The translations under genes were made by a program, and so were the position numbers. A stretch of DNA of 64,000 nt. Origin: Isoetes taiwanensis (Eukaryota; Streptophyta; Lycopodiopsida; Isoetales; Isoetaceae). Location: NCBI GenBank assembly GCA_021234155.1, contig JAJEKV010000104.1:1433900-1497899 (forward strand), read 5' to 3'. The notes under the pieces were generated by a model, which was not told where the DNA came from, did not search any database, and saw nothing but the letters and a program-made list of their open reading frames with translations. Of this stretch, positions 1 to 64,000 are shown piece by piece; positions within the stretch are counted from its first letter, which is position 1; each line of letters starts with the position of its first letter.

Positions 1-216
1 TACAAGAATTTTTATACATTAGAATGGCTTGAGAAATATCATGGTGAACATTTATTCACCAATTTCTATGAGTTAAGACATAAGACGAATTGCCTAGTTT
101 TTTCTTAGAAAAAAGGTTGCTTTACGCAGAAGCAAGATTTTTTTTTATATATATCGTAGCCCATTTGGGGTTTGTACAAAACACACTAAAGAGATACCAA
201 AAGCTATTCTAAGAAA

Positions 217-260
217 CTAGGAACACTGCCCAGCGTTGCTGGGTATAAGCTGAGAACCTG
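217..260 (-). mobile_element. Helitron 3' terminus (minus orientation)
   Basis: Read on the minus strand, a hairpin CCCAGC-AAC-GCTGGG is followed about 10 bases later by CTAG and then a T outside the element. This is the canonical Helitron 3' end (hairpin plus CTRR, insertion between A and T). The same hairpin closes the elements ending at 18,280 and 31,733. The matching 5' end was not found in the first 3.3 kb, so the body is undefined; the pyrimidine tract and SBDS fragments that follow may be its contents. The terminus itself is directly visible; the extent is inference. Confidence 0.75.
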
Positions 261-1015
261 TAAATGTTACATTGTAGTAATGAAAGAAGAGAGCATGAAT
301 AACCCAAAAGTACTCCATTGTTAAAGTATTCGACATTGTTTCTCTTACCCTTTGTCATTTGCTCTACTCTGATCCCATCGATCCGAGACATCGGATCGCC
401 ATTCTAGAATGGGACGAGCATGCATGTTTTGCATGCATGCGGGCGGCGCATGCCCATTCTGGTTGGGAGTTCGCTATTTTAGGCGCGTTTCTGCATCGAC
501 TCCTCATCGGCGCTTCCTCTTCTCTCTCAGCAGTACCTCTTTCTCTTTGAACCCACCCTCCCCCCCTTCTTTGTTTATTATATTTGTCGCGTGGCACGCG
601 CGTAATCAGCCCCTCCACTTTGGGAGGTTTGTTTTTGTCTTGTTGTTTTTGTTGGTGATGTGCAGGTACAGGTTCGCGAGCGGCATCTGTTTCATTCGTG
701 GGTTGGGAGCGTTTTTTATGCCTTACGTTTGTCCAAGCCCCTTGCCGAAGGCTTATCACTAGGGTTTTTCCTCGAAAACCCGAAAGGGCGGGGTTTTTTA
801 ATCCCGGTGGTAAGCTTTCGGCAGGTACACTAGCCAAATATCTATTAGCATTGTATTTTTTGGGGTCCAAAGGATATAATTGGATTTTCCCTTTATTTTT
901 CGTGGGTAGTTTCGCATGTGTGCGGCTACCCACTATCCACCATTGTTGAAAATCTGCTGAGATGAATGAGAAGCCTATCTATGGCGGTTTGTTGGTTTCA
1001 TGCAAGTCCCATTCT

Positions 1016-1665
1016 AGAATTTTTTTCTCATTTTCTTTACACACTTCTCGTTTTTCTTCTCTTTTTTTCTCGTTTTCGTTACACGTTTCCTTTACTTTTT
1101 TTTTTTTCCTTTCTTCACACAATTTTCTCACTTTCCTTTTTCTTAATGGATCTTTCCCTTTCCCTTTCCCTCCTTTTTCCACCCTCTTCTTTTTTTCCTT
1201 TTCAGTGTGCTTTTTTCCCTTTCTTTCCTTTTGACTTTCCTTTTTCCCATGCAATTTGCAACATATTTTTCCTCCATTTTTTCCGATACGCCATTTCTGC
1301 TTTTTCCCACTCATTCCCTCTCCCCCCTTCTTTCTCTTCCCCTTTCTCTGTTCTTTTTCTTTATTCCATTTTCCATTTCTTCACCCTTCCCTTTTTCCGT
1401 GCCCTTTCCCCCTTCCCTTTTGTCGTTTCCCTCTTCCCCTTCTCCTCGTGCCTTTTTCTCAGGTTCCCTTTCACCCTTTCATACTTTCTCCCTCTTCTTT
1501 TCTTTTTCCTTTCCCTTTTCCTTTCCCTTTCCTTTTCGCTTTCCCTTTTCCCATGCCCTTTTTCCCTTTCCCTTCTCCATGTGCTTTGCTTGTTTCCCTT
1601 TTTCTCTTCCCTTTTCTTCTCCCCTCCACCCTTTCCATTTTCCCCTCTCCTGGTGCATTTTTGGG
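1016..1665. repeat. Pyrimidine-rich (CTTTCCC) low-complexity tract
   Basis: About 650 bases of almost pure C/T on the plus strand, built from degenerate runs of T3-6 and C2-4 with occasional ccatg or catgc interruptions. Its long open frames are composition artefacts rich in Phe, Pro, Ser and Leu. The same style of tract occurs at 41,756-43,470 and, as purines, at 56,040-57,650, in both cases inside Helitrons whose sense strand is the purine strand. Here too the adjacent Helitron end is in minus orientation, which agrees. Confidence 0.9.
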
Positions 1666-1830
1666 TTGCCCCTAGGGGGGCAAACCCTTGTTTATGTGGG
1701 CTAGGAATATGCTAGAATATCCCTAGGATATGCTGGTGACTGCTAAAAACTTATGATTGGCTGTAAATGCTAGGTCACTTCTGTTGGTGGGCAGCCACTC
1801 TCGAAACCGGCTAACCGGAGAGGTAATTCG

Positions 1831-2519
1831 AGACCACCATGGCCGCAATAGTCCCTTGCAACCACCATAGGGCAGAAACATCTCACTAACATCGCAATGG
1901 TGCATCTGAAGAAACATGGCAACCGCTTTGAGATAGCTTGCTTCAAGAACAAAGTCCTTTCATGGCGGTCTGGAGTGTATGTTACTCCCTTTTCCTAATA
2001 CGAAGAAGAAAATAAAAGAAGCAAGAATCATACCTTAACCGGTTTCGCTCTTTGTGAACTGCAGGAAAAAAGGATTTAGATGAGGTTCTTCAATCATGTA
2101 CTGTCTATTCGAACGTATCCAAGGGGGTCCTAGCCAAGTCCAAAGAGCTTCTCCAAGCTTTTGGAACCACGGATGAGAACAAAATTTGCCTTGAGGTGCT
2201 AGGTCTTAGTTTTTACGTCAGAATCATGACAAGTTATACATTTAAATCACAGAGATAAGTTCGCCCTTAGACATTTTCCGAGGTCAATCAATCTCTCACC
2301 AAATACGATCTTGATAAAGCTTTATTATGCAATGATGAACGTTATGTTTGTGAGATGATCATGACCAAGACCGCCAGATTCATTTAAAATTGACTATGAT
2401 ATGTTCTCTTACATGTGACTATGTATTGATTCTTGAGAAAGGTGAACCGCAAGTGGCTGGAAAAGAAAGAGAAGCACAATTATCAAGTCAATTTCGCGGA
2501 TATAGCAACAACTATTGCA
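1831..2519 (+). pseudogene. SBDS: SBDS ribosome maturation factor, N-terminal exon fragments
   Basis: Three coding blocks match the FYSH domain of SBDS, the factor that works with the EFL1 GTPase to release eIF6 from 60S subunits. Block 1 (about 1,873-1,977) reads LTNIAMVHLKKHGNRFEIAC and onward to WRSGV, ending at a plausible GT donor. Block 2 (2,065-2,204), after a GCAG acceptor, reads DLDEVLQSCTVYSNVSKGVL and continues to ENKICLEVL. Block 3 (about 2,427-2,518) contains GEPQVAGKERE and SSQFR. The start region has a stop and frame change near 1,850-1,870, an A-run frameshift opens block 2, and one extra base lies after SSQFR. The central and C-terminal SBDS domains are absent. It is a broken gene fragment, probably captured or retained by the neighbouring Helitron; that last point is inference. 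Confidence 0.85.
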
Positions 2520-3471
2520 TTTATTTCCCTTGCAGCTTGCAAGAGCTTAGCCCTGAGTATTGATGTTGTTTTGGAGTTGGAAGATTTAAGAAAGAGCAAC
2601 GCCTACCTTCAAATCCCCAAGAGAAGACTGTAGCATGGCCCAATGTTAACTTCGAAAGTGGAAAGAATTGCTACAAAATTGAAAGAATGTGCGAAAGCGT
2701 ATGATGCTTTCGTAAGGTAAATGCTTACATGATTACATCATTATGTTTTAAGAAACCACCTCATAAACATGTATGGAAAATGTGGGACTCTCGCATGATG
2801 CTCGCAAGATGTTTGATCTGATTAAAAAAGGACTTGGAACATCATGCTTTCTCGCATTTGTTCAAAGATAGACAAATTTTGAAATATGTGCTAAAAATGC
2901 AGCCCTTATAGAAGGCCCTTATTTGTTTGAAGTGAACCCACATAGTTTTGAGGGCATATCCTGAGCTTTTTGGACTGGCTCATGTACTTTGGTCTATTTC
3001 ACCCATTTGTACTATGAATTTGAAAAATATATACCTAGCATCTTTTATAGGTTGTTCCCTGAGCTTTCCAATGCATGCTCATGTTTAGGAAATGGAGCTT
3101 TCTTCTTAAAGTTACGACCCTATTACTACTCTGCTGTAAAACTAGACCAGCAAATGCAATTTGTCATATTTGACATATTTAGACTAGGAATTTGAGAACT
3201 ATGTGCCTAGGAGCCCAAGGGAAGTAAGAAGGATATTCCACCAAGCTCCATCGTAACAAGAAGGGGACCGGTGAGTCAATATTTGAGCTCAAAATTGCAT
3301 CAAAATTCAATTTCATTTTCAGATTTGGGAGCAGATCTGGGTTCTAATTCTTAGATCCAGGAGGTTTTGATTCCATTTACCGATCTAGAAGGTAATCGAA
3401 TTTCGTTTTTCAAATTGAAGGGAGATTCAATTTTGTTTTTCCAATTTCAAGAAACCCAAGAAGAGGCAGAG
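2520..3471. other. Unassigned stretch upstream of gypsy element 1
   Basis: From 2,536 to 2,720 there is a plausible exon (acceptor ccttgcag, donor near 2,718) encoding a charged helical stretch ending with KLKECAKAYDAF, which I do not recognise. The rest is A/T-rich with no clear gene. The leader of the gypsy element should begin here, but no 5' LTR copy of the 9,259-9,732 LTR and no tRNA-type primer site was seen. The 5' end of that element is probably truncated. Confidence 0.4.
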
Positions 3472-4761
3472 ATGGCTGTCTTACCACCTATGGTATGGGG
3501 TTTTCAGACAATGGAGATTCCAAAGTTTGATGATCTGGTGGATCGGGATCCTTTGAAGCATATTGTGAAGTTTGAGAGGTATTGCCAGCAATGTAAGTTA
3601 CCGGCTGCTGATTACTTGCTTTGGTTTCATAGTTCTTTGCAAGATTCAGTGGAAGAATGGGCACAAACGCAGCCAGATACCATGACATATCAGGAATTAA
3701 AGGAAGCTTTCATTGCTAATTATCAAGAAGTTCATGGTAAGGATAAGACTATGGAAAGGTGGACCAATTTCACACAAAAGGAAGATGAATCAATTAGAGA
3801 GTATAATCAGAGGTATATTGCGGTTCTCAAAGCCGTGGTTCATTGGAAGATTGCAAGGAGTGATGAAATGGATATTCAATGGTATGTGAAGGGGCTGAAA
3901 CGAGCTATTGCTCATAAGATGAAGGCCAAACAGCCTACAACATTACTAGAGGCACAAAAGTATGCTCTCAAGGCTGAAGATAAGTTGGGATACATTCACG
4001 AAGTTGCTGCTCCAGAGCATAAAACAGAGGATATTGCAGCCAAGATTTCTAAGCTTACAATTGGTGAGAAGCCAAGGGAGGTGCAATTTATTACTTGTGA
4101 GTATTGTGGGTCTATTGGACATTCTGATACTACATGTAGATTGCTGAAATTCTGCTCAAGATGCCAAATAAAGGGCCATAATGATCAAGAATGTAGGGAG
4201 AAGAGATTCTTTGAGAGGGTCAATCCGGTATTTGCTGTTATGCAACAAGCACCACCTATTCCTATTCAACCAATGCAGGCAGCACCTATCATACCACAAG
4301 TTCCAATGATGCCACAAGCTCCAGTTGCCCAACAAGTTCCAATGGGTTCCACACCAATGGTGCAGCCAAAACAGAGATGGTATCCAAGTAAGGCTCATTT
4401 ATATTGCAAGTTATGTGATAAATTCAAGCATGATGAAACTACGTGTTGGAAAATCCATGGGAAACCAGAATGGGCAACCAACAAGTATCCACCAAAGCAG
4501 CAAGTGTTTGAATCAGTACCTCTTCCTAATAATGATGTTCGCATTCAAGATGCAAAGTACATTGATAATCCTCAAGTTAAGGCTCTTATTGAGGAGCTTA
4601 AGAAGCAAGAGAAGGCAAAATCAGTAGTAAATTGTGGATTTGTTGAGGTGGAGCATGACCCATTTCAAAGAAGAAGAAGAGATTGGAGAAGCAAATGCAG
4701 TTACAAGATCACAAAAGGTGGTTCAAGAACCAAGAGTAGTGCCAATTGCGGAGAAGACTAA
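3472..4761 (+). pseudogene. Gypsy 1 gag (capsid and zinc knuckles)
   Basis: The ATG at 3,472 (gcagagATGGCT) is preferred over the in-frame ATG at 3,367. The first 200 residues form a Retrotrans_gag capsid domain with the usual helical, Trp-rich pattern (WFHSSL, EEWAQ, DIQWYVKGL). Three cysteine-histidine knuckles follow: CEYCGSIGHSDTTC, CSRCQIKGHNDQEC and CKLCDKFKHDETTC; the last is aberrant because K replaces G before H. A Met, Pro and Gln-rich linker separates knuckles 2 and 3. The natural frame shifts at the GAA/AGA repeat near 4,669-4,680 and continues as EANAVTRSQK in another frame to 4,858. The protein normally packages element RNA in cytoplasmic particles. Confidence 0.9.
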
Positions 4762-4829
4762 GACCTCTTTTCCAAAGGCTTTGAAGAAACAAGCTTTGAA
4801 GGTGTCAGCACCTAAGAAGGTGCAATTGA

Positions 4830-5939
4830 ATGTGCTGCCTACGCAGTTTCATCTATAGAAGAAAATCAGCCCATAGTGATGCCCCCCCGGTGGATGAGGA
4901 AATTCAAAATGAAGATGATGTGATCAGCCAAGTTTTGGCCACTAAAGTTACACTTACTCTTGAGCAATTGATGCATTATTCTCCAAATTTGTTGCAAGAG
5001 TTAGGGGGAAGAACAAAATCAGAAATTTCAGTCCAACAAATCATATCAAATGATACCGACAAGAGGAGAATGGAGCCACCAGCCCGGTAATCCAAGGATC
5101 CTGGGCCATTTCTTTGTGATGTGAGTATTAATGGATATCTAATCAAAGAGGCCAACATAGATACCGGCAGTGGAGTAAATGTAATGCCTTACCACATAAT
5201 GCTTCAAGTTGAATTGAAAATGATGGAACCGACAACTATGATGCCTAAAGCATTCAATCAAATGAAGGTGCAGCCTATGGGAGTCATAAGAAATGTTTTA
5301 TGCAAGGTTTATGAGGTGGAAGCAATCTTGGATTTCATGGTTTTGAAATTTCCAGAGAGTGTGCATGCTGAAACTTACACTTTGTTGCTGAGTCGTACAT
5401 GGTTAGATGCCGTACAAGCCGAGACTTCATGGAGGAAGCGTGAAATGAACATCTTTCAAGGGGAACACAAGGTTACTATAGATCATCCTCTGAAATCAGC
5501 AAAAGGTACCTTTCTTTGCAATCCTTCTTTGAGCAGCCCACAGTTAGAAATCGGCAAAGAGAATGCTATGGTGTCCGGGCAGCAAGGTCTTAGTTGTTTT
5601 CATGTCTTGGAAGTGGGTGACAAGGAAGATAAGACTTTGTACAAGTGGTTAAAAGGTACCCAAATTTCAGAAATATGTCATTTACAGCAGCAAGTTGCCG
5701 ATAAGTATATCCAAAGACTTGAAAGTATTGGTGAAGATGAGTTACAAGAGACTCTTGTGAACATGCAGGAAGAGTCCATTCAAAGACCCATTGGGGAGAC
5801 TTTATTCCAGCAAGGAATTGATCAAGATCAAGTAGAGATGCTGATTTTGACATCAAGCATGGATGGGGTAAACAGAAATCAGCCACTATACAAGTACAAG
5901 CAGCTTGGTGGCATGTGCACATTCTGGAGGATGAGGTAA
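4830..5939 (+). pseudogene. Gypsy 1 protease region
   Basis: An aspartic protease core is seen at about 5,155-5,175 with the motif NIDTGSGVNVM, in which D-T-G is the catalytic triad of a retropepsin half-site. The frame opens near 4,830 after a frameshift around a C7 run (4,884-4,890). It is cut once by TAA at 5,088-5,090, which would be CAA before a C to T change. Downstream of the core about 250 residues of linker lead to a Ser/Pro/His repeat. The protease would mature Gag and Pol. Confidence 0.85.
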
Positions 5940-6150
5940 ATCAGATCAGTCCATATTCACCACAGTCATTACAGTCACCACATGCACCAAATTCATCACA
6001 ATCATCACATCCACCACATCAATTACAGTCACCACAGTCATCACACGCACCACATTCATCATTGTCACCACATTTACCACAATCACCACATTCACCACAT
6101 TCGTCACCACACTCACCACCTTCATTACAGTCACCACATTCAGTCAAGAA
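5936..6150 (+). repeat. TCACCACA-type repeat encoding a Ser-Pro-His tract
   Basis: About 200 bases of irregular 6-9 bp units of the type tcaccaca/tcatcaca sit between protease and reverse transcriptase. In the pol frame they encode repeats of SPHS, SSQS and SPPS. A similar CAC-rich repeat recurs in the 3' LTR at 9,367-9,445. Such an insertion between protease and RT is unusual and was probably made by slippage. Confidence 0.85.
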
Positions 6151-6169
6151 CATCAATATTTCTCAAGGA

Positions 6170-7642
6170 AATCAAGAAGAATTGGTTACTATTGGAGGAG
6201 ATCTTACTCAAGAGGAGGAACGCGATTTGATATATCTATTAAGAGAATTCAGGGATGTTTTGGAAAGAAATTACAAAGAATTGAAAGGCATTCCACCAGA
6301 GGTTGTGGTGCATACCATTGATTTGAAATAAGGATCAAAACCAGTCCAATAAGCTCAAAGGCGAATGAGTCCAGCAATAGAGGAGCAAGTAAAGGTTGAA
6401 GTTATGAAGCTTTTGGAGGCGGAATTTATTGTACCAGTGCCAAATTTAGATTGGATCAGTTCTATTGTCCCAGTGAGAAAGTCAAATAACTCAATCCGAG
6501 TATGCATTGATTACAGGGATCTCAATAAAGCTACCAAAAGAGATCATTTTCCTACACCATTCATAGACACTTTATTGGATATTGTTGCAGGAAATCAGGC
6601 CTATTCTTTCTTGGATGGGTACTCAGGATATAATCAGATCCAAATCTATCCACCACATCAAGCAATGACGGCTTTTCGAACACCTTTTGGCATCTATGCT
6701 TATAAGGTATTACCTTTTGGCCTCACAAATGCTCCAGCCACATTTCAGAGAGTTATGACATATGCTTTTCATGATATTTTAGACTTTTTGAGAGTCTTTA
6801 TGGACGACTTGACAGTGTTTTTGAATCCAAGAAGGGATCACTTGGATCATCTCAGAAAAGTTCTTGAAAGATGTCGATTGTATGGAATAAGTTTGAATCC
6901 TGCTAAGTGTATTTTCTTCACTAGAGGAGGAAAACTATTGGGCAATTATGTTTCAGAAAAGGGATTACAAGTGGATCATGGTAAGATTGCAGCCTTGGAG
7001 ATGGTAAAACCACCTACAAATGTATCCCAAGTGAGAAGTTTATATGGCCAACTCAGTTTTAGTAGGAGGTATTTGCATAATTTTGCTAAAGTAACCCAGC
7101 CACTTGTGGATTGTATGAAGCCAGGGCAGCATTTTAGATGGAAGGAAGATGCTCAAGAAGCATTTGAATGGTGCCTTGCACAATTAAAAGAGAGAACTTT
7201 GCTGATTCCTCCAAGAATGAGTGAGCCATTTCATTTATTCTTTACAGTTTGGGAGCAAGCTTTGGCTGTCACACTATGTCAGAAAAATCAGCAAAAGCAT
7301 TATGATGTGAATTACTATGCTAGCAGGGTGTTAACTCCACAAGAGCAGAAATGGACTCATGTGGAGCATCTTGGGTTAGCATTGAAGTGGGCCTTGAATA
7401 AATTTAGACATTATCTTCTTCTTTCACAATGGAATTCAGCAAATGTACAGTATGTTTACATTCATATGGATGTGAACCCGTTGCCATGCATTTACAACAA
7501 GACTGTCCAAGATCCTAAGTTTACAAGATGGGCTCTTATCATACAAGAATTTGAGTTGAAATATGTTAAGATGGCTCAAGGAGCTCATAATCCAAGTGCC
7601 TATTTGAGTAGTGGTGCTGAAATAGAAGAGGAAACAGACTAG
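6170..7642 (+). pseudogene. Gypsy 1 reverse transcriptase and degenerate RNase H
   Basis: The RT carries the Ty3 signature blocks: VCIDYRDLNKATKRDHFP, FLDGYSGYNQI, AFRTPFGIYAYKVLPFGL, and the catalytic FMDDL at about 6,797-6,812. The thumb and connection follow (YGISLNPAKC, LYGQLSFSRRYL). In RNase H, the first catalytic Asp expected in the F-x-L-x-V-D-A-S block is replaced by Thr within HLFFTVWEQA near 7,230. Two TAA codons at 6,329 and 6,353 break the link to the upstream frame, and TAG ends it at 7,640. The domain order RT-RNaseH-INT is that of Metaviridae; RNase H activity is doubtful. Confidence 0.9.
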
Positions 7643-7798
7643 CAAGTAGCATTTCAGGATAATGGAGTATTACAAGGGTTCATTGAGACCGTGGATCTTT
7701 GATATGCCAATATATACAGGTATTTACAAGATCAGACTTATCCTTCATCATTTTCAAAGCAACAAAAACATGCTCTTAGAGTACAAGCAGCTGGTTAT

Positions 7799-8947
7799 GT
7801 GATGCACGAGGCTATTCTTTATAAGAGGACTATGGAAGGTCTCTTATTAAGGTGTGTTGCTGGTCAGCAAACTCATGATTTGTTGCAGCAAGCACATGAT
7901 TGTCAGGGGCATTTTGCAGCCAGAACCACAGCTAGGAAGATCCTTCATTGGGGATATTATTGGCCAACTCTTTACAAGGATACTAGAGACTTTGTTAGCA
8001 AATGTGAGAAGTGTCAAAGGCATAAACAATTGACAGGCCATAATAATATGCCATTCCATCCTATTTTGAGTGTTGGTCCATTTCATATGTGGGGATTGGA
8101 TTACATTGGGCCTATCAATCCTCCATCTTCCAAAGGTCATAAGTATATCTTGGCAGCCACATGTATGTTTACGAAGTGGGTAGAAGCAATTCCAGCAAAG
8201 CATGCTACAGAAAATACCACAGTAAGCTTTCTTTATCACATTTTGATTTCTCGGTTTGGTGTTCCAACCATTCTTTTGTCGGATCGGGGAACTCATTTCA
8301 TGGGGAAAGTAGTAGCTCAGTTAACAGAAAAGATTGGTGTGCAACATGTGCAAGCTTCTGCTTATTATCCACAAGGAAATGGGCAAGCTGAGTCTACTAA
8401 CAAAATTTTGAAAGCTATCTTGGTTAAAACAGTGAAGGATAATCAAAGAAATTGGCATGAAGCCTTGACAGGTGCCTTATAGAATTTCAGGTGTACTTAC
8501 AAATTGGCTACAGGATTTACACCATTTGAATTAGTTTATGGAGTGCAGGCTGTGATGCCTATTCATTTGGACATTTCTTTGTGTTCATTTGTGGAGCTAC
8601 CTTATTATGAGAATTTAGGAGAAGTTCCAACTCCAAATCAAGTACATAATAGGATGGATGATTTGTTGCAATTGCAAGAGATGAGACAAGAAGCAGCAGA
8701 CTTCAATATGAGGCATAAACAGAAAGTAAAGCTTATCAAAGACAAGTTACAGGTTGTCAATCCATTTGAGAAAGGGCAATTGGTGTTGTGCAGGACCACT
8801 AAGAAGCATCTATCCAAATTTCAAAGCCCATGGGAAGGCCCATTTCTGATTGATAAAGAGGTACCAGGTGGGGCTTTCTACTTGATGACTCCAGAAGGGG
8901 AATTGTTGCCTAATCAGAAATGGCAAGGATCTCAGGCCTTATTTTGA
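7799..8947 (+). pseudogene. Gypsy 1 integrase
   Basis: The zinc-binding H-H-C-C module lies at about 7,890-8,020 (QQAHDCQGHF ... CEKCQRHK). The DDE core shows D in WGLDYIGP (about 8,095), D in LLSDRGTHF (about 8,280) and E in NGQAESTNK (about 8,390). A TAG at 8,480-8,482 interrupts the block that normally reads ALWAYRTTYK. The frame continues to 8,947 through KVKLIKDKLQ and a GPF block. No chromodomain follows. The protein would insert element DNA; this copy is interrupted. Confidence 0.88.
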
Positions 8948-9250
8948 AAGAGAAGTGTTATTCTAAGGGATTCAGATTTGGCATAGCTCCAATTACAGAG
9001 AATTTGAGGAGAACTTTTGGGTTACAGCAGGTCATTTTTCTGTAAAAACAGATGGTGACAGTTCCATAATACACAATCTATCCTACAACAAAAGATGTGT
9101 TTCGGCGATACGAATCCAACGAGCTATGGTGCAGGTCAAACGAAGGTCTGGAACTCAAGATATCAGCTTTCAAAGTTTGCCACAGTTACAGAGGCTCTGT
9201 TTCATCACTGTCATTTTGGACCAGTTTGTTTGTATTAGTCATTTGGATTT

Positions 9251-9258
9251 GAGGAGGG
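9251..9258 (+). other. Polypurine tract of gypsy 1
   Basis: GAGGAGGG stands immediately before the LTR start TG at 9,259, the position expected for plus-strand DNA priming. Confidence 0.7.
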
Positions 9259-9732
9259 TGTAAATGTGTCATTTGGGGACATGTCCCAAGGACCATATGA
9301 GTACTTTTTGTTGTGGGTTCTCCGCCACGGAGTGGCACATTTTCCCACTGTGGTCGCCACTGTTGGGGTGGTCACCACTCACCACACTCATCACCACACT
9401 GCTCACCACTCACCACACTGGTCACCACACTGGTCACCACTCACCACTATTGAGGTGGTATAGGAGATTGTATACCGTATATGGAGGGATATACGCACAT
9501 GCACGCGTGCAGGATATTTGCACATATGCATTGTGGAGCCATCATGAGCATTGTATTATCTGAGCAGAGAGAGAGAAGAACAGAGAGACGGCGTATTGGG
9601 AGAGAGGATTTTGCTTGATATAGCTATGGAGATGATGATTCTTTGTGTTGTGCATTGCTTTGATCTGATAGATTGAGCTTGGATTGTTGGATTTTTCATC
9701 CTTCTTGCAAGGTTAGAGTTCAGGCTCTAACA
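9259..9732 (+). repeat. 3' LTR of gypsy 1
   Basis: A 474-bp segment opens TGTAAATG and closes CTAACA, directly after a polypurine tract. It holds a CAC-rich repeat, a TATA-like stretch near 9,465-9,490 and a purine-rich leader with agagagag. No second copy exists in the window, so the ends rest on TG/CA and the polypurine tract only. Sixty-one bases separate it from the copia insertion. Confidence 0.65.
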
Positions 9733-9788
9733 ATCCTGTTTCCAATTACTAAAACCATGATTTTCATATCCTCACTCTATCTGCCTAT

Positions 9789-9793
9789 TCAAT
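9789..9793. repeat. Target-site duplication of copia, left copy (TCAAT)
   Basis: TCAAT here matches TCAAT at 15,793-15,797, the 5-bp duplication typical of copia integrase. Confidence 0.95.
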
Positions 9794-10632
9794 TGTAAGG
9801 AATTTAGAGATGAGTACAAAGAAAAATCATTCACATACAACCATATAAATAATCCTTCTTTGTAAATCAAGTTCCAAATGCAACTTTGTTTCTTAATGAT
9901 TTAAGAAATCACATATCTTGACAAAACCCCAGATCATTGTATTTATGTCTAGACCAAACTCAAAGTTTAATCATATTCTCAAATTAAACTTTACACCTTT
10001 CCTTAGAAGAAACAATACAATTGATCATTATTCACTTCTTATTGTAGCAGAATAAACACTATATACCAGACCTTCAACCTTAGTTATTCGTGAAGAAAGA
10101 ATGAATCGTTATTCCTCCTGTAACTGAAAACTGTACAAAGCCCTATGATACAACTTCGTTATAATCTCAGCAGTCCGGCGGTGATGCCAGACCGCTAGCC
10201 ACTTTCCGGAAACAACCGGATCTGCTTGTGGCATTTGCATTGGACCGACAAGTCCATTCAAATCCGTTGTTGCCTCCAAGTATCTCGACATGCTTTTGAA
10301 TATTCCTTTATATATTTCAATGGTTCTAGGCCTTAGCTCAATGGTTAGCCATTAACCATATAGGTCCAATAATTACACTTAGTTCAATGGTTTATGAACC
10401 TATAGTTGCAGAAACAAGAAATATGTGCAGTGATCATGCACTTGCAAAACTCTGTTCTTCTCATGATCGTTCAACCTTAGAACATTCCCCTGCTTGCAAC
10501 ATTTCTCTGTTCTGTCACTTGTATACAGCTATCATCATTGTTTTCTCTCCATTGAATTTACTTAAGATAAAATAAGTAAATCCATCAAGATTATGATATG
10601 AACAACTTACATTCAACTTAATGCTTCTCACA
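9794..10632 (-). repeat. Copia 3' LTR (left in this window)
   Basis: This 839-bp LTR begins TG and ends CA, and no difference from the right LTR was found. It contains the last codons and the stop of the polyprotein, so the coding frame runs 15 bases into the LTR. Confidence 0.97.
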
Positions 10633-13600
10633 TTCCCCTTTCAGATCATAATCTCTGATATCCTTGCAATTCAATTCTTCTGCTAATTTTGTAAACCTGC
10701 CATAACTCAAACTTTTTGTAAAGATGTCTGCCAACTGTTTTTCTGAACTTATGTAGCTTAGTACAATTACACCTTTGTTTACCAATTCTCTAATGAAGTG
10801 CATTTCCATCTCAATATGCTTTGTTCTCTCATGCATAACAGGGTTCTTGCACATGGTAATGCAACTTTGATTATCACAAAACAATGATGTTCCCCCTTTC
10901 TGCATAATTCCCAGCTCATTCAAGAATCTTCTGCTCCAAATTATTTCTTTGCTTGTCAGGGTTGTAGCTGCATATTCAGACTCTGCAGTGGATAGGGCTA
11001 TGGAAGATTGTTTTTTCGTTCTCCAGCAAACTGGTCCACCACCAAACACCAGCACATACCCTGAGGTTGATTTCCTCTCGTCCACATCTCCACACCAGTC
11101 TGCATCAGAATATGCTTTAAGTTCCATATTTTTTCCATAATAAGAAATACCTGTAGTTTTGGTTCCCTTTAAGAATCTTAGCACCTTCTTTGCTGCCAAC
11201 CAGTGCCTTTTCCCTGGATTACTGTTATACCTGCTTAACATATTTACTATGAAAGTTATATCTGGTCTGGTATGATTGGCAATATGCAGCAGACTACCAA
11301 CCAATTGTCTATAGGGTATTCTTCCCATTTCTTCCTTTTCTTGATCATTCCTTGGACACATCTGCTTTGAGAGTTTTTCCCCAACTGTTACTGGAATTTT
11401 CACTGAGTTACAATCTTGCATTTTAAATTTCTCAAGTAGAGCATCTATGTATTTTTCCTGATACAATGAAATTCTTCCTCCTTTTCTGTCTCTTTTGATT
11501 TGAATTCCTAGGAATTTAGATAATTCCCCTAAATCTGTCATTTTGTATTTCTCCTTTAAAATTTTCTTACAATGTTTCAAGATACTCATGCTACTTGCTG
11601 CCAGCACACAGTCATCTACATAGATGGCAACTATGCACATGTCCTCCCCTTCTTTAAGCACATAAACATTCCCATCATTTTCAAGTTTTGTAAGTCCTTT
11701 TTCTTTCAAATAACTGTCAATGCACTTATACCACTGTCTAGGAGCCTGTTTTAACCCATAGACCGCCTTTTTTAATTTCCAAACCTTGTCTTTCCCATTT
11801 TCAAATCCCTGTGCTTGTTTCATATATACTTCCTCATCAAGATCTGCATTCAAGAAGGCCGTGCATACATCCATGTGATGTAATTCCATGTCTAGAGCGT
11901 TTGCCATAGCTATAATCATTCTAATGCTGGACATTTTCACTACAGGAGAATACGTCTCCTCAAAATCTATACCCTTTTGCTGAGAATATCCCTGAGCAAC
12001 CAATCTAGCCTTGTACTTAGGAGAACCATCAGAATTTTGCTTAAGTTTAAAAATCCATTTACTTCCAATTGCTTGTTTCCCTTTTGGTAAATCTGCCATT
12101 TCATATGTTGCAGTCCTTTCAAATGACTCCATTTCTTCATTCATTGCTATTTTCCAATTATCACACTCATGGCTATTCATAGCATCTTCAAAGCTTTCTG
12201 GCACGCCTGTTTCTAATATTATTAAAGCCTCTGACTCAATTTCAAGATTTTTTTCGAGTCTGCCACTTCTACCATCTTCTTTTCTTCCATATTTATCCAT
12301 GTCAAGTTTTAATTCTTCCTTCAACCTTTCTCCCTCAGATTTTCTTTTCTTATCTCTTTTTCCTGCCTCCAAATTTTGTTCCCTAACCTCCTGTGATGCT
12401 TGTTCTTCCATACCTTGTGTTACATTTTCTTTTGTCAACCTATTTTCAATGTTTTCCTTTTCATTATGACTGACCATTTCTGTATTTTCCTCATCTGAAT
12501 CCATAGTGCTGACTGTTTCCATTGTTTTCTTTTCTGAGCTTTGTTCTTCATCTACTGCTGAGATTTCTGAACTTTCCTTTGTCAACTCATAATTCATTTT
12601 AGGCTTATACAGTTGACTTTCTACAAAAGTAACATCCCTACTTATCATAATGTTTCTTTTGACTGGATTATACATCCTGTAGCCCTTAGAATTCTCGTCA
12701 TAACCTACCAAGTAAGTTATTGTTGATCTATTGTCCAACTTTTTCCTCAACTCTTCTGGAACATGTGTGTATACCAAGCATCCATATGCTTTATACTTTT
12801 CATAATTTGGTTCTTTACCAGACCACACCCATTCTGGTGTCTTTCCATTTAGCCCCTTTGAAGGTAACACATTATGCATTTCTACAGCTGTTTTTACAGC
12901 CTCCTCCCAAAGAAAATTTGGAAGCCCTGCATGCTTAAGCATGGCTCTAGTAGCATTTAAAATTGTTTTATTCATTCTTTCTGCCACTCCATTTTGCTGG
13001 GGTGTATAGCTACATGTATATTGTCTTTTAATGCCCCTATTTATGCAATAATTCACAAATTTGGAAGACATGTACTCACCTCCCCTATCAGATCGAACAC
13101 ACTTGATCTTTCTCCCTGTTGAGCATTCCACCTCGGCAGCAAATCTTTTGAAAGCTTCAAAGGCCAAATCCTTGGTTTTAAGACAATAAATTCTTGTCTT
13201 TCTGCTAAGATCATCTACAAATGTAATGAAATAACGTTTCCCAGATATGCCTGTCACATTCAGAGGTCCACAGATGTCAGTATGTATTAATTCTAGAATT
13301 TCCTTTGCATATCTTTTGGCTTTGGTGAATGGCAGCCTGCTGTGCTTTCCCAACATACACCCTTTGCATACAAACTCATTTATCTTACTGTCTGTTGAAT
13401 TTATCCAGCCTTGTTTAATCATGGTTTCTATATTTCTGATATTTGTATGTCCAAGTCTCTCATGCCATAATTCAATGTTGGGATTTGTTGCTAGATTTAC
13501 ACTTGCAAAACATTTTGAACTGATTCCAAACAGATTTCCAACTCGTCTTCCAAGAAATTTTAATTCATTGCCTTCAAACACTTTACAATGCAACTGTTCA

Positions 13601-14925
13601 AAAACCACCTTGAATCCCATATCAACTAGCTGAGCTATGGAGATCAAGTTCCTAACTAAACTAGGAACACAAAGGACATTTTGCAGATTTACTTTATTTC
13701 CCTTCAAATCAAATAATTCAAGTACTCCTACATCTTCTATTCTTTGTAAATTTCCATTCCCCACTTGGATATGTCCTCCTCCATTTCCTTTGCATTCCTT
13801 CAAGATTTTTGTTGTACATGCAATGGTTTTCTCAGCTCCACTATCTAAAATTAGAAGATCATCACCATTAGATCTACTTTCACATGCAGCAAAAATTGAA
13901 TTGCTTACCTCGTCCTCTTCATCTCCAGTTTCTTCTTCCAAAGGAACTTCTTCTGCTATGTGTGTTTCAGAATTTGCTTTCCTCCCTCTTCCCCTTCCCC
14001 TGCCTCTAAAACTCTGGTTTCCCCTTCCTCCTCTAGTTTTGGCTTTAAAGTTATCCTTTGGGGAAGAGCAATTTGAAGCATAGTGTCCTCTTCCTCCACA
14101 ATTGTAACAATTTATCTCCTTTGAAAGCTTAGGGCAATTTATCTTAATATGGCCATATTCATTGCAATTAAAACATGGACCTGCCTTACCTCCTTGGCGT
14201 GTCTCAAACTTACCCTTCCCTTTTGCCATTAAGATCTGACTTGTATCTTCCTCCTCTAAAACTCGGTTTTGCTCAAGCTCAGTCTTGAGCATTCTCTCTG
14301 CTTCAATTCTTGTAGTTGCAATGGTTCTAATGAAGATAGCAATATTCCCTAAATTTGCAACTGCTCTTGAAATTGCCAGAACCTGCTGCTGTTGTGAATA
14401 GACCACTCCTGCTCCCTCCAGATCTGCTATAATATTGTCAAAGTTTTGGAAAAAGTCATTGACATTATCCTTTTCATGGAACCTCAGTCTCCTTAGTTCA
14501 TTCTCTAATAAATCGATCTGAGATGATGTCTTGGCTTCATATGTGGTCAGCATATAGTTCCACATTTGCTTGGGACTTAAACCTCTTAGTTTCAGCACGA
14601 TTCCAGCACTAACTTTACTCATAATGATACCTTGGGCTTCACGAATTTTTGCACTGTCAGCCACCTGAGCTGCTCCAGATGTTGCACTGACTTCTTCTAC
14701 CACTGTCTGTTCTTCATTTGTAGAAGAACTTTCACCACCATTAACCTCAGCTACTACTCTTCTAGAAGATACCCTGCTGGTTTCTCCTTCTGAAGATGCA
14801 ATAAGATCCCACAGATCTTCAACTTGAAGCACATGCTTCACCTTTTCCTTCCACACTTGGAAGCCTGAATCTCCTTTGAACACATCTATTGCATTCAACA
14901 ATCCAGCACCAAATCTGCTAGACAT
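10618..14925 (-). CDS. Copia Gag-Pol polyprotein, 1,435 aa, intact
   Basis: The start is taken at 14,925 (MSSRFGAGLL) because the longer frame begins inside the LTR. Domains in order: a UBN2-type gag (residues about 20-230); two CCHC knuckles, CFNCNEYGHIKINC (about 250) and CYNCGGRGHYASNC (about 271); protease DSGAEKT (about 358); integrase with H-H-C-C (WHERLGH ... CKGCMLGKH) and DDE core (DICGPL about 548, SDRGGEY about 611, VAERMN about 645); reverse transcriptase with KWIFKLK and the catalytic YVDD (about 1,103); and RNase H with YSDADWCGD (about 1,272), STAESEY and LADIFTK. INT precedes RT, as in Pseudoviridae. No stop or frameshift was seen, and every catalytic residue I could check is present. 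It is normally expressed as one polyprotein cut by its own protease. Confidence 0.97.
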   Translation of the reverse strand: MSSRFGAGLLNAIDVFKGDSGFQVWKEKVKHVLQVEDLWDLIASSEGETSRVSSRRVVAEVNGGESSSTNEEQTVVEEVSATSGAAQVADSAKIREAQGIIMSKVSAGIVLKLRGLSPKQMWNYMLTTYEAKTSSQIDLLENELRRLRFHEKDNVNDFFQNFDNIIADLEGAGVVYSQQQQVLAISRAVANLGNIAIFIRTIATTRIEAERMLKTELEQNRVLEEEDTSQILMAKGKGKFETRQGGKAGPCFNCNEYGHIKINCPKLSKEINCYNCGGRGHYASNCSSPKDNFKAKTRGGRGNQSFRGRGRGRGRKANSETHIAEEVPLEEETGDEEDEVSNSIFAACESRSNGDDLLILDSGAEKTIACTTKILKECKGNGGGHIQVGNGNLQRIEDVGVLELFDLKGNKVNLQNVLCVPSLVRNLISIAQLVDMGFKVVFEQLHCKVFEGNELKFLGRRVGNLFGISSKCFASVNLATNPNIELWHERLGHTNIRNIETMIKQGWINSTDSKINEFVCKGCMLGKHSRLPFTKAKRYAKEILELIHTDICGPLNVTGISGKRYFITFVDDLSRKTRIYCLKTKDLAFEAFKRFAAEVECSTGRKIKCVRSDRGGEYMSSKFVNYCINRGIKRQYTCSYTPQQNGVAERMNKTILNATRAMLKHAGLPNFLWEEAVKTAVEMHNVLPSKGLNGKTPEWVWSGKEPNYEKYKAYGCLVYTHVPEELRKKLDNRSTITYLVGYDENSKGYRMYNPVKRNIMISRDVTFVESQLYKPKMNYELTKESSEISAVDEEQSSEKKTMETVSTMDSDEENTEMVSHNEKENIENRLTKENVTQGMEEQASQEVREQNLEAGKRDKKRKSEGERLKEELKLDMDKYGRKEDGRSGRLEKNLEIESEALIILETGVPESFEDAMNSHECDNWKIAMNEEMESFERTATYEMADLPKGKQAIGSKWIFKLKQNSDGSPKYKARLVAQGYSQQKGIDFEETYSPVVKMSSIRMIIAMANALDMELHHMDVCTAFLNADLDEEVYMKQAQGFENGKDKVWKLKKAVYGLKQAPRQWYKCIDSYLKEKGLTKLENDGNVYVLKEGEDMCIVAIYVDDCVLAASSMSILKHCKKILKEKYKMTDLGELSKFLGIQIKRDRKGGRISLYQEKYIDALLEKFKMQDCNSVKIPVTVGEKLSKQMCPRNDQEKEEMGRIPYRQLVGSLLHIANHTRPDITFIVNMLSRYNSNPGKRHWLAAKKVLRFLKGTKTTGISYYGKNMELKAYSDADWCGDVDERKSTSGYVLVFGGGPVCWRTKKQSSIALSTAESEYAATTLTSKEIIWSRRFLNELGIMQKGGTSLFCDNQSCITMCKNPVMHERTKHIEMEMHFIRELVNKGVIVLSYISSEKQLADIFTKSLSYGRFTKLAEELNCKDIRDYDLKGECEKH
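10633..10645 (-). other. Copia polypurine tract
   Basis: On the minus strand, CTGAAAGGGGAAT abuts the 3' LTR (TGTGAG...). It lies within the last codons of the polyprotein (GECEKH), so primer and code overlap. Confidence 0.85.
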
Positions 14926-14939
14926 TCTGCCTACAGCAC

Positions 14940-14953
14940 AGCTCTGATACCAA
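14940..14953 (-). other. Copia primer-binding site (initiator Met tRNA)
   Basis: Minus-strand TGGTATCAGAGC directly follows the 5' LTR, one base in. This sequence is complementary to the 3' end of plant initiator tRNA-Met, the standard copia minus-strand primer. Confidence 0.95.
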
Positions 14954-15792
14954 TGTAAGGAATTTAGAGATGAGTACAAAGAAAAATCATTCACATACAA
15001 CCATATAAATAATCCTTCTTTGTAAATCAAGTTCCAAATGCAACTTTGTTTCTTAATGATTTAAGAAATCACATATCTTGACAAAACCCCAGATCATTGT
15101 ATTTATGTCTAGACCAAACTCAAAGTTTAATCATATTCTCAAATTAAACTTTACACCTTTCCTTAGAAGAAACAATACAATTGATCATTATTCACTTCTT
15201 ATTGTAGCAGAATAAACACTATATACCAGACCTTCAACCTTAGTTATTCGTGAAGAAAGAATGAATCGTTATTCCTCCTGTAACTGAAAACTGTACAAAG
15301 CCCTATGATACAACTTCGTTATAATCTCAGCAGTCCGGCGGTGATGCCAGACCGCTAGCCACTTTCCGGAAACAACCGGATCTGCTTGTGGCATTTGCAT
15401 TGGACCGACAAGTCCATTCAAATCCGTTGTTGCCTCCAAGTATCTCGACATGCTTTTGAATATTCCTTTATATATTTCAATGGTTCTAGGCCTTAGCTCA
15501 ATGGTTAGCCATTAACCATATAGGTCCAATAATTACACTTAGTTCAATGGTTTATGAACCTATAGTTGCAGAAACAAGAAATATGTGCAGTGATCATGCA
15601 CTTGCAAAACTCTGTTCTTCTCATGATCGTTCAACCTTAGAACATTCCCCTGCTTGCAACATTTCTCTGTTCTGTCACTTGTATACAGCTATCATCATTG
15701 TTTTCTCTCCATTGAATTTACTTAAGATAAAATAAGTAAATCCATCAAGATTATGATATGAACAACTTACATTCAACTTAATGCTTCTCACA
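14954..15792 (-). repeat. Copia 5' LTR (right in this window)
   Basis: An 839-bp copy identical to 9,794-10,632. It should carry the promoter and polyadenylation signals of the element. It is followed by the second TCAAT. Confidence 0.97.
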
Positions 15793-16574
15793 TCAATTCA
15801 TGGGATTTTGAAATCCTTGGAGGTTGCAAAACTAGTTGCTTATAATGTACTCTTTCCGGAGCAAACCATAGCTGGCAGAAGCATATTTAGCCAGAGCAGA
15901 CCAGTTACAATATTTTGCCATAGCAGATCTTTGTCTATGCTGTATTCTAGCTATAAACTTTGTCAAACCTGCCAAAGAATTATAAAAGAATAGTGTCAAG
16001 TGTATGCAAGACTCGCACCATATTGAAAACCATATGCAAGACTTGAACTACACTATATTTATCCGTAACTTTCTAATGCAGATAGGGTTCTAATAGACAA
16101 CAGAACTTAGACACCTCTAATGCTTCCAGCTTGAAATAAATTAATAAGAAAAGATAGCATCATACCATGATATACAAAAGCATCTCCGTGTTATCCAACA
16201 TCATTAGAGGGCACTTCCATTGTAATAGATCTGGCCCTGCGGAATATCAGCCCAACACATATCTGTTATGGTATAATTTGCGTAAGCTGTTTGCAGGCCA
16301 AAAAACACATTTGACTAGACGACCAAGTTTTAGTTAAAACACAATTCCAACTACCATTTCCAAGCAAAAATGTAGATGTTTAAGGGAAATCAACCCAAAC
16401 CTGTATGTAGGCCAAGATTATTTGACCTATATTTCTCCTGCTGAAATGTTAGCTTATGGATTTCGAGCAGTTTAGAGCACAGGCAAGTGGCACAGGCATG
16501 GTACAAGCAATCCATCATAAATCGATGCAGAGCCTGTTATGGTCTTGAACAGGCCGACCATGCTGTGAGTATAT
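15793..16574. other. No recognised gene
   Basis: A/T-rich sequence between the copia target duplication (15,793-15,797) and the LINE. I see no coding pattern, RNA gene or terminal repeats here. Confidence 0.5.
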
Positions 16575-17940
16575 CTCCCCTCTTACTAAATCTAAAATTT
16601 TAGGCATTCCTTTTGCTTTGAGAAGTAATGCTAGTGAGTTGTGGGGGGATATTATTGAAAAATTCAATAGGAAAGCTGATCTGATCAATAGCAAATTTCT
16701 TTCCAAGAATGGCAGAGCTATCTTGGCTAACTCTGTCATTTCTTCTTCTCATATGTTTATCAATCCTCAATTCTTTTAGCCCCCAAGAAAGTCACTTCCA
16801 AACTCCAAAGCATTCTTGGTAGGTTTATTGCTAGTGGGGGAACTAATAGAACTTGGATTCCCGTGGCTATGAAAGAATGCATGAAGAATAAGAAAAATGG
16901 TGGCTTGGGAATTATTGACATTGAGAAGCAGAGTATGGCCTTGGCAGCTAAATATATTTACAAGGCTGCTTTCAATAAGATCAATCATCATGTGTCTTGC
17001 CTTGTTAGGTACTATTTATCTAGATGCAAGCCTTTTGGCTGGAGGAATGTCAAAATGCAGTTGCCTGATAGTCTTTTCTTTGACTTTAAGGTTCCAAACA
17101 ATACTTCTGGCATCATCAAAAAGTAAATCAAGGCTTGGAAAGTGGTTTACAAGATGTATGATTGGAAAGAAGGGCTTTCCAAAGACCAATCTATTTTCTG
17201 GAACCCTTCTCTGATTTTAAATAATCCCAACATGTGCTTAGCCATGAATTTTCCTTCTCATTGTAGAAAATGGTCAGATATGGGTATTACTCATATTTCT
17301 CACCTTTTTAATGATCTTGGTTACATTGAGTTTCATGTGCTAGCTGATTTGGATGAGGAGAATGAAAGATTATATAATGCTATCAAGGCATGCTTAAGTC
17401 AAGGTATTTGGCATAATGAGGATATCCAGTGGCATCACAAAGGGAAAAATTGCTATAAAGTCAGCCTGATCTACGAGTTTCTGACAAGAAGTTATACCCT
17501 CTCTTTAAACACTAAGTGGGATATTTCAGTTGACAGGTGTTCTACTAGTTTGAGATTCATGTGGAATTCCTCAATCAATCCTAAGATCAAATCTTTTATC
17601 TGGCAGCTCTGGCACAAAGCTCTGGCCACTAATTCCAAGAGATTTAGATTAAATATGGCTTCTTCTAATTTGTGTGAGAGATGTTTGCAGGAGCCTGAAG
17701 ATGATCATCTTTTTAAGAAATGCCTTTGGTCTGAATGGGTTCTAGAGCTGGCAGCTACTGAGTTCAATATCCCAGATCTTTCTGAAACTGTGATATATTG
17801 TTTTCCCATAATCCCAGAGATTGAAGAATATATATATCCTCCTCTGGAGAATGTGGAAAGCCAGAAACACTGTCATCTTCAATGAGGAGATTGTTTGGCC
17901 TAAGGCTGTCATTGAACAGTCAAAATTTGATATCAAATGA
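16575..17940 (+). pseudogene. LINE (L1-like) reverse transcriptase, 3' half with zf-RVT
   Basis: The reading begins in the RT thumb region: FLGIPF-type block, ELWGDIIEKFNRKAD, FLSKNGRAILANSVI, then TWIPVAMKECMKNKKNGGLG. It continues into the C-terminal zinc domain typical of plant LINE polyproteins (KIKSFIWQLWHKALATNSKR, then NLCERCLQEPEDDHLF). The natural frame is broken by TAG at 16,779, a frameshift near 16,790, TAA at 17,123 and a further shift before 17,142. The endonuclease and RT catalytic core are missing, as expected of a 5'-truncated copy. No poly(A) tail was found, so the 3' end is uncertain (17,885-18,260). Confidence 0.88.
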
Positions 17941-19094
17941 ATTAATGAGGTATTTAATTAACTTACACATCTCTTCTTTGGTTTTTCAGGTAACATCTTG
18001 GTGGGACAGAAGAAGCTAAAATGGGATCGAATTAATCTTATGATTAATTCTATGTGGCTTGACCAATTCGGGGCCAATTCGACGACATACCATGGAGATT
18101 AATGCCGATGCGACTGCTCATGCATCCAAAATTTTGACTTCAGAAGAACTCTGATTTGTGAAGCTGTAGATCATACCGTGCGATTCAATCCAGCTAAATT
18201 CCAAACAGGCAATTGTCTCCATTGCTCTTTCTGCTCGATCTCTAGAGGGTTAGGGCGAAAATGATAACTTTATGGGATACTAGTTAGGTGCCCAGCGTTG
18301 CTGGGATCATGTGGGGACATGTAAACGATGCTGGGCATCCTTTGGGTACTTGTAAATGTTCGGAACATGTAAGTGTTGACATGCATTGCATGTTTATACC
18401 ACTTGTTCTAAGGTGGGAGGGGGCACCATTTGTGGGTTCATGGGAGGGAACACCCTTCTTGTTCATTTGATGTTGTGATGCTATGTAAATAGAATGTCTT
18501 AGAATAGTTGTGTACAATTGAGTAGTCTACCTTACTCCTTCTGTATGCCCTTTTGCTTTCTTATTGCGAATTTGCACTATGGGTTTTTATCCAAGTTTGA
18601 ATGTTTGGCACTGTCGTGGCATAAAAAGGATTTTGAATTTTATGAACAATTCTAACCAATCTTCTTGCTATAGTTTTAATGCAAAATTTTTAATATCGTC
18701 TCATGTGTTGTCAGGAAATCAATCATGGATGCATAAAATGGATCCAAACAGTAGTATTCCATGAACAACACATTAACATAGAGACAAAACACAATTTTGA
18801 GACTCCTGACCTGTGCTTAATCTAGCAAAGAATGGATTGAGATTGAGAAAATTCAGAAGAAAAATTGTGTAACAGAGAATGAATTCACATTGAGAAAGAT
18901 AAAGAGATAAAACTCCAAGAACCAACTGTGAGAAACTGGATGTGTGTCGAATACTCAAATTCTTCATGCCATTCTTGATCGATTGTTGGATCTACTCCAA
19001 GTAGCAATTTTTCAAGAAAATCAAAACAAATGGTTAAGCGTACTAACTTTAGATTTCCCAAGCTTTCCTATGAGATAAATACCTTTCAAAAATG

Positions 19095-19200
19095 ACCCTG
19101 CAGGTGCATCTGCATCTGTTTCTGCTGTCTCCTTGCTGGATGGCCGCTGTGGTAACAGCAACCGTGCAGGCTTGGGTAACTTCTGCTTCTTATACCACTG
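19095..19200 (-). pseudogene. Captured internal exon, unknown gene
   Basis: Read on the minus strand, an acceptor (gattgcag) is followed by about 106 bases open as WYKKQKLPKPARLLLPQRPS and onward to APAGSFLKG, then a GTATTT donor. Splice sites at both edges and the basic, Pro-rich then acidic composition suggest a true exon. The parent protein is not recognised. Confidence 0.5.
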
Positions 19201-19887
19201 CAATCAATTTTCCCTTAACGAAAATAATCAAGGGTCTCTTATATTGATAGATAATTTCAACAATGGAACCACAACTATAGACATGGCAGACTATTATTAA
19301 ACCTCAAGAACGTATTAAATCTTGAAAAGCACAAACCTTTATTAAAAGAAATAGGAGCAGGCAGCAGAACGGGCAAGCATTGGAACCTACATGGTAACAG
19401 CCACAAAAACTCCTTTTTAAAGACAGGCACCTTCCCCTGCACATACAACCACAAATCGTTCAAAAAACATAAAGGTTGAAGTTTAAAAATAATAAGTTTT
19501 CCAAGCTCTGATAAAAGTTTCTGTTAGAGTCGAAGTCCACACCTGCTGAGTGCCTAATACCCAGTTTGTTGATGCCGGATATGCTGGCAGGGGACTTCTG
19601 CCTTTCGGATCTGCACTGACGGCCAAGCAGGGGAGCAAAGGAGGTCGACTCTGATCGCAGCACTCAGAAAACGGAACAGAGATGAAAATCAAGCCTGTAA
19701 ATGTCAGATTCTGCAGCCGGAATCTCCTCCTAACAGCTCGACCCCTTTCTTCCCAACCCATCTCTTCATTCTCTTTTCTGCATATCCCGCCCATCTCCGG
19801 CATCATTTGTCGCCCAAATATGTTGTCTCTTGCTTAGAAATCTTCTATCTAAACCAGCTACATACTTACCCGGCTCAGAAATCTTCA

Positions 19888-19950
19888 ATCAACAGCTACA
19901 TCCTTGGCTCTGCATATCCGGCTGCAAAGGTTCTTTAGGGCTAACGCCAT
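19888..19950 (-). pseudogene. Captured first-exon fragment with organelle-like presequence
   Basis: An ATG at 19,950 opens MALALKNLCSRICRAKDVAV before a stop. This basic, hydroxylated, acid-poor amphipathic start resembles a mitochondrial presequence. It lies in the sense orientation inside the Helitron, upstream of a second exon-like block at 19,095-19,200. I do not recognise the parent gene. The joint origin of the two blocks is inference. Confidence 0.4.
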
Positions 19951-20184
19951 CTTGTATCAGACAATGGTGAGTGGATCTAAGACAATGGTGAGTGGCCCGC
20001 TTCATGCAGCTATGGTGGTCTCTTTTAAGGAATCCGGCGGCCTTTTCCTAAGCCATCGCTAGAGTTAGAAAAGGGCAAAAGAAGCCGTGAAATATCTGAG
20101 CCATTCACTTTTTAGGTCAAATCTGGGCCGTCGAAAGTTTTAGGGTTTTATGCACGACATACACTAAAACTTTATAATAAAGGA

Positions 20185-21175
20185 TTTCTGAATTCTAACT
20201 ATAATCCTTGCTATATTTTTGGCCTAAGAGAATGCATACTTATATTATTTGCATTCTCAAACTTTTTGTACTCATTTTCTTTATATAAATATACACACAC
20301 ATAGCCTTCAATAAAAAAAAAAAAAGAATTTCAGTAGAGTAAACAATGATTTATACGGAATGTGGGAGGCAGTTAAATCTACGTCTAAAGATGAAACCTT
20401 GAAAAGACAGATTTAAAGCTTATGCTGAAAATCTCATCCTTAAAAAGTAGTTAAGTACATCAATAAAAAAATAGGTACACAACTGCAAAACACAAAATAT
20501 TGTCCTGGTTCATTGGTGTACTTTAGTTCATGATGGAACATTAAATATGCATCTCCATATGGCCCACATCACCAAGGTAATGTTATACTTTCTTTGATGC
20601 TCCTGTGATATCTTCACTTCTCCGACAGATAAGCATCTTAACTGGGGTAAAAGTGAAATGCACGGGCGAGTCATTGATTTGAATTGCCCACGATGTCCCA
20701 CGATGATCAAGCATGTGAGACAACTTATCCCCAAGGTGGGCACATATAATGGAATCAGATACCACCTCAGGATGAAATGATTTGTAGACCCTAAATACCA
20801 TTATATACTCCAACACATGTGAGTTCTTTTGCTACCCAAATGCCAATTCATTAAGGCATGGTGTCGTTTCTCATCTGATAAATAAGACAAATAATTGAAG
20901 GTTAGTAAAAGCACCATGGAATAATTTAAGAGCTAAATTTAGCAATTTGGCGATTTTTTAACATATTTTCAAAAATGTTGGCTAAAGTGAATGGAAAAAA
21001 ATGGAAGAAAAAATAATAATTTTAGCCTAACTTTTTTCGCGCCTGCACCAATCTTTGAGCTCTTTAGCCAAACCCTAGAAAGTAAGGGTATGAAAATTTG
21101 TAACGTTTAGCTAAGCCAAAATTTTGGAATGAGTTTCGGGCTAGTTCAACTAAAATGATTCCAGGTAATAAGAAA
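20185..21175. other. A/T-rich intergenic DNA
   Basis: No gene or repeat ends seen. The only short motif is an A12 run near 20,310. Confidence 0.5.
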
Positions 21176-21718
21176 ATAGAATAGAATAGAATAGAATACA
21201 TTATTGTCTCTTGTGCCCTGAGGCCTCTGGACTTATGTAGCATGGGCGAGCTCCCTGACGGGTGCTACTAGCGTATCACGCTGGTTTTATTGTAGCCTTT
21301 TCTGAAGGCTGACTTTTTTCTATTAATACCGGCACCCCGCTTTGGATCGGCTTCAGGGCCGTGCAGAGGTGCGTCGTTATCAATCAGCTTTAAGCTGAGC
21401 ATTTTTGGGCAGCTATGATTCGCCTCCCGGGTGACTCATAACGCAAGCCCTTTTTCTTTGTGTACTTCACGGTGTCTTGTCGTCATCTCCCGTATTGCGT
21501 CTGCCAAGTCTCTCATTGATTCTGTGCTTGTCATCATGGTGTGTATGGGCTGGCCCCATCTTATGTTTCTGTATTTGTTCCTGATGTCTCCATATATCGG
21601 GCACTCATTGAGCATGTGATTCTCGTCTTCCACTTCCTCTCTGTCACAGATTCTGCATATCCGGTCATCTTTCTCTACCCTCCTGTTAGTCCTGTGCCTC
21701 CTGGTACAGGACTATTCA
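21176..21718 (-). pseudogene. Second LINE 3' end with cysteine motif and TTCTA tail
   Basis: On the minus strand, RRVEKDDRICRICDREE leads into VEDENHMLNECP and IYGDIRNKYRN. This is the C-x2-C...H...C zinc motif that follows the RT domain of many non-LTR elements. The 3' untranslated part runs to 21,176, where the element ends in five TTCTA-type units rather than poly(A). A simple-repeat tail is typical of RTE-like and related clades. Everything upstream of the zinc motif is missing or unclear at the junction with the chromovirus LTR. Confidence 0.75.
21180..21200 (-). repeat. (TAGAA)n tail of LINE
   Basis: Four to five tandem TAGAA units (TTCTA on the element strand) mark the 3' terminus of the LINE fragment. 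Confidence 0.75.
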
Positions 21719-21844
21719 TGCATACGACGGACCAAGTCAAGTCCAAGGATCCACAGCCAGGCGCGGGTCAGTCGTCAAAGGCTCAGCAAAAGACCAAGCA
21801 GCAGACCACGCAGTCAAAGCCCGGGTCTGCTACCAAGTACCAAC
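21719..21844. other. Junction segment between LINE and chromovirus LTR
   Basis: A Gln, Lys and Ser-rich plus-strand frame ends in a TGA that overlaps the LTR end. It has no recognisable domain and may be chance or part of the LINE on the other strand. Confidence 0.3.
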
Positions 21845-24268
21845 TGTGACGGGCCTGGCCAGTTAACCTCTCGGTAATTGGAGATCCCATCAATCTCTAC
21901 CGTTGAATTTACTTAACTCTTGGAACTCGAGAAATGATACATGCATACTTAGGTAAAGAATTTAATCTTTATACATGCTCTAAGGTCCCAAAAATTCTAT
22001 ACTTGCCATTGCTCGGCAAAAATCCCACACAACAACCAAAGTTTACAGATAACTATAGTTTAAGCCGATCCATAATAATAATGGTTATATTAATCAAATA
22101 TATTGTCTAGCAATCCACACACTTCTACTCTCGCCTTTCCGAAGCTTGGCTACTTTCTAGAGCATCTCGCACCTCTGCTTACACCATTAACCACGGGATT
22201 AGTCACACGGACTAAGTGGGAATCGGGGATTTAGAATATATCAAGCATCAATTACCACAAGCATTAACTTAGAACAATAACTTAGCCTTACCGTAACCTC
22301 GCCCCTGCAACCCAAGTAATTAATCCAACAAGCATAACCACAATGCATAATTATACCAAGCATAGCCATTGCAACTTGATTCCAACATTAAAAAAACCAC
22401 ATATACAATAGCCAAGCAACCAAAGCATCAACATTGCAACCAATATTCCTCTGGGTCCGAGCAAGGTCAACTCGGCTGATCAGGCCAGTGACATAGAGGC
22501 GGGGTAACCACGTGTGTACACACCCATCCACGCCAAGGTCCAAATTGGAGGACCACTTACTGTGCATGACGTTGTACCATACGGTACCAACGCCCGATGT
22601 TCAGATAATACCATTTACATAGCACTGTGCAAAACCGTGAGTCTAGACCATCGCACCTAGACTCCGGCCCCAGAGGTCTATATCAAAGAATTACATCATA
22701 GATAATTACATAATTCCCATCATTATGACCCATGCCTTAACAAGCTTACATCAAGTTAATTCCATACACACTCTATGTAACAAGGAAAAGTTCAACCATG
22801 ATTCAATAATTATGATAGCCTCAATAATGCAATATGCAACTATCACCATCAAATAAAAGACAATTATCTACCCCTTTCCAAGATTCACTAACAACAAGGT
22901 TAATATCCATAGGCGTAAATGATGTCTAAACTATAGCATTCAATTATTATTATGCTTCCGTTATAAACTTCATACGGAACACTTGTGTCTTGTGTTTTTA
23001 TTTTCTCTCTTACTTTAACTAATTCCAAAGGCTTTTTAAATTATAACTAGCTAGCTTATTAGATTGCTCATGTAGTTATGACTATTCGCATAAACCCGTC
23101 TTAACAAGGGCCTCCAGCTTTAATCAATTCCGAACCTATCCCTTGCTCCAACTAACCCTTACTATTGTAATTTAACTTATAACCTTAGCTTTAATTTCTT
23201 AACCTTACTAACTATTGCCTTACTAACTAGAAACTAATTGTTAACATTTTCGTTAATTCTAACCTAACCCTAACTACGTTAACAGGCACGAACTCGGCTG
23301 CAGCTACCAGATCTGGCCTCCAGGCCATCGAATCCACAAGAAGAGCCCCTTAAACCTTCCGATTTTGCTGCCAAAGGGGTTTCTTAGCCATTTCGGTCAG
23401 ATTCTGGCCCTAATCCGGCAGTTCTGAATCAATTTTTGGGCACCAAGATCCGGATTTTTATAGCCAAATTCAACTCCAATCAACCTAATTCTGTATTATC
23501 TCTCCATTTTGGCCTCCCTAAGGCCCAAATCGATCCATTTCAGAGTGATTCACATGCTTTTACAGCATGCCAAATCGGCAAGCTCATGCCGTTCTTCCAG
23601 CAGCATGCAAGAAAGATACTGCTGTCTTTGCCAGTTCTGGCCTCATTACTTTAATTCTAATTATTTCACATAACTTTTCATGATTTTTTGATCATTACAG
23701 TTCGTCAGGTTCATGCTATCCAAAAGGCAGCATGCAAGAGAAACTGTCTTAACTGATTTCTGCCATACTTTTGTCTTAATCCATCCCTCAGGTTCTAATC
23801 TGAGCTATTCCAATCACTTCTGGCCTGGTTTAAATGATTCCGCTCCCTAGAAATCATTAGATCTGTGATACTTTTGCGAGCTTTCAATACTTTATGCAAG
23901 CTTTCAGTATGTAATCATAAAATATTTCTTTATACAATCATGCAAGCTTATTCACGTTCACGCACTTAAAAATTAAACTCCAAATCCATGCTAAGTTCCA
24001 AACAATCCTACTAGATCACACAATTTTGCTATGCTAGAAAAACCCCAGGTGTAAGGCTTGATCCCCACCTGGAATCCCGCTTGCCTCTTCTGCGCTCCAA
24101 CACGCTCCCAGAGCTCTGCACGCAACTCGCTCCTTCAGCAATCCCTCTGCAATCTATCTTTTTCCAAATGCTTTTCTCTGTACTTATATTTATTTTTAAC
24201 CACAGTATTTCGTCCATATAGTCTCTACATATACGACGTATTTCTCTCAAAATCCTAGGTCCGTTACA
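21845..24268 (-). repeat. Probable 3' LTR of the chromovirus (2,424 bp)
   Basis: On the minus strand it opens TGTAACGGACC after a polypurine stretch (GGAGGAGAGAC) and ends GGCCCGTCACA at 21,845. The two ends form an 11-bp inverted repeat with two mismatches, which supports them as true LTR ends. No second copy is available for confirmation. Confidence 0.6.
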
Positions 24269-24306
24269 GTCTCTCCTCCAAAAATTCAACCCATGTCCTC
24301 ATGGGC

Positions 24307-25300
24307 GCATCTCCAGAAACTCACGAAGAATCCAATTGGCATCTTCCCATGTGGCATCTTCCTCAGGACAACCCGCCCATTGATCCAAAAATCTCTGTAT
24401 TGTTCGCCTCCTTAAGCGACGGGTTTCCTCACGCAGAATACGTTCTGGTCGGGGGTACAGAAAGTTCTCCCTGCTTACCAAATCATCGTCCCCAACATAT
24501 GGGAAGGATCAAACACATACTTCCTTAAGTTACTTACGTGAAAGACATTATGTACTTTCAAGTGTGAGGGTAACTCCAACCTGTAAGCCACCTTGCCAAT
24601 ACGTTCCAAAATTTCATACGGACCCGCATACCTAGGGGCCCATTTACCTGCACTTTTAAATGCCAATGAGCTCTGCTTGGGATTAATCCTCAAGAACACA
24701 TAATCTCCTTTTTGAAATTCAAGTGGTCTACGTCTCTTATTTGCATATTGTTTCTGTCTATTTTGTGCCACAACCAAATTCTGTCGAAGTCTGAGCTTCC
24801 ATGTCCTCCGCTACTTCATTAGCTGCTTCAACATTGCATTGAGGATCTCTCCAATTAAGAGGACAACGGCACTCCTTACCATACATTGCCTCAAAAGGAC
24901 TCATTTTAATGGAATCTTGATAAGTGTTATTGTATGCAAACTCAGCCAAATACAAATAGGAATCCCATACCTTTGGTTGACTAGGCACATACATCCTGAG
25001 CATATCCTCCAAGATTTGATTAACTCGCTCTACTTAGCCATCTGCTTGAGGACGATAAGATGTACTGACATATAACTTAGTCCCAATATTTTGAAATAAC
25101 CCTTGCCAAAATTGGCTCATAAACTTTGTATCCCGATCTGATGAAATAGTGGCCGGCATCCCATGCAACCTGAAAATCTCCTTAACAAATAACTTAGCAA
25201 TATCCATTGCCGTAGCAGTAGTCTTCGTAGGCATAAAATGGGCCTGCTTAGTTAATCGATCAACCACAACATAGATTGCATCATAACCTAGCGCTCAGAC
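24307..25300 (-). pseudogene. Chromovirus integrase C-terminal half and chromodomain
   Basis: It begins at GYDAIYVVVDRLTKQAHF, so the first catalytic Asp block is at the break. The second Asp (SSDRDTKF) and the Glu (VERVNQ) follow; a TAA just before VERVNQ would be CAA before one C to T change. The GPF/GKY-like module reads FQKGDYVFLRINPKQ and PSHLKVHNVFHVSNLRKY. The chromodomain end reads DQWAGCPEEDATWED. There are frame changes near 24,775 and 24,480. Chromodomains direct such integrases to marked heterochromatin. Confidence 0.9.
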
Positions 25301-25303
25301 AAG

Positions 25304-25724
25304 TGACGGCCCCTCACCGCCCGCGTCAGGATCAGCGTGATTCCAGGCACTTCAAGAGGCACCGCCAGCATTCCTGCAAATCAGGCCTCCTTCCAGGAGT
25401 CGGCACCGAAATCAGTCAGAGTGTCTATATTGGGCCAAAGGCCATTGTACTATATATATGAGTAGAGCTAGCGCTCTAGTTTTTTAGATGAGTTTTGAGT
25501 CTTGTCTCATTTTCGTTTTCTCTCGCTTGCGAGAGCTCATGTATCTTCATTGACATCAAGGAAGCTCATTGTTGTGATCTCATTGTTCTCTTTTGTTTTC
25601 TTTTCCCTTGTTCCTAGTTTTTCTTGCAAATCCCGCGTGACATAGCCCCCGGATTCTCCTGTTAGATCCAAGGGTCCTCACAGAGGGCTGTCTTGCAGGA
25701 GTTCCCGAACCCAGACCCCAAACA
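25304..25724 (+). repeat. 5' LTR of gypsy 2
   Basis: A 421-bp segment from TGACGG to AAACA, with a TATATATA box near 25,451. It is placed between the truncated chromovirus and a primer-like site. Ends rest on TG/CA and the primer site, since no partner LTR is present. Confidence 0.6.
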
Positions 25725-25725
25725 C

Positions 25726-25743
25726 TGTCGACGCTGCCGGGTC
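25726..25743 (+). other. Primer-binding site of gypsy 2 (degenerate, tRNA-Asp-like)
   Basis: TGTCGACGCTGCCGGG matches most positions of the TGGCGCCGTTGCCGGGG primer site used by Athila/Tat-type elements, and starts one base after the LTR end. Confidence 0.5.
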
Positions 25744-25765
25744 TGATTTTTCTTTTCCTTCCATC

Positions 25766-27500
25766 ATGTCGGCTCGAGGTTTCACTCCTGAATAACTTCT
25801 TTGCAAAACGGCGGCTCGACTGGAGCGCCATCAACGACGCGAGGCTGTTAGGGATATGTATGACACTGCTTATGACATTGAGGGAGGTCGTATCCGCTCA
25901 CGCGTGCCTCCTACCCCTCGTGCTCATTCTCGACCAGGGTCTCCCCCTGTGTGTCGTCATTGTTCACAACCGCAATCTCCACAACATACCCCCTGTTCAG
26001 CCCGCCTCACTATTTCCGGACTCGGCAAAGCACCTATATCAATATTCCTTCAGGCCACACCTCCTCTCCGCCACAACCATCTTCTCCTCCTGGCTGGAAT
26101 GGGCTACCATCATGTCACCTTTGGCCCTTCCTAAGTTCATGGCATTCCAACTTCTCCCTCTTTTTAAAAAGACGCTCTTCACGTTTATCAAACCACCGAT
26201 CTCAAGCCCTAATGAGGGCGGCTCTCAAGGCCCTTCCCCACCGGATGCTACTTTTATGGACCACCGGGTTTTTCAGCCCCACCACCTTGCACTCGGTCTC
26301 GAGGCGGTTCCACCTCTCTATGCTTCGCATATCCTCAACCAAATCCACTGTCTATGCTCAAGTTCCGCCTTCATCCCCACTCATAATTTGAAGCACTTAT
26401 CCCACTTTTGACAACACTAAAGGCAAACCTCACGGATCAAAGTGCTTGGCACACATGGAGGAATTTGAAGCCTTGGCCATTCTGAGCGATCATCGCACCA
26501 CAACTCAAATTTCATATCTTTTTTTCGACCACGCCGGAGGCGCCCCTCATCGCTGGTTAATGGCCAATAAGAGTCACTTTGGAAACAAAGTTGGCAAGAA
26601 ATGAAAACGCCTTTACGTCTCATTATGGCACCACGGACGATGATCAGTTACTCCTCAAGCAACTCAATGACCTTCAACAAGAGCCCACGGAGTCTGCCCG
26701 GGATTTTGCGGACCGTCTTCACATTCTCGTCAGTAAACTCCAGGAGTACCCCACGCAAAGCCAGATCCTCGTCTGGTTTCTGCAGGGCCTTCCTCCTGCC
26801 ATTCGACTCATGACAGAATCCCTTCGTCCCAAATCTTTGGAGCAGGCCATTGAATTGGTCAATCACTCGGTCAATGTTTCTTCTCGGGGTGTTGCTCTGC
26901 AGGAACTCCCTTTCATGCCCCCCGTCATGGTTCCTCAGAACTCTGTTCAACCTCAGCAAGCAAATCCACCACGCGCTCACATCTAGTGTACTATTTGTAA
27001 ATATCAAGGTCATCTGGCAAATGAATGCAACGCCTCCAATGGCCCTCCTCATTGTAAAAGATGCAATATGTGCAATCATGCCACGGAAGAATGCACGCGA
27101 TCTCCTCCTACACCTTTTCGTAATAAAATGGTCTTTCAAGTCCAGACCACGCCTCAACACCAACCGTCATATCAGCCTCAGTAATATCAAGCTCAACAAC
27201 CACAGCAGTATCAACAACCGCAGCAGTATCAACAAACGCAGCCTGTTCAGCAGTCACGGGGACAAGGCAACCGTCCTCCTTTTGATCCTTCCAAGGCTCA
27301 ATGTTATCATTGTCATGAATGGGGTCACACCACCACGGCGTGTCCTCAACTGCCTCAAGTTCAAGTTCAACTTCCGGTTCCAATCAACCGCTACGTCCGT
27401 CTCACGGCTTATCAACTCTGGGTGGCCAGCGGAAGCGGGGCCCTCGTCTGTTTTGAGAAAAGCCTCGGCCGCCTCAACAACAAATGACCTCGGCAAAAGC
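25766..27500 (+). pseudogene. Gypsy 2 gag
   Basis: ATG at 25,766 (MSARGFTPE) is followed by a basic helix with RLERHQRREAVRDMYD. The capsid domain lies near 26,430-26,890 (HMEEFEALAIL, FADRLHILVSKLQEYPT, WFLQGLPPAIR). Three zinc knuckles follow: CTICKYQGHLANEC (26,987), CKRCNMCNHATEEC and CYHCHEWGHTTTAC, with a Gln/Tyr-rich linker QYQQPQQYQQ. Stops at 25,793, 26,984 (TAG) and 27,182 (TAA), plus frame changes, inactivate it; the last two stops could be CAG/CAA to TAG/TAA. It ends abruptly at the insertion of the 18.2-kb element, in the frame that continues at 45,703. Confidence 0.88.
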
Positions 27501-27560
27501 ATTAGGGCGGTTTGGGTCCGAAAATGGCCCTTATCTTGGGCTAAAGATTTCCACGTCCGG
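27501..27560 (+). repeat. Left terminal inverted repeat
   Basis: ATTAGGGCGG followed by TTTGGGTC and GAAAATGGCC, paired with the inverted copy at 45,645-45,702. Confidence 0.75.
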
Positions 27561-28188
27561 TCGCCGGGACCAATCAGGTTTGGCCTTTTTTCGAAAGTCG
27601 GTATTACTTGGCGGTAGAAGGATGGCGGGCTTACTTGGCATCCACATGGCGTATTTTCATAGGGGATGCTGCTTTTATTGCAACCATTTTAATGGCCCGT
27701 ATTTTTTCGAGTCGGCTAAACCCTAGCCAAAATAATGGTGACTTTGACCGCCATCTTGTCGGCGTCACCAACTCCCTTTGTCAAATTTTGGCGCCAAACT
27801 TCAGACTTGTCACTCCGGCGCCTCTACGTGCATCCTCTCGCCTTCACTCCTCATCGCAATCCATGTCTCCCATGTAATTTTACGTGTTCTTGCCCCATTT
27901 ACAGAACTCCCAAGGTCAAGAAGTGGGAGGTTTTGTCTCAATAGGTTCAGGGTGAGTATCTTTTGCCATCAACGAGGGGCGACATAGAGTTAAGCGACAA
28001 AGGCGATCGGGCGATGGGACACATTGGATAGGTAGGATAAAAGAGTTCAAGTTGAATTCTAGCGTGGGAGGAAAGTGGAAAGTATAACAATACGACATGC
28101 ATATACCCCTTCCGATATGGCCAAAGAGCTAATCTCCACCAAAAAAAACTTCCCAAAATTGCCCGCGAAATGGTAACCACCTTAAACG
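27561..28188 (+). other. Left subterminal region, no recognised gene
   Basis: Several short open frames in different phases suggest decayed coding DNA (for example VEGWRAYLASTWRIF near 27,608), but nothing is recognisable. It leads up to the first hairpin. Confidence 0.4.
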
Positions 28189-28257
28189 GATCACACGACG
28201 CCGGCTTAGCCGCCGTCCTACTTAATCTGCGTAGAGATAGTTTCGCGTCGTGTGATC
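28189..28257. repeat. Hairpin unit 1 (69 bp)
   Basis: Arms GATCACACGACGC and GCGTCGTGTGATC are perfectly complementary over 13 bp, around a 43-base loop. Confidence 0.9.
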
Positions 28258-30028
28258 TTCTTATCTTTTCATTTCTTTTCGTTGACACGTGTTTACAAAC
28301 AAATTTATTGTGCGGGTTTATGTTTATCGGACATCGTGGATGTCATTCCTACCGAAAGTATTAGTAGTGTACTTGTCGTGTATCACATAGACATCGAATT
28401 GTCCTTTTCCAAGGTATGGATGCCGTGACCTTGCGGGGTATAGGCATCCGGTTTTTACTGGACATGATTATAACGTAAAGGTCGAAAAACCGAGCTTGAG
28501 GCGGTTGAATTGCCCCCCTTTAAGTGAACTTTGTAAGCCACGGACTAATGAGAACAATGTAATTGCAATGAAGAAATGCATGGTCGACGAGGTGCAAGCG
28601 GGAATGTCCGAAACGGAGGCGTGAGGATGAGTTTCAAAATCTTCACACCGTTTGAGGTATTTGCTAACATATTCTAGATGGCGAGGAAGTTCGAAAAGTT
28701 CAGAAGACATATACGTGCTTTCTCCCCCTGATTTTGTGGATGGCTTATTTTTGGTTCCGACACGGGATGTTCGATTCCACGAATCATCCTGGTCAACTAA
28801 CGAGGTCCGCGTAGTTAAGTCCTCCTTTAAGTTCGGATACTTTCTTCCAAAACAATATTTATCGTTAATTGTCAACTAGAACGAAGGAAACGAAAAAGAG
28901 AGGTCGCACAACTTTTTGGGAGCCGTTTTGAGGACCATAATGAACACTCCGTCACGGTGGATATTCGAGTATGGAGAGGGGAGGAAGTCATTTATACGGC
29001 CACCATGGAAAGCGAATGGCCATTATCAGAGCTAAGAGTGCTAATGGAGACAGAGGAGATTGCTGACGACTTCCATCTTATATTATAATGTTATTGTGTA
29101 AGTGTTGGACCCAGCCCTAATTTGGGCGGCCCAGATTTGATGAAATCAATGGAGGAGATGATGCGACGTCAAAATTTTTAAGATAACATGGGTTTTTTTT
29201 TCTAGGGTTAGCGAGGGCGGCTGTGGCACGTTCGAGCTGCTAGCTCCTCCTCCAGAACGCATCTTCTGGAACAATCTCTGAGTTGTGGACTGCGGATGGT
29301 TGAGCTGGGTACTGGCCATAGCAATAGAGTTCAGCAACCCACGGTTGAATTCGAATTCGCCTTCCAGCCAATCTATCGGCACTTCCCAACATCCAGTGCA
29401 ACCTCGAACCAGTCCCTTTTTCCGTCCTCATGGTAATCTTTCTTTCTTTAACAGTTCGATCTGTTTTAGTTTTGATCTGGGTTGTTCCTTGATGCTAATC
29501 GCTGCATGAAATCTTAGGGATTTGAAACGTTTTTCTATGCGAAATGAAGAATCTGGTTCTAATGCAGGTGAATCCTGATTTCTTTACAAACAGGGCGTAA
29601 AATATAAAGGTGCAAGCATACAAACACTTCATTTTCTTAAGATCTCATTGTAGCCAATTGAACGAGGGTTTTTGAACAGGAAGTTTCTCTATGCTTCAGG
29701 CGGCAGAGGTCCCATATGCTCTTAGGATCATCGTCTGCAATGGATTGTTTTCGACAATAGAGTATTTTCTGCCCATGTATAGCTTTGTTCCTGCCAGAAT
29801 TTTCAAAGCGGTATTGCGTCTTTCTTAGCAAAGCATGTTCATTTCTACTTTACAGGTTTGAAAACGCAGCATTTCTTTAAAGTGCAGATACCTAGCTAGA
29901 TGGAAAAATGGTAAGCCGTATATTCTTTCTTTTTTACACGTTTCCCAGTTTCATGGCATTCACAGCTGTGAGCACTCTATTTGTCAGGGCATTTTTTAAA
30001 CGAATCATTTTTGCTTTTGTTACCACAG

Positions 30029-30059
30029 GACCCAAAGTTGATATCTGGAACTATAACAG
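30029..30059 (+). other. Captured mini-exon (31 nt)
   Basis: ttaccacag precedes and gtcag follows the 31 bases, giving good splice signals. The parent gene is unknown. Confidence 0.35.
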
Positions 30060-31054
30060 GTCAGAACCCATCAATAGCTTAAAATACAGTTACTTCAATG
30101 AGATTCAATCCAGGAGAGCCAGATATTTTCTGCTACTACTGCCAATGACTGCAGCATCTGCATTTATGATATACCAATGAACACTTCTTTGAGGAAGATG
30201 ATTATGCAGACAGAGAATACAATTTGCTGGAACTCACAAGAAGCCTTCAATTTCACTGGAGTAAATGATTGTAATTGCTATAGTTATGACATGAAAGGGT
30301 TGAAGTCTGTTACATGTATTCACAAGGGTCATGTGTCTCCTGAATGGATAGTGAGTATAGCCCAGCTGGTCGAGAATTTGTTACCTGTTCTTATGATAAG
30401 CAGTCAGAATATTTGAGTATAATGCAGTGTACAGAAGGGAGGTATATCTAACAAAAGGCTCATAGCATGTGTCATTTGCAACACTAAAAGAGAAGTTTGC
30501 GAATAGGCATAAAAGAACCCTTTGCCAGCAGCAAAGGTTTGCGTACTTAGAAGGTATAGTTCTTTAGTACTTGATTTCGTTATGTTTTGTTGTTAATTTG
30601 GAGCACCTGTACGTTAATTATGGCCTTATTAGTTGAAAAAGGCTTTGAAATTCAATTGCTTAATCTACTATAGAGTTTCGAATACAATGGCTCATGCATA
30701 AGAAATTTTGGAAAAGATGGTGTTGGAGCTGTGTTAAGGGCTCCACATGGACCGTGTTAAGGGCTCCACATGGACATGTAAGTTTCTAGCTCAATTGGAT
30801 ATTTACCTTACATGAGTTTTGAATGACAGCTTTAAATGGCGGAATTCTTATTTAAACGAATTATGTTGTAGATCCTGTCAAGTAAAAGTTTTTGTCACTT
30901 GGAAAATCAACTTGCAATGATGTTGTTGTTGCAGAAAATGTCAAAAGGATACGTGTTCCAACTTGGTCTGATAGGCTCATTCCACTATTTGTTTGCCCAT
31001 AACTACTTATTCTGTTGTCTGCCTTAGAGGATGCTGGATAGCAGCAATATGTGG

Positions 31055-31166
31055 AATGTGTGAACATATAAGAAGCTCCTTATATAAACTGTGGAATGTG
31101 TGAACATATAAGAAGCTCCTTATATAAACACAATGTGTGAACATATAAGAAGCTCCTTATATAAAC
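31055..31166. repeat. Three tandem copies of a 35-bp unit
   Basis: Units opening aatgtgtgaacatataagaa start at 31,055, 31,095 and 31,132 and end ccttatataaac. Confidence 0.95.
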
Positions 31167-31864
31167 ACAACTGGCTTAGTTTTCTACAATTTTATAAAAT
31201 ACAAGGTAAGAAGATAGTTGAATAGGACCGAAACAATTGTGGCACACCTCTTGAAATATAACTGGAATGATACTTGAACAAGAACAAAATTGACATTCAT
31301 TTCAATTAACGTGTTCAAAAACTGGAATGAGCAGAATACCCAATTATCAATATTGCTTGCAAGCATAAATGGGCATGGTTATGATGCCATTCATCTTTTA
31401 TCTAAATAATTCATTCCAGATATTTATATTATGCAATAATATATATTCTTTCAGATTGCATATTTTAGAGTATATGCATAATGGAGTCCTCCTTGGTATC
31501 ATTTAGCAGTTCCCAACATAAGTTCCTAACATATGCCCAGCAACTCATAGACATCAACAACTCATAGAGGCACTTGCAATCTACCGGTTCCCAAAATGAT
31601 CCAATGGTCAAAACTTATTGTACGCAAATGCACAGCTCAAATGGCCTAGAAGTTAATGTATATGCAAATGCTTAGGTTCCCAACATTTACATGTTTCGAA
31701 ATTATGCCCAGCAACGCTGGGCACCATTACTAGTTATTTTATTGATGGCATTAGGGTTGGTTACAGGCAAGAGGGAAATGTAAAGTTTAGTGAGTTCGCG
31801 ATCAACAAGAAATTGTCTATCGGCTAGCGCTTTGAATCTCGGTTTTTTATTTGTGTTTTTGTCT

Positions 31865-31917
31865 GATGTTTTTTTAGGGTTCCGTATTTTGTCCGATATT
31901 TTTTTAGGGTTCCGTAC
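31865..31917. repeat. Two tandem TTTTTTTAGGGTTCCGTA units
   Basis: Two copies separated by ttttgtccgata, lying between gene X and the H3-like gene. Confidence 0.85.
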
Positions 31918-32007
31918 AATTATTTAAAAACGTTACCATCATATTTTACTTTAACTTCGCTTTTTACTATTTATCTCTTTGCCGCTTGTCTATTTTTGTC
32001 GTTGTTC

Positions 32008-32845
32008 GTAGTATAAAGCGCCATCCGCCGAGAAGGCCGTGGCAAGAACTAAGCAAACCGCAAGGATCCATCCGTGTGGTGTAAGGCCGGTGATTACATT
32101 AGTCCGCCTTCTTCATCCGACTTCAAGTCTCGATAGAGATTCTCCTCCTCCCACCATGCCTAACGTAAGACCCTAAAAATCCGCATGACGGGCGGGGGAG
32201 AAGCAAACCGAGTAAGTAGGGAGGTGCATCCTGCCTCGAGACGAGGATGAAAAATGTGAGAGACCGCTGAGCGTAATATGACGCCGGATTAATTATTAGC
32301 CGCCTCTTTCTGTTTTTTCCCGCCTCCCTCCCGCTCCTTCCGTGGAGGTGCCGGACCTTCAAATCAAAGGAGGAGGCCCAATGCCGTAAAGGGGAAGGCT
32401 ACCTGTGAATGTGGAGGAGATGGTTTTAAGAGTCGGGCCGAGGAAAAAGCCCGCAGATGTTGGTGAGGAGGCGGAAGAAGGGTCGCCCAGCAAATGTGCT
32501 CCAAATGCCGGGTGGTGAGGGTAGTGGCCCTGTTTTAAGACGGCCGGGCATTAAAAGCCTTCGAGATTAAGAAGCGCATCGGAAGAGCACCGAGATGGTC
32601 ATTCCGCGCCTCCCATTTGCCGTGCTCGTGAGAGAGATTCGCAAGAGTGTGGTGCGACATACATCATACCCGCCATGTAATTCAAGCAAATCAGCCTTTA
32701 AATGCTCTTCAAATGGCTTCGTGGCGGTTGGTGTCGGTCCGTTCGAGGACTCGCACTTTGCGAAGAATACATGCCAAGCGGGTGGACTGTCATGCCCAAG
32801 GACATGCGCCTCGTCTTACGCATAAGGGATCCCGAAAGTACTATG
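32008..32845 (+). pseudogene. Histone H3-like pseudogene
   Basis: A TATA-like box (gtagtataaagcg) near 32,010 precedes GTGGCAAGAACTAAGCAAAC, which encodes VARTKQTAR, the H3 tail start with ATG changed to GTG. The histone fold follows at 32,541-32,840: RPGIKSLRD, HRKSTEMVIPRLPFAVLVREI-type block, LQMAS, then in shifted frames FEDSHF, IHAKRV and MPKDMRLVLRIRD. The canonical H3 equivalents are KSTELLIRKLPFQRLVREI, FEDTNLCAIHAKRV and MPKDIQLARRIRG. A stop (TAA after LRD) and several frameshifts inactivate it. The 470 bases between tail and core are an intron, an insertion or an expanded tail. The core is divergent from canonical plant H3, with an IPRLPF-type first helix. Confidence 0.75.
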
Positions 32846-33036
32846 GTCAAAATTTTATGGCTGAATACAACAAGAAGAAAGACCCCCTGGAAAAAGGCCG
32901 TGGAAGTGCCTTTGTGTTTTTTCATATGTATAATATTTCTTAATGTAATGGCTTTATAAGCTTAATCTCTTAGTCCATTTCTTTCTTAGAAGCCTAGCTT
33001 CAAGACTTTGTATTTTTTTTTTAATGTTATAAGTGA

Positions 33037-33105
33037 GGATCACACGACGCCAAAGAAGCATTGTGCTTTTTTGTTGCACATAGTAGTCTTCGCGTCGTGT
33101 GATCC
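33037..33105. repeat. Hairpin unit 2 (69 bp)
   Basis: Perfect 14-bp arms GGATCACACGACGC and GCGTCGTGTGATCC. A second helix (TGTGC with GCACA) lies inside the loop. It directly abuts the CCCTAA array. Confidence 0.95.
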
Positions 33106-33133
33106 AACCCTAACCCTAACCCTAACCCTAAAA
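33106..33133. repeat. (CCCTAA)4 array
   Basis: Four CCCTAA units, TTAGGG-type rather than the common plant TTTAGGG. It lies upstream of an ATG at 33,259, as telo-boxes do in some plant promoters; a similar array lies at 53,184-53,211. Confidence 0.9.
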
Positions 33134-33258
33134 TGTACGGACAAATCTCCCCACAACGGCTGTGTCCCCTTTCATAATCGACAACGGCTACTTGAGTTCA
33201 AAAGTGACAGCGCCTTACCGCTCCTAAACATCTTCTTGTTTTCGTCGTTTGCTTCGCC

Positions 33259-33669
33259 ATGGATTGTTATGTGAAGTTCCTGGAATGGTATGCATCCGCC
33301 CCTCATGACAACGAGGAAGTTGCGCCGACTGCGATTTATCCGTTCTATTGCAAGGAGTTGGACATCATGGCAAACAGTAGCGAGCTTGGATGCTATCGCG
33401 AGGTTGCCTTTTAGCTTTCACCCCGACCGCTTGGTCTCAGCAAGACGCCCTTGCGTGATGTCCCTCGCTCGTGGATTCCAAAACCAGCTCTAGATGAGGC
33501 GCTTCCCATTTGCAAACAGGGAAGATGTTTTTCAAGAATGCTTTCCAAATCGGGCTCCTCCCCGGTCGTCCCCTTGTGCTTAAGAAGGTATCTTATTTCT
33601 CTTTGCCATTTGCATTTGCTAGTTATTGCATTCTCGCTTCTACCAAACCAAGATACACTGAAACAATGA
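33259..33669 (+). pseudogene. Small unrecognised gene after the telomere-like motif
   Basis: gccATGG at 33,259 opens a 52-residue frame beginning MDCYVKFLEWYASAPH and ending at TAG. Coding-like sequence continues in other frames to about 33,590 (MFFKNAFQIGLLPGRPLVLKK). No family is recognised; broken by at least two frame changes. Confidence 0.4.
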
Positions 33670-33689
33670 AATCTTTTTAAGCCAAGGGG

Positions 33690-34376
33690 GTCGGTTATGT
33701 GTGATGATGCCGACTATGACGTAGAAATGGAGATAGATCTACAAGAAGAAGAGCAAGAATGTAGGAGTTTTAGCTTCACGACCGGCCTTGGGTGAACCCG
33801 TGAGGAGGGAGATGATTCAAGGTGATGAGGATGGAGATGAGGATGAAAAGAAGTTGTCCGACATAACGCCAATTTTAGTGGAAGGCAAAGAATACTTATT
33901 GCTAAGTGATATACCGAGGAACCCGCCTTTGTTACTTAATGTGTGCTAGGGAAGACGAGCTTATCAAGACCTTGGCCGAATGGGTAAACTTAGGCCTAGA
34001 TTTTGAAGAGGATTTGGACAAAGAGATGTTTGAAGTGTCTAATTATACCGCAATGCTATAAAGCTTAAATAAGCCTATGAGAGGGCTGGAGTCTCGATTT
34101 GCTCAAGATGAGGCGAATCTACCAACCAAGAAGAATTCCAAATGCCTCGCGCAAAGTCATAGCAATGATCTACAGTGTTTGGCAGTGCCCTTCAAATAAT
34201 CGCTAAAAGATAAGCCCGGTAGATGAGGATAAATGTGAAGAAGATAATCTTGAGGGTTCTTATTTGTGGGAAGTAGATGATTTTTCTTACGACATGCACG
34301 CCGGGGACAGAAAGATTGAAGGACTCCTACATTGTTACGATATATCTCAAGATTTGTTAATGGGGAGATAATCGTC
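33690..34376 (+). pseudogene. Unrecognised acidic coding-like region
   Basis: Consecutive open pieces in alternating frames read as one acidic protein: DVEMEIDLQEEEQE, then GDEDGDEDEKKLSDITPILV with SDIPRNPPLL, then LAEWVNLGLDFEEDLDKEMF and LWEVDDFSYDMHAGDRKIEG. Composition and phrasing look like real coding DNA damaged by small indels. Family unknown. Confidence 0.4.
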
Positions 34377-34499
34377 TTCGCCAGTAACTTTCAAATTCAA
34401 AAGGTCTGAGTTTGTCTATTACATCCGTGCATTATGCATGTTCGGGGAACCATTCCCAATTGGCATCAAACACCGAAAGGGGTGATAGCAATTCGGGGA

Positions 34500-34735
34500 T
34501 GTTGTGTTACAATATTTTGACGACCCAAGCCGGTCTCATGGGCGAGCAATATGTTAAATTTTTAGTCTGGGGCTTGACTCACCCAAGGTTGGAAGTCGGG
34601 TCGATAACATGGAAGTCATTGCCTTGTTGGATCAAGTCGCGGGGGGATTGAAAGAGCATGAAATTGACGACTTAAGCTTGAGAAATTGGAAGTTATATGT
34701 TTTCCAACTTGTATCGGTAAAATTATTTATGTACG
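34500..34735 (+). pseudogene. Unrecognised coding-like region
   Basis: Two overlapping frames read LTTQAGLMGEQYVKFLVWGL and then NMEVIALLDQVAGGLKEHEI, continuing to RNWKLYVFQLVSV. The hydrophobic pattern fits a helical domain. One indel near 34,590-34,605. Not recognised. Confidence 0.4.
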
Positions 34736-34800
34736 TTTGTCCTTCCGAAATTCCTAATAAAAATTATTTTATTTGTATATATTCACATCACGCCAAATAC

Positions 34801-34844
34801 ATCACCGATTTTCATTATATCTAGGTTTTCGCGTCCGTGGTGAT
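34801..34844. repeat. Short hairpin relative (44 bp)
   Basis: ATCACCGA...TCCGTGGTGAT; shortened relative of the 66-69 bp units and closest to the one at 35,545 (ACC paired with GGT instead of ACAC with GTGT). Confidence 0.6.
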
Positions 34845-34897
34845 ATCTATCTCAAGAAATGAAATATTATTGAAAAAGACAATTAATTTATTTATTC

Positions 34898-35430
34898 CTC
34901 ACACGACGCCGAGAAGCAACTCGCGGCGACTCATGTTATAAATAGAAGACCGATGTCCACGCCGACCTCCGATCGCCTTCCTCGCCTTCCTCGCTCATCT
35001 TCTACTACCGGCTTCCGCCTTCCACCTTCCTCGCCCGATGGCATCATCATCTTCCTCAGCAAGCGACCACGCCAAGATAGCACTCCCCTGCCCCCCCGAG
35101 CTGCTTCCCCGCGGACATCACCCTTGCAAAGGGTGATGAAGAGATTCAAGGAGATCCATGATGAAAACCGCCTCGCCGCCGAGAACAATGAGGCTGGGCC
35201 GACGATTAGCCTTCATGAGGGAGGCTGCCGCGCCGCGGCGAAGCGTAGACGTTGAGCTCGTGGAAACATTCGCCATGTACTAAGAGGCTTAATGAGCCGC
35301 AGGGGCGGCGCTTGAAACCGCTCACATGATTTCGTGAGCCTTAGAATATATGGAGAAGAAGCTCCGAAGCATGAGGATGAGAACGCAGCCCCACGGCCAG
35401 TACCGCGGGACATGAAAATCAGCTAGAGGA
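34898..35430 (+). pseudogene. Small-gene family unit 1 (MASS type)
   Basis: CTCACACGACGCC at 34,898 is followed by TATAAATAGAAGACC (34,937), a CT-rich leader and ATG at 35,038 (MASSSSSASDHAK). After a frame change comes VMKRFKEIHDENRLAAENNE, a charged, probably coiled-coil segment. Remnants run to about 35,424. The promoter, leader, MASSS start and VMKRFKE block recur in the following units. A 3' region with tttattaaaa leads to the next hairpin. Function unknown. Confidence 0.6.
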
Positions 35431-35544
35431 TCATGAAGATCCCTAGCCGTTGTATCTATCTATTTTTTGCTTCAAAGAAAAGTTTTCTCTATTTTTGCTT
35501 CTATCTATCCCGTTGTTCCAATGTATGTTCTGTTTTATTAAAAT

Positions 35545-35611
35545 ATCACCGACGCCGAAATGCCTTGCTTGCAATTAGGTAGCAATCAATGGATTTCGCG
35601 GCCGTGGTGAT
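35545..35611. repeat. Hairpin unit 3 (67 bp)
   Basis: ATCACCGACGCCGAAA pairs with TTTCGCGGCCGTGGTGAT. The arm change ACAC to ACC is matched by GTGT to GGT. Confidence 0.85.
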
Positions 35612-35865
35612 CTCCATGCCGCTCTATTTTGCTTCAATGAGAAGTTCTATCTTTAGTTATGTATCAAGAAAATTACTTATGTATAGATTGTATCACCGAA
35701 ATTATCAATAAAAATTATCACACGAGCTTTCTCTCGAAGAAAAGATGTTAGAAGAAGTAATGGTCCTTTTTCCTCACACGGCCAGTAAGCAACGTACGAT
35801 TTTTCACCCCTCGACCCACGGCATCCTTCAAGGCTTGGTGACTCAACTTACTACAAAATCCCCAT

Positions 35866-36400
35866 TTATAAATAGAAGACCTTCTATCTTGCCTTCGACC
35901 TCCGATCCTCTTCCGCCTTCGCTTTTCTCATCTTCTCCAGCCCTTCGCCTTCCGCCTTCTCCTTCTCCTCAGTCCTCTTAAAGCTTTTAAGCCTTACGCT
36001 CATCTTCTCCCCTTCCGCCTTCCACCTTCCGCTTCCGCCTTCTCCTCCGATGGCATCTTCATCCTCCTCCAACAGCGACCCGGCAGAGCAGTGCCAGGGA
36101 CATCACCCACTTGCTCGTGGTGATGAAGAGATTCAAGGAGGTTCACGCGGCGAAAAATGGTCACTGTTGCCGAAGATGGGAGGCGTGGACAAGTTAAATT
36201 CCGGGGGGCTGCTGCATGAGCTTAGACCTTGAGTCATGACAGCATTAACCAGTGTACCGAGGCCAATAGCCGAGGGTCGGCGCGCTTTAATCGCACACAA
36301 TATTTCGCAGCGCTTAGAAGATATGGAGAAGAAGCTTCGAGCCGCAGGATGAGAACGCAGCGACTTACGCTTCCATTCCAGGATCATGAAGATCCGTAGC
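35866..36400 (+). pseudogene. Small-gene family unit 2
   Basis: TATAAATAGAAGACC (35,868), a CT-rich leader with purine-free stretches, and ATG at 36,050 (MASSSSSNSDPAEQ). In the next frame VVMKRFKEVHAAKNG aligns to unit 1. The tail part AYGEEAS-type remnants and the 3' end near 36,400 resemble unit 1 (cttagaaga-tatggagaagaagct). Broken by a frameshift between the MASSS start and the VMKRFKE block. Confidence 0.6.
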
Positions 36401-36485
36401 CATTGTATATATATTTTTTTGTTTCAAAGAAAAATTTGCTCGCTTTCTTGCTTCTATCCGTTCTCTTGTTTTGTTTTATTAAAAA

Positions 36486-36554
36486 GATCACACGACGCGA
36501 AATGCCATTCTTGCAATTAGGTAGCAATCAATGGATTTCGGGCGTCAGATGATC
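36486..36554. repeat. Hairpin unit 4 (69 bp)
   Basis: GATCACACGACGCGAAATGCCATT pairs with AATGGATTTCGGGCGTCAGATGATC; the longest arms of the set, about 24 bp with a few mismatches. Loop sequence is shared with unit 3. Confidence 0.9.
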
Positions 36555-36915
36555 TCCACAACGCATACACCTCGTTGTATGTATAAATTCATAATTTATT
36601 AATGGAAAAGTATATGTAACACAAATATCTAGCTAGATTATGTGATAACTTGCGTAAATGCTAATTTGCATGTGGATGACAACGCCTATTCACATCGTGG
36701 CTTTGTGGATGACAACGTCATGCCAAGGGCGTGGCATCTTGCCGCCACAATAACACCGTCTTTTGTACGGCCTCGCATACAAGATTTCGGCTGGGATATG
36801 ACGGATCCCATGATGCGAACATAGGCTACCGTTGCCTAATTGCATGCTATAATTTCGCCTCGTGGGATTATCACACAACTTTATCTCCAGACATAGAAAT
36901 AGATTCCAACGTATC

Positions 36916-37436
36916 TCTAGTTTCTATATAAAAATGCCTGAGGCCTTTGTCTTCTCCTATCCGCCATCTCCTGTTCTACCACATCCCCTCCACCATCTCT
37001 CCCCGTTCTCCCATCACTTTCAATGGCCTCCAACTCCGCCCATCCCCGCCGAGATCTTGTCTCAAGTTTTGGTCAAGGAAATTCGTAATATTCGTGGCTT
37101 AAGCGGAGGAAACGGATCCGCCTTCTAAAAAGAAAAAGAATGATGAAGACGCCGCCAAGCTGGTTGCGGCAGAGGAAAAGGCCGCCTTCATGGGGAGGTG
37201 ATTTTAGTGCGCGACAATCACGGGTTGCCTTAGGATCCGCGAATTGCGCGCTACCACGAGATATAACCTCCAAGAGAGGCTTAGGGCCGCAATCGGGCGG
37301 GAGGCTGCCCTGAGCCCAACTCGATGAGCGGGAAGATAAGGTTGCTAATATGAGAACGTGGTTGCGAGGCAAATCATGTTGGAGGAGCAAAAAAATTATC
37401 ACCGCCTCTCTAGAAGAGCTTGCCCGGCGATCATAG
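36916..37436 (+). pseudogene. Small-gene family unit 3
   Basis: TATATAAAA (36,923), CT-rich leader, ATG at 37,023 (MASNSAHPRRD). After frame changes the sequence is Lys/Arg-rich and then carries EDKVANMRTWLRG and a helical end (ITASLEELARRS). It follows the same hairpin-TATA-MAS order as units 1, 2 and 4, but its middle is more divergent. Confidence 0.5.
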
Positions 37437-37592
37437 GCATCGGGCTCCTCCTAGAGGGCCCGCTTTTTTTTTTTTTTTTTTTATGTTTGTAATTGGTTTT
37501 ATTTCTCAATGGGAAAAGTTTTTGACAAATGTGCCAATATTACGCTTCCTATTTTTAATTTTCAATATCCGTGGTAGAGAGAATGACAAGAT

Positions 37593-37658
37593 GATCACAC
37601 GGGTTTAAACCCTTCATAGGGTTTTAAAGCTCGAATTTGCGATTTCAAAGGGTGTGAT
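37593..37658. repeat. Hairpin unit 5 (66 bp)
   Basis: ATCACACG...GGTGTGAT outer arms with an inner helix GGGTTTAAACCCT/AGGGTTTTAAA. Less regular than units 1-4. Confidence 0.7.
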
Positions 37659-37796
37659 ATACAAAGGTAGTTAGAATAGTTATTAATGTGTTCCAAATGA
37701 CAAGACCATTAATGTGTTCTAGCGGACAACCGACAGAATCCGCTTCGACACGCATGCACGCAACCGAAAGTGTGTTTTAATATGTTGAAGCTTAAT

Positions 37797-38323
37797 ATGT
37801 ATAAATTGAGGTCCTTGCATTGTGCTCCTTCCGCCGGTTAGAGTCTTTTGCTCCTCACTTCTATAATCTTAACGTCCCCTCCCATTTGTCATCTATGGCC
37901 TCCACATCCTCAACCGCCGATAATGGAAAAATCGAAGAGGATAGAACTCCCTTCCCGACATAGTGTTGGGTGTTCTAATGAAGAGGTTGAAGGAGCAAGA
38001 TGATCTTCTAAAGGAAAAACGCCGTTACAATTCAGCGTAAAGAAGAAGAGAATGAATTCAACCTTCTCATGCTTCAGAGCCGAGAGGCAAATCAGCGTTG
38101 AATAGAAGGTCGATGTAATGACATGCCCCAACAACCGTGACCGAGGTGGTTATGACTAAACGAGGATGCTAATTCAAAGTGTAAGAACACGCTGTGCTAT
38201 TGGGACAGGCCGGGACATGTACAAAGAGATGGTGGACGATTGGAGGAACGCTTGGATAGGGTGATTGCTCGCTTGAGGGGAAGAGATGAAGACTTAAGAC
38301 GAGGGACGAGCGAGCCACAATGA
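37797..38323 (+). pseudogene. Small-gene family unit 4, with zinc-knuckle-like end
   Basis: TATAAATTG (37,801), leader, ATG at 37,895 (MASTSSTADNGKIEED). A frameshift leads to DIVLGVLMKRLKEQDDLLKE, matching the VMKRFKE block of units 1 and 2. The last 45 codons are open: CKNTLCYWDRPGHVQRDGG, a degenerate CCHC-like motif, then a charged helix ending at TGA 38,321. Nucleic-acid binding is possible but weakly supported. Confidence 0.55.
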
Positions 38324-38476
38324 GTCGCTGTATTTTGTTTTCAATGTAACATCTTTCACAACTTTAATCAAAAGTAACCCTTTTTATTATTATCTTGTAA
38401 AGCTTCACACCTACGCCGCCACATAAATGCAAGCAATAGCGAACTCCACTCGCTCGGGCCAGTATGATACAAATAA

Positions 38477-38543
38477 GATCACACGACGCCAAGCTACAGC
38501 AGTAAACAAGGTTGGAGGCAAAGTACTTCAAGGCCGTGTGAAC
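38477..38543. repeat. Hairpin unit 6 (67 bp)
   Basis: GATCACACGACGCC on the left and GGCCGTGTGAAC on the right; imperfect arms. Confidence 0.7.
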
Positions 38544-38727
38544 ATGCTACACATTACAAGTATACTTTTACCGATTCTTTGTCTCTTAGATTCCACCAAG
38601 GCGATGCTAGTGGGGCCTAAATTTTGCCAAGCAACTTTCCGCTTTCTTCAAGCATTATGCCAATGGTGTTTACGACTGGTTGCTCCTTAAAGCTTACCTT
38701 CTTGTCGTGTTTAGCCATCGCCTTCTA

Positions 38728-39340
38728 TAAAACCACTCGTCATCGTCTTAGAGGGTTGGTTCCCACATTTCCACCCCCTCTTTGAGTGTTACGATGAAAG
38801 GCTATTTTAGCTTGTTTATGCGACTTCTCCATGCCTTGTGCACTCCACAATCGCTAGGCTTCCATACTTCCTAAAACCAAGGTGCATGAGCCCAAAAGAT
38901 GTGCAAGTAGTGCGTGACTTCACTCTCTCCCCATGCGTCTATGAAAGCTTTAATAAATTTGTTATTCGCTTGCACGAATATTTCTCATCTTCTCTTGTGA
39001 GGTCCATTCTCTCGAATGTATGGGAACAATTCAGACAATGCATCCCATGCTTTTTTTCCTCAATGCCGAACGAACGCCATCCTCAGGCGGGTCCTCCGCC
39101 TCATCAAAAGATCAACCAAAGCAATTTTCCAAATTCATAGACCTTTCTCCCATCCGGTTTCCGCTCGTGAGCCTCTCTATGATTCTTTATGAAGGCCGAA
39201 GCCACCCCTCCAATTGACACCTTACGAGGCACACTTGTTCTTCCCGCCCGCTTCTCATCGAAGCTCTAATCTTACATTGCCACCATGCAAACCTGCTTCG
39301 ATAGAACATGTTCAACTCTACGAATTCCTTCCTCTCTTCT
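38728..39340 (+). pseudogene. Unrecognised coding-like region with TATA box
   Basis: tctataaaacc at 38,727 precedes coding-like pieces in shifting frames: PYFLKPRCMSPKDVQVVRDF with SPCVYESFNKFVIRLHEYF, then AILRRVLRLIKRSTKAIFQI, then ATPPIDTLRGTLVLPARFS. The pieces read on as a single protein if small indels are allowed. Family unknown. Confidence 0.4.
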
Positions 39341-39367
39341 CTTCTTGTCCGAAATGTTCCACACGAA

Positions 39368-41099
39368 TCAGTAGCTCAAAAATATCATCTTGTCGATGAT
39401 TCTCACAAAGCCGCAAAGTGCGATATGAACCCTCTCTAATGGAATGGGGAAAATGCCATGGAACTTGGGATCTTCTTCTCCTCTATTAGGAGCATTTGCT
39501 TGGTTAAGGGACAAGGTTGAAACAGTCTTCCCAAGATTTGACTTCCTTGCATGATTGCGATGCATAAACTTTTGCATGTTCCTTGTCCTCCTCCACTTAT
39601 GTTGTACATTGCTTTCTCAGTTTTTAAATCAGACGCCAAGTGAAAAATTACTTTGTAAGATCCATAGTGATCTACTTGCAATTTTTCCCCTCCCTCGAAT
39701 CTAGATATTAGACTTCGGGGATGTCAGGTTTGATTGAACACCCATTTCAATACCTCGTGGGTTTCTTTTCTCAACTTTAAAGAGACCTAACCACCGTGTG
39801 TCATCTTCGATTGACATGAGAACCATTTTTCCAAGACGCTTCTTCTCCTCATCCGTCATCTCTACATCTTTTTTGTTATTCTTGTTGCTCTTTGATTTAG
39901 CATGTTTGCATTCTCAATTGCTCTATTCATGATGACAACGGATACCCTCTCATACTTCTCAAATTTGGTCAGTTCCATTTCATCCAATTTTATGCAAACT
40001 TCAATCTCACCATTAGTTTCTTAAATCAAGTTAAGTCATAATATTTGACAAGGAATTTTAAGAGAGTAATCAGGTCAACCCAAAGATTATTGCGTTCATT
40101 CATTCCAACTATATCACAACAATCCTTGCCATTCTTATCTTTTATGGCTATGGCGGGGACCCTAAAGACATTCAACGTGGTGCATCTCTCCTAATATGGC
40201 ATACACCATCTTTGTCCTAGTAACCCTTGTATTCTCGACAATTTGTGGACGGGGAGCGAATACTTTTTGTGCCCATTCTTTTCAACGCTGGGAATGGCTT
40301 GAATAGAGAACGTAACCAAGCCTCCACCGATGCCTACATCATCACAAACAATCCGTACATCCGTCGCTTCTAACTTCTTGTAGATCTCCCTAGTACCATT
40401 TCCAATACCATCTTCTTGAGAGGAGAGTTGTAGGGCTGACAAATCATGTCCACTATCTCCCCTCGCTCGTCGCTAGGTTCTTCACTACGTAACCAAGATT
40501 GCTTCTAGTTTCCCCGGATCTTAACCGGCCTTTGCTAGTGTTGTAAACGGACCTTTGTGGCGTGACCACTGCCTCAATGCACCTGATCCAAACTTCAGTT
40601 CCTCTATCTATTCGATAATGCTTCTTCCTTTCTGAAGCCAAGGGTGTTTTCTTCAAATTCTTTAACCTACATTGAAGCCCAAAGTTTGCTCTTTTCGAGC
40701 TCTTGGATCTTTTCTTGCAACTGCCCTATCACCAATTTGGACTTGTCCACTTCAGATCTCAAAGAAGTTTCCCTCCCCAAGCCGTCATTCCTTTCCTTCA
40801 TCACAAGGAGTAATGGCGAGAGAAAAAAGAGAGCTGGTTTAAGTTATAATTCTCTTGACAATCGAAGCAGCTCATCTCAAGGAACCTGTATTCGATTTGA
40901 ATGCCTTCATCCTCTCTCAATCTCTCACAATATCCCAAGAGGCCGAGTTACCGTCACCACAAAATCTCGACTAAACTTGAAACGTCCCGAAATGATGGCG
41001 GTTTCTTGTCACTCAACGGATCCAATGGATATAAACCCGCCATCCGCCTGTAGATGTCGACACTTTTTGAGCACGCATATGCAACATGTCGAGGTCTAA
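39368..41099 (-). pseudogene. Unrecognised minus-strand coiled-coil-like gene remains
   Basis: Minus-strand open pieces from 40,656 to 39,368 carry TEVWIRCIEAVVTPQRSVYN, TDVRIVCDDVGIGGGLVTFS with SLPVHKLSRIQGL, EIEVCIKLDEMELTKFEKYE with MNRAIENANML, and VDHYGSYKVIFHLASDL. Upstream (41,099-40,660) the strand is rich in Glu/Lys-type codons. It is convergent with the plus-strand region before it. Many frame changes; not recognised. Confidence 0.4.
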
Positions 41100-41229
41100 G
41101 TTCTTATTTTTAGACCTCCTTTTTATGCGATTCAAGATCGGAGCATATTCCCCGAAAGTCAGCTTGGATCCTTATCCACATCATTTGAGCTTCCATACAA
41201 GCGTGGATCGCATTTCGGCGGTAAAATGA

Positions 41230-41696
41230 ATGTGTACAATTTGTATGCCCCAAAGACAATTAACTTTCGCTGAGGCTCAAATCAGTACTAACCTCGCTTT
41301 TTTGAAATTTGCAACGTGCATATGGAAATCGAAAAGTCCATTCTCCTACAATCCATGCTTTTATACAAAAGCAAATTCAAAATTCAATTGTAGGGGCGGA
41401 AGCCCGTATTGGGATGAAGTAAAGATCCCTTCATTTAACTTTTAAGGCGCAATCAGCGTGCCATGAAACGAAAAGTCTAATACAAAGCTTCAACCTACAC
41501 ATTCAAATTTTGAAATGTAGAAAGCTGGAATGGACTCTAAATGAAAATAGGGCAAGACAAGAATCGGTGATGCGCATGATTGGTATCACGACAAACCAAG
41601 AGACACCTGGTCATGAGTTGCCGGTATGTTATAATGCAAGTGGCTTTTTAGAAGCCGGTTTAAGGCCAATGCTACAACAAGAGAATTAAATACATA
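41230..41696. repeat. Right-end repeat copy A, left part
   Basis: This segment, continued at 43,602-43,715 beyond the Helitron, is a diverged direct copy of 45,155-45,680. Shared blocks include aacgtgcatatggaaatcga, gatacaaagcttcaacctac and catgagttgccggtatg. Confidence 0.85.
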
Positions 41697-43601
41697 CTAG
41701 TAATGGTACCAAAATTTTTAAATTAGAACATTTAATTTCTTTCTTTTTATTCTCTGTTTTTTTTTTTTTTTCAACCCCTTCTCCCCTCCCTTTGCCTTCC
41801 CCTTCCCCTTCCCCTTTTTCTTTCTCTTTTCTTATCAGCTTTTTTCCCTTCTTTTTATCTTTCCCCGCTCTTCCCATTTTTCTACTACTTTTTTCCCTTT
41901 CCTTTTCCCCTTCCTCTTCCTTTTCCTTTTCCTTTTCTCTTTCCCGCTTTCTCATGCATTTTTTTCATTCTCTTTTGCTTACCTTTTATGTGCCCTTTTC
42001 TTCCTTTCCCCACCCTCTTCCTCTTGATCACGTGCCCTTTTCCCCATCTCTTTTCCCATTTCTCTCTCCCCTTTCTTCTTCATGCTCTTTTTTGCTTTCC
42101 CTTCTCCTTTTTTTCCGCTTCCCTTTTCCTTCAACTTTCCATTCCCTTTTCATACTTTCCCCCACCCTTTTGCTTTTATACTGTTCCTTTTTTCCCTTTC
42201 CTTTCTCTTTTCCCCTTCCTTTACATTTTCCTTTCCCTTTTCATATGCCTCTTTTCATTCCCTTTTCTCAACCTTTTTATGTAATTCTTTTTCCTTCTTT
42301 TCCCCATCCTCTTCCCCCTTTTCCCCTTTCCACTTTCTCCTTTCTTGTTTCTTTTTTCTTTTCCCTTTCCCATAGTTTTTTTCCCTTTCTTTTTTCTATT
42401 TCCTCACCCTTTCCCTCTTCCCTTTTTTTTTTGCCCTTTTCTCCTTCCTTTTTTTCCTCTTTTTCCTATTCCTTGCTCCCACCCTTTGTCTATTCTATTT
42501 TCCCCCCCTTTTCCTCCTTTTTCCATCCTTTCCCTCTTCCTTTTCTCTCGATGCTCTTTTTGCTTCCCTTTTTTCTCTTTCTTCACCCTTTCTCTCTTCC
42601 CTTTTTTTCACGCCCTTTCCTTTTTTCTCTTTTTCTCGTTCCCTTTTTCCAAGTTCTCTTTTGCTCTTTTCCCCTCTCTTTTCCTTTTTACTTTCCTTTT
42701 TTCCATGGACTTTGTAACCTTTTTCTTATTTTCCCTTACCTTTTTCTCCTTTTTCTCACCCTTACTTCTTACCCTTCTCATGGTGCCTTTTTCCTTTCCC
42801 TTTCCCCTCAGCCTATTCTATTCCTTTTTCTATTTCCTTTTTATCTTTCCCTTTTTCCTTTTGTCCTTCTTTTTCCTTTTTCCTCTTACCTTTCTTTTAT
42901 TCCTTTTCCTTTTCCTTTTCCCTTTCATCGCTTTTTCCTTTTTCCTTCCCCTTTTCCTTTTCCCTTTCATCATTTTTCCTTTTCCCTTCCCCTTTTACTT
43001 TTCCCTTTTCCCTTTCATCGTTTTTCCTTTTCCCTTCCCCCTTTCCTTTTCCCTTTTCCCTTTTCCCTTTCATCGCTTTTTCCTTTTTCCTTTTCCCTTT
43101 TCCTTTCCCTTTTTTCCCTTTTTTCCCTTTTCTCTTTCATCGTTTTTCCTTTTCCCTTCCTCTTTTCCTTTTTCCTTTTTTCCCTTTTCCTTTCATCGTT
43201 TTTTCCTTTTCCCTTTCCCCTTTTCCTTTTCCCTTTTCCCTTTTCCCTTTCATCGTTTTTCCTTTTCCTTCCCATTTTCCATTTCCCTTTTTCCCTTTTC
43301 CCTTTCATCGCTTTTTCCTTTTCCCTTTTTCCTTTTCCTTTTCCCTTTCCCCTTTTCCCTTTTCCCTTTTCCCTTTCATCGTTTTTCCTTTTCGCTTCCC
43401 CTTTTTCTTTTCCCTTTTCCCTTTCATCGTTTTTCCTTTTCCTTTTCCTTTTTCCTTTTCCCTTTCATATTGAAGCCATAGTCAAGATGAAATTTTAATT
43501 GAAGACACACACACATCATCTCCACCATTGGTCAATCAAATCCTCGACCGTCCGATTTAGGGCTCCATTGAAGACACACGCTATAATTTTATAATATAAG
43601 A
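41697..43601 (-). mobile_element. Non-autonomous Helitron, about 1,905 bp, filled with a pyrimidine tract
   Basis: On the minus strand the 5' end is A|TCTTATATTATAAAATTATAG (43,601) and the 3' end is GGTACCATTACTAG|T (41,697-41,700), matching the ...CCATTACTAG of the element ending at 31,733. The usual strong GC hairpin is lacking at this 3' end. Flanks are aattaaatacata and tatggcgcc; the homologous site at 45,529-45,550 reads aattaaatacatatggcgcc without the element. Ninety percent of the element is a CT tract. Confidence 0.85.
41756..43470. repeat. Kilobase pyrimidine tract with a tandem CCCTTTCATCG unit
   Basis: A C/T-only tract on the plus strand of about 1.7 kb. From about 42,925 it is a tandem array in which ccctttcatcg recurs about ten times at 35-70 base spacing, separated by cctttt/cccttt runs. 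Long frames here are rich in Phe, Pro, Ser and Leu and are not genes. Confidence 0.95.
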
Positions 43602-43715
43602 TATGGCGCCATAGATATGCGATTCCCCTTATTCCGGGAGAATATTCCAAGCAAATCTGACGGGAAAAAAGGGGCGGAAATATGACGTGGAATGGCTGAT
43701 AGGAGGCCATTTTAG
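43602..43715. repeat. Right-end repeat copy A, right part
   Basis: It continues copy A after the Helitron: attccaagcaaatctg and ggaaatatgacgtggaatgg match 45,578-45,665, and it ends where copy B continues into the terminal inverted repeat. Confidence 0.85.
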
Positions 43716-43822
43716 TTCATAAAACATAATATAACTTGGAATGATAGATATTTTATATGCAAATGGGAGACTATTGACGAGGGACTTGTGTTTAATTTTA
43801 ATTTGACAACAAATAAGAAAGT

Positions 43823-43890
43823 GGATCACACGATGCGAATTTAGTGTGTTCCATTTTTGTTGCATATGTACTATTCGCTTGGTGTGATCC
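43823..43890. repeat. Hairpin unit 7 (68 bp)
   Basis: GGATCACACGATGCGAAT pairs with ATTCGCTTGGTGTGATCC at 16 of 18 positions. Confidence 0.9.
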
Positions 43891-43899
43891 TTGAAAAAT

Positions 43900-45150
43900 A
43901 ATATGCTCTTTGAAAAGGGATAATGACTTATGTACTTAAGAGTGGTAACACATGTACAAGAAAAAAAAGTTAGGTATTCAAATGGAATTAGAAGCAAAAA
44001 CTTTTACATTCAAAATTTTTTATGGTCAGATGGCTTTACATCATTTTGTAAATTTAAATGCCCGGAGGCTTCAACTATTCACAACAAAAAAGCCCGGAGG
44101 CTTGCAGTCATATGGTAAGAAGTTGGAGGCAAGCTCGACTAAGAACAAGGAAAAAAAAATAAGAGGTGCTCTACCCTAACAAATTTCATTCATCTGCTTC
44201 ACCATCTGCAAAAAAAAAAAAAGAAATAACAGTTAGTTGAATGCTTAAGAAAAGAAAGAAAACATGCATGTACCATGAACTAACGCCATGAGCTCCTCAA
44301 GTCGCTAGATTCGCCTTCAACTTCTTCATCTTCTTCATCATCTTCTTCTTCTTCTCCGGCGTAGACCACTCATTTTCTGAAGAATCTCCTATCCAGCCTT
44401 CAAGAACACACACGTGATGAACTCCTGCTCCCGAATTTCTCTGATTCCTCATTCTCGATTCCTCACCAAAGGAATCGAGGAATCGAGGAATCGAGGCATT
44501 CAGTGAGTAAGAACCGCGGCAAATGGAGGGAACTCATGGAGGAACACCTCTTCCAGCCGTAATAGGCTCTTTGGAGGACACCTCCGGCTCTTCCAGAGCT
44601 GATCTCTTCATGGCGATGGACTAAAGAAATTGGGCGGAGGATCTAGCTAAGATTGGGCGGAGATTGGGGAGAATGGGCCAATCTAGGCTGGAATAGATAT
44701 AGGCTGGATTAGACGTGAAAAATCGTGAGGGAATGATTCGTATTCCAGTCCTATCAACCATCATTACATGCCATTATGTGCATATCTCAAATTTGAGCCA
44801 TATCTAATATCTTCCTTTTTAACCTTATACCTAAATATCCAATATCTTCCTTTTTTAACCTTATTCCTAAATATCCAATATCTTCCTTTTTTAACCTTAT
44901 TCATAAACCTATATGATTTGAGTTTAACCTGAAAATGAACACCGATATAATTCGAATTTAACATACTATTTAATACCAAGATGCTACACACTATGTCGAT
45001 AATTGGGATTTAAAAAAAACTCCAAACCCTCCTCGAGAAAACCACGTAAGTCTTGACCTCACTTGTGTTTAAGTTTAATTTGACAACAAGCAACTTCCAT
45101 ATTGTGTAGATCGCGACTGCCAAATCAAGGTGTGGTGTTTTTATGCCCCA
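43900..45150. other. No recognised gene; short tandem repeats
   Basis: Contains CTT-rich microsatellites near 44,310-44,360, a GGAATCGA repeat near 44,462-44,490 and three tandem copies of a 36-bp unit (tatcttcctttttaacctta type) at 44,805-44,895. No coding pattern seen. Confidence 0.5.
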
Positions 45151-45154
45151 ACAC

Positions 45155-45680
45155 AATTAAACCCGTGTGAGCCGAACGTCCGCATTAACCGTTTTTTTGA
45201 ATTTGCAACGTGCATATGGAAATCGAAAAGTCCATTCTCCTACAATCCATGCTTTTATACATTAAGCAAATTCAAATTTCGAATTGTAGGGGCGGGAAGC
45301 CTCAGATAGGATGAAGTGAAGATCGGTTAAAAGCGCAGCTGCCAGCACCCAAAATGAAAGTCCGATCTGATACAAAGCTTCAACCTACACATTCAAATTT
45401 TGAAATGTAGAAGGCGGTGACGCGCACGCTTACCAAGAGACACCGTCATGAGTTGCCGGTATGCTATAATGCAAGTGGGCATTTTAGAAGCGCCACGTGT
45501 TGCATCAGTCCGTCTGACAACCAACAGAATTAAATACATATGGCGCCATGAATGTGCAATCCCCCTTATTCTGGAAGAATATTCCAAGCAAATCTGTAAT
45601 TATAAGAGTTTGGTATCCTAGGTGGCATGGGAAAAAGGGAGCGGAAATATGACGTGGAATGGCTGATAGGAGGCCATTTT
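45155..45680. repeat. Right-end repeat copy B (near-empty Helitron site)
   Basis: Direct copy of 41,230-41,696 plus 43,602-43,715 lacking the 1.9-kb Helitron. It ends in the terminal inverted repeat of the giant insertion. Confidence 0.88.
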
Positions 45681-45702
45681 CAGACCCCAAATCCGCCCTA
45701 AT
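45645..45702 (-). repeat. Right terminal inverted repeat
   Basis: GACGTGGAA ... GGCCATTTTC.GACC ... CCGCCCTAAT, the inverse of the left end at 27,501. Confidence 0.75.
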
Positions 45703-47000
45703 GTCGCGTCTACTTCCAATCCTATGGATCAACAAGCTCAGGAGGAAATTTATCAGGCTCTCAACCCTCCTGTCCAACAGTCAAATTGGGTTGGTCTTGT
45801 CTCGCGTCACACACGGGCTTCACGCCCTTTGACCATTATTCCTCATGACACGCAACCTGCTTTTGCTGTGGAAACTGTCCCTCATGACGATGATAAAAAA
45901 GTTCACTTCGCACCTGATCTTGACAAACTTATGCCTCAGGTCATGCCTAAAGTGAGACAAGGTATTCTGAAACTCATGCAGGCTGCGGAAGGTCGAACAC
46001 TGGCAAATGTTCATGCCACCACGAGAGCTCAAAGAAATCAAAAGACCGCGTCATCATCCACCGGTCTGGCGCTCTCACCATATCCAAATATTGTCAGCGA
46101 GGTCGAGCTTCAAAGAAGTTTCGCTTCTTTACCACGGTCCCCAAACCATTGGACCTGCGGGACCCCTTTCACATGTTCCCTTGAACTTGGAAAAGAACTT
46201 GCCAAGATCAAGATTCCTTTGAGCCCGGCCACTATTTTGAAACTCGTCCGGCTCTCAAAGATCGGTTACCTCTTCCCACGGTTACTCGTTGGAGCATTTG
46301 CGACTTCAACACCCACGGTGCATGCCACTTGGTGGGCAATCAACATATCAATCATGTCCAAATTGATGGTGGTAGTGCTGTCAATCTCATTACTGATAAA
46401 CTCAGGAAGCAATTGGGCATCAAACAATTATACCGTGCCCCTTATGACATCAAATTGGCAAATGGCCATATCACGCGCCCTCAAGGCGTCACTCCTCTTC
46501 TCCACATCAGCATTGGTGATCTCAAATTCCCCTTGGAATTTGGTGTTTGGAAAGCAGGAGAAGATCCTGGTGATTATGAAATGCTGGTTGGACGACCTTT
46601 TCTCCGCCAGGCTAAGAGTATTCATTACTGGGCCACGGACCAACTTGTTATCACTGATGGCCATCTCAATGCCACAATGGATCTGGAAACTGGCCAATTG
46701 ATCTCTGTCGAGAATGCTGAACCTTCCATCTCAGACACTGACTCTGAAGAAGCCCAAAATATTTATCATGTTCAAGCTCCTCCAGCGGGTCTACCTCTCT
46801 CCTCTTACTCTGAGTATGCTGATCCCTGGGGTGACATGACGCTCGATCAGGACCAGGCCGTGGCGGCTCCCTTGGACCCTTACCTGGCTTCCTGCAATCG
46901 CATTCAATGTCTTGATCATTTTTCTGATCCCCTTCCTTCCTCAGAGACAGTTGATGTTCATGCCGTCATGAAGCAACCATTGCTTGATGACGCTCAGTAG
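45703..47000 (+). pseudogene. Gypsy 2 spacer and protease
   Basis: The frame entering from gag continues from 45,703 (VASTSNPMDQQAQEE) through an acidic linker and shifts frame near 46,240. The aspartic protease motif is QIDGGSAVNLIT at about 46,355-46,390, D-G-G in place of D-T/S-G. The conserved second half reads EMLVGRPFLRQA. The frame then runs to TAG at 46,998, a possible CAG to TAG change, and is in the same phase as RT and integrase. Confidence 0.85.
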
Positions 47001-47039
47001 CCTCTTTTCTTCACCACTCAAAATGCTGCTCCTCCCATC

Positions 47040-48815
47040 ATGCTTCAGCCTCCTGCTCATCAGGTTCAGGACACGGAGGTTGTTCCTCATATTCAAACTC
47101 CAGAAGTGGAAATCGTGGACATTGGAAACAATCAACCAATCCGCTTAGCTGCTAAACTTCCACCTACTTATAAAGCATGCGCTGTGACACTGTTCAAGAA
47201 ATTCAAACATATTTTTGATTGGAGCTACAAAGACCTTTGAGGTATCAAAAAAGAATTGGGGGAACTCACCATTCCTACCAAATCAGATGCATGCCCAATC
47301 TAGCAACGACAGTACAGGCTCAACCCAAATTATCGTGACCGCGTCAAGGCCGAAATTGACAAACTCTTGGCTGCTGGCCTGATTTATGAGGTCAAACATT
47401 CTGAATGGGTGAGCCCCATCGTCATTGCTCTCAAACATAATGGTAAGATCCGCGTTTGCGTGGACTATAGAAAACTCAATCAAGCCACGGAGCGTGATCA
47501 TTTTCCGCTTCCCTTCACAGACCAGGTTCTTGAAGAAGTTGCTGGTCATGAGATGTACTCTTTCATGGACGGATTCTCTGGGTACAATCAAATCTCTATC
47601 AAGAAAGAAGATCAACTCAAAACTACCTTCACCACCCCGTGGGGCACTTTTGCCTACAAGGTGGTCCCTTTTGGCTTGTCAAACTCTCCTTCAACCTTTC
47701 AGCGCATCATGCTCTCCGTCTTTCAAGACTTTATGAAGGATAAACCTTTTCTTCAGATCTTCCAAGATGATTTTTCTGCCTACAGCTCCATGGATGATCA
47801 CTTGGACAAATTGGAGCTTGTCTTTCAAAAATGTGATGAATTTGGCATTAGTCTCAATCCTGAGAAGTGCACCTTCTGCGTCACCTCCGGTGTTCTGTTG
47901 GGTCATGTGGTCAGTAAAGAAGGCATCACCACGGATCCTGCTAAAATCAATTGTGTACTGAAAGCTCAAGCACCGTCAAATATCAAAGAGACACGCTCTT
48001 TTCTGGGTAAGGTAAATTACTATTCCACCTTCATTCTTGGACTTGCAGCTATAGCTGACCCCATTCATAAACTCACGGATGATGAATCCACTTGGGCTTG
48101 GAATTCCCAAGCGGAAGTTGCTTTTCAGAAGTTGAAACTGCTACTTACCCAGGCCCCGGTACTTGTTCCTCCTCAATGGGACAAGCCTTTCCACGTTCAT
48201 GTTGATGTCTCTGCCTTTGCAATTGGTGCTGTTCTCTCTCAGGCCTATGATGAAACCACGGATAAACCGATCCGCTATGCCAGCCGGAAACTCAATCCTG
48301 CTGAGCGCAACTATTCTGCCACGGAACGAGAAGCTTTGGGTTTAGTTTTCTGTGTCCAACGTTTCCGTCATTACTTGTTGGGCAGCCAGATTAAGTTCTT
48401 TGTTGACCATCAAGCTCTTCTTTATTTGATCAACAAAGCCACGCCCACGGGAAGAATAGCTCGTTGGGTCCTTTTTCTGCAAGAGTTCGCTCCCTTCAAA
48501 ATTGTTCATATGGCAGACAAATCTCATGTGGTGCCTGATCCATCCACGGGTGTTTCTGACGCCTTTCCAGACGCTCAATTATTCCTGGTCACGGCCACGC
48601 CACATTGGTTTCATAACTTTCAACAATATCTTCTCACTGGTGCTCTTCCTCCTGCTGATCCGACGCTCTCTCCAGAAAAGCTTCGCTCCCGCCACCGTCA
48701 GTTTCTCCGAGAGGTCCGTGACTATACCATGGTTGCAGGCCATTTGTACAAAAGAGGCAAAGACATGGTTCTCCGTCATTGTGTCCTCCCTCATGAGGTG
48801 CCCGATATTGTTTGA
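47040..48815 (+). pseudogene. Gypsy 2 reverse transcriptase and RNase H
   Basis: From 47,040 the frame continues with TGA at 47,238 and TAG at 47,302, both explicable as CGA to TGA and CAG to TAG. From 47,367 482 codons are open. RT blocks: VCVDYRKLNQATERDHFP, FMDGFSGYNQI, VVPFGLSNSPSTFQRIM, catalytic FQDDF (about 47,760-47,775) and NYYSTFI. RNase H has an intact first Asp (HVDVSAFAIGAVL), E in YSATEREALG and the D of FVDHQAL. The enzyme converts element RNA to cDNA in particles. Confidence 0.92.
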
Positions 48816-49937
48816 CAAGCCCACGATGGGCTTGGTGGTGGTCATTTTAGTGGTGACGCCACGGCACGCAAAATTCTTCTGGCAGGATATTTCTGGCCCA
48901 CGCTCTTCAAAGATGCCCACGCTTATGCTCGCACGTGTGACGTCTATCAGCGTGTGGGAAAGCCCACGGCCCGTGACGCTCTTCCCTTGACGCCGGTCGC
49001 CACGCCACATCCCTCCAGCAAATGGGGAATGGATTTTGTGGGGCCCATGGACCCACCGGCGCGGCACACCCGTGCCCGCTATATCCTGGTCATCACGGAT
49101 TATGCTACCAAATGGGCAGAAGCTTGTGCACTTCCAGACAACACTGCTGCCAGCACAACCAAGGTCCTCTACACGCATATCATCACGCGTTTTGGTTGTC
49201 CCACGGAACTTGTTAGTGATCGTGGCGTGCATTTTGTCAATCATACCATCAAAGAGCTGACGGATTATCTTCACATCCAACACCGGAAGAGTACACCCTA
49301 TTATCCTCAGGGAAATGGCTTGGCAGAAAGTACCAACAAAACACTCATCACAGTTCTCAAGAAAATTTGTGACGCTTCGCGAACAGATTGGCAGGACAAG
49401 TTGCCTACTGTTCTTTGGGCTTACAACACTAGTTTCAAAATCGCTACTGGTCACACTCCTTCCAAACTGGTTTATGGTCAAGAAGCTCTCATGCCTTTTG
49501 AGTATATTCTTCCCACTCTCCGTTTTCAACTTGCTACAGCCCATAATCCACCTGCTGCACTCAAGGAAAGGGTTTATCAATTGGAACAGTTGGATGAACT
49601 TAGGCGTGATGCTTACATTCGTGTTCTTCATGGCCAACAGTTGCAAAAATCTTTGCATGACAAACGACTTAAGACAAAAACATTCAAAGAAGGTGATTTG
49701 GTTCTTCTTTATGATTCTCGTTACAAAAATTTTCCGGGCAAGTTAAAGTTCAGATGGCTTGGTCCTTGTCAAATTGTTCAAGTGGTACAACCCAGCGTTT
49801 TCAAGCTGGCCGAACTCGATGGCACTCCATTACCTACACTGGTTAAGGGCTTTCGCCTCAAACAATTTCATACAACAGAAAGTGACAATCATCCACCGGA
49901 TGCTGTTCCAGACACAGACACAACAGATAGTGACTAA
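48816..49937 (+). pseudogene. Gypsy 2 integrase
   Basis: Same phase as RT, separated by one TGA (48,813-48,815, probably CGA before). The zinc module shows H in QAHDG, H in GGHFSG and CDVYQR, where the expected second Cys is Tyr (TAT for TGT). The DDE core is intact: MDFVGPMD, LVSDRGVHF and NGLAESTNK. ALWAYNTSFKIATGH and the C-terminal KFRWLGPCQIV follow, then an acidic tail ending at 49,937. No chromodomain. Confidence 0.9.
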
Positions 49938-50076
49938 CAAGCGGCATATTTATATTATAGAGGTGCAATTTTTACAAAATGAGAGCATAGCCCATCTATT
50001 TTCCGCTATGGGCAGAGCCCTATTTACAAAAACGGGCTGAGAGCCCTATTTACTAAATCCTAAGGAGAAAAACCCT

Positions 50077-50509
50077 CTACTCCGGGTTTGGAGCAGAGGT
50101 GATACGCAGGATGTGGTAGTAATTCTGCTCCGGATCCCAGCGCAGGTGAATCACCACCTCCATCCCGTTGGTCAGGGGGTCGGGATGCTCAGCCATCCCG
50201 GCACACCACCCGTCCATTGCGATACCACGATTGTGGCACCGCCAGAGGTCCAAGCAGTCCATCTTGCAGGTAATCCACTCAAGGCAGTTTGAAGGCATAG
50301 TGCACTTGTCGTGAAGTCCAGCCGCAGACATACTGAGCGCCATCGGGTGTCTCAGCTTCAACCACTGTTCGTCTTATATAGCCAACCAAGGACCTCCCGG
50401 TCGACGTGGACCAATCAGAAAATTCGCCAACGTGTTCGCAATGCAAGGCTCTTTCTAATTTCAGAATCTTTTCTCCCGCCGCATATCTAGCCATGGTACC
50501 TTCTGACAC
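50077..50509 (-). pseudogene. Antisense ORF between integrase and ORF3 of gypsy 2
   Basis: Minus-strand pieces read MARYAAGEKILKLERALHCE and TSTGRSLVGYIRRTVVEAET, then in another frame CLEWITCKMDCLDLWRCHN and WDPEQNYYHILRITSAPNPE to the stop at 50,077. The phrasing is clearly protein-like, with one frameshift near 50,290. Antisense ORFs in the 3' region are known from large Tat-type plant gypsy elements; the relation is inference. Function unknown. Confidence 0.6.
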
Positions 50510-50867
50510 CTTCGTTTTAATGATATCCCACTTCGAATTACCAGCATTAAATCACATTCCTTCTTTTCACGCCCGTCGAACATTAAGGTGTGTCCTTTAG
50601 CCAGCTGTCACATCAGATCATTCCCCTACGTCTCATCGCCACCGTTCACTGTTTCTCCCTTTACCGTTTGGGGGACTTAGCCAACATTTTGCCTCTCAAT
50701 TGCCTCCTTCGCATCGGTCGCCACCTGGCAACATCAACGGTTGCTGGTTCATCATGCCCCTTCGCCAACATTTGTGAGCCCTAGAGTCTTTTCGCCTCTC
50801 TGCATTTTCGTCTTCCGCTCTCCGCTCTCCGCCTTTGCATCACCGTTCCTTTCCGATGCTCTTCGCC

Positions 50868-52529
50868 ATGGCTGCACCCAAATTTCCTACACTTCAAGCT
50901 ACTGCTCCAAGGGATCCGGCTCTTTTCGAGTCTGTGTCCTTCTTGACGCCCACCTTTCGTGACGCCCTCATTGGCCCGAGTCGTGAAGTTGCGGAACGCC
51001 AAAAGCTTTATGAATTCTCACAGATGGACCTCCCTGCACCAAATCCAGAGCAATTGAAGCAGTTCATCGCTCACATCGTCAACAGCCCGAACAGCTATGC
51101 TACTGTGGTCGATGGCACCACCATTTTGCTTACCCAGCCCCTGATTTCTGAGGTATTCCGTATTCCTTTGCAAACACCTTGTTTATCTTGGGCTGCCTTA
51201 CAGGATATAGATGTCACTGAGTTCGGCGCTCCTTCTTATCAAGCCAACATGCATCGCCTCACCAATATTGCAAAGACCCATGATACTTTTGTCAAGTTTC
51301 TGTGGCGCAAATTGCTCGGGTATTCTATCAAGAACACCCACATCAATAAGCCGTTCTATAATCTGGTTATCACAGCCACCCGCTCCAACCACCACATTGA
51401 TTGACCCCAGCTATTGTTCTACTGCCTTCTTCAAGAAGTAGACCGCATTCGGGCTACCCCCTCCTCTGTCCTTGAGGTTTCAGTGGGTGGCCATCTTCAA
51501 GCCCTCATCCGTCATTATCTTCGTGTTCCTGTGTCCGTTTCAAATTCTCATGCATCCACTCAGCACTCCCTACATTCACTTCCTCAAAATCAACAGGCTG
51601 GAACTTCACGCCCTTCTTCTTCTGGTCATGTCCAACATAACACCACGCATGTCACTGTCTCCTCCTCCTCCACAGAAACGAGGCCCTCAAGTTCTCATCA
51701 TGTTTCTCAAACGTCACAAACACGGCAACAGCAGGCCCCTCCACCTCCACATCCTCGCCAGCTTCTGTATCAATACCAGCAGGTAGTTCAAGCTGCTGCT
51801 CTCAAGTTGCAAGAATCCCAGGACGCTCTCATGAATGGGGTTCAAGCGTCCCTGGAGGCCTCGGAAGCGGTTCACCGAGACCTTCACACTGCTACCACGC
51901 AAGTTCACACTCTGGAGAACCAGCTTCAAGCAAAGCACGAGGCTCTTTTACAGGCCCGTGAGGATCTAAAGCTGCCCACGATCAGCATAGTCTGCTTGCT
52001 GATCAGCAGGCTCAATTGCAAATCACCATTCAGGAATTGTTGGAGCAGGTCAAGGCAAGGGAGACTCTCTTGGTTGACAAGGATAAAGACATTGCAAAGC
52101 TAGACACGCTGTATACAGAGCTTTCTCGGCATTACACCACTCAAGCCCAAGACCTTACAGTGCATGACGCTCAAATAGCCTTTTTAGAAGCTCAGCTTTC
52201 CACCCTGACCTCTCAGCTCACGCCTCTCCAAGATCAGCTTACGGAGGCTCAGAAACAGAAAATCATTGATGACGCCGAGATTGCCACGCTTCGACTCAAT
52301 ATTCCTGGGCAATCCTCTTCACATGCCACGCCTTCTCAGAAACGGGTAGTCACGCCTTCTGTTAGAAAAGGAGAACCGGATCCGTGACCTCGAACAACAG
52401 CAAGCCATTCAGTCTGCTGATGAGGCCCAGACCAAACAAGAAGGCTATGTTACCATCGCCCTCAACATGTCAGTTGACTTCCCTATTCCTTCCAGTTATC
52501 TCGATTATGTGGTTCACTACAAGGGATAG
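50868..52529 (+). pseudogene. Gypsy 2 ORF3, coiled-coil protein of about 550 residues
   Basis: gccATGG at 50,868 opens MAAPKFPTLQATAPRDP. A folded N-terminal part (TFRDALIGPSREVAERQKLY, LKQFIAHIVNSPNSYATVVD, FRIPLQ, FLWRKLLGYS) resembles the plant transposon protein domain found in extra ORFs of such elements. A TGA at 51,402 breaks it. A Ser/His/Gln-rich linker follows, then long coiled coils from about 51,790 (ALKLQESQDALMNGVQASLE) to 52,440. Frameshifts lie near 51,985 and 52,375. TAG at 52,527 ends it, where the palindromic block begins. Function unknown. Confidence 0.75.
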
Positions 52530-53158
52530 TCGACCTTCAACGACGTCGCGACGTCGAAGAACGACGGATCGTCGTCGAACATCGACGACATCGTCGTTCA
52601 ACGACGACAACGTCGTTTCGACGTCGTTCAACGACGTTTATCAGGGCTGACGTGTCGGATTGGCCTGCGTGGCATGGTCTGCGTGTCAAAACACGTCAGC
52701 TGGATGTTGTTGAACGACGTCTCACGAAATGGACGCCGCGCCCAGCCCCGCGTGGAAATGGGCCGCTGCCAAGCCGGGCACCAGATGTCAAGACGCCGCC
52801 AACAGTTGCCGTTGGTTGAACGACGTCACACAAAGCTGACGTCTCATGTTGGCCTCCGTGGCATGGTGCTGGTGCAAAGCTGGCAGGCTGCGTGTCAAGA
52901 CACGTCCGCTTGACGTCGTTCAACGACGTGGCGCAGAGCTGACGTGTCGCTACGGCCTGCATGGCATTGTGCCCGTGCAAAGCTGGCCTGCTTGTGTGTC
53001 AAGACGCGCCACCAAAATGTCGTTGAACGACGTTGCACAACGCTGATATGTCACGCCCTTTTAGCTTGGCATGGTGTTTGTGCCAAAGGGTTTTGCTCGA
53101 TGTCGACACCGCGTCGTTACCTCGACGTCGTTAAACGACGTCACACAGAGGAAATTAT
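52530..53158. repeat. Palindrome array of ACGTCGTTnAACGACGT and about 103-bp tandem units
   Basis: From 52,540 to 52,640 short palindromes such as CGTCGTTCAACGACG follow each other. From 52,646 tandem units begin GCTGACGTGTC or variants (52,646, 52,835, 52,938, 53,042). They contain TGCGTGGCATGG, GTGCAAAGCTGGC and GTGTCAAGACACGTC, and end in CGTCGTTcAACGACGT plus CACA. The first interval (189 bp) may be two diverged units. The TGACGT and ACGTCA cores are the kind bound by plant TGA/bZIP factors; binding here is inference. Confidence 0.9.
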
Positions 53159-53183
53159 TATTTTTTGCCAAATAAAAACCCTA

Positions 53184-53211
53184 ACCCTAACCCTAACCCT
53201 AACCCTACATC
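53184..53211. repeat. (CCCTAA)4-5 array
   Basis: aaaCCCTAACCCTAACCCTAA and onward, five units with the last imperfect. It stands about 70 bases before an ATG, as at 33,106. Confidence 0.9.
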
Positions 53212-53280
53212 CACGTTATAAGTGGATCCATCAGTAGCTGATGTTATTCTTATCTTTTGAGTGTTCTTCCCTATCTTGCT

Positions 53281-53592
53281 ATAATGGTCCGGCAGTTGAA
53301 GACCACCTTCGCGCGATATGTTCCTTCTAGCAGTAATCCTCCTCCTCCAAGGGAAGACAACTCCAAAGAACCCCCGCTTCTCCTTACTGAGAACCCTCCC
53401 TTCACCATCGTGGGCAAAGATGAGTGAAAAGGAGCTACCGATTGCACTAACATCCGGCGCCCATGCGGAACGACCGGTAGAATGGCTCACCGAGCCAAAC
53501 AAAGAGAAAACGACGTTAATGGTGCGGATAATGATGCAAATGGTTGCATCAAACCGCGCTACGCCCTCGTGGATGGACATAAGTAATGTATA
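53281..53592 (+). pseudogene. Short TATA-led gene, unrecognised
   Basis: TTATAAGTGG at 53,216 and ctataATGG at 53,284 open a frame with MVRQLKTTFARYVPSSSNPP that stops at 53,428. In the next frame MSEKELPIALTSGAHAERPV continues to TTLMVRIMMQMVASNRATPS and a stop at 53,591. One frameshift would unite them into a protein of about 100 residues. Not recognised. The arrangement of telomere-like array, TATA box and short ORF mirrors 33,106-33,420. Confidence 0.4.
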
Positions 53593-53740
53593 AGCTTTTT
53601 TTTATGAATGGAAACAATAAGTTTTTTTATCTATTTGTGTTGTCGTTGTATAAGCTTATTTTATGAATGGGAACAATCAGTTTTTTTATTTATTTGTGTT
53701 ATTTGTATTGTATGTTGTTTCTGTTATGTTAAACAATCAC
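53593..53740. other. 3' region with duplicated ATGAATGG...TTTTTTTAT unit
   Basis: Two copies of tataagctt..tttatgaatgg with aacaat and a T run, at 53,591-53,630 and 53,650-53,690. It may be a 3' untranslated region. Confidence 0.5.
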
Positions 53741-53744
53741 AGTT

Positions 53745-53925
53745 GGTCGTTTAACGACGTTATGATCATTTGACGTCGTTAAACGATGTTATGATCATCT
53801 GACGTGGCATATGAGGGGGCATCAGACGCCCCAAGCTGACGTGGCATACCTGGGTGTCAGGACACGTCAGCTTAGCGTCGTTAAACGACGTCACACAGAC
53901 GTCGATAAACGACGTTAAATATGGC
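53745..53925. repeat. Second palindrome array
   Basis: GTCGTTTAACGACGTTATGA, GACGTCGTTAAACGATGTTA and GCGTCGTTAAACGACGTC occur with two CTGACGTGGCATA motifs and GGGGCATC/GACGCCCC inverted repeats. It is the downstream counterpart of 52,530-53,158 and may be the other end of one unit. Confidence 0.9.
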
Positions 53926-54119
53926 GGGAACCCGACCGCTCGGGTTATTTACCATTCCTTTGTTATTTTGACTCGTTTGTTTCGGATTTTTTTGCGCCCG
54001 TGGGTCTTCATAAGGTAAGATCTCTGCTAATTTGTTAATCTTTGTGGTTTTAGAGTTAAACACCTCCAAATGCTAATAGATTAGAAGATTGAATCTTGAA
54101 AGTATGTTAAAAACTTGAG

Positions 54120-54310
54120 GGATGCATGATTAAGGTACTGGTCGGCTCCATCCCGAATGGAGAAGACTAGATGTATCGGGTTTATGCACCTTAGAACAGA
54201 AGTTTCAATCTTCATAGATTACAAAAGATTTGAAAGGTTGCGTGAATAAGGTACTGGTCGACTCCATTTCAAATGGAGAGGACTAGATGTATCGGGTTCA
54301 GGCACCCTTC
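54120..54310. repeat. Two copies of a 60-bp unit
   Basis: aaggtactggtcggctccat with gagaagactagatgtatcgg at about 54,133, repeated as aaggtactggtcgactccat with gaggactagatgtatcgg at about 54,249. Confidence 0.85.
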
Positions 54311-54464
54311 AATCAAATGCTTTCTAAATATCATAAACGTTGTATGAATCTGAATCTTAAGAAGAAACATTTGATAAAATCTAAAAAAAAACATGGATAT
54401 TTATATTTATTATATTATTACATGGTTTTTTATTAATATTTTTATTGTTTACTAGAAAAACAAC

Positions 54465-54863
54465 ATGGACGAACGTCAGAAGGAATTTGAACGTAAAGTG
54501 AGACAGAAAGCTTTGAGAAAGTTACATGGCGACTTGCGCAAGAATGTTACCCCAACAATTGCCACAAATAGTCCAATTAGACCCAGTGGACCGAGTCTTC
54601 CTAGAGGCTTTGGTGGTGTGCATGAAATGAATGCCGCCGATGTATGTACCATAAACATGTTTCGAATGATTAGTTAACTTTATATCTTGATGTTACTTTT
54701 TTTTTTGCAGTTGTACTTGACAGAGCGGTTATATTGCAATTGTTCGATGTGCAAAGGACAAATAAAACGGATGAGAAAGACTGTCCTCGACCATGTTGAC
54801 AAATATGGTGAATGCCCGACAAATCCAGTGCTCTCGGACGCACATGTGGGGTATTCCAACGAG
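54465..54863 (+). CDS. Two-exon partial gene with C-x-C-x2-C motif, transposon-like
   Basis: Exon 1 (54,465-54,641) starts aacATGG, MDERQKEFERKVRQKALRKL, and ends NAAD at a GTATGT donor. Intron 54,642-54,710 has a long T tract and GCAG acceptor. Exon 2 (54,711-54,863) stays in frame: LYLTERLYCNCSMCKG, then TVLDHVDKYGECP, ending SNE at a GTATAA donor. The CNCSMC...H...YGECP pattern resembles the N-terminal cysteine domain (transposase-associated) of plant DNA transposons. The 3' exons were not identified. Whether it is functional is unknown. Confidence 0.55.
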
Positions 54864-55111
54864 GTATAATACACGAATCTCATGAACTCGAATCAACTAC
54901 TCTCATGTACTTGGGCATTTTGTTCTTTTTCTACCATTTCGATACTAATAAGAAGACAAACGAAATTATAGACTACAACTTGCTCATATTGGACACAAAA
55001 CAGGAGATATTGATTCATAGAAGAGGCACAAGTCATGTGCTCTCAAAAGTACAACCAAATATGGAAGATAATTTGCTAAACAAAAGAAAAAAAATTATTA
55101 CAATGCAAGTA

Positions 55112-55605
55112 TTACTGTAGAAGTTTGTCCAGAATAGCATCAGGTAGAATTGGCTGGATCAAAGTCAAGTCAACCACTGGATCTCTTCCGAATATCTTCG
55201 TAAGGATATAGAATATATGTTTGCAAGGTGTATAGTTGTTCTTCAATGCTTTGCCGTGGAAGTCAGGACAAGTGCAAGCAGGCTCGTTCTTGATGCTAAC
55301 TATGTATGTGTTCTTCTCCCTTTTCAAATGGAAATCAACATGCTTTTTGGCCTCTACCACATTCATGCTCATTCTTACATCACCCATGTCTTTGCTCCTC
55401 TCTAGGTTCACTTCGCATTGCCTACTCAGTTTTGACCTTCTCTTAACTCTTTTACCATCCCGTCGCAATGGTGGCCCTGGTTGCAGTATCGCTGCTTCGC
55501 ATGCATGAGCTAGTTCAACACTAGTCCTGTATAAACCCTCCAAGTTGTAGCCAGCATTTTGAAGAATAGTTGCTGTAGTTCTTCGAATAGCCCAGTTTGT
55601 ATTGG
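55112..55605 (-). CDS. SWIM zinc-finger protein, 3' exon (transposase-like)
   Basis: The minus-strand exon starts after a ctttcag acceptor at 55,606 (VCSNTNWAIRRTTATI) and ends at the stop at 55,112. A basic stretch (RRDGKRVKRRSKLSRQCEVN) precedes the SWIM motif ACTCPDFHGKALKNNYTPCKH, that is C-x-C...C-x-H. Helical DPVVDLTLIQPILPDAILD follows. SWIM domains follow the catalytic region of Mutator-like and some other transposases. The upstream exons were not found. It is convergent with the cysteine-motif gene at 54,465, and both may belong to one DNA transposon; that is inference. Confidence 0.65.
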
Positions 55606-55906
55606 AACAAACTGAAAGAATGTACAAGGATAGCCGGAACACATGGATATTTGATTTTAAAAAACCGTTAAGCAAGTCATTAATTGGATTCCTTTAAAAT
55701 AATATACCCGTTGCAACGGAGAAATATGCCAAGCATTATAACGTACATTTGTAATAATAACCATTTGTAATAATAACGTTCGTTAACATTTGTTAACCTT
55801 GTTCTAGCCATAGGCACCGTAGTATTTGTTAACCTTTTTAATGTTAACCGTAGTATTAACCGTAGTGATTTTTAAACGTTACATTTTTTTAATGTGGATC
55901 GTACCA

Positions 55907-57660
55907 TCTTATATTATAAAGTTTTAGCGTATGTCTTGCATCAAACCCTAATTTAGATAGTTGAGATCGTCTGATTGCATTTGAAGGCCGAGATTTATCG
56001 CACAACTTCCCACCACCATGATTGGCCATGCTCTGATCTCTTAAGAGGAAAGGGAAAATGGCAGAGAAAAGGGCAAAGTGAGAGGCAAAAAGGCACGGGT
56101 AAAAGGGAAAGACGGAGAAGGAAAAAGGAAAGGGAAAAGAGCACGAAAAAGGGAAAGAAAAAGAAAGGGAGAAAAAGGAAGGAAAAAAAGACACTATGAA
56201 AAGGAAAAGGGGGAAAGGGTGAGGACAGAATAAGGGAAAAGAAAAGGGGAAGGGAGGAAAAGGAAGAAAAAAGGGGCAACGGAAAAAATGTGAAGACGAA
56301 AAGGGTGACTAAGGAAGGGAAAAGGGAAGATAAGAATGGTGGAGAGGGAAAAAAGGGCATGGAAAAATAGAAAGGGAAGGAAAAAGGAAAAAGGAGGCGA
56401 AAAAAGGGAAAAGGGCATGAGGAAAAGGGAGAGGGAAATGAGAGAGGAAGGAGAAAGTGGCACGAGAAGAGGAAAAGGGTGAGGAAAGGAAAAAAAGAAA
56501 GGGAAAAAGAGATGGAAAAAGGGAAAAGGGAAAAGCGAAAAGCAAAAAGAGAATAGAAAACATGGAATAGGAAAAGAGGAAAAAGGAAAAGGGGAAGAGG
56601 GTGGGAAAAGGAGGAAAAAGGGCATGTGAAAAAAAAGGAAAAAAATGGAATGGAAAAGGTGTGGGAAAATGGAAAGGAAAAGAGAGAAGGAAAAAAAAGG
56701 GTGGAAAGGAAAGCGGAAAAGGGCATGGAAAAAGAGAAACGGATGAAAAAAAGAAGGAAAAGGAAAAAGGAAATGGGAGGCGAAAAGGGAAAGGGAAAAG
56801 AAAAAAGAACACGAGGAATAAGGAGGGAAAATGGAAAAGAGGAAGGGACAAAGGGCACGAAAAAAACTGGAAGAGGGAAAGGGTGAGGAAAGAGTAAAAA
56901 TAAAGGGAAAAGAGCATGGGGAAAGGGAAAAGAAAAAAAAAAAAGGGAATAGGGACCGGAAAAGGGGAAGAGGGTAAGGAAAGGCGGAAGAAAAGGCAAG
57001 TAAAAAAAAAGTGAAAAAAGGGAATGGAAAATACATGGAAAAAAAGGAAAAGGAAAAAGGAAAGAAAAAGGGAAAGGGAAAGGGAAAGAGAAAAGGAAAG
57101 GGGGAAGGAAAGAGGAAAAGGGCACGGGAAAAATGGAAAGGGTGGGGAAATGATGAAAAAAGAAGGAAAGGAAAAGGAAAAAAGGGAGGCGGAAAGGGGG
57201 AAGGAAAGGAAAAAGGCATGAGAAAAAAGAAAGAAGAAAATGGGAAAAAGAGACATGAGATAAAGAAGAAGAGGGTGAGGGGAGAGGAAGAAAACATAAA
57301 AAAAAAAGGTGGGGGAAAGGGAATGCAAAAGGGCATGAGAAAAGGGAAGGGAAAAGAGAAAAGCAAAAGGAATGGGAAAAGGAAAGGGAAAAAGATCATG
57401 AGAAAAAATGGAAGGGGTGGAGAAAGGTGAAAAGGGAAACGAAAAAAAAAGCCGTCAAAAAAAAAGGAAAGGGAAAGGGAAAATGAGAAGGAGAAAAGGA
57501 AGAAAAAAGAGGAGGGAGAAGAGGGTAAAAAAAAGAGAGAGAGAAGGAGAAAAGTAAATGTGCAGAAAAATAAGAAAAGGGAAAAAGAAAGTGTGTAAGA
57601 AAATGAGGAAAAAAAGGATATGCAGGATAGAGCAAAGGGAAGGTTATCAAATGCACAAAA
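55907..57660 (+). mobile_element. Helitron with 1.6-kb homopurine tract, 3' end unresolved
   Basis: The 5' end A|TCTTATATTATAAAGTTTTAG is shared with other copies. After 130 bases (aaaccctaat, then gttgagatcg) the rest is a purine tract up to about 57,650. No hairpin plus CTAG|T was seen before the next element at 57,701; cctagc at 57,672 is followed by C, not T. The end given is therefore approximate. Confidence 0.65.
56040..57650. repeat. Homopurine (GGGAAAA) tract, 1.6 kb
   Basis: Plus-strand A/G with rare interruptions, mainly gggcatg or gggcacg at irregular intervals followed by agaaaagg and agggtgagg, indicating decayed tandem units. It is the reverse-complement type of the 41,756 tract. 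Its long frames, Lys/Glu/Gly on one strand and Phe/Pro/Ser on the other, are not genes. Confidence 0.95.
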
Positions 57661-58089
57661 ACCTCTTATAGCCTAGCAATGATGGACTTGGTTTCTATTA
57701 TCTTATATTATAATGTTTTGTCAGAATTCCCCGGATCCACCCTAGATTGGATGGTCGAGATCCATCTTGATAATTTCGATTCAGATTTTTTAGGGCGTAT
57801 TTTTTAGGGACAATGGCTAAAGCATGGCGCACTGAGCTTTCCAAACCTACATCCCGCTAATGCATCCCACATCGAGCTTCGCCGCCATTTCGATGGTCGA
57901 TTTTTAGGGATTTTTAGGGACAATGGCTAAAGCATGGCGCAACTCGAGCTTCCAGCCCACATCCGCTTAATGCATCCGGCCATCGGAGCTTTGCCGCCGC
58001 AAATCGTGCTCGCACTCCTCAGCCTACATGGCTATCGGCTCTTTTGAAGAGTTTTTCATCTTATCGAGCGCAGGCCTGCGTGGTTTGCG

Positions 58090-58161
58090 GTGTTTTCATT
58101 TGGAACTAGTCATTCCATAAAGTTTGGCCATGGCAGGATTGGACCCAAGTATATCATGGAT
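58090..58161 (+). pseudogene. Captured exon fragment
   Basis: The frame FSFGTSHSIKFGHGRIGPKY ends at a strong donor (ATGGAT|GTAAGT). Parent gene unknown; inside the Helitron and in its sense direction. Confidence 0.45.
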
Positions 58162-59668
58162 GTAAGTTCGGCATGTTGGTCAATTTGCGTGGCCGATGGA
58201 GCCTACTGGGATCTGCAAAAAGAGGTATGGCAATGCTTTTGGGTAATTTGGGCTCTTGAAAATTATGTCCTGTGATAATCATCTTCCCGAGGGAGTGTTT
58301 ATTCATATATCATAAATGCGATGTCTTGGCAAGTAAGGTGGAGTAAGAGAAACATCTGCTCTACTGGATTGTAGGTTGTAGATTGTGCTTAGCCACTTTT
58401 TAGTGCCCTGTAAGAACAAAAAGGACTATTCTAGAACCTCGCTAAGCAAATATATGGCATTTTGGATCCGCTTGCTCTTTGCTCCTCATATGTTAGAAAA
58501 TTTTCCATCTTTTGTTTGTAAGACAGTCATATCTCTTCTATGTCATGCTTGAAATTGTGGTATAAGAAGCTTCGGCTTTCTTTTATGTTACTTTTCTTGA
58601 TTTAAAACCGACCTTTTTGTGCGGATCATTCGTGAATCATGTTAATATTTTTGGATGGAGTAAAGGCCATCTTCAAGAAAACTTTGAGGAGGAGCTATGT
58701 CTTGCATTTGCTATTCTGCAAGAAATACATAGTGTTGTTGAATCGAAACTTATATTTGGAGCGAGTGGCTTGATGGGTTGCTCGCATTCCGCACGAGAAT
58801 GCCTCTTTATGCCTAGCCAACTTTAGTGCCCCTCGCAATAAAAAACTATTCTAGAATTGAAACTTGAAGCAAGTATATGGCATTTGAATCGGCTTGCTCC
58901 TCGCTTTCTTCATTTCCCTTTGCAATCATATGATATGTCCTGTATGATATCAGACCAATTTTACGTAATTTTATATGTCGAATATTAATAAGAGGGAGTA
59001 GTTTTATATGTTAAAAGATCTTTGGATCATAGATCCTGATCATGGAGCTTTGCCTAAATTTCTTTTGATATTTGTGTTTTTTTGTGTTTTGTGTTTGCAA
59101 GGTGGGCACTTGACCATTGGGGCCATGGTTTTGCACATAGCCAAAGGTCAAAGCAAATGCTCTAATCTAGAAGTAATCTAGAAGTAATCTAGAAGTGGTG
59201 CATGATACTTCTCTCTTAGCATGTTTGTACAAACTATTATTTTATGTTCTGATTTAGTTTACTGCATTTTCAGCAATGCCTCTTCTATACAAGATCGTGC
59301 ATACTAAATAAACCATTTTCCATGTCTAAGTCTTGCATGCGAAGAAGTGCTTGCAATTTAGGAGAGGTTGGACCTTGAGAACATTGTCATTTACATGTAC
59401 ATTTCTCGCAACATTCCCAAGGTAAAATCATTACCCTTTGGGGCCTGCAGTTATTAGGATCTTGCTTTGTATAATTTTCGCGATTGATGGATCTTAACAC
59501 CACACCACACACTGGCGAAAACTTTTCACAGCAAACCAGATAAAGGGGGAAATTTCTTTTCTAAACCAATTGATAACCACATAATGTGTTTACCAATGTG
59601 ATCTTCCATAAATAGAAGATCAGGTAGAAAAGGTGGTGTTTGTAATATTCTTTTTTGTGGGAGTGCAG

Positions 59669-59755
59669 GGCTGTTCAAAAGGGCATGTATTTGATACACA
59701 GCTCTTGAGTCTTGCAATTTCACATATTCTACACAGAACCATAATAATTGAACAG
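59669..59755 (+). pseudogene. Captured internal exon, 29 codons
   Basis: gtgcag precedes and gtaatg follows an open 87-base block reading GCSKGHVFDTQLLSLAISHI to IIEQ. Symmetrical exon with good splice sites; parent gene not recognised. Confidence 0.5.
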
Positions 59756-61052
59756 GTAATGTCAATAATTTGCGACTTGCAATCCTTCAAACATGATGCA
59801 TGTCAGTGGTATACATGCTAATGTAGTTCTATAACTGCATTTGCAACAAGCATAAATGTATATATGCAGAACACGGATAAGCATTGAAATAATCTGGATT
59901 ATTTAAAGGTTATTCAATTGTCCAAAATCTTATTGTAGATCCTAAGTGTTCTATCATACACATGATTAAGGGTGTGCCTCACAATTTAGTTAATAAACCC
60001 GGTGCATGTGGTGTGTATTTTATGATTGCATTTGCAAAAGCAAAACACATGCAAAGGGTATGTGGTGTGCATTTTATGCACATGCAACGCTGAGAATAAG
60101 TAGAACATAGACCCAGTTTTGAGTTCCTTGGGAAGCATTTCCTTCTCAAAACCGCAGAGAATGCCGAGGACCTAGCAATTAGGTCTAGGACAAGGTAAAC
60201 CGCTAGCTTTTCTTTTAAAATTTAAGAAACATATGGAATGTAGTTCATGGAGTGACATATTGACCATCCGGTAAAAAGTACTTAGAATAGGATGCAATCA
60301 ACAAAATAACAACTCCCATGAAAAGTCACATGGTACATGGTGTTTAAAACCATTTGACCTTTTTTATGACGACTTATGAAATGTAGTTCATGCATTGACA
60401 TATTGACCATCCAATAAATTTATGGAATGGGAATGAAAAAAGGCTCTATAAATATTTTGAATAGAAGGCACAACAACAAAACTATCATTTGGTTCTCACA
60501 TGATGTCTTTACCACACTCTTGATGTCATATGGAGTGCCCACACCGCAGGTGGGCAATTTTCTAGTAGTCTTAGAAACTTATTAATTTGGTTCCATCTTA
60601 TCTTATATATATCTTATATTATAATGTTATGCCGTAATTCTTTTGATCCAAATTAGATCTAACGGCCACAAATGACCTTCCAAGATCAAAGGGTCCAAAC
60701 GAAGCCTGGGTTTTTTTTTTTTTTTTTAAATTAGAAGATCCAAATAAAGCCCTTTTGTCTACGAAGCCACGAAAACCCATTGTTACCACAATTTTTAGCG
60801 GGAGCCCAAGAAATACTCCATGACATCCGACATGTTATACCCATGGCCTTGTTATACCCACGCATATCCGGGTATATCCGTTACATGTTATAGACACGCC
60901 CCTTAAATGATTTTTGCCATTTATTGCATAACATGTTTTTACCGCGATGGAGCGAAGCTTAGGCGCCCATGGCGCAGCTATGGCGCATAACGCAACTTGC
61001 AAACGGATATGGGCCTCTTTCTATACATTTAGTGCATCAAGGTTGATGCACT

Positions 61053-61412
61053 TCATCCGACTAGCGGAGCCCGTAGGGAGTGTCGCTCATTGGAGCCATT
61101 CAGACTAATCGTTTCTACGCTCACCTTTAGGGCTGGGCGCACAAGGTCCGCATCATCGAGGTTCGAGGGTAAGTTTTGTTTGGTCGCAAAGAGTTCGACT
61201 CGCAAACCAATGCTCTTGGTGCTGTCATTTTGCACCCTGCCATTTGCATCTAACTCTGTTTCTATAAACTTCCAATTCATAATGGGTTGCCCTTCTCCGG
61301 TTAATTTGGCAGTCCAATCCCGTTGCACCATTGCTTTGTAAGTGATGCCTGAGGTTGAGCAGACATAGCTCCCGCAGAAAATGAATAAACATAAGAACAG
61401 AGCATCTTCCAT
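61053..61412 (-). pseudogene. Signal-peptide-bearing 119-aa fragment, unknown
   Basis: The minus-strand frame starts at MEDALFLCLFIFCGSYVCSTSG, a typical signal peptide with hydrophobic core and small residues. It continues as ITYKAMVQRDWTAKLTGEGQ, FIETELDANGR and IGLRVELFATKQN to a stop. A beta-rich extracellular domain fragment is plausible. It lies antisense inside a Helitron and no following exon is seen. The family is not recognised. Confidence 0.45.
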
Positions 61413-62519
61413 TGGTGAACCTTACCATTGGTAAAGCCATGAACTCACAGCATCTTGCGGCATTGGAATCTCAGCCTTAGCCTTCTGGAAGCTGCCATAA
61501 ACGACCTGTAAAAGAGGGTTGCATGTGCCAATGGAGATGATATTTTGCAGCTTCTGCAAGCAAGAACCTGCAAGATCCTAAATGGGTACGTGATGATATT
61601 TTTCATTCCTTCTTCTGTACAGGATTATGTTTTAGGATCTTATTTTTGGTTTGGAACCGCAGCTTCTACTCCACAACAGCACATTGTATTCATCTTTTGG
61701 GTGTTGCTTTCTGCTTTGAAAACTCCCGTGAATCTTTTGGCTCCATGTGGAAGAAGAAATCAAAATGTGGAAAAGGAGGTCTAGAGAATGATGGTGACCT
61801 CATTCTTCCTTCATTTGCTTTGTTGTAGTTGTGCAAGCAAGGGCTCCATTTGTTCTGCAATCTAGGTGTTCTCTTTTTCGTTCTTGAGCAAGTTAGGCAG
61901 ATTTACACACATGTTTCTTCTTTCATCGAGCAGGTAAATGAAAACATCACCATCAACATATGTGAAGGCATGGCTTAATCTAAATCTGGCAGGGAGTTGT
62001 GGTGACCTGCATTAATTGTTGAACACCTGAAACAGTGTTTGTTCAAGGATTCAAGTAACTCCGCACTATAATCGTATCTCCAGTATATAACTGCTCTTCT
62101 ATCTATTCTTCAGTGAAGAAGTATGTTTTTTCTCTTATGTTGGCGACTCTGATTTTCAATCTCAGTGGAGCTCCAATGTTGACTTGAATATATAATTCTG
62201 CTGCAACTGTTTAGAGCGAATCAGGATCTTTATACACTCTATAATTTATTATGATCTGCTCTGCAATTTGTTTTGATGTACAATGTGTTCTTATGTGTGC
62301 GCTTTGATATATCTCTCTTTATGTAAATTTGTGTGAATCCTTAATGAAGGTTTATCCCGACACTGTATCATCGTGGAAATTTCAAGTGGGCATCCATTTT
62401 TAACTGGGTTAAATGGAGGTAAGGTTTTATTTGCAATGGTTTTGTTGCAATAAATGTATTCTCTTTTATTCATTCTTGCTGTTTCTTTTCTAGGTGCTCA
62501 TTTAGCAAATATAAAGGAT

Positions 62520-62625
62520 GTAGCTGCATTTGCTTTTTATCTTTGAAGGAGGTACTGCAAAAGGTGTTTGTCGAAGCTGCATTTGCTTTTTATCTTCGAA
62601 GAAGGTACTGCAAAAGGTGTTTGTC
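62520..62625. repeat. Two tandem copies of a 53-bp unit
   Basis: agctgcatttgctttttatc followed by gaaggaggtactgcaaaagg type, at 62,520 and 62,573. Confidence 0.9.
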
Positions 62626-63359
62626 GGCCAAAAGGGTGTTTGTCCGGGCCATCGCTGTTTTGAGGCAATAGCTAAAGCTTATATTTGATTGAGAAGGGAA
62701 GGCAACTAATCAATAAAGTGTGTTAAATAATTTGTGGTATATCGGTGGTCCATTTACCTTATTGTGCTTTTACAAAGAAATTCATAGGTTCTATGGTCGA
62801 GGTTATTATTATATTGCCGCCTGACACAATGTGGTTTTTCTCCCCCGAATAGAAAAAAGGAGGTATGGCCTTGCCAAATGACTCTCTTTTTATTCTATCT
62901 TTACTGAGATAGACAATATTTGAGTCTCTAAAGCGTAGATGCAAGTGAAGATGGAAAGTCATATTTAAGTCTTTAGCTTTGATAGCTCTATCCACTAGAA
63001 GAACTATATATACCATATCTTTGTGTTTCGACATAATATTCAGGAGTAAACAGTGTTCTTCACAACATTTCATTTAGAGACAAATCTGGGTTGACTGTCA
63101 CAAGCACCACCTTTATTCCCTGAATTGGGTTTGCCACAAAATATCATGCTCCTATGATATGAGACATCCATTTTGTTAACTACAAAATGCATCCATTTTA
63201 TTAACTACAAAAAAGAAGGATGTAAATTACCTTTACCACGCAAGACAATGGTCTTTACAAAATCAATTCCGTGGAAAGGAGGATGCAAGAAAGCTAGAGT
63301 TTACACCAAATATTCTAAGGCAAGTCTCCAACTCGCACTACCTTTTGAATAACCTAGAT

Positions 63360-63845
63360 GACCATGGTTGTAAGCATGCCCACATGGATGATATACTATG
63401 AACATTACAAGTTCGCATTATTAATCCACGTACTATTACCACAATGTGTCATCTCAAATACAATTGCAAGCTTCATTGACTACAAATCTCAAACAACTTC
63501 TGTTTTAACTTTTAATATTCACATAGCCACCCCACGAGTGGGACAACCAAAACAAGGTCTTCCTTTTAGACATTGCTCACTCACTTCCCTTTTCTTGACT
63601 GGGGTTGTAAGCATATGCATACCCACATGACTGATATACCATGAAGATTACAAGTGTGCATTACTAATGCACAACTCTACCTCTTGCCACAGTCAGCTCA
63701 AATACAAATACAAACTTCACTAACGATTAAATGTCAAACAACTTCGCTTTCAACTTTTCATATGCATATACGAGTTGCCCCACTCCACAATCAAACAACT
63801 TCGCTTTTAACTTTTCATATGCATATACAAGTTATACTGTGAGTG
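63360..63845. repeat. Degenerate tandem repeats of about 250 and 60 bp
   Basis: gttgtaagcat...cccacatg.atgatata.catgaa occurs at 63,366 and 63,604. caaacaacttcgctttcaac with ttttcatatgcatatac occurs at 63,735 and 63,792. The rest of 61,413-64,000 holds no recognisable gene. Confidence 0.8.
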
Positions 63846-64000
63846 GGGCAACCAAATAGGGTCTTTTTCTTTAGACAAGCTATCTATGATTTCAAACAAA
63901 TACAATTGCTTTATTATCCTTTTAGGCCTTTGCCGATAAGCATGTCCTTTTGTTATAGCAGTTGGGGCAATGTTATGCAAAGATTCCATGAACAACCGCT

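Follow-up and report, generated by a model that had tools for sequence, protein, structure and literature searches.

How the gag and pol regions of one gypsy element came to lie about 18 kb apart is the question raised by this locus, which we analysed within a 64,000-nucleotide stretch of the Isoetes taiwanensis genome (the window). A first-pass annotation, prepared from the sequence alone, had interpreted the intervening segment as a large cargo-bearing DNA transposon. A genome search with the right end, which that annotation had asked for, revealed that this end recurs elsewhere with an identical boundary and unrelated flanks; together with a family that shares termini and genes, this recurrence makes a large cargo-bearing DNA transposon the best reading of the segment. 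We consider it very probable that positions 27,500–45,703 constitute a large CATTAG...CTAATG DNA transposon, carrying a gene of a family with a predicted RAG1/Transib fold; its insertion into the gypsy element probably took place without target duplication.

The flanks conform to the arrangement originally described, with gag on the left and pol on the right: a gag-like region at 26,603–27,388 matched the gag of the other gypsy element in the window (E 3e-7), and protease, reverse transcriptase and integrase follow on the right in the same orientation. Entry into the gypsy element was likely by cut-and-paste without target duplication. The limits, initially placed at 27,501 and 45,702, were each corrected outward by one base; the right limit is upheld by three other copies. 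The outermost base has the backing of five related elements with CATTAG at the start and CTAATG at the finish, although in two of these five the motif itself served to locate the ends. Removal of the segment had been reported to rejoin the reading frame in phase. The frame is indeed open across the junction with the corrected limits, but it is also open, in another frame, with the original ones, so phase decides nothing.

The element terminates in CATTAGGGCGG and CCGCCCTAATG, inverted relative to each other, and its left repeat begins CATTAG[A/G]G, as do the five related elements. Local alignment confirmed that the inverted ends are real, scoring 47 where none of 5,000 shuffles exceeded 28; however, 23 of 19,679 random pairs of stretches from the window attained 47 too. 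The inverted similarity extends over 36–39 bp rather than the approximately 55 bp first proposed. The size of 18 kb holds as a total, about 4.6 kb of which belongs to nested Helitrons.

Table 1. Features of the element at 27,500–45,703 (window coordinates).
Feature	Position	Strand	Details
Whole element	27,500–45,703		18,204 bp; ~13.6 kb after subtracting the two nested Helitrons
Left terminal inverted repeat, CATTAGGGCGG...	27,500–27,535	+	36–39 column inverted match to right end
ORF2 remnant, facing transposase	27,974–29,075	+	3′ side cut by Helitron
Hairpin, GATCACACGACGC stem	28,189–28,257	+	Perfect 13-bp stem; fold z −4.9
Nested Helitron, not element proper	29,076–31,733	+	TC...CTAG ends, A/T flanks by eye
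Broken histone H3-like cargo gene	32,039–32,827	+	tblastn of H3, E 5e-9, two frames
Hairpin downstream of H3-like gene	33,037–33,105	+	Stem search; fold z −7.9
Broken cargo gene B	33,260–34,730	+	Translations read; no Pfam or NCBIfam match
Small cargo gene array	34,928–38,340	+	Two clear, two by eye; common to C985 and C974 copies
Weak hairpin relative following small gene 1	35,545–35,612	+	Fold z −1.8
Hairpin relative after small gene 2	36,486–36,557	+	Fold z −3.3
Hairpin relative between small genes and transposase-like gene, weak	38,475–38,542	+	Fold z −2.0
Broken transposase-like gene, predicted RAG1/Transib fold	38,790–41,160	−	Matches P0001 (E 1.3e-42) and P0002 (E 3.2e-38)
Inner duplicate of right end	41,224–43,713	+	Matches 45,122–45,680; Helitron-split; without terminal repeat
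Nested polypyrimidine-rich Helitron, not element proper	41,697–43,601	−	CTAG and TC ends by eye
Hairpin between two right-end copies	43,823–43,890	+	Stem search; fold z −6.4
Right end region	45,122–45,703	+	Final 111 bp 99% identical in 39 other places
Right terminal inverted repeat, ...CCGCCCTAATG	45,665–45,703	−	Inverted match to left end; boundary identical in three fetched copies

Beyond the recurrence of the last 111 bp at 39 other genomic places (99% identity), five other complete elements of 5.2–13.0 kb in the same genome have both the transposase and the CATTAG[A/G]G ends in common, and CATTAG..CTAATG termini were present in all six two-ended elements (the window element and these five). 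Target duplication was 0 bp in five of the six and 1 bp in one, a count that leaves out c496, with one end only, and the L027, L028 and L029 copies, with right ends only. Several of the six retain uninterrupted genes together with near-perfect ends. A second gene, ORF2, faces the transposase in four of the five other elements, with none seen in c941; in the window, its remnant was identified by translated matches, at 27,974–28,395 and 28,930–29,085, to the part of other elements that holds ORF2. Pfam assigned no family to ORF2. The shared termini, the transposase-like gene and, mostly, the second gene define one family within this genome.

The segment had been thought to lack a transposase; a transposase-like gene is nevertheless present, broken and so diverged that it lies beyond the reach of Pfam. 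It was also found by tblastn of P0001–P0008, with a C-terminal motif test adding to the evidence for it. Across the host genome (1.66 Gb), the family gave 68 matches, spread over about 61 places; 15 of these matches span nearly the full length without a stop. Pfam gave no match in the eight of 12 database relatives scanned (P0003, P0007, P0010 and P0012, whose precomputed domain field was empty, were left out) or in two genome copies. AlphaFold models of two different relatives, of low confidence (pLDDT 55.5 and 52.2; whole-chain TM-scores 0.18–0.32), gave significant structural matches to RAG1, the enzyme that cuts human antibody genes, and Transib only, HzTransib being among them. Furthermore, the family displays the motif order D, D, C2C, H4H, E, comprising predicted catalytic residues that were compared with RAG1 partly by eye; the patterns occurred in six of eight genome loci, and within a single frame in five. 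PDB sequence searches with the family did not find RAG1, and a profile in which most relatives were truncated failed to retrieve it as well; a profile with full C-termini compared with RAG1 gave P 0.011, at an HHalign probability of only 3.9. On the basis of the models and motifs, we predict that the family consists of RAG1/Transib-fold DDE transposases with a D-D-E triad.

An unlikely alternative is that the segment is a plant CACTA (EnSpm) or other named CMCT element, diverged beyond the reach of Pfam and with captured gene fragments, whose target duplication was lost by decay. The consulted part of PMC12730594 describes the CMCT clade (EnSpm/CACTA, Mirage, Chapaev, Transib, Plavaka, ESTA and Lanisha) as having the residues D, D and E, the motifs C(2)C and H(3-4)H located between the second D and E, CA..TG ends, target duplications of 2–5 bp and, in some members, extra genes. 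Our family resembles the clade so described in these motifs, in its CA..TG termini and in its extra genes; moreover, the PDB matches of the models included no CACTA structure, so the fold match cannot tell RAG1 from CACTA. Decay sits poorly, however, with the absence of duplication in five of six elements although several keep uninterrupted genes and near-perfect ends; nor do the ends read CACTA, and the Pfam blank extends across the scanned relatives and both genome copies. Compared by description rather than by tree, the family departs from that account of the clade in having a duplication of 0 bp in five elements and 1 bp in one instead of 2–5 bp, as well as in its CATTAG[A/G]G ends, its lack of Pfam matches and its second, facing gene. 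EnSpm/CACTA proper has CACTA/CACTG ends and a 3-bp duplication, neither of which these elements show.

As far as the consulted parts of PMC9435367 and PMC4411706 describe them, RAG-like (ProtoRAG) elements and RAG1 are similar to our family in the catalytic-core fold predicted from the low-confidence models, the inverted ends and the arrangement of two facing genes, whereas ORF2 has no Pfam match, so that neither of the RAG2 domains, kelch or PHD, was seen in it. The consulted part of PMC9435367 gives 5-bp target duplications for RAG-like elements and reports 39 Transib-like proteins from plants. Transib is approached through HzTransib, significant in the fold comparison, but its termini differ. 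Transib duplications are 5 bp, a length seen in none of the six elements here, which in this respect also differ from RAG-like elements so described. Pack-MULEs and other gene-carrying plant TIR elements hold gene pieces between inverted ends, as does the window element; unlike them, our family has no 9-bp duplication, and two separate large elements of it carry H3-like genes. Helitrons possess TC..CTRR ends without terminal inverted repeats, whereas this element has inverted ends and merely contains Helitrons nested inside.

It is improbable that the segment is a chimera of two elements, or of an element end and unrelated DNA, such that the 18-kb unit never moved whole. The window element's ends match one another and the family termini, remnants of ORF2 occupy the left end in agreement with four other elements, and the flanking sequences represent successive portions of a single retroelement kind in the correct order. 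The copies that lend this idea some weight, on C985 and C974, share only 34,928–45,703 with the window (DNA match starting at 34,931 and 34,928, respectively); their left parts are unlike the window's, and the 12.8 and 17.1 kb inspected for a left terminus showed none. A viral origin, whether as an endogenous DNA virus or as a virus-derived element with gene-end hairpins, is hardly credible: the genes are dense with palindromes between them, but six-frame Pfam scans of the segment, weakened by broken frames, returned no viral hallmark family, viral contigs yielded no locus related to the transposase family, and the conserved core consists of ORF2 and a transposase-like gene, flanked by short inverted ends.

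The cargo partly follows the first-pass annotation. The histone H3-like gene is present, as tblastn detected, but broken, and Pfam Histone reached only E 0.051, under the cut-off. In the proposed four-member small-gene family, two tandem genes are clear (approximately 74% DNA identity), and the third and fourth were recognised by eye from translations. A stem search and fold z-scores bore out the private hairpin repeat. H3-like genes and intergenic palindromes occur in the window element and in one other large element; the presence of H3-like genes in two different large elements hints that this cargo is inherited rather than random.

The element is thus likely a large cut-and-paste transposon of an undescribed lineage, carrying extra genes including a histone-like one. 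In such a transposon, the transposase would bind the CATTAG ends, its D-D-E triad would cut them, and the enzyme would join them to the target with little or no stagger, with ORF2 possibly serving as its partner or in an accessory role. Where the genes are broken, as in the window element, copies may be mobilised by proteins of intact relatives, and the H3-like gene, gene B and the small-gene array would be carried along between the two core genes. More speculatively, the intergenic palindromes could be 3′-end signals or joints for the exchange of cargo blocks. Rather doubtful is the broader proposition of a new plant superfamily, a cassette platform combining a RAG1-fold transposase and its facing partner with CATTAG ends, no target duplication, its own H3 variant and palindromic cargo-swap joints. 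Should the reading of the element as a transposon of predicted RAG1/Transib fold be right, the RAG1 fold would possess a branch of its own, and an abundant one, in a plant genome, with the face-to-face two-gene layout of the RAG locus but a different partner and no target duplication; this would open the questions of what determines the stagger of a RAG-type enzyme and which role its partner plays, with uninterrupted genes available from one genome. The H3-like cargo further raises the question of whether a transposon makes its own chromatin.

The nested Helitrons, like the remnants of the second conserved gene and the transposase-like gene, were absent from the first-pass annotation. The C985 copy lacks the Helitron between 41,655 and 43,601, and the ends of both nested Helitrons are repeated within the window.

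The minus strand of the window at 41.2-38.6 kb translates into a single long protein interrupted by frameshifts, and pieces of it matched database proteins (P0001, E 1.3e-42; P0002, E 3.2e-38); the inserted element, in which the first-pass annotation had recognised no transposase, carries a broken transposase-like gene. Two further searches brought this transposase family to 12 sequences, and the window gene was matched by each of P0001-P0008, the longest match covering most of its length. No Pfam domain above the cut-off was found in the eight family proteins scanned (8 of 12), nor any Pfam family in two intact transposases of the host genome. In most predicted relatives (P0001, P0004-P0009) the protein ends shortly beyond THYM or THYI, and the tails differ from one to another. 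These early ends look as if an intron followed, and the gene in the host genome continues unbroken past this point.

The family shares the motifs DLKT, CxYC, VHxCTLH, THYxHxxxxH and QGMEKSHK. Their order is that of the corresponding residues of mouse RAG1, namely D708, C727-x2-C730, H795, H937-x4-H942 and E962 (checked against PDB 4wwx, with numbering set by H937). All six patterns, KLDE included, were present at six of eight genome loci, and within one open frame at five of the eight. In a VIA row, the last aligned residue placed P0001 694 on mouse RAG1 938, whereby THYM (P0001 689-692) falls on RAG1 TNYF (933-936), provided that no gap intervenes. When the C-terminus of the window gene is pieced together from three frames, it aligns to RAG1 with a score of 63; the highest score was 47 among 5,000 shuffles and 48 among 400 random places where frames could be chosen freely. 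The same place in RAG1 was selected by a profile with full C-termini, at P 0.011 and an HHalign probability of 3.9 (the best of 12 shuffled RAG1 sequences reached P 0.049), but not by a profile built mostly from truncated relatives. As no RAG1 turned up in PDB sequence searches, the proposed link rests on predicted fold together with ordered motifs.

A search of the host genome (1,658,258,908 bases) with P0001, in which 61 of 3,821 candidates were scored, yielded at least 68 matches, spread over about 61 places; among the matches listed, 15 of 68 are free of stops and span 670 or more of the 727 residues, in frames of up to 931 residues. Between the transposases of loci L007 and L008, the one pair of ten whose silent sites are not saturated, dN was 0.168 and dS 1.36. 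A search with the final 111 bp of the element (40 of 1,575 candidates scored) gave at least 40 places, the window itself being one; the recurrence of the right end, which the first-pass annotation had left to a genome search, was borne out by at least 39 other places at 99%. Three of these 39 were fetched: each stops exactly at ..CCGCCCTAATG with unrelated DNA beyond, and stretches of their interiors share 87-92% identity with the window.

From 30 kb fetched around each of six transposase copies, a scan for distant inverted repeats located the ends of three elements (c930, c1048 and c1038; 12,956, 7,616 and 6,515 bp), anchoring on CATTAG located those of c1084 and c941 (8,628 and 5,214 bp), and c496 gave a single end. 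A CATTAG start and a CTAATG finish are common to the five complete elements and the window element, the motif having itself been used to find c1084 and c941. ORF2, a second gene near the far end and facing the transposase, occurs in four of these five, and remnants of it lie in the window at 27974-28395 and 28930-29085; c941 had no second gene among frames of at least 100 residues, and Pfam gave no family for the ORF2 pieces of two elements.

As described in PMC12730594, members of the CMCT clade carry C(2)C and H(3-4)H motifs, mostly end in CA..TG and make duplications of 2-5 bp. The family here has the same motifs and CA..TG ends but not the duplications: of the six elements, that of the window included, five have no direct repeat (0 bp) abutting both ends, and c930 has one of 1 bp. 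Another report (PMC9435367) describes 39 Transib-like proteins from plants, and a RAG1-type transposase in plants would therefore not be new as such. With two of the three CMCT features shared and plant Transib-like proteins known, the family is more probably a lineage of a known kind of transposon, and a superfamily of its own is the lesser chance.

The gag/pol split proposed around the insertion held: the left flank (26603-27388) is gag-like and resembles the gag encoded by the other gypsy of the window (E 3e-7); on the right, in the same orientation, lie protease, reverse transcriptase and integrase. Self-comparison of the window gave no LTR pair for the gypsy that flanks the element. The ends are indeed inverted, over 36-39 columns with a few gaps rather than the roughly 55 bp first suggested; their alignment score of 47 exceeds the maximum of 28 in 5,000 shuffles, but 23 of 19,679 pairs of stretches drawn at random from the window score that high as well. 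The second of two nested Helitrons splits a duplicate of the right end that lies further in (41224-43713, matching 45122-45680); on contig C985, a related copy is continuous at this position and lacks the Helitron. Minus both Helitrons, the element measures about 13.6 kb.

Helitrons nested in the window element
Feature	Position in window	Basis
Nested Helitron 1	about 29,076-31,733	TC..CTAG ends, self-comparison and sequence reading
Nested Helitron 2	about 41,697-43,601	TC..CTAG ends, self-comparison and sequence reading

Both large elements have intergenic palindromes of differing sequence: those of the window, the hairpin repeat noted earlier, carry GATCACACGACGC, and those of c930 carry CGCACCGTAGCCACGGTGCG (15 sites in five clusters). 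The same scan of the four smaller elements found one in c1048 and otherwise none. On folding eight window stretches, z was below -2 in five and not in three, two half-hairpins included. Short CCCTAA (TTAGGG-type) telomere-like runs lie at 33106-33131, inside the element directly after a hairpin, and at 53177-53207.

The histone H3-like cargo reported in the first pass is present (E 5e-9), in broken form; c930 also has an H3-like gene (39% identity, E 8e-19, one stop), and gene B, a broken cargo gene, had no convincing match there (E 0.82). A frame of 405 residues in the C985 copy matches a c930 frame over a short stretch (E 8e-6 and 2e-5). Matches to the window start at 34,931 in C985 and 34,928 in a second contig, C974, shortly before the first of the small genes; the left parts are unlike the window's and, over 17.1 and 12.8 kb respectively, showed no left terminus. 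These differing left parts would fit block exchange, two copies being few. In the C985 copy, a DUF7869 domain (L030 2343-2930, minus strand, E 1.3e-19) lies to the left of the shared part. A c930 cargo frame (6432-6875) matches the antisense of the gypsy 3' part (window 50089-50352, minus strand; E 1.9e-13).

Pfam families in the window include zf-RVT, Retrotran_gag_2 and DUF4219, which are typical of plant retroelements and suggest a plant host. Polypyrimidine-rich tracts recur at 41697-43601, 55904-57617 and 1281-1561, two or more of them sharing Helitron-like ends. To the right of the gypsy, at 52610-53918, lie palindromes and diverged repeats based on ACGTCGTTNAACGACGT. A copia element at 9794-15793 is very young: its two 840-bp LTRs are 100% identical, and its polyprotein lies in an open frame of 1,480 residues.
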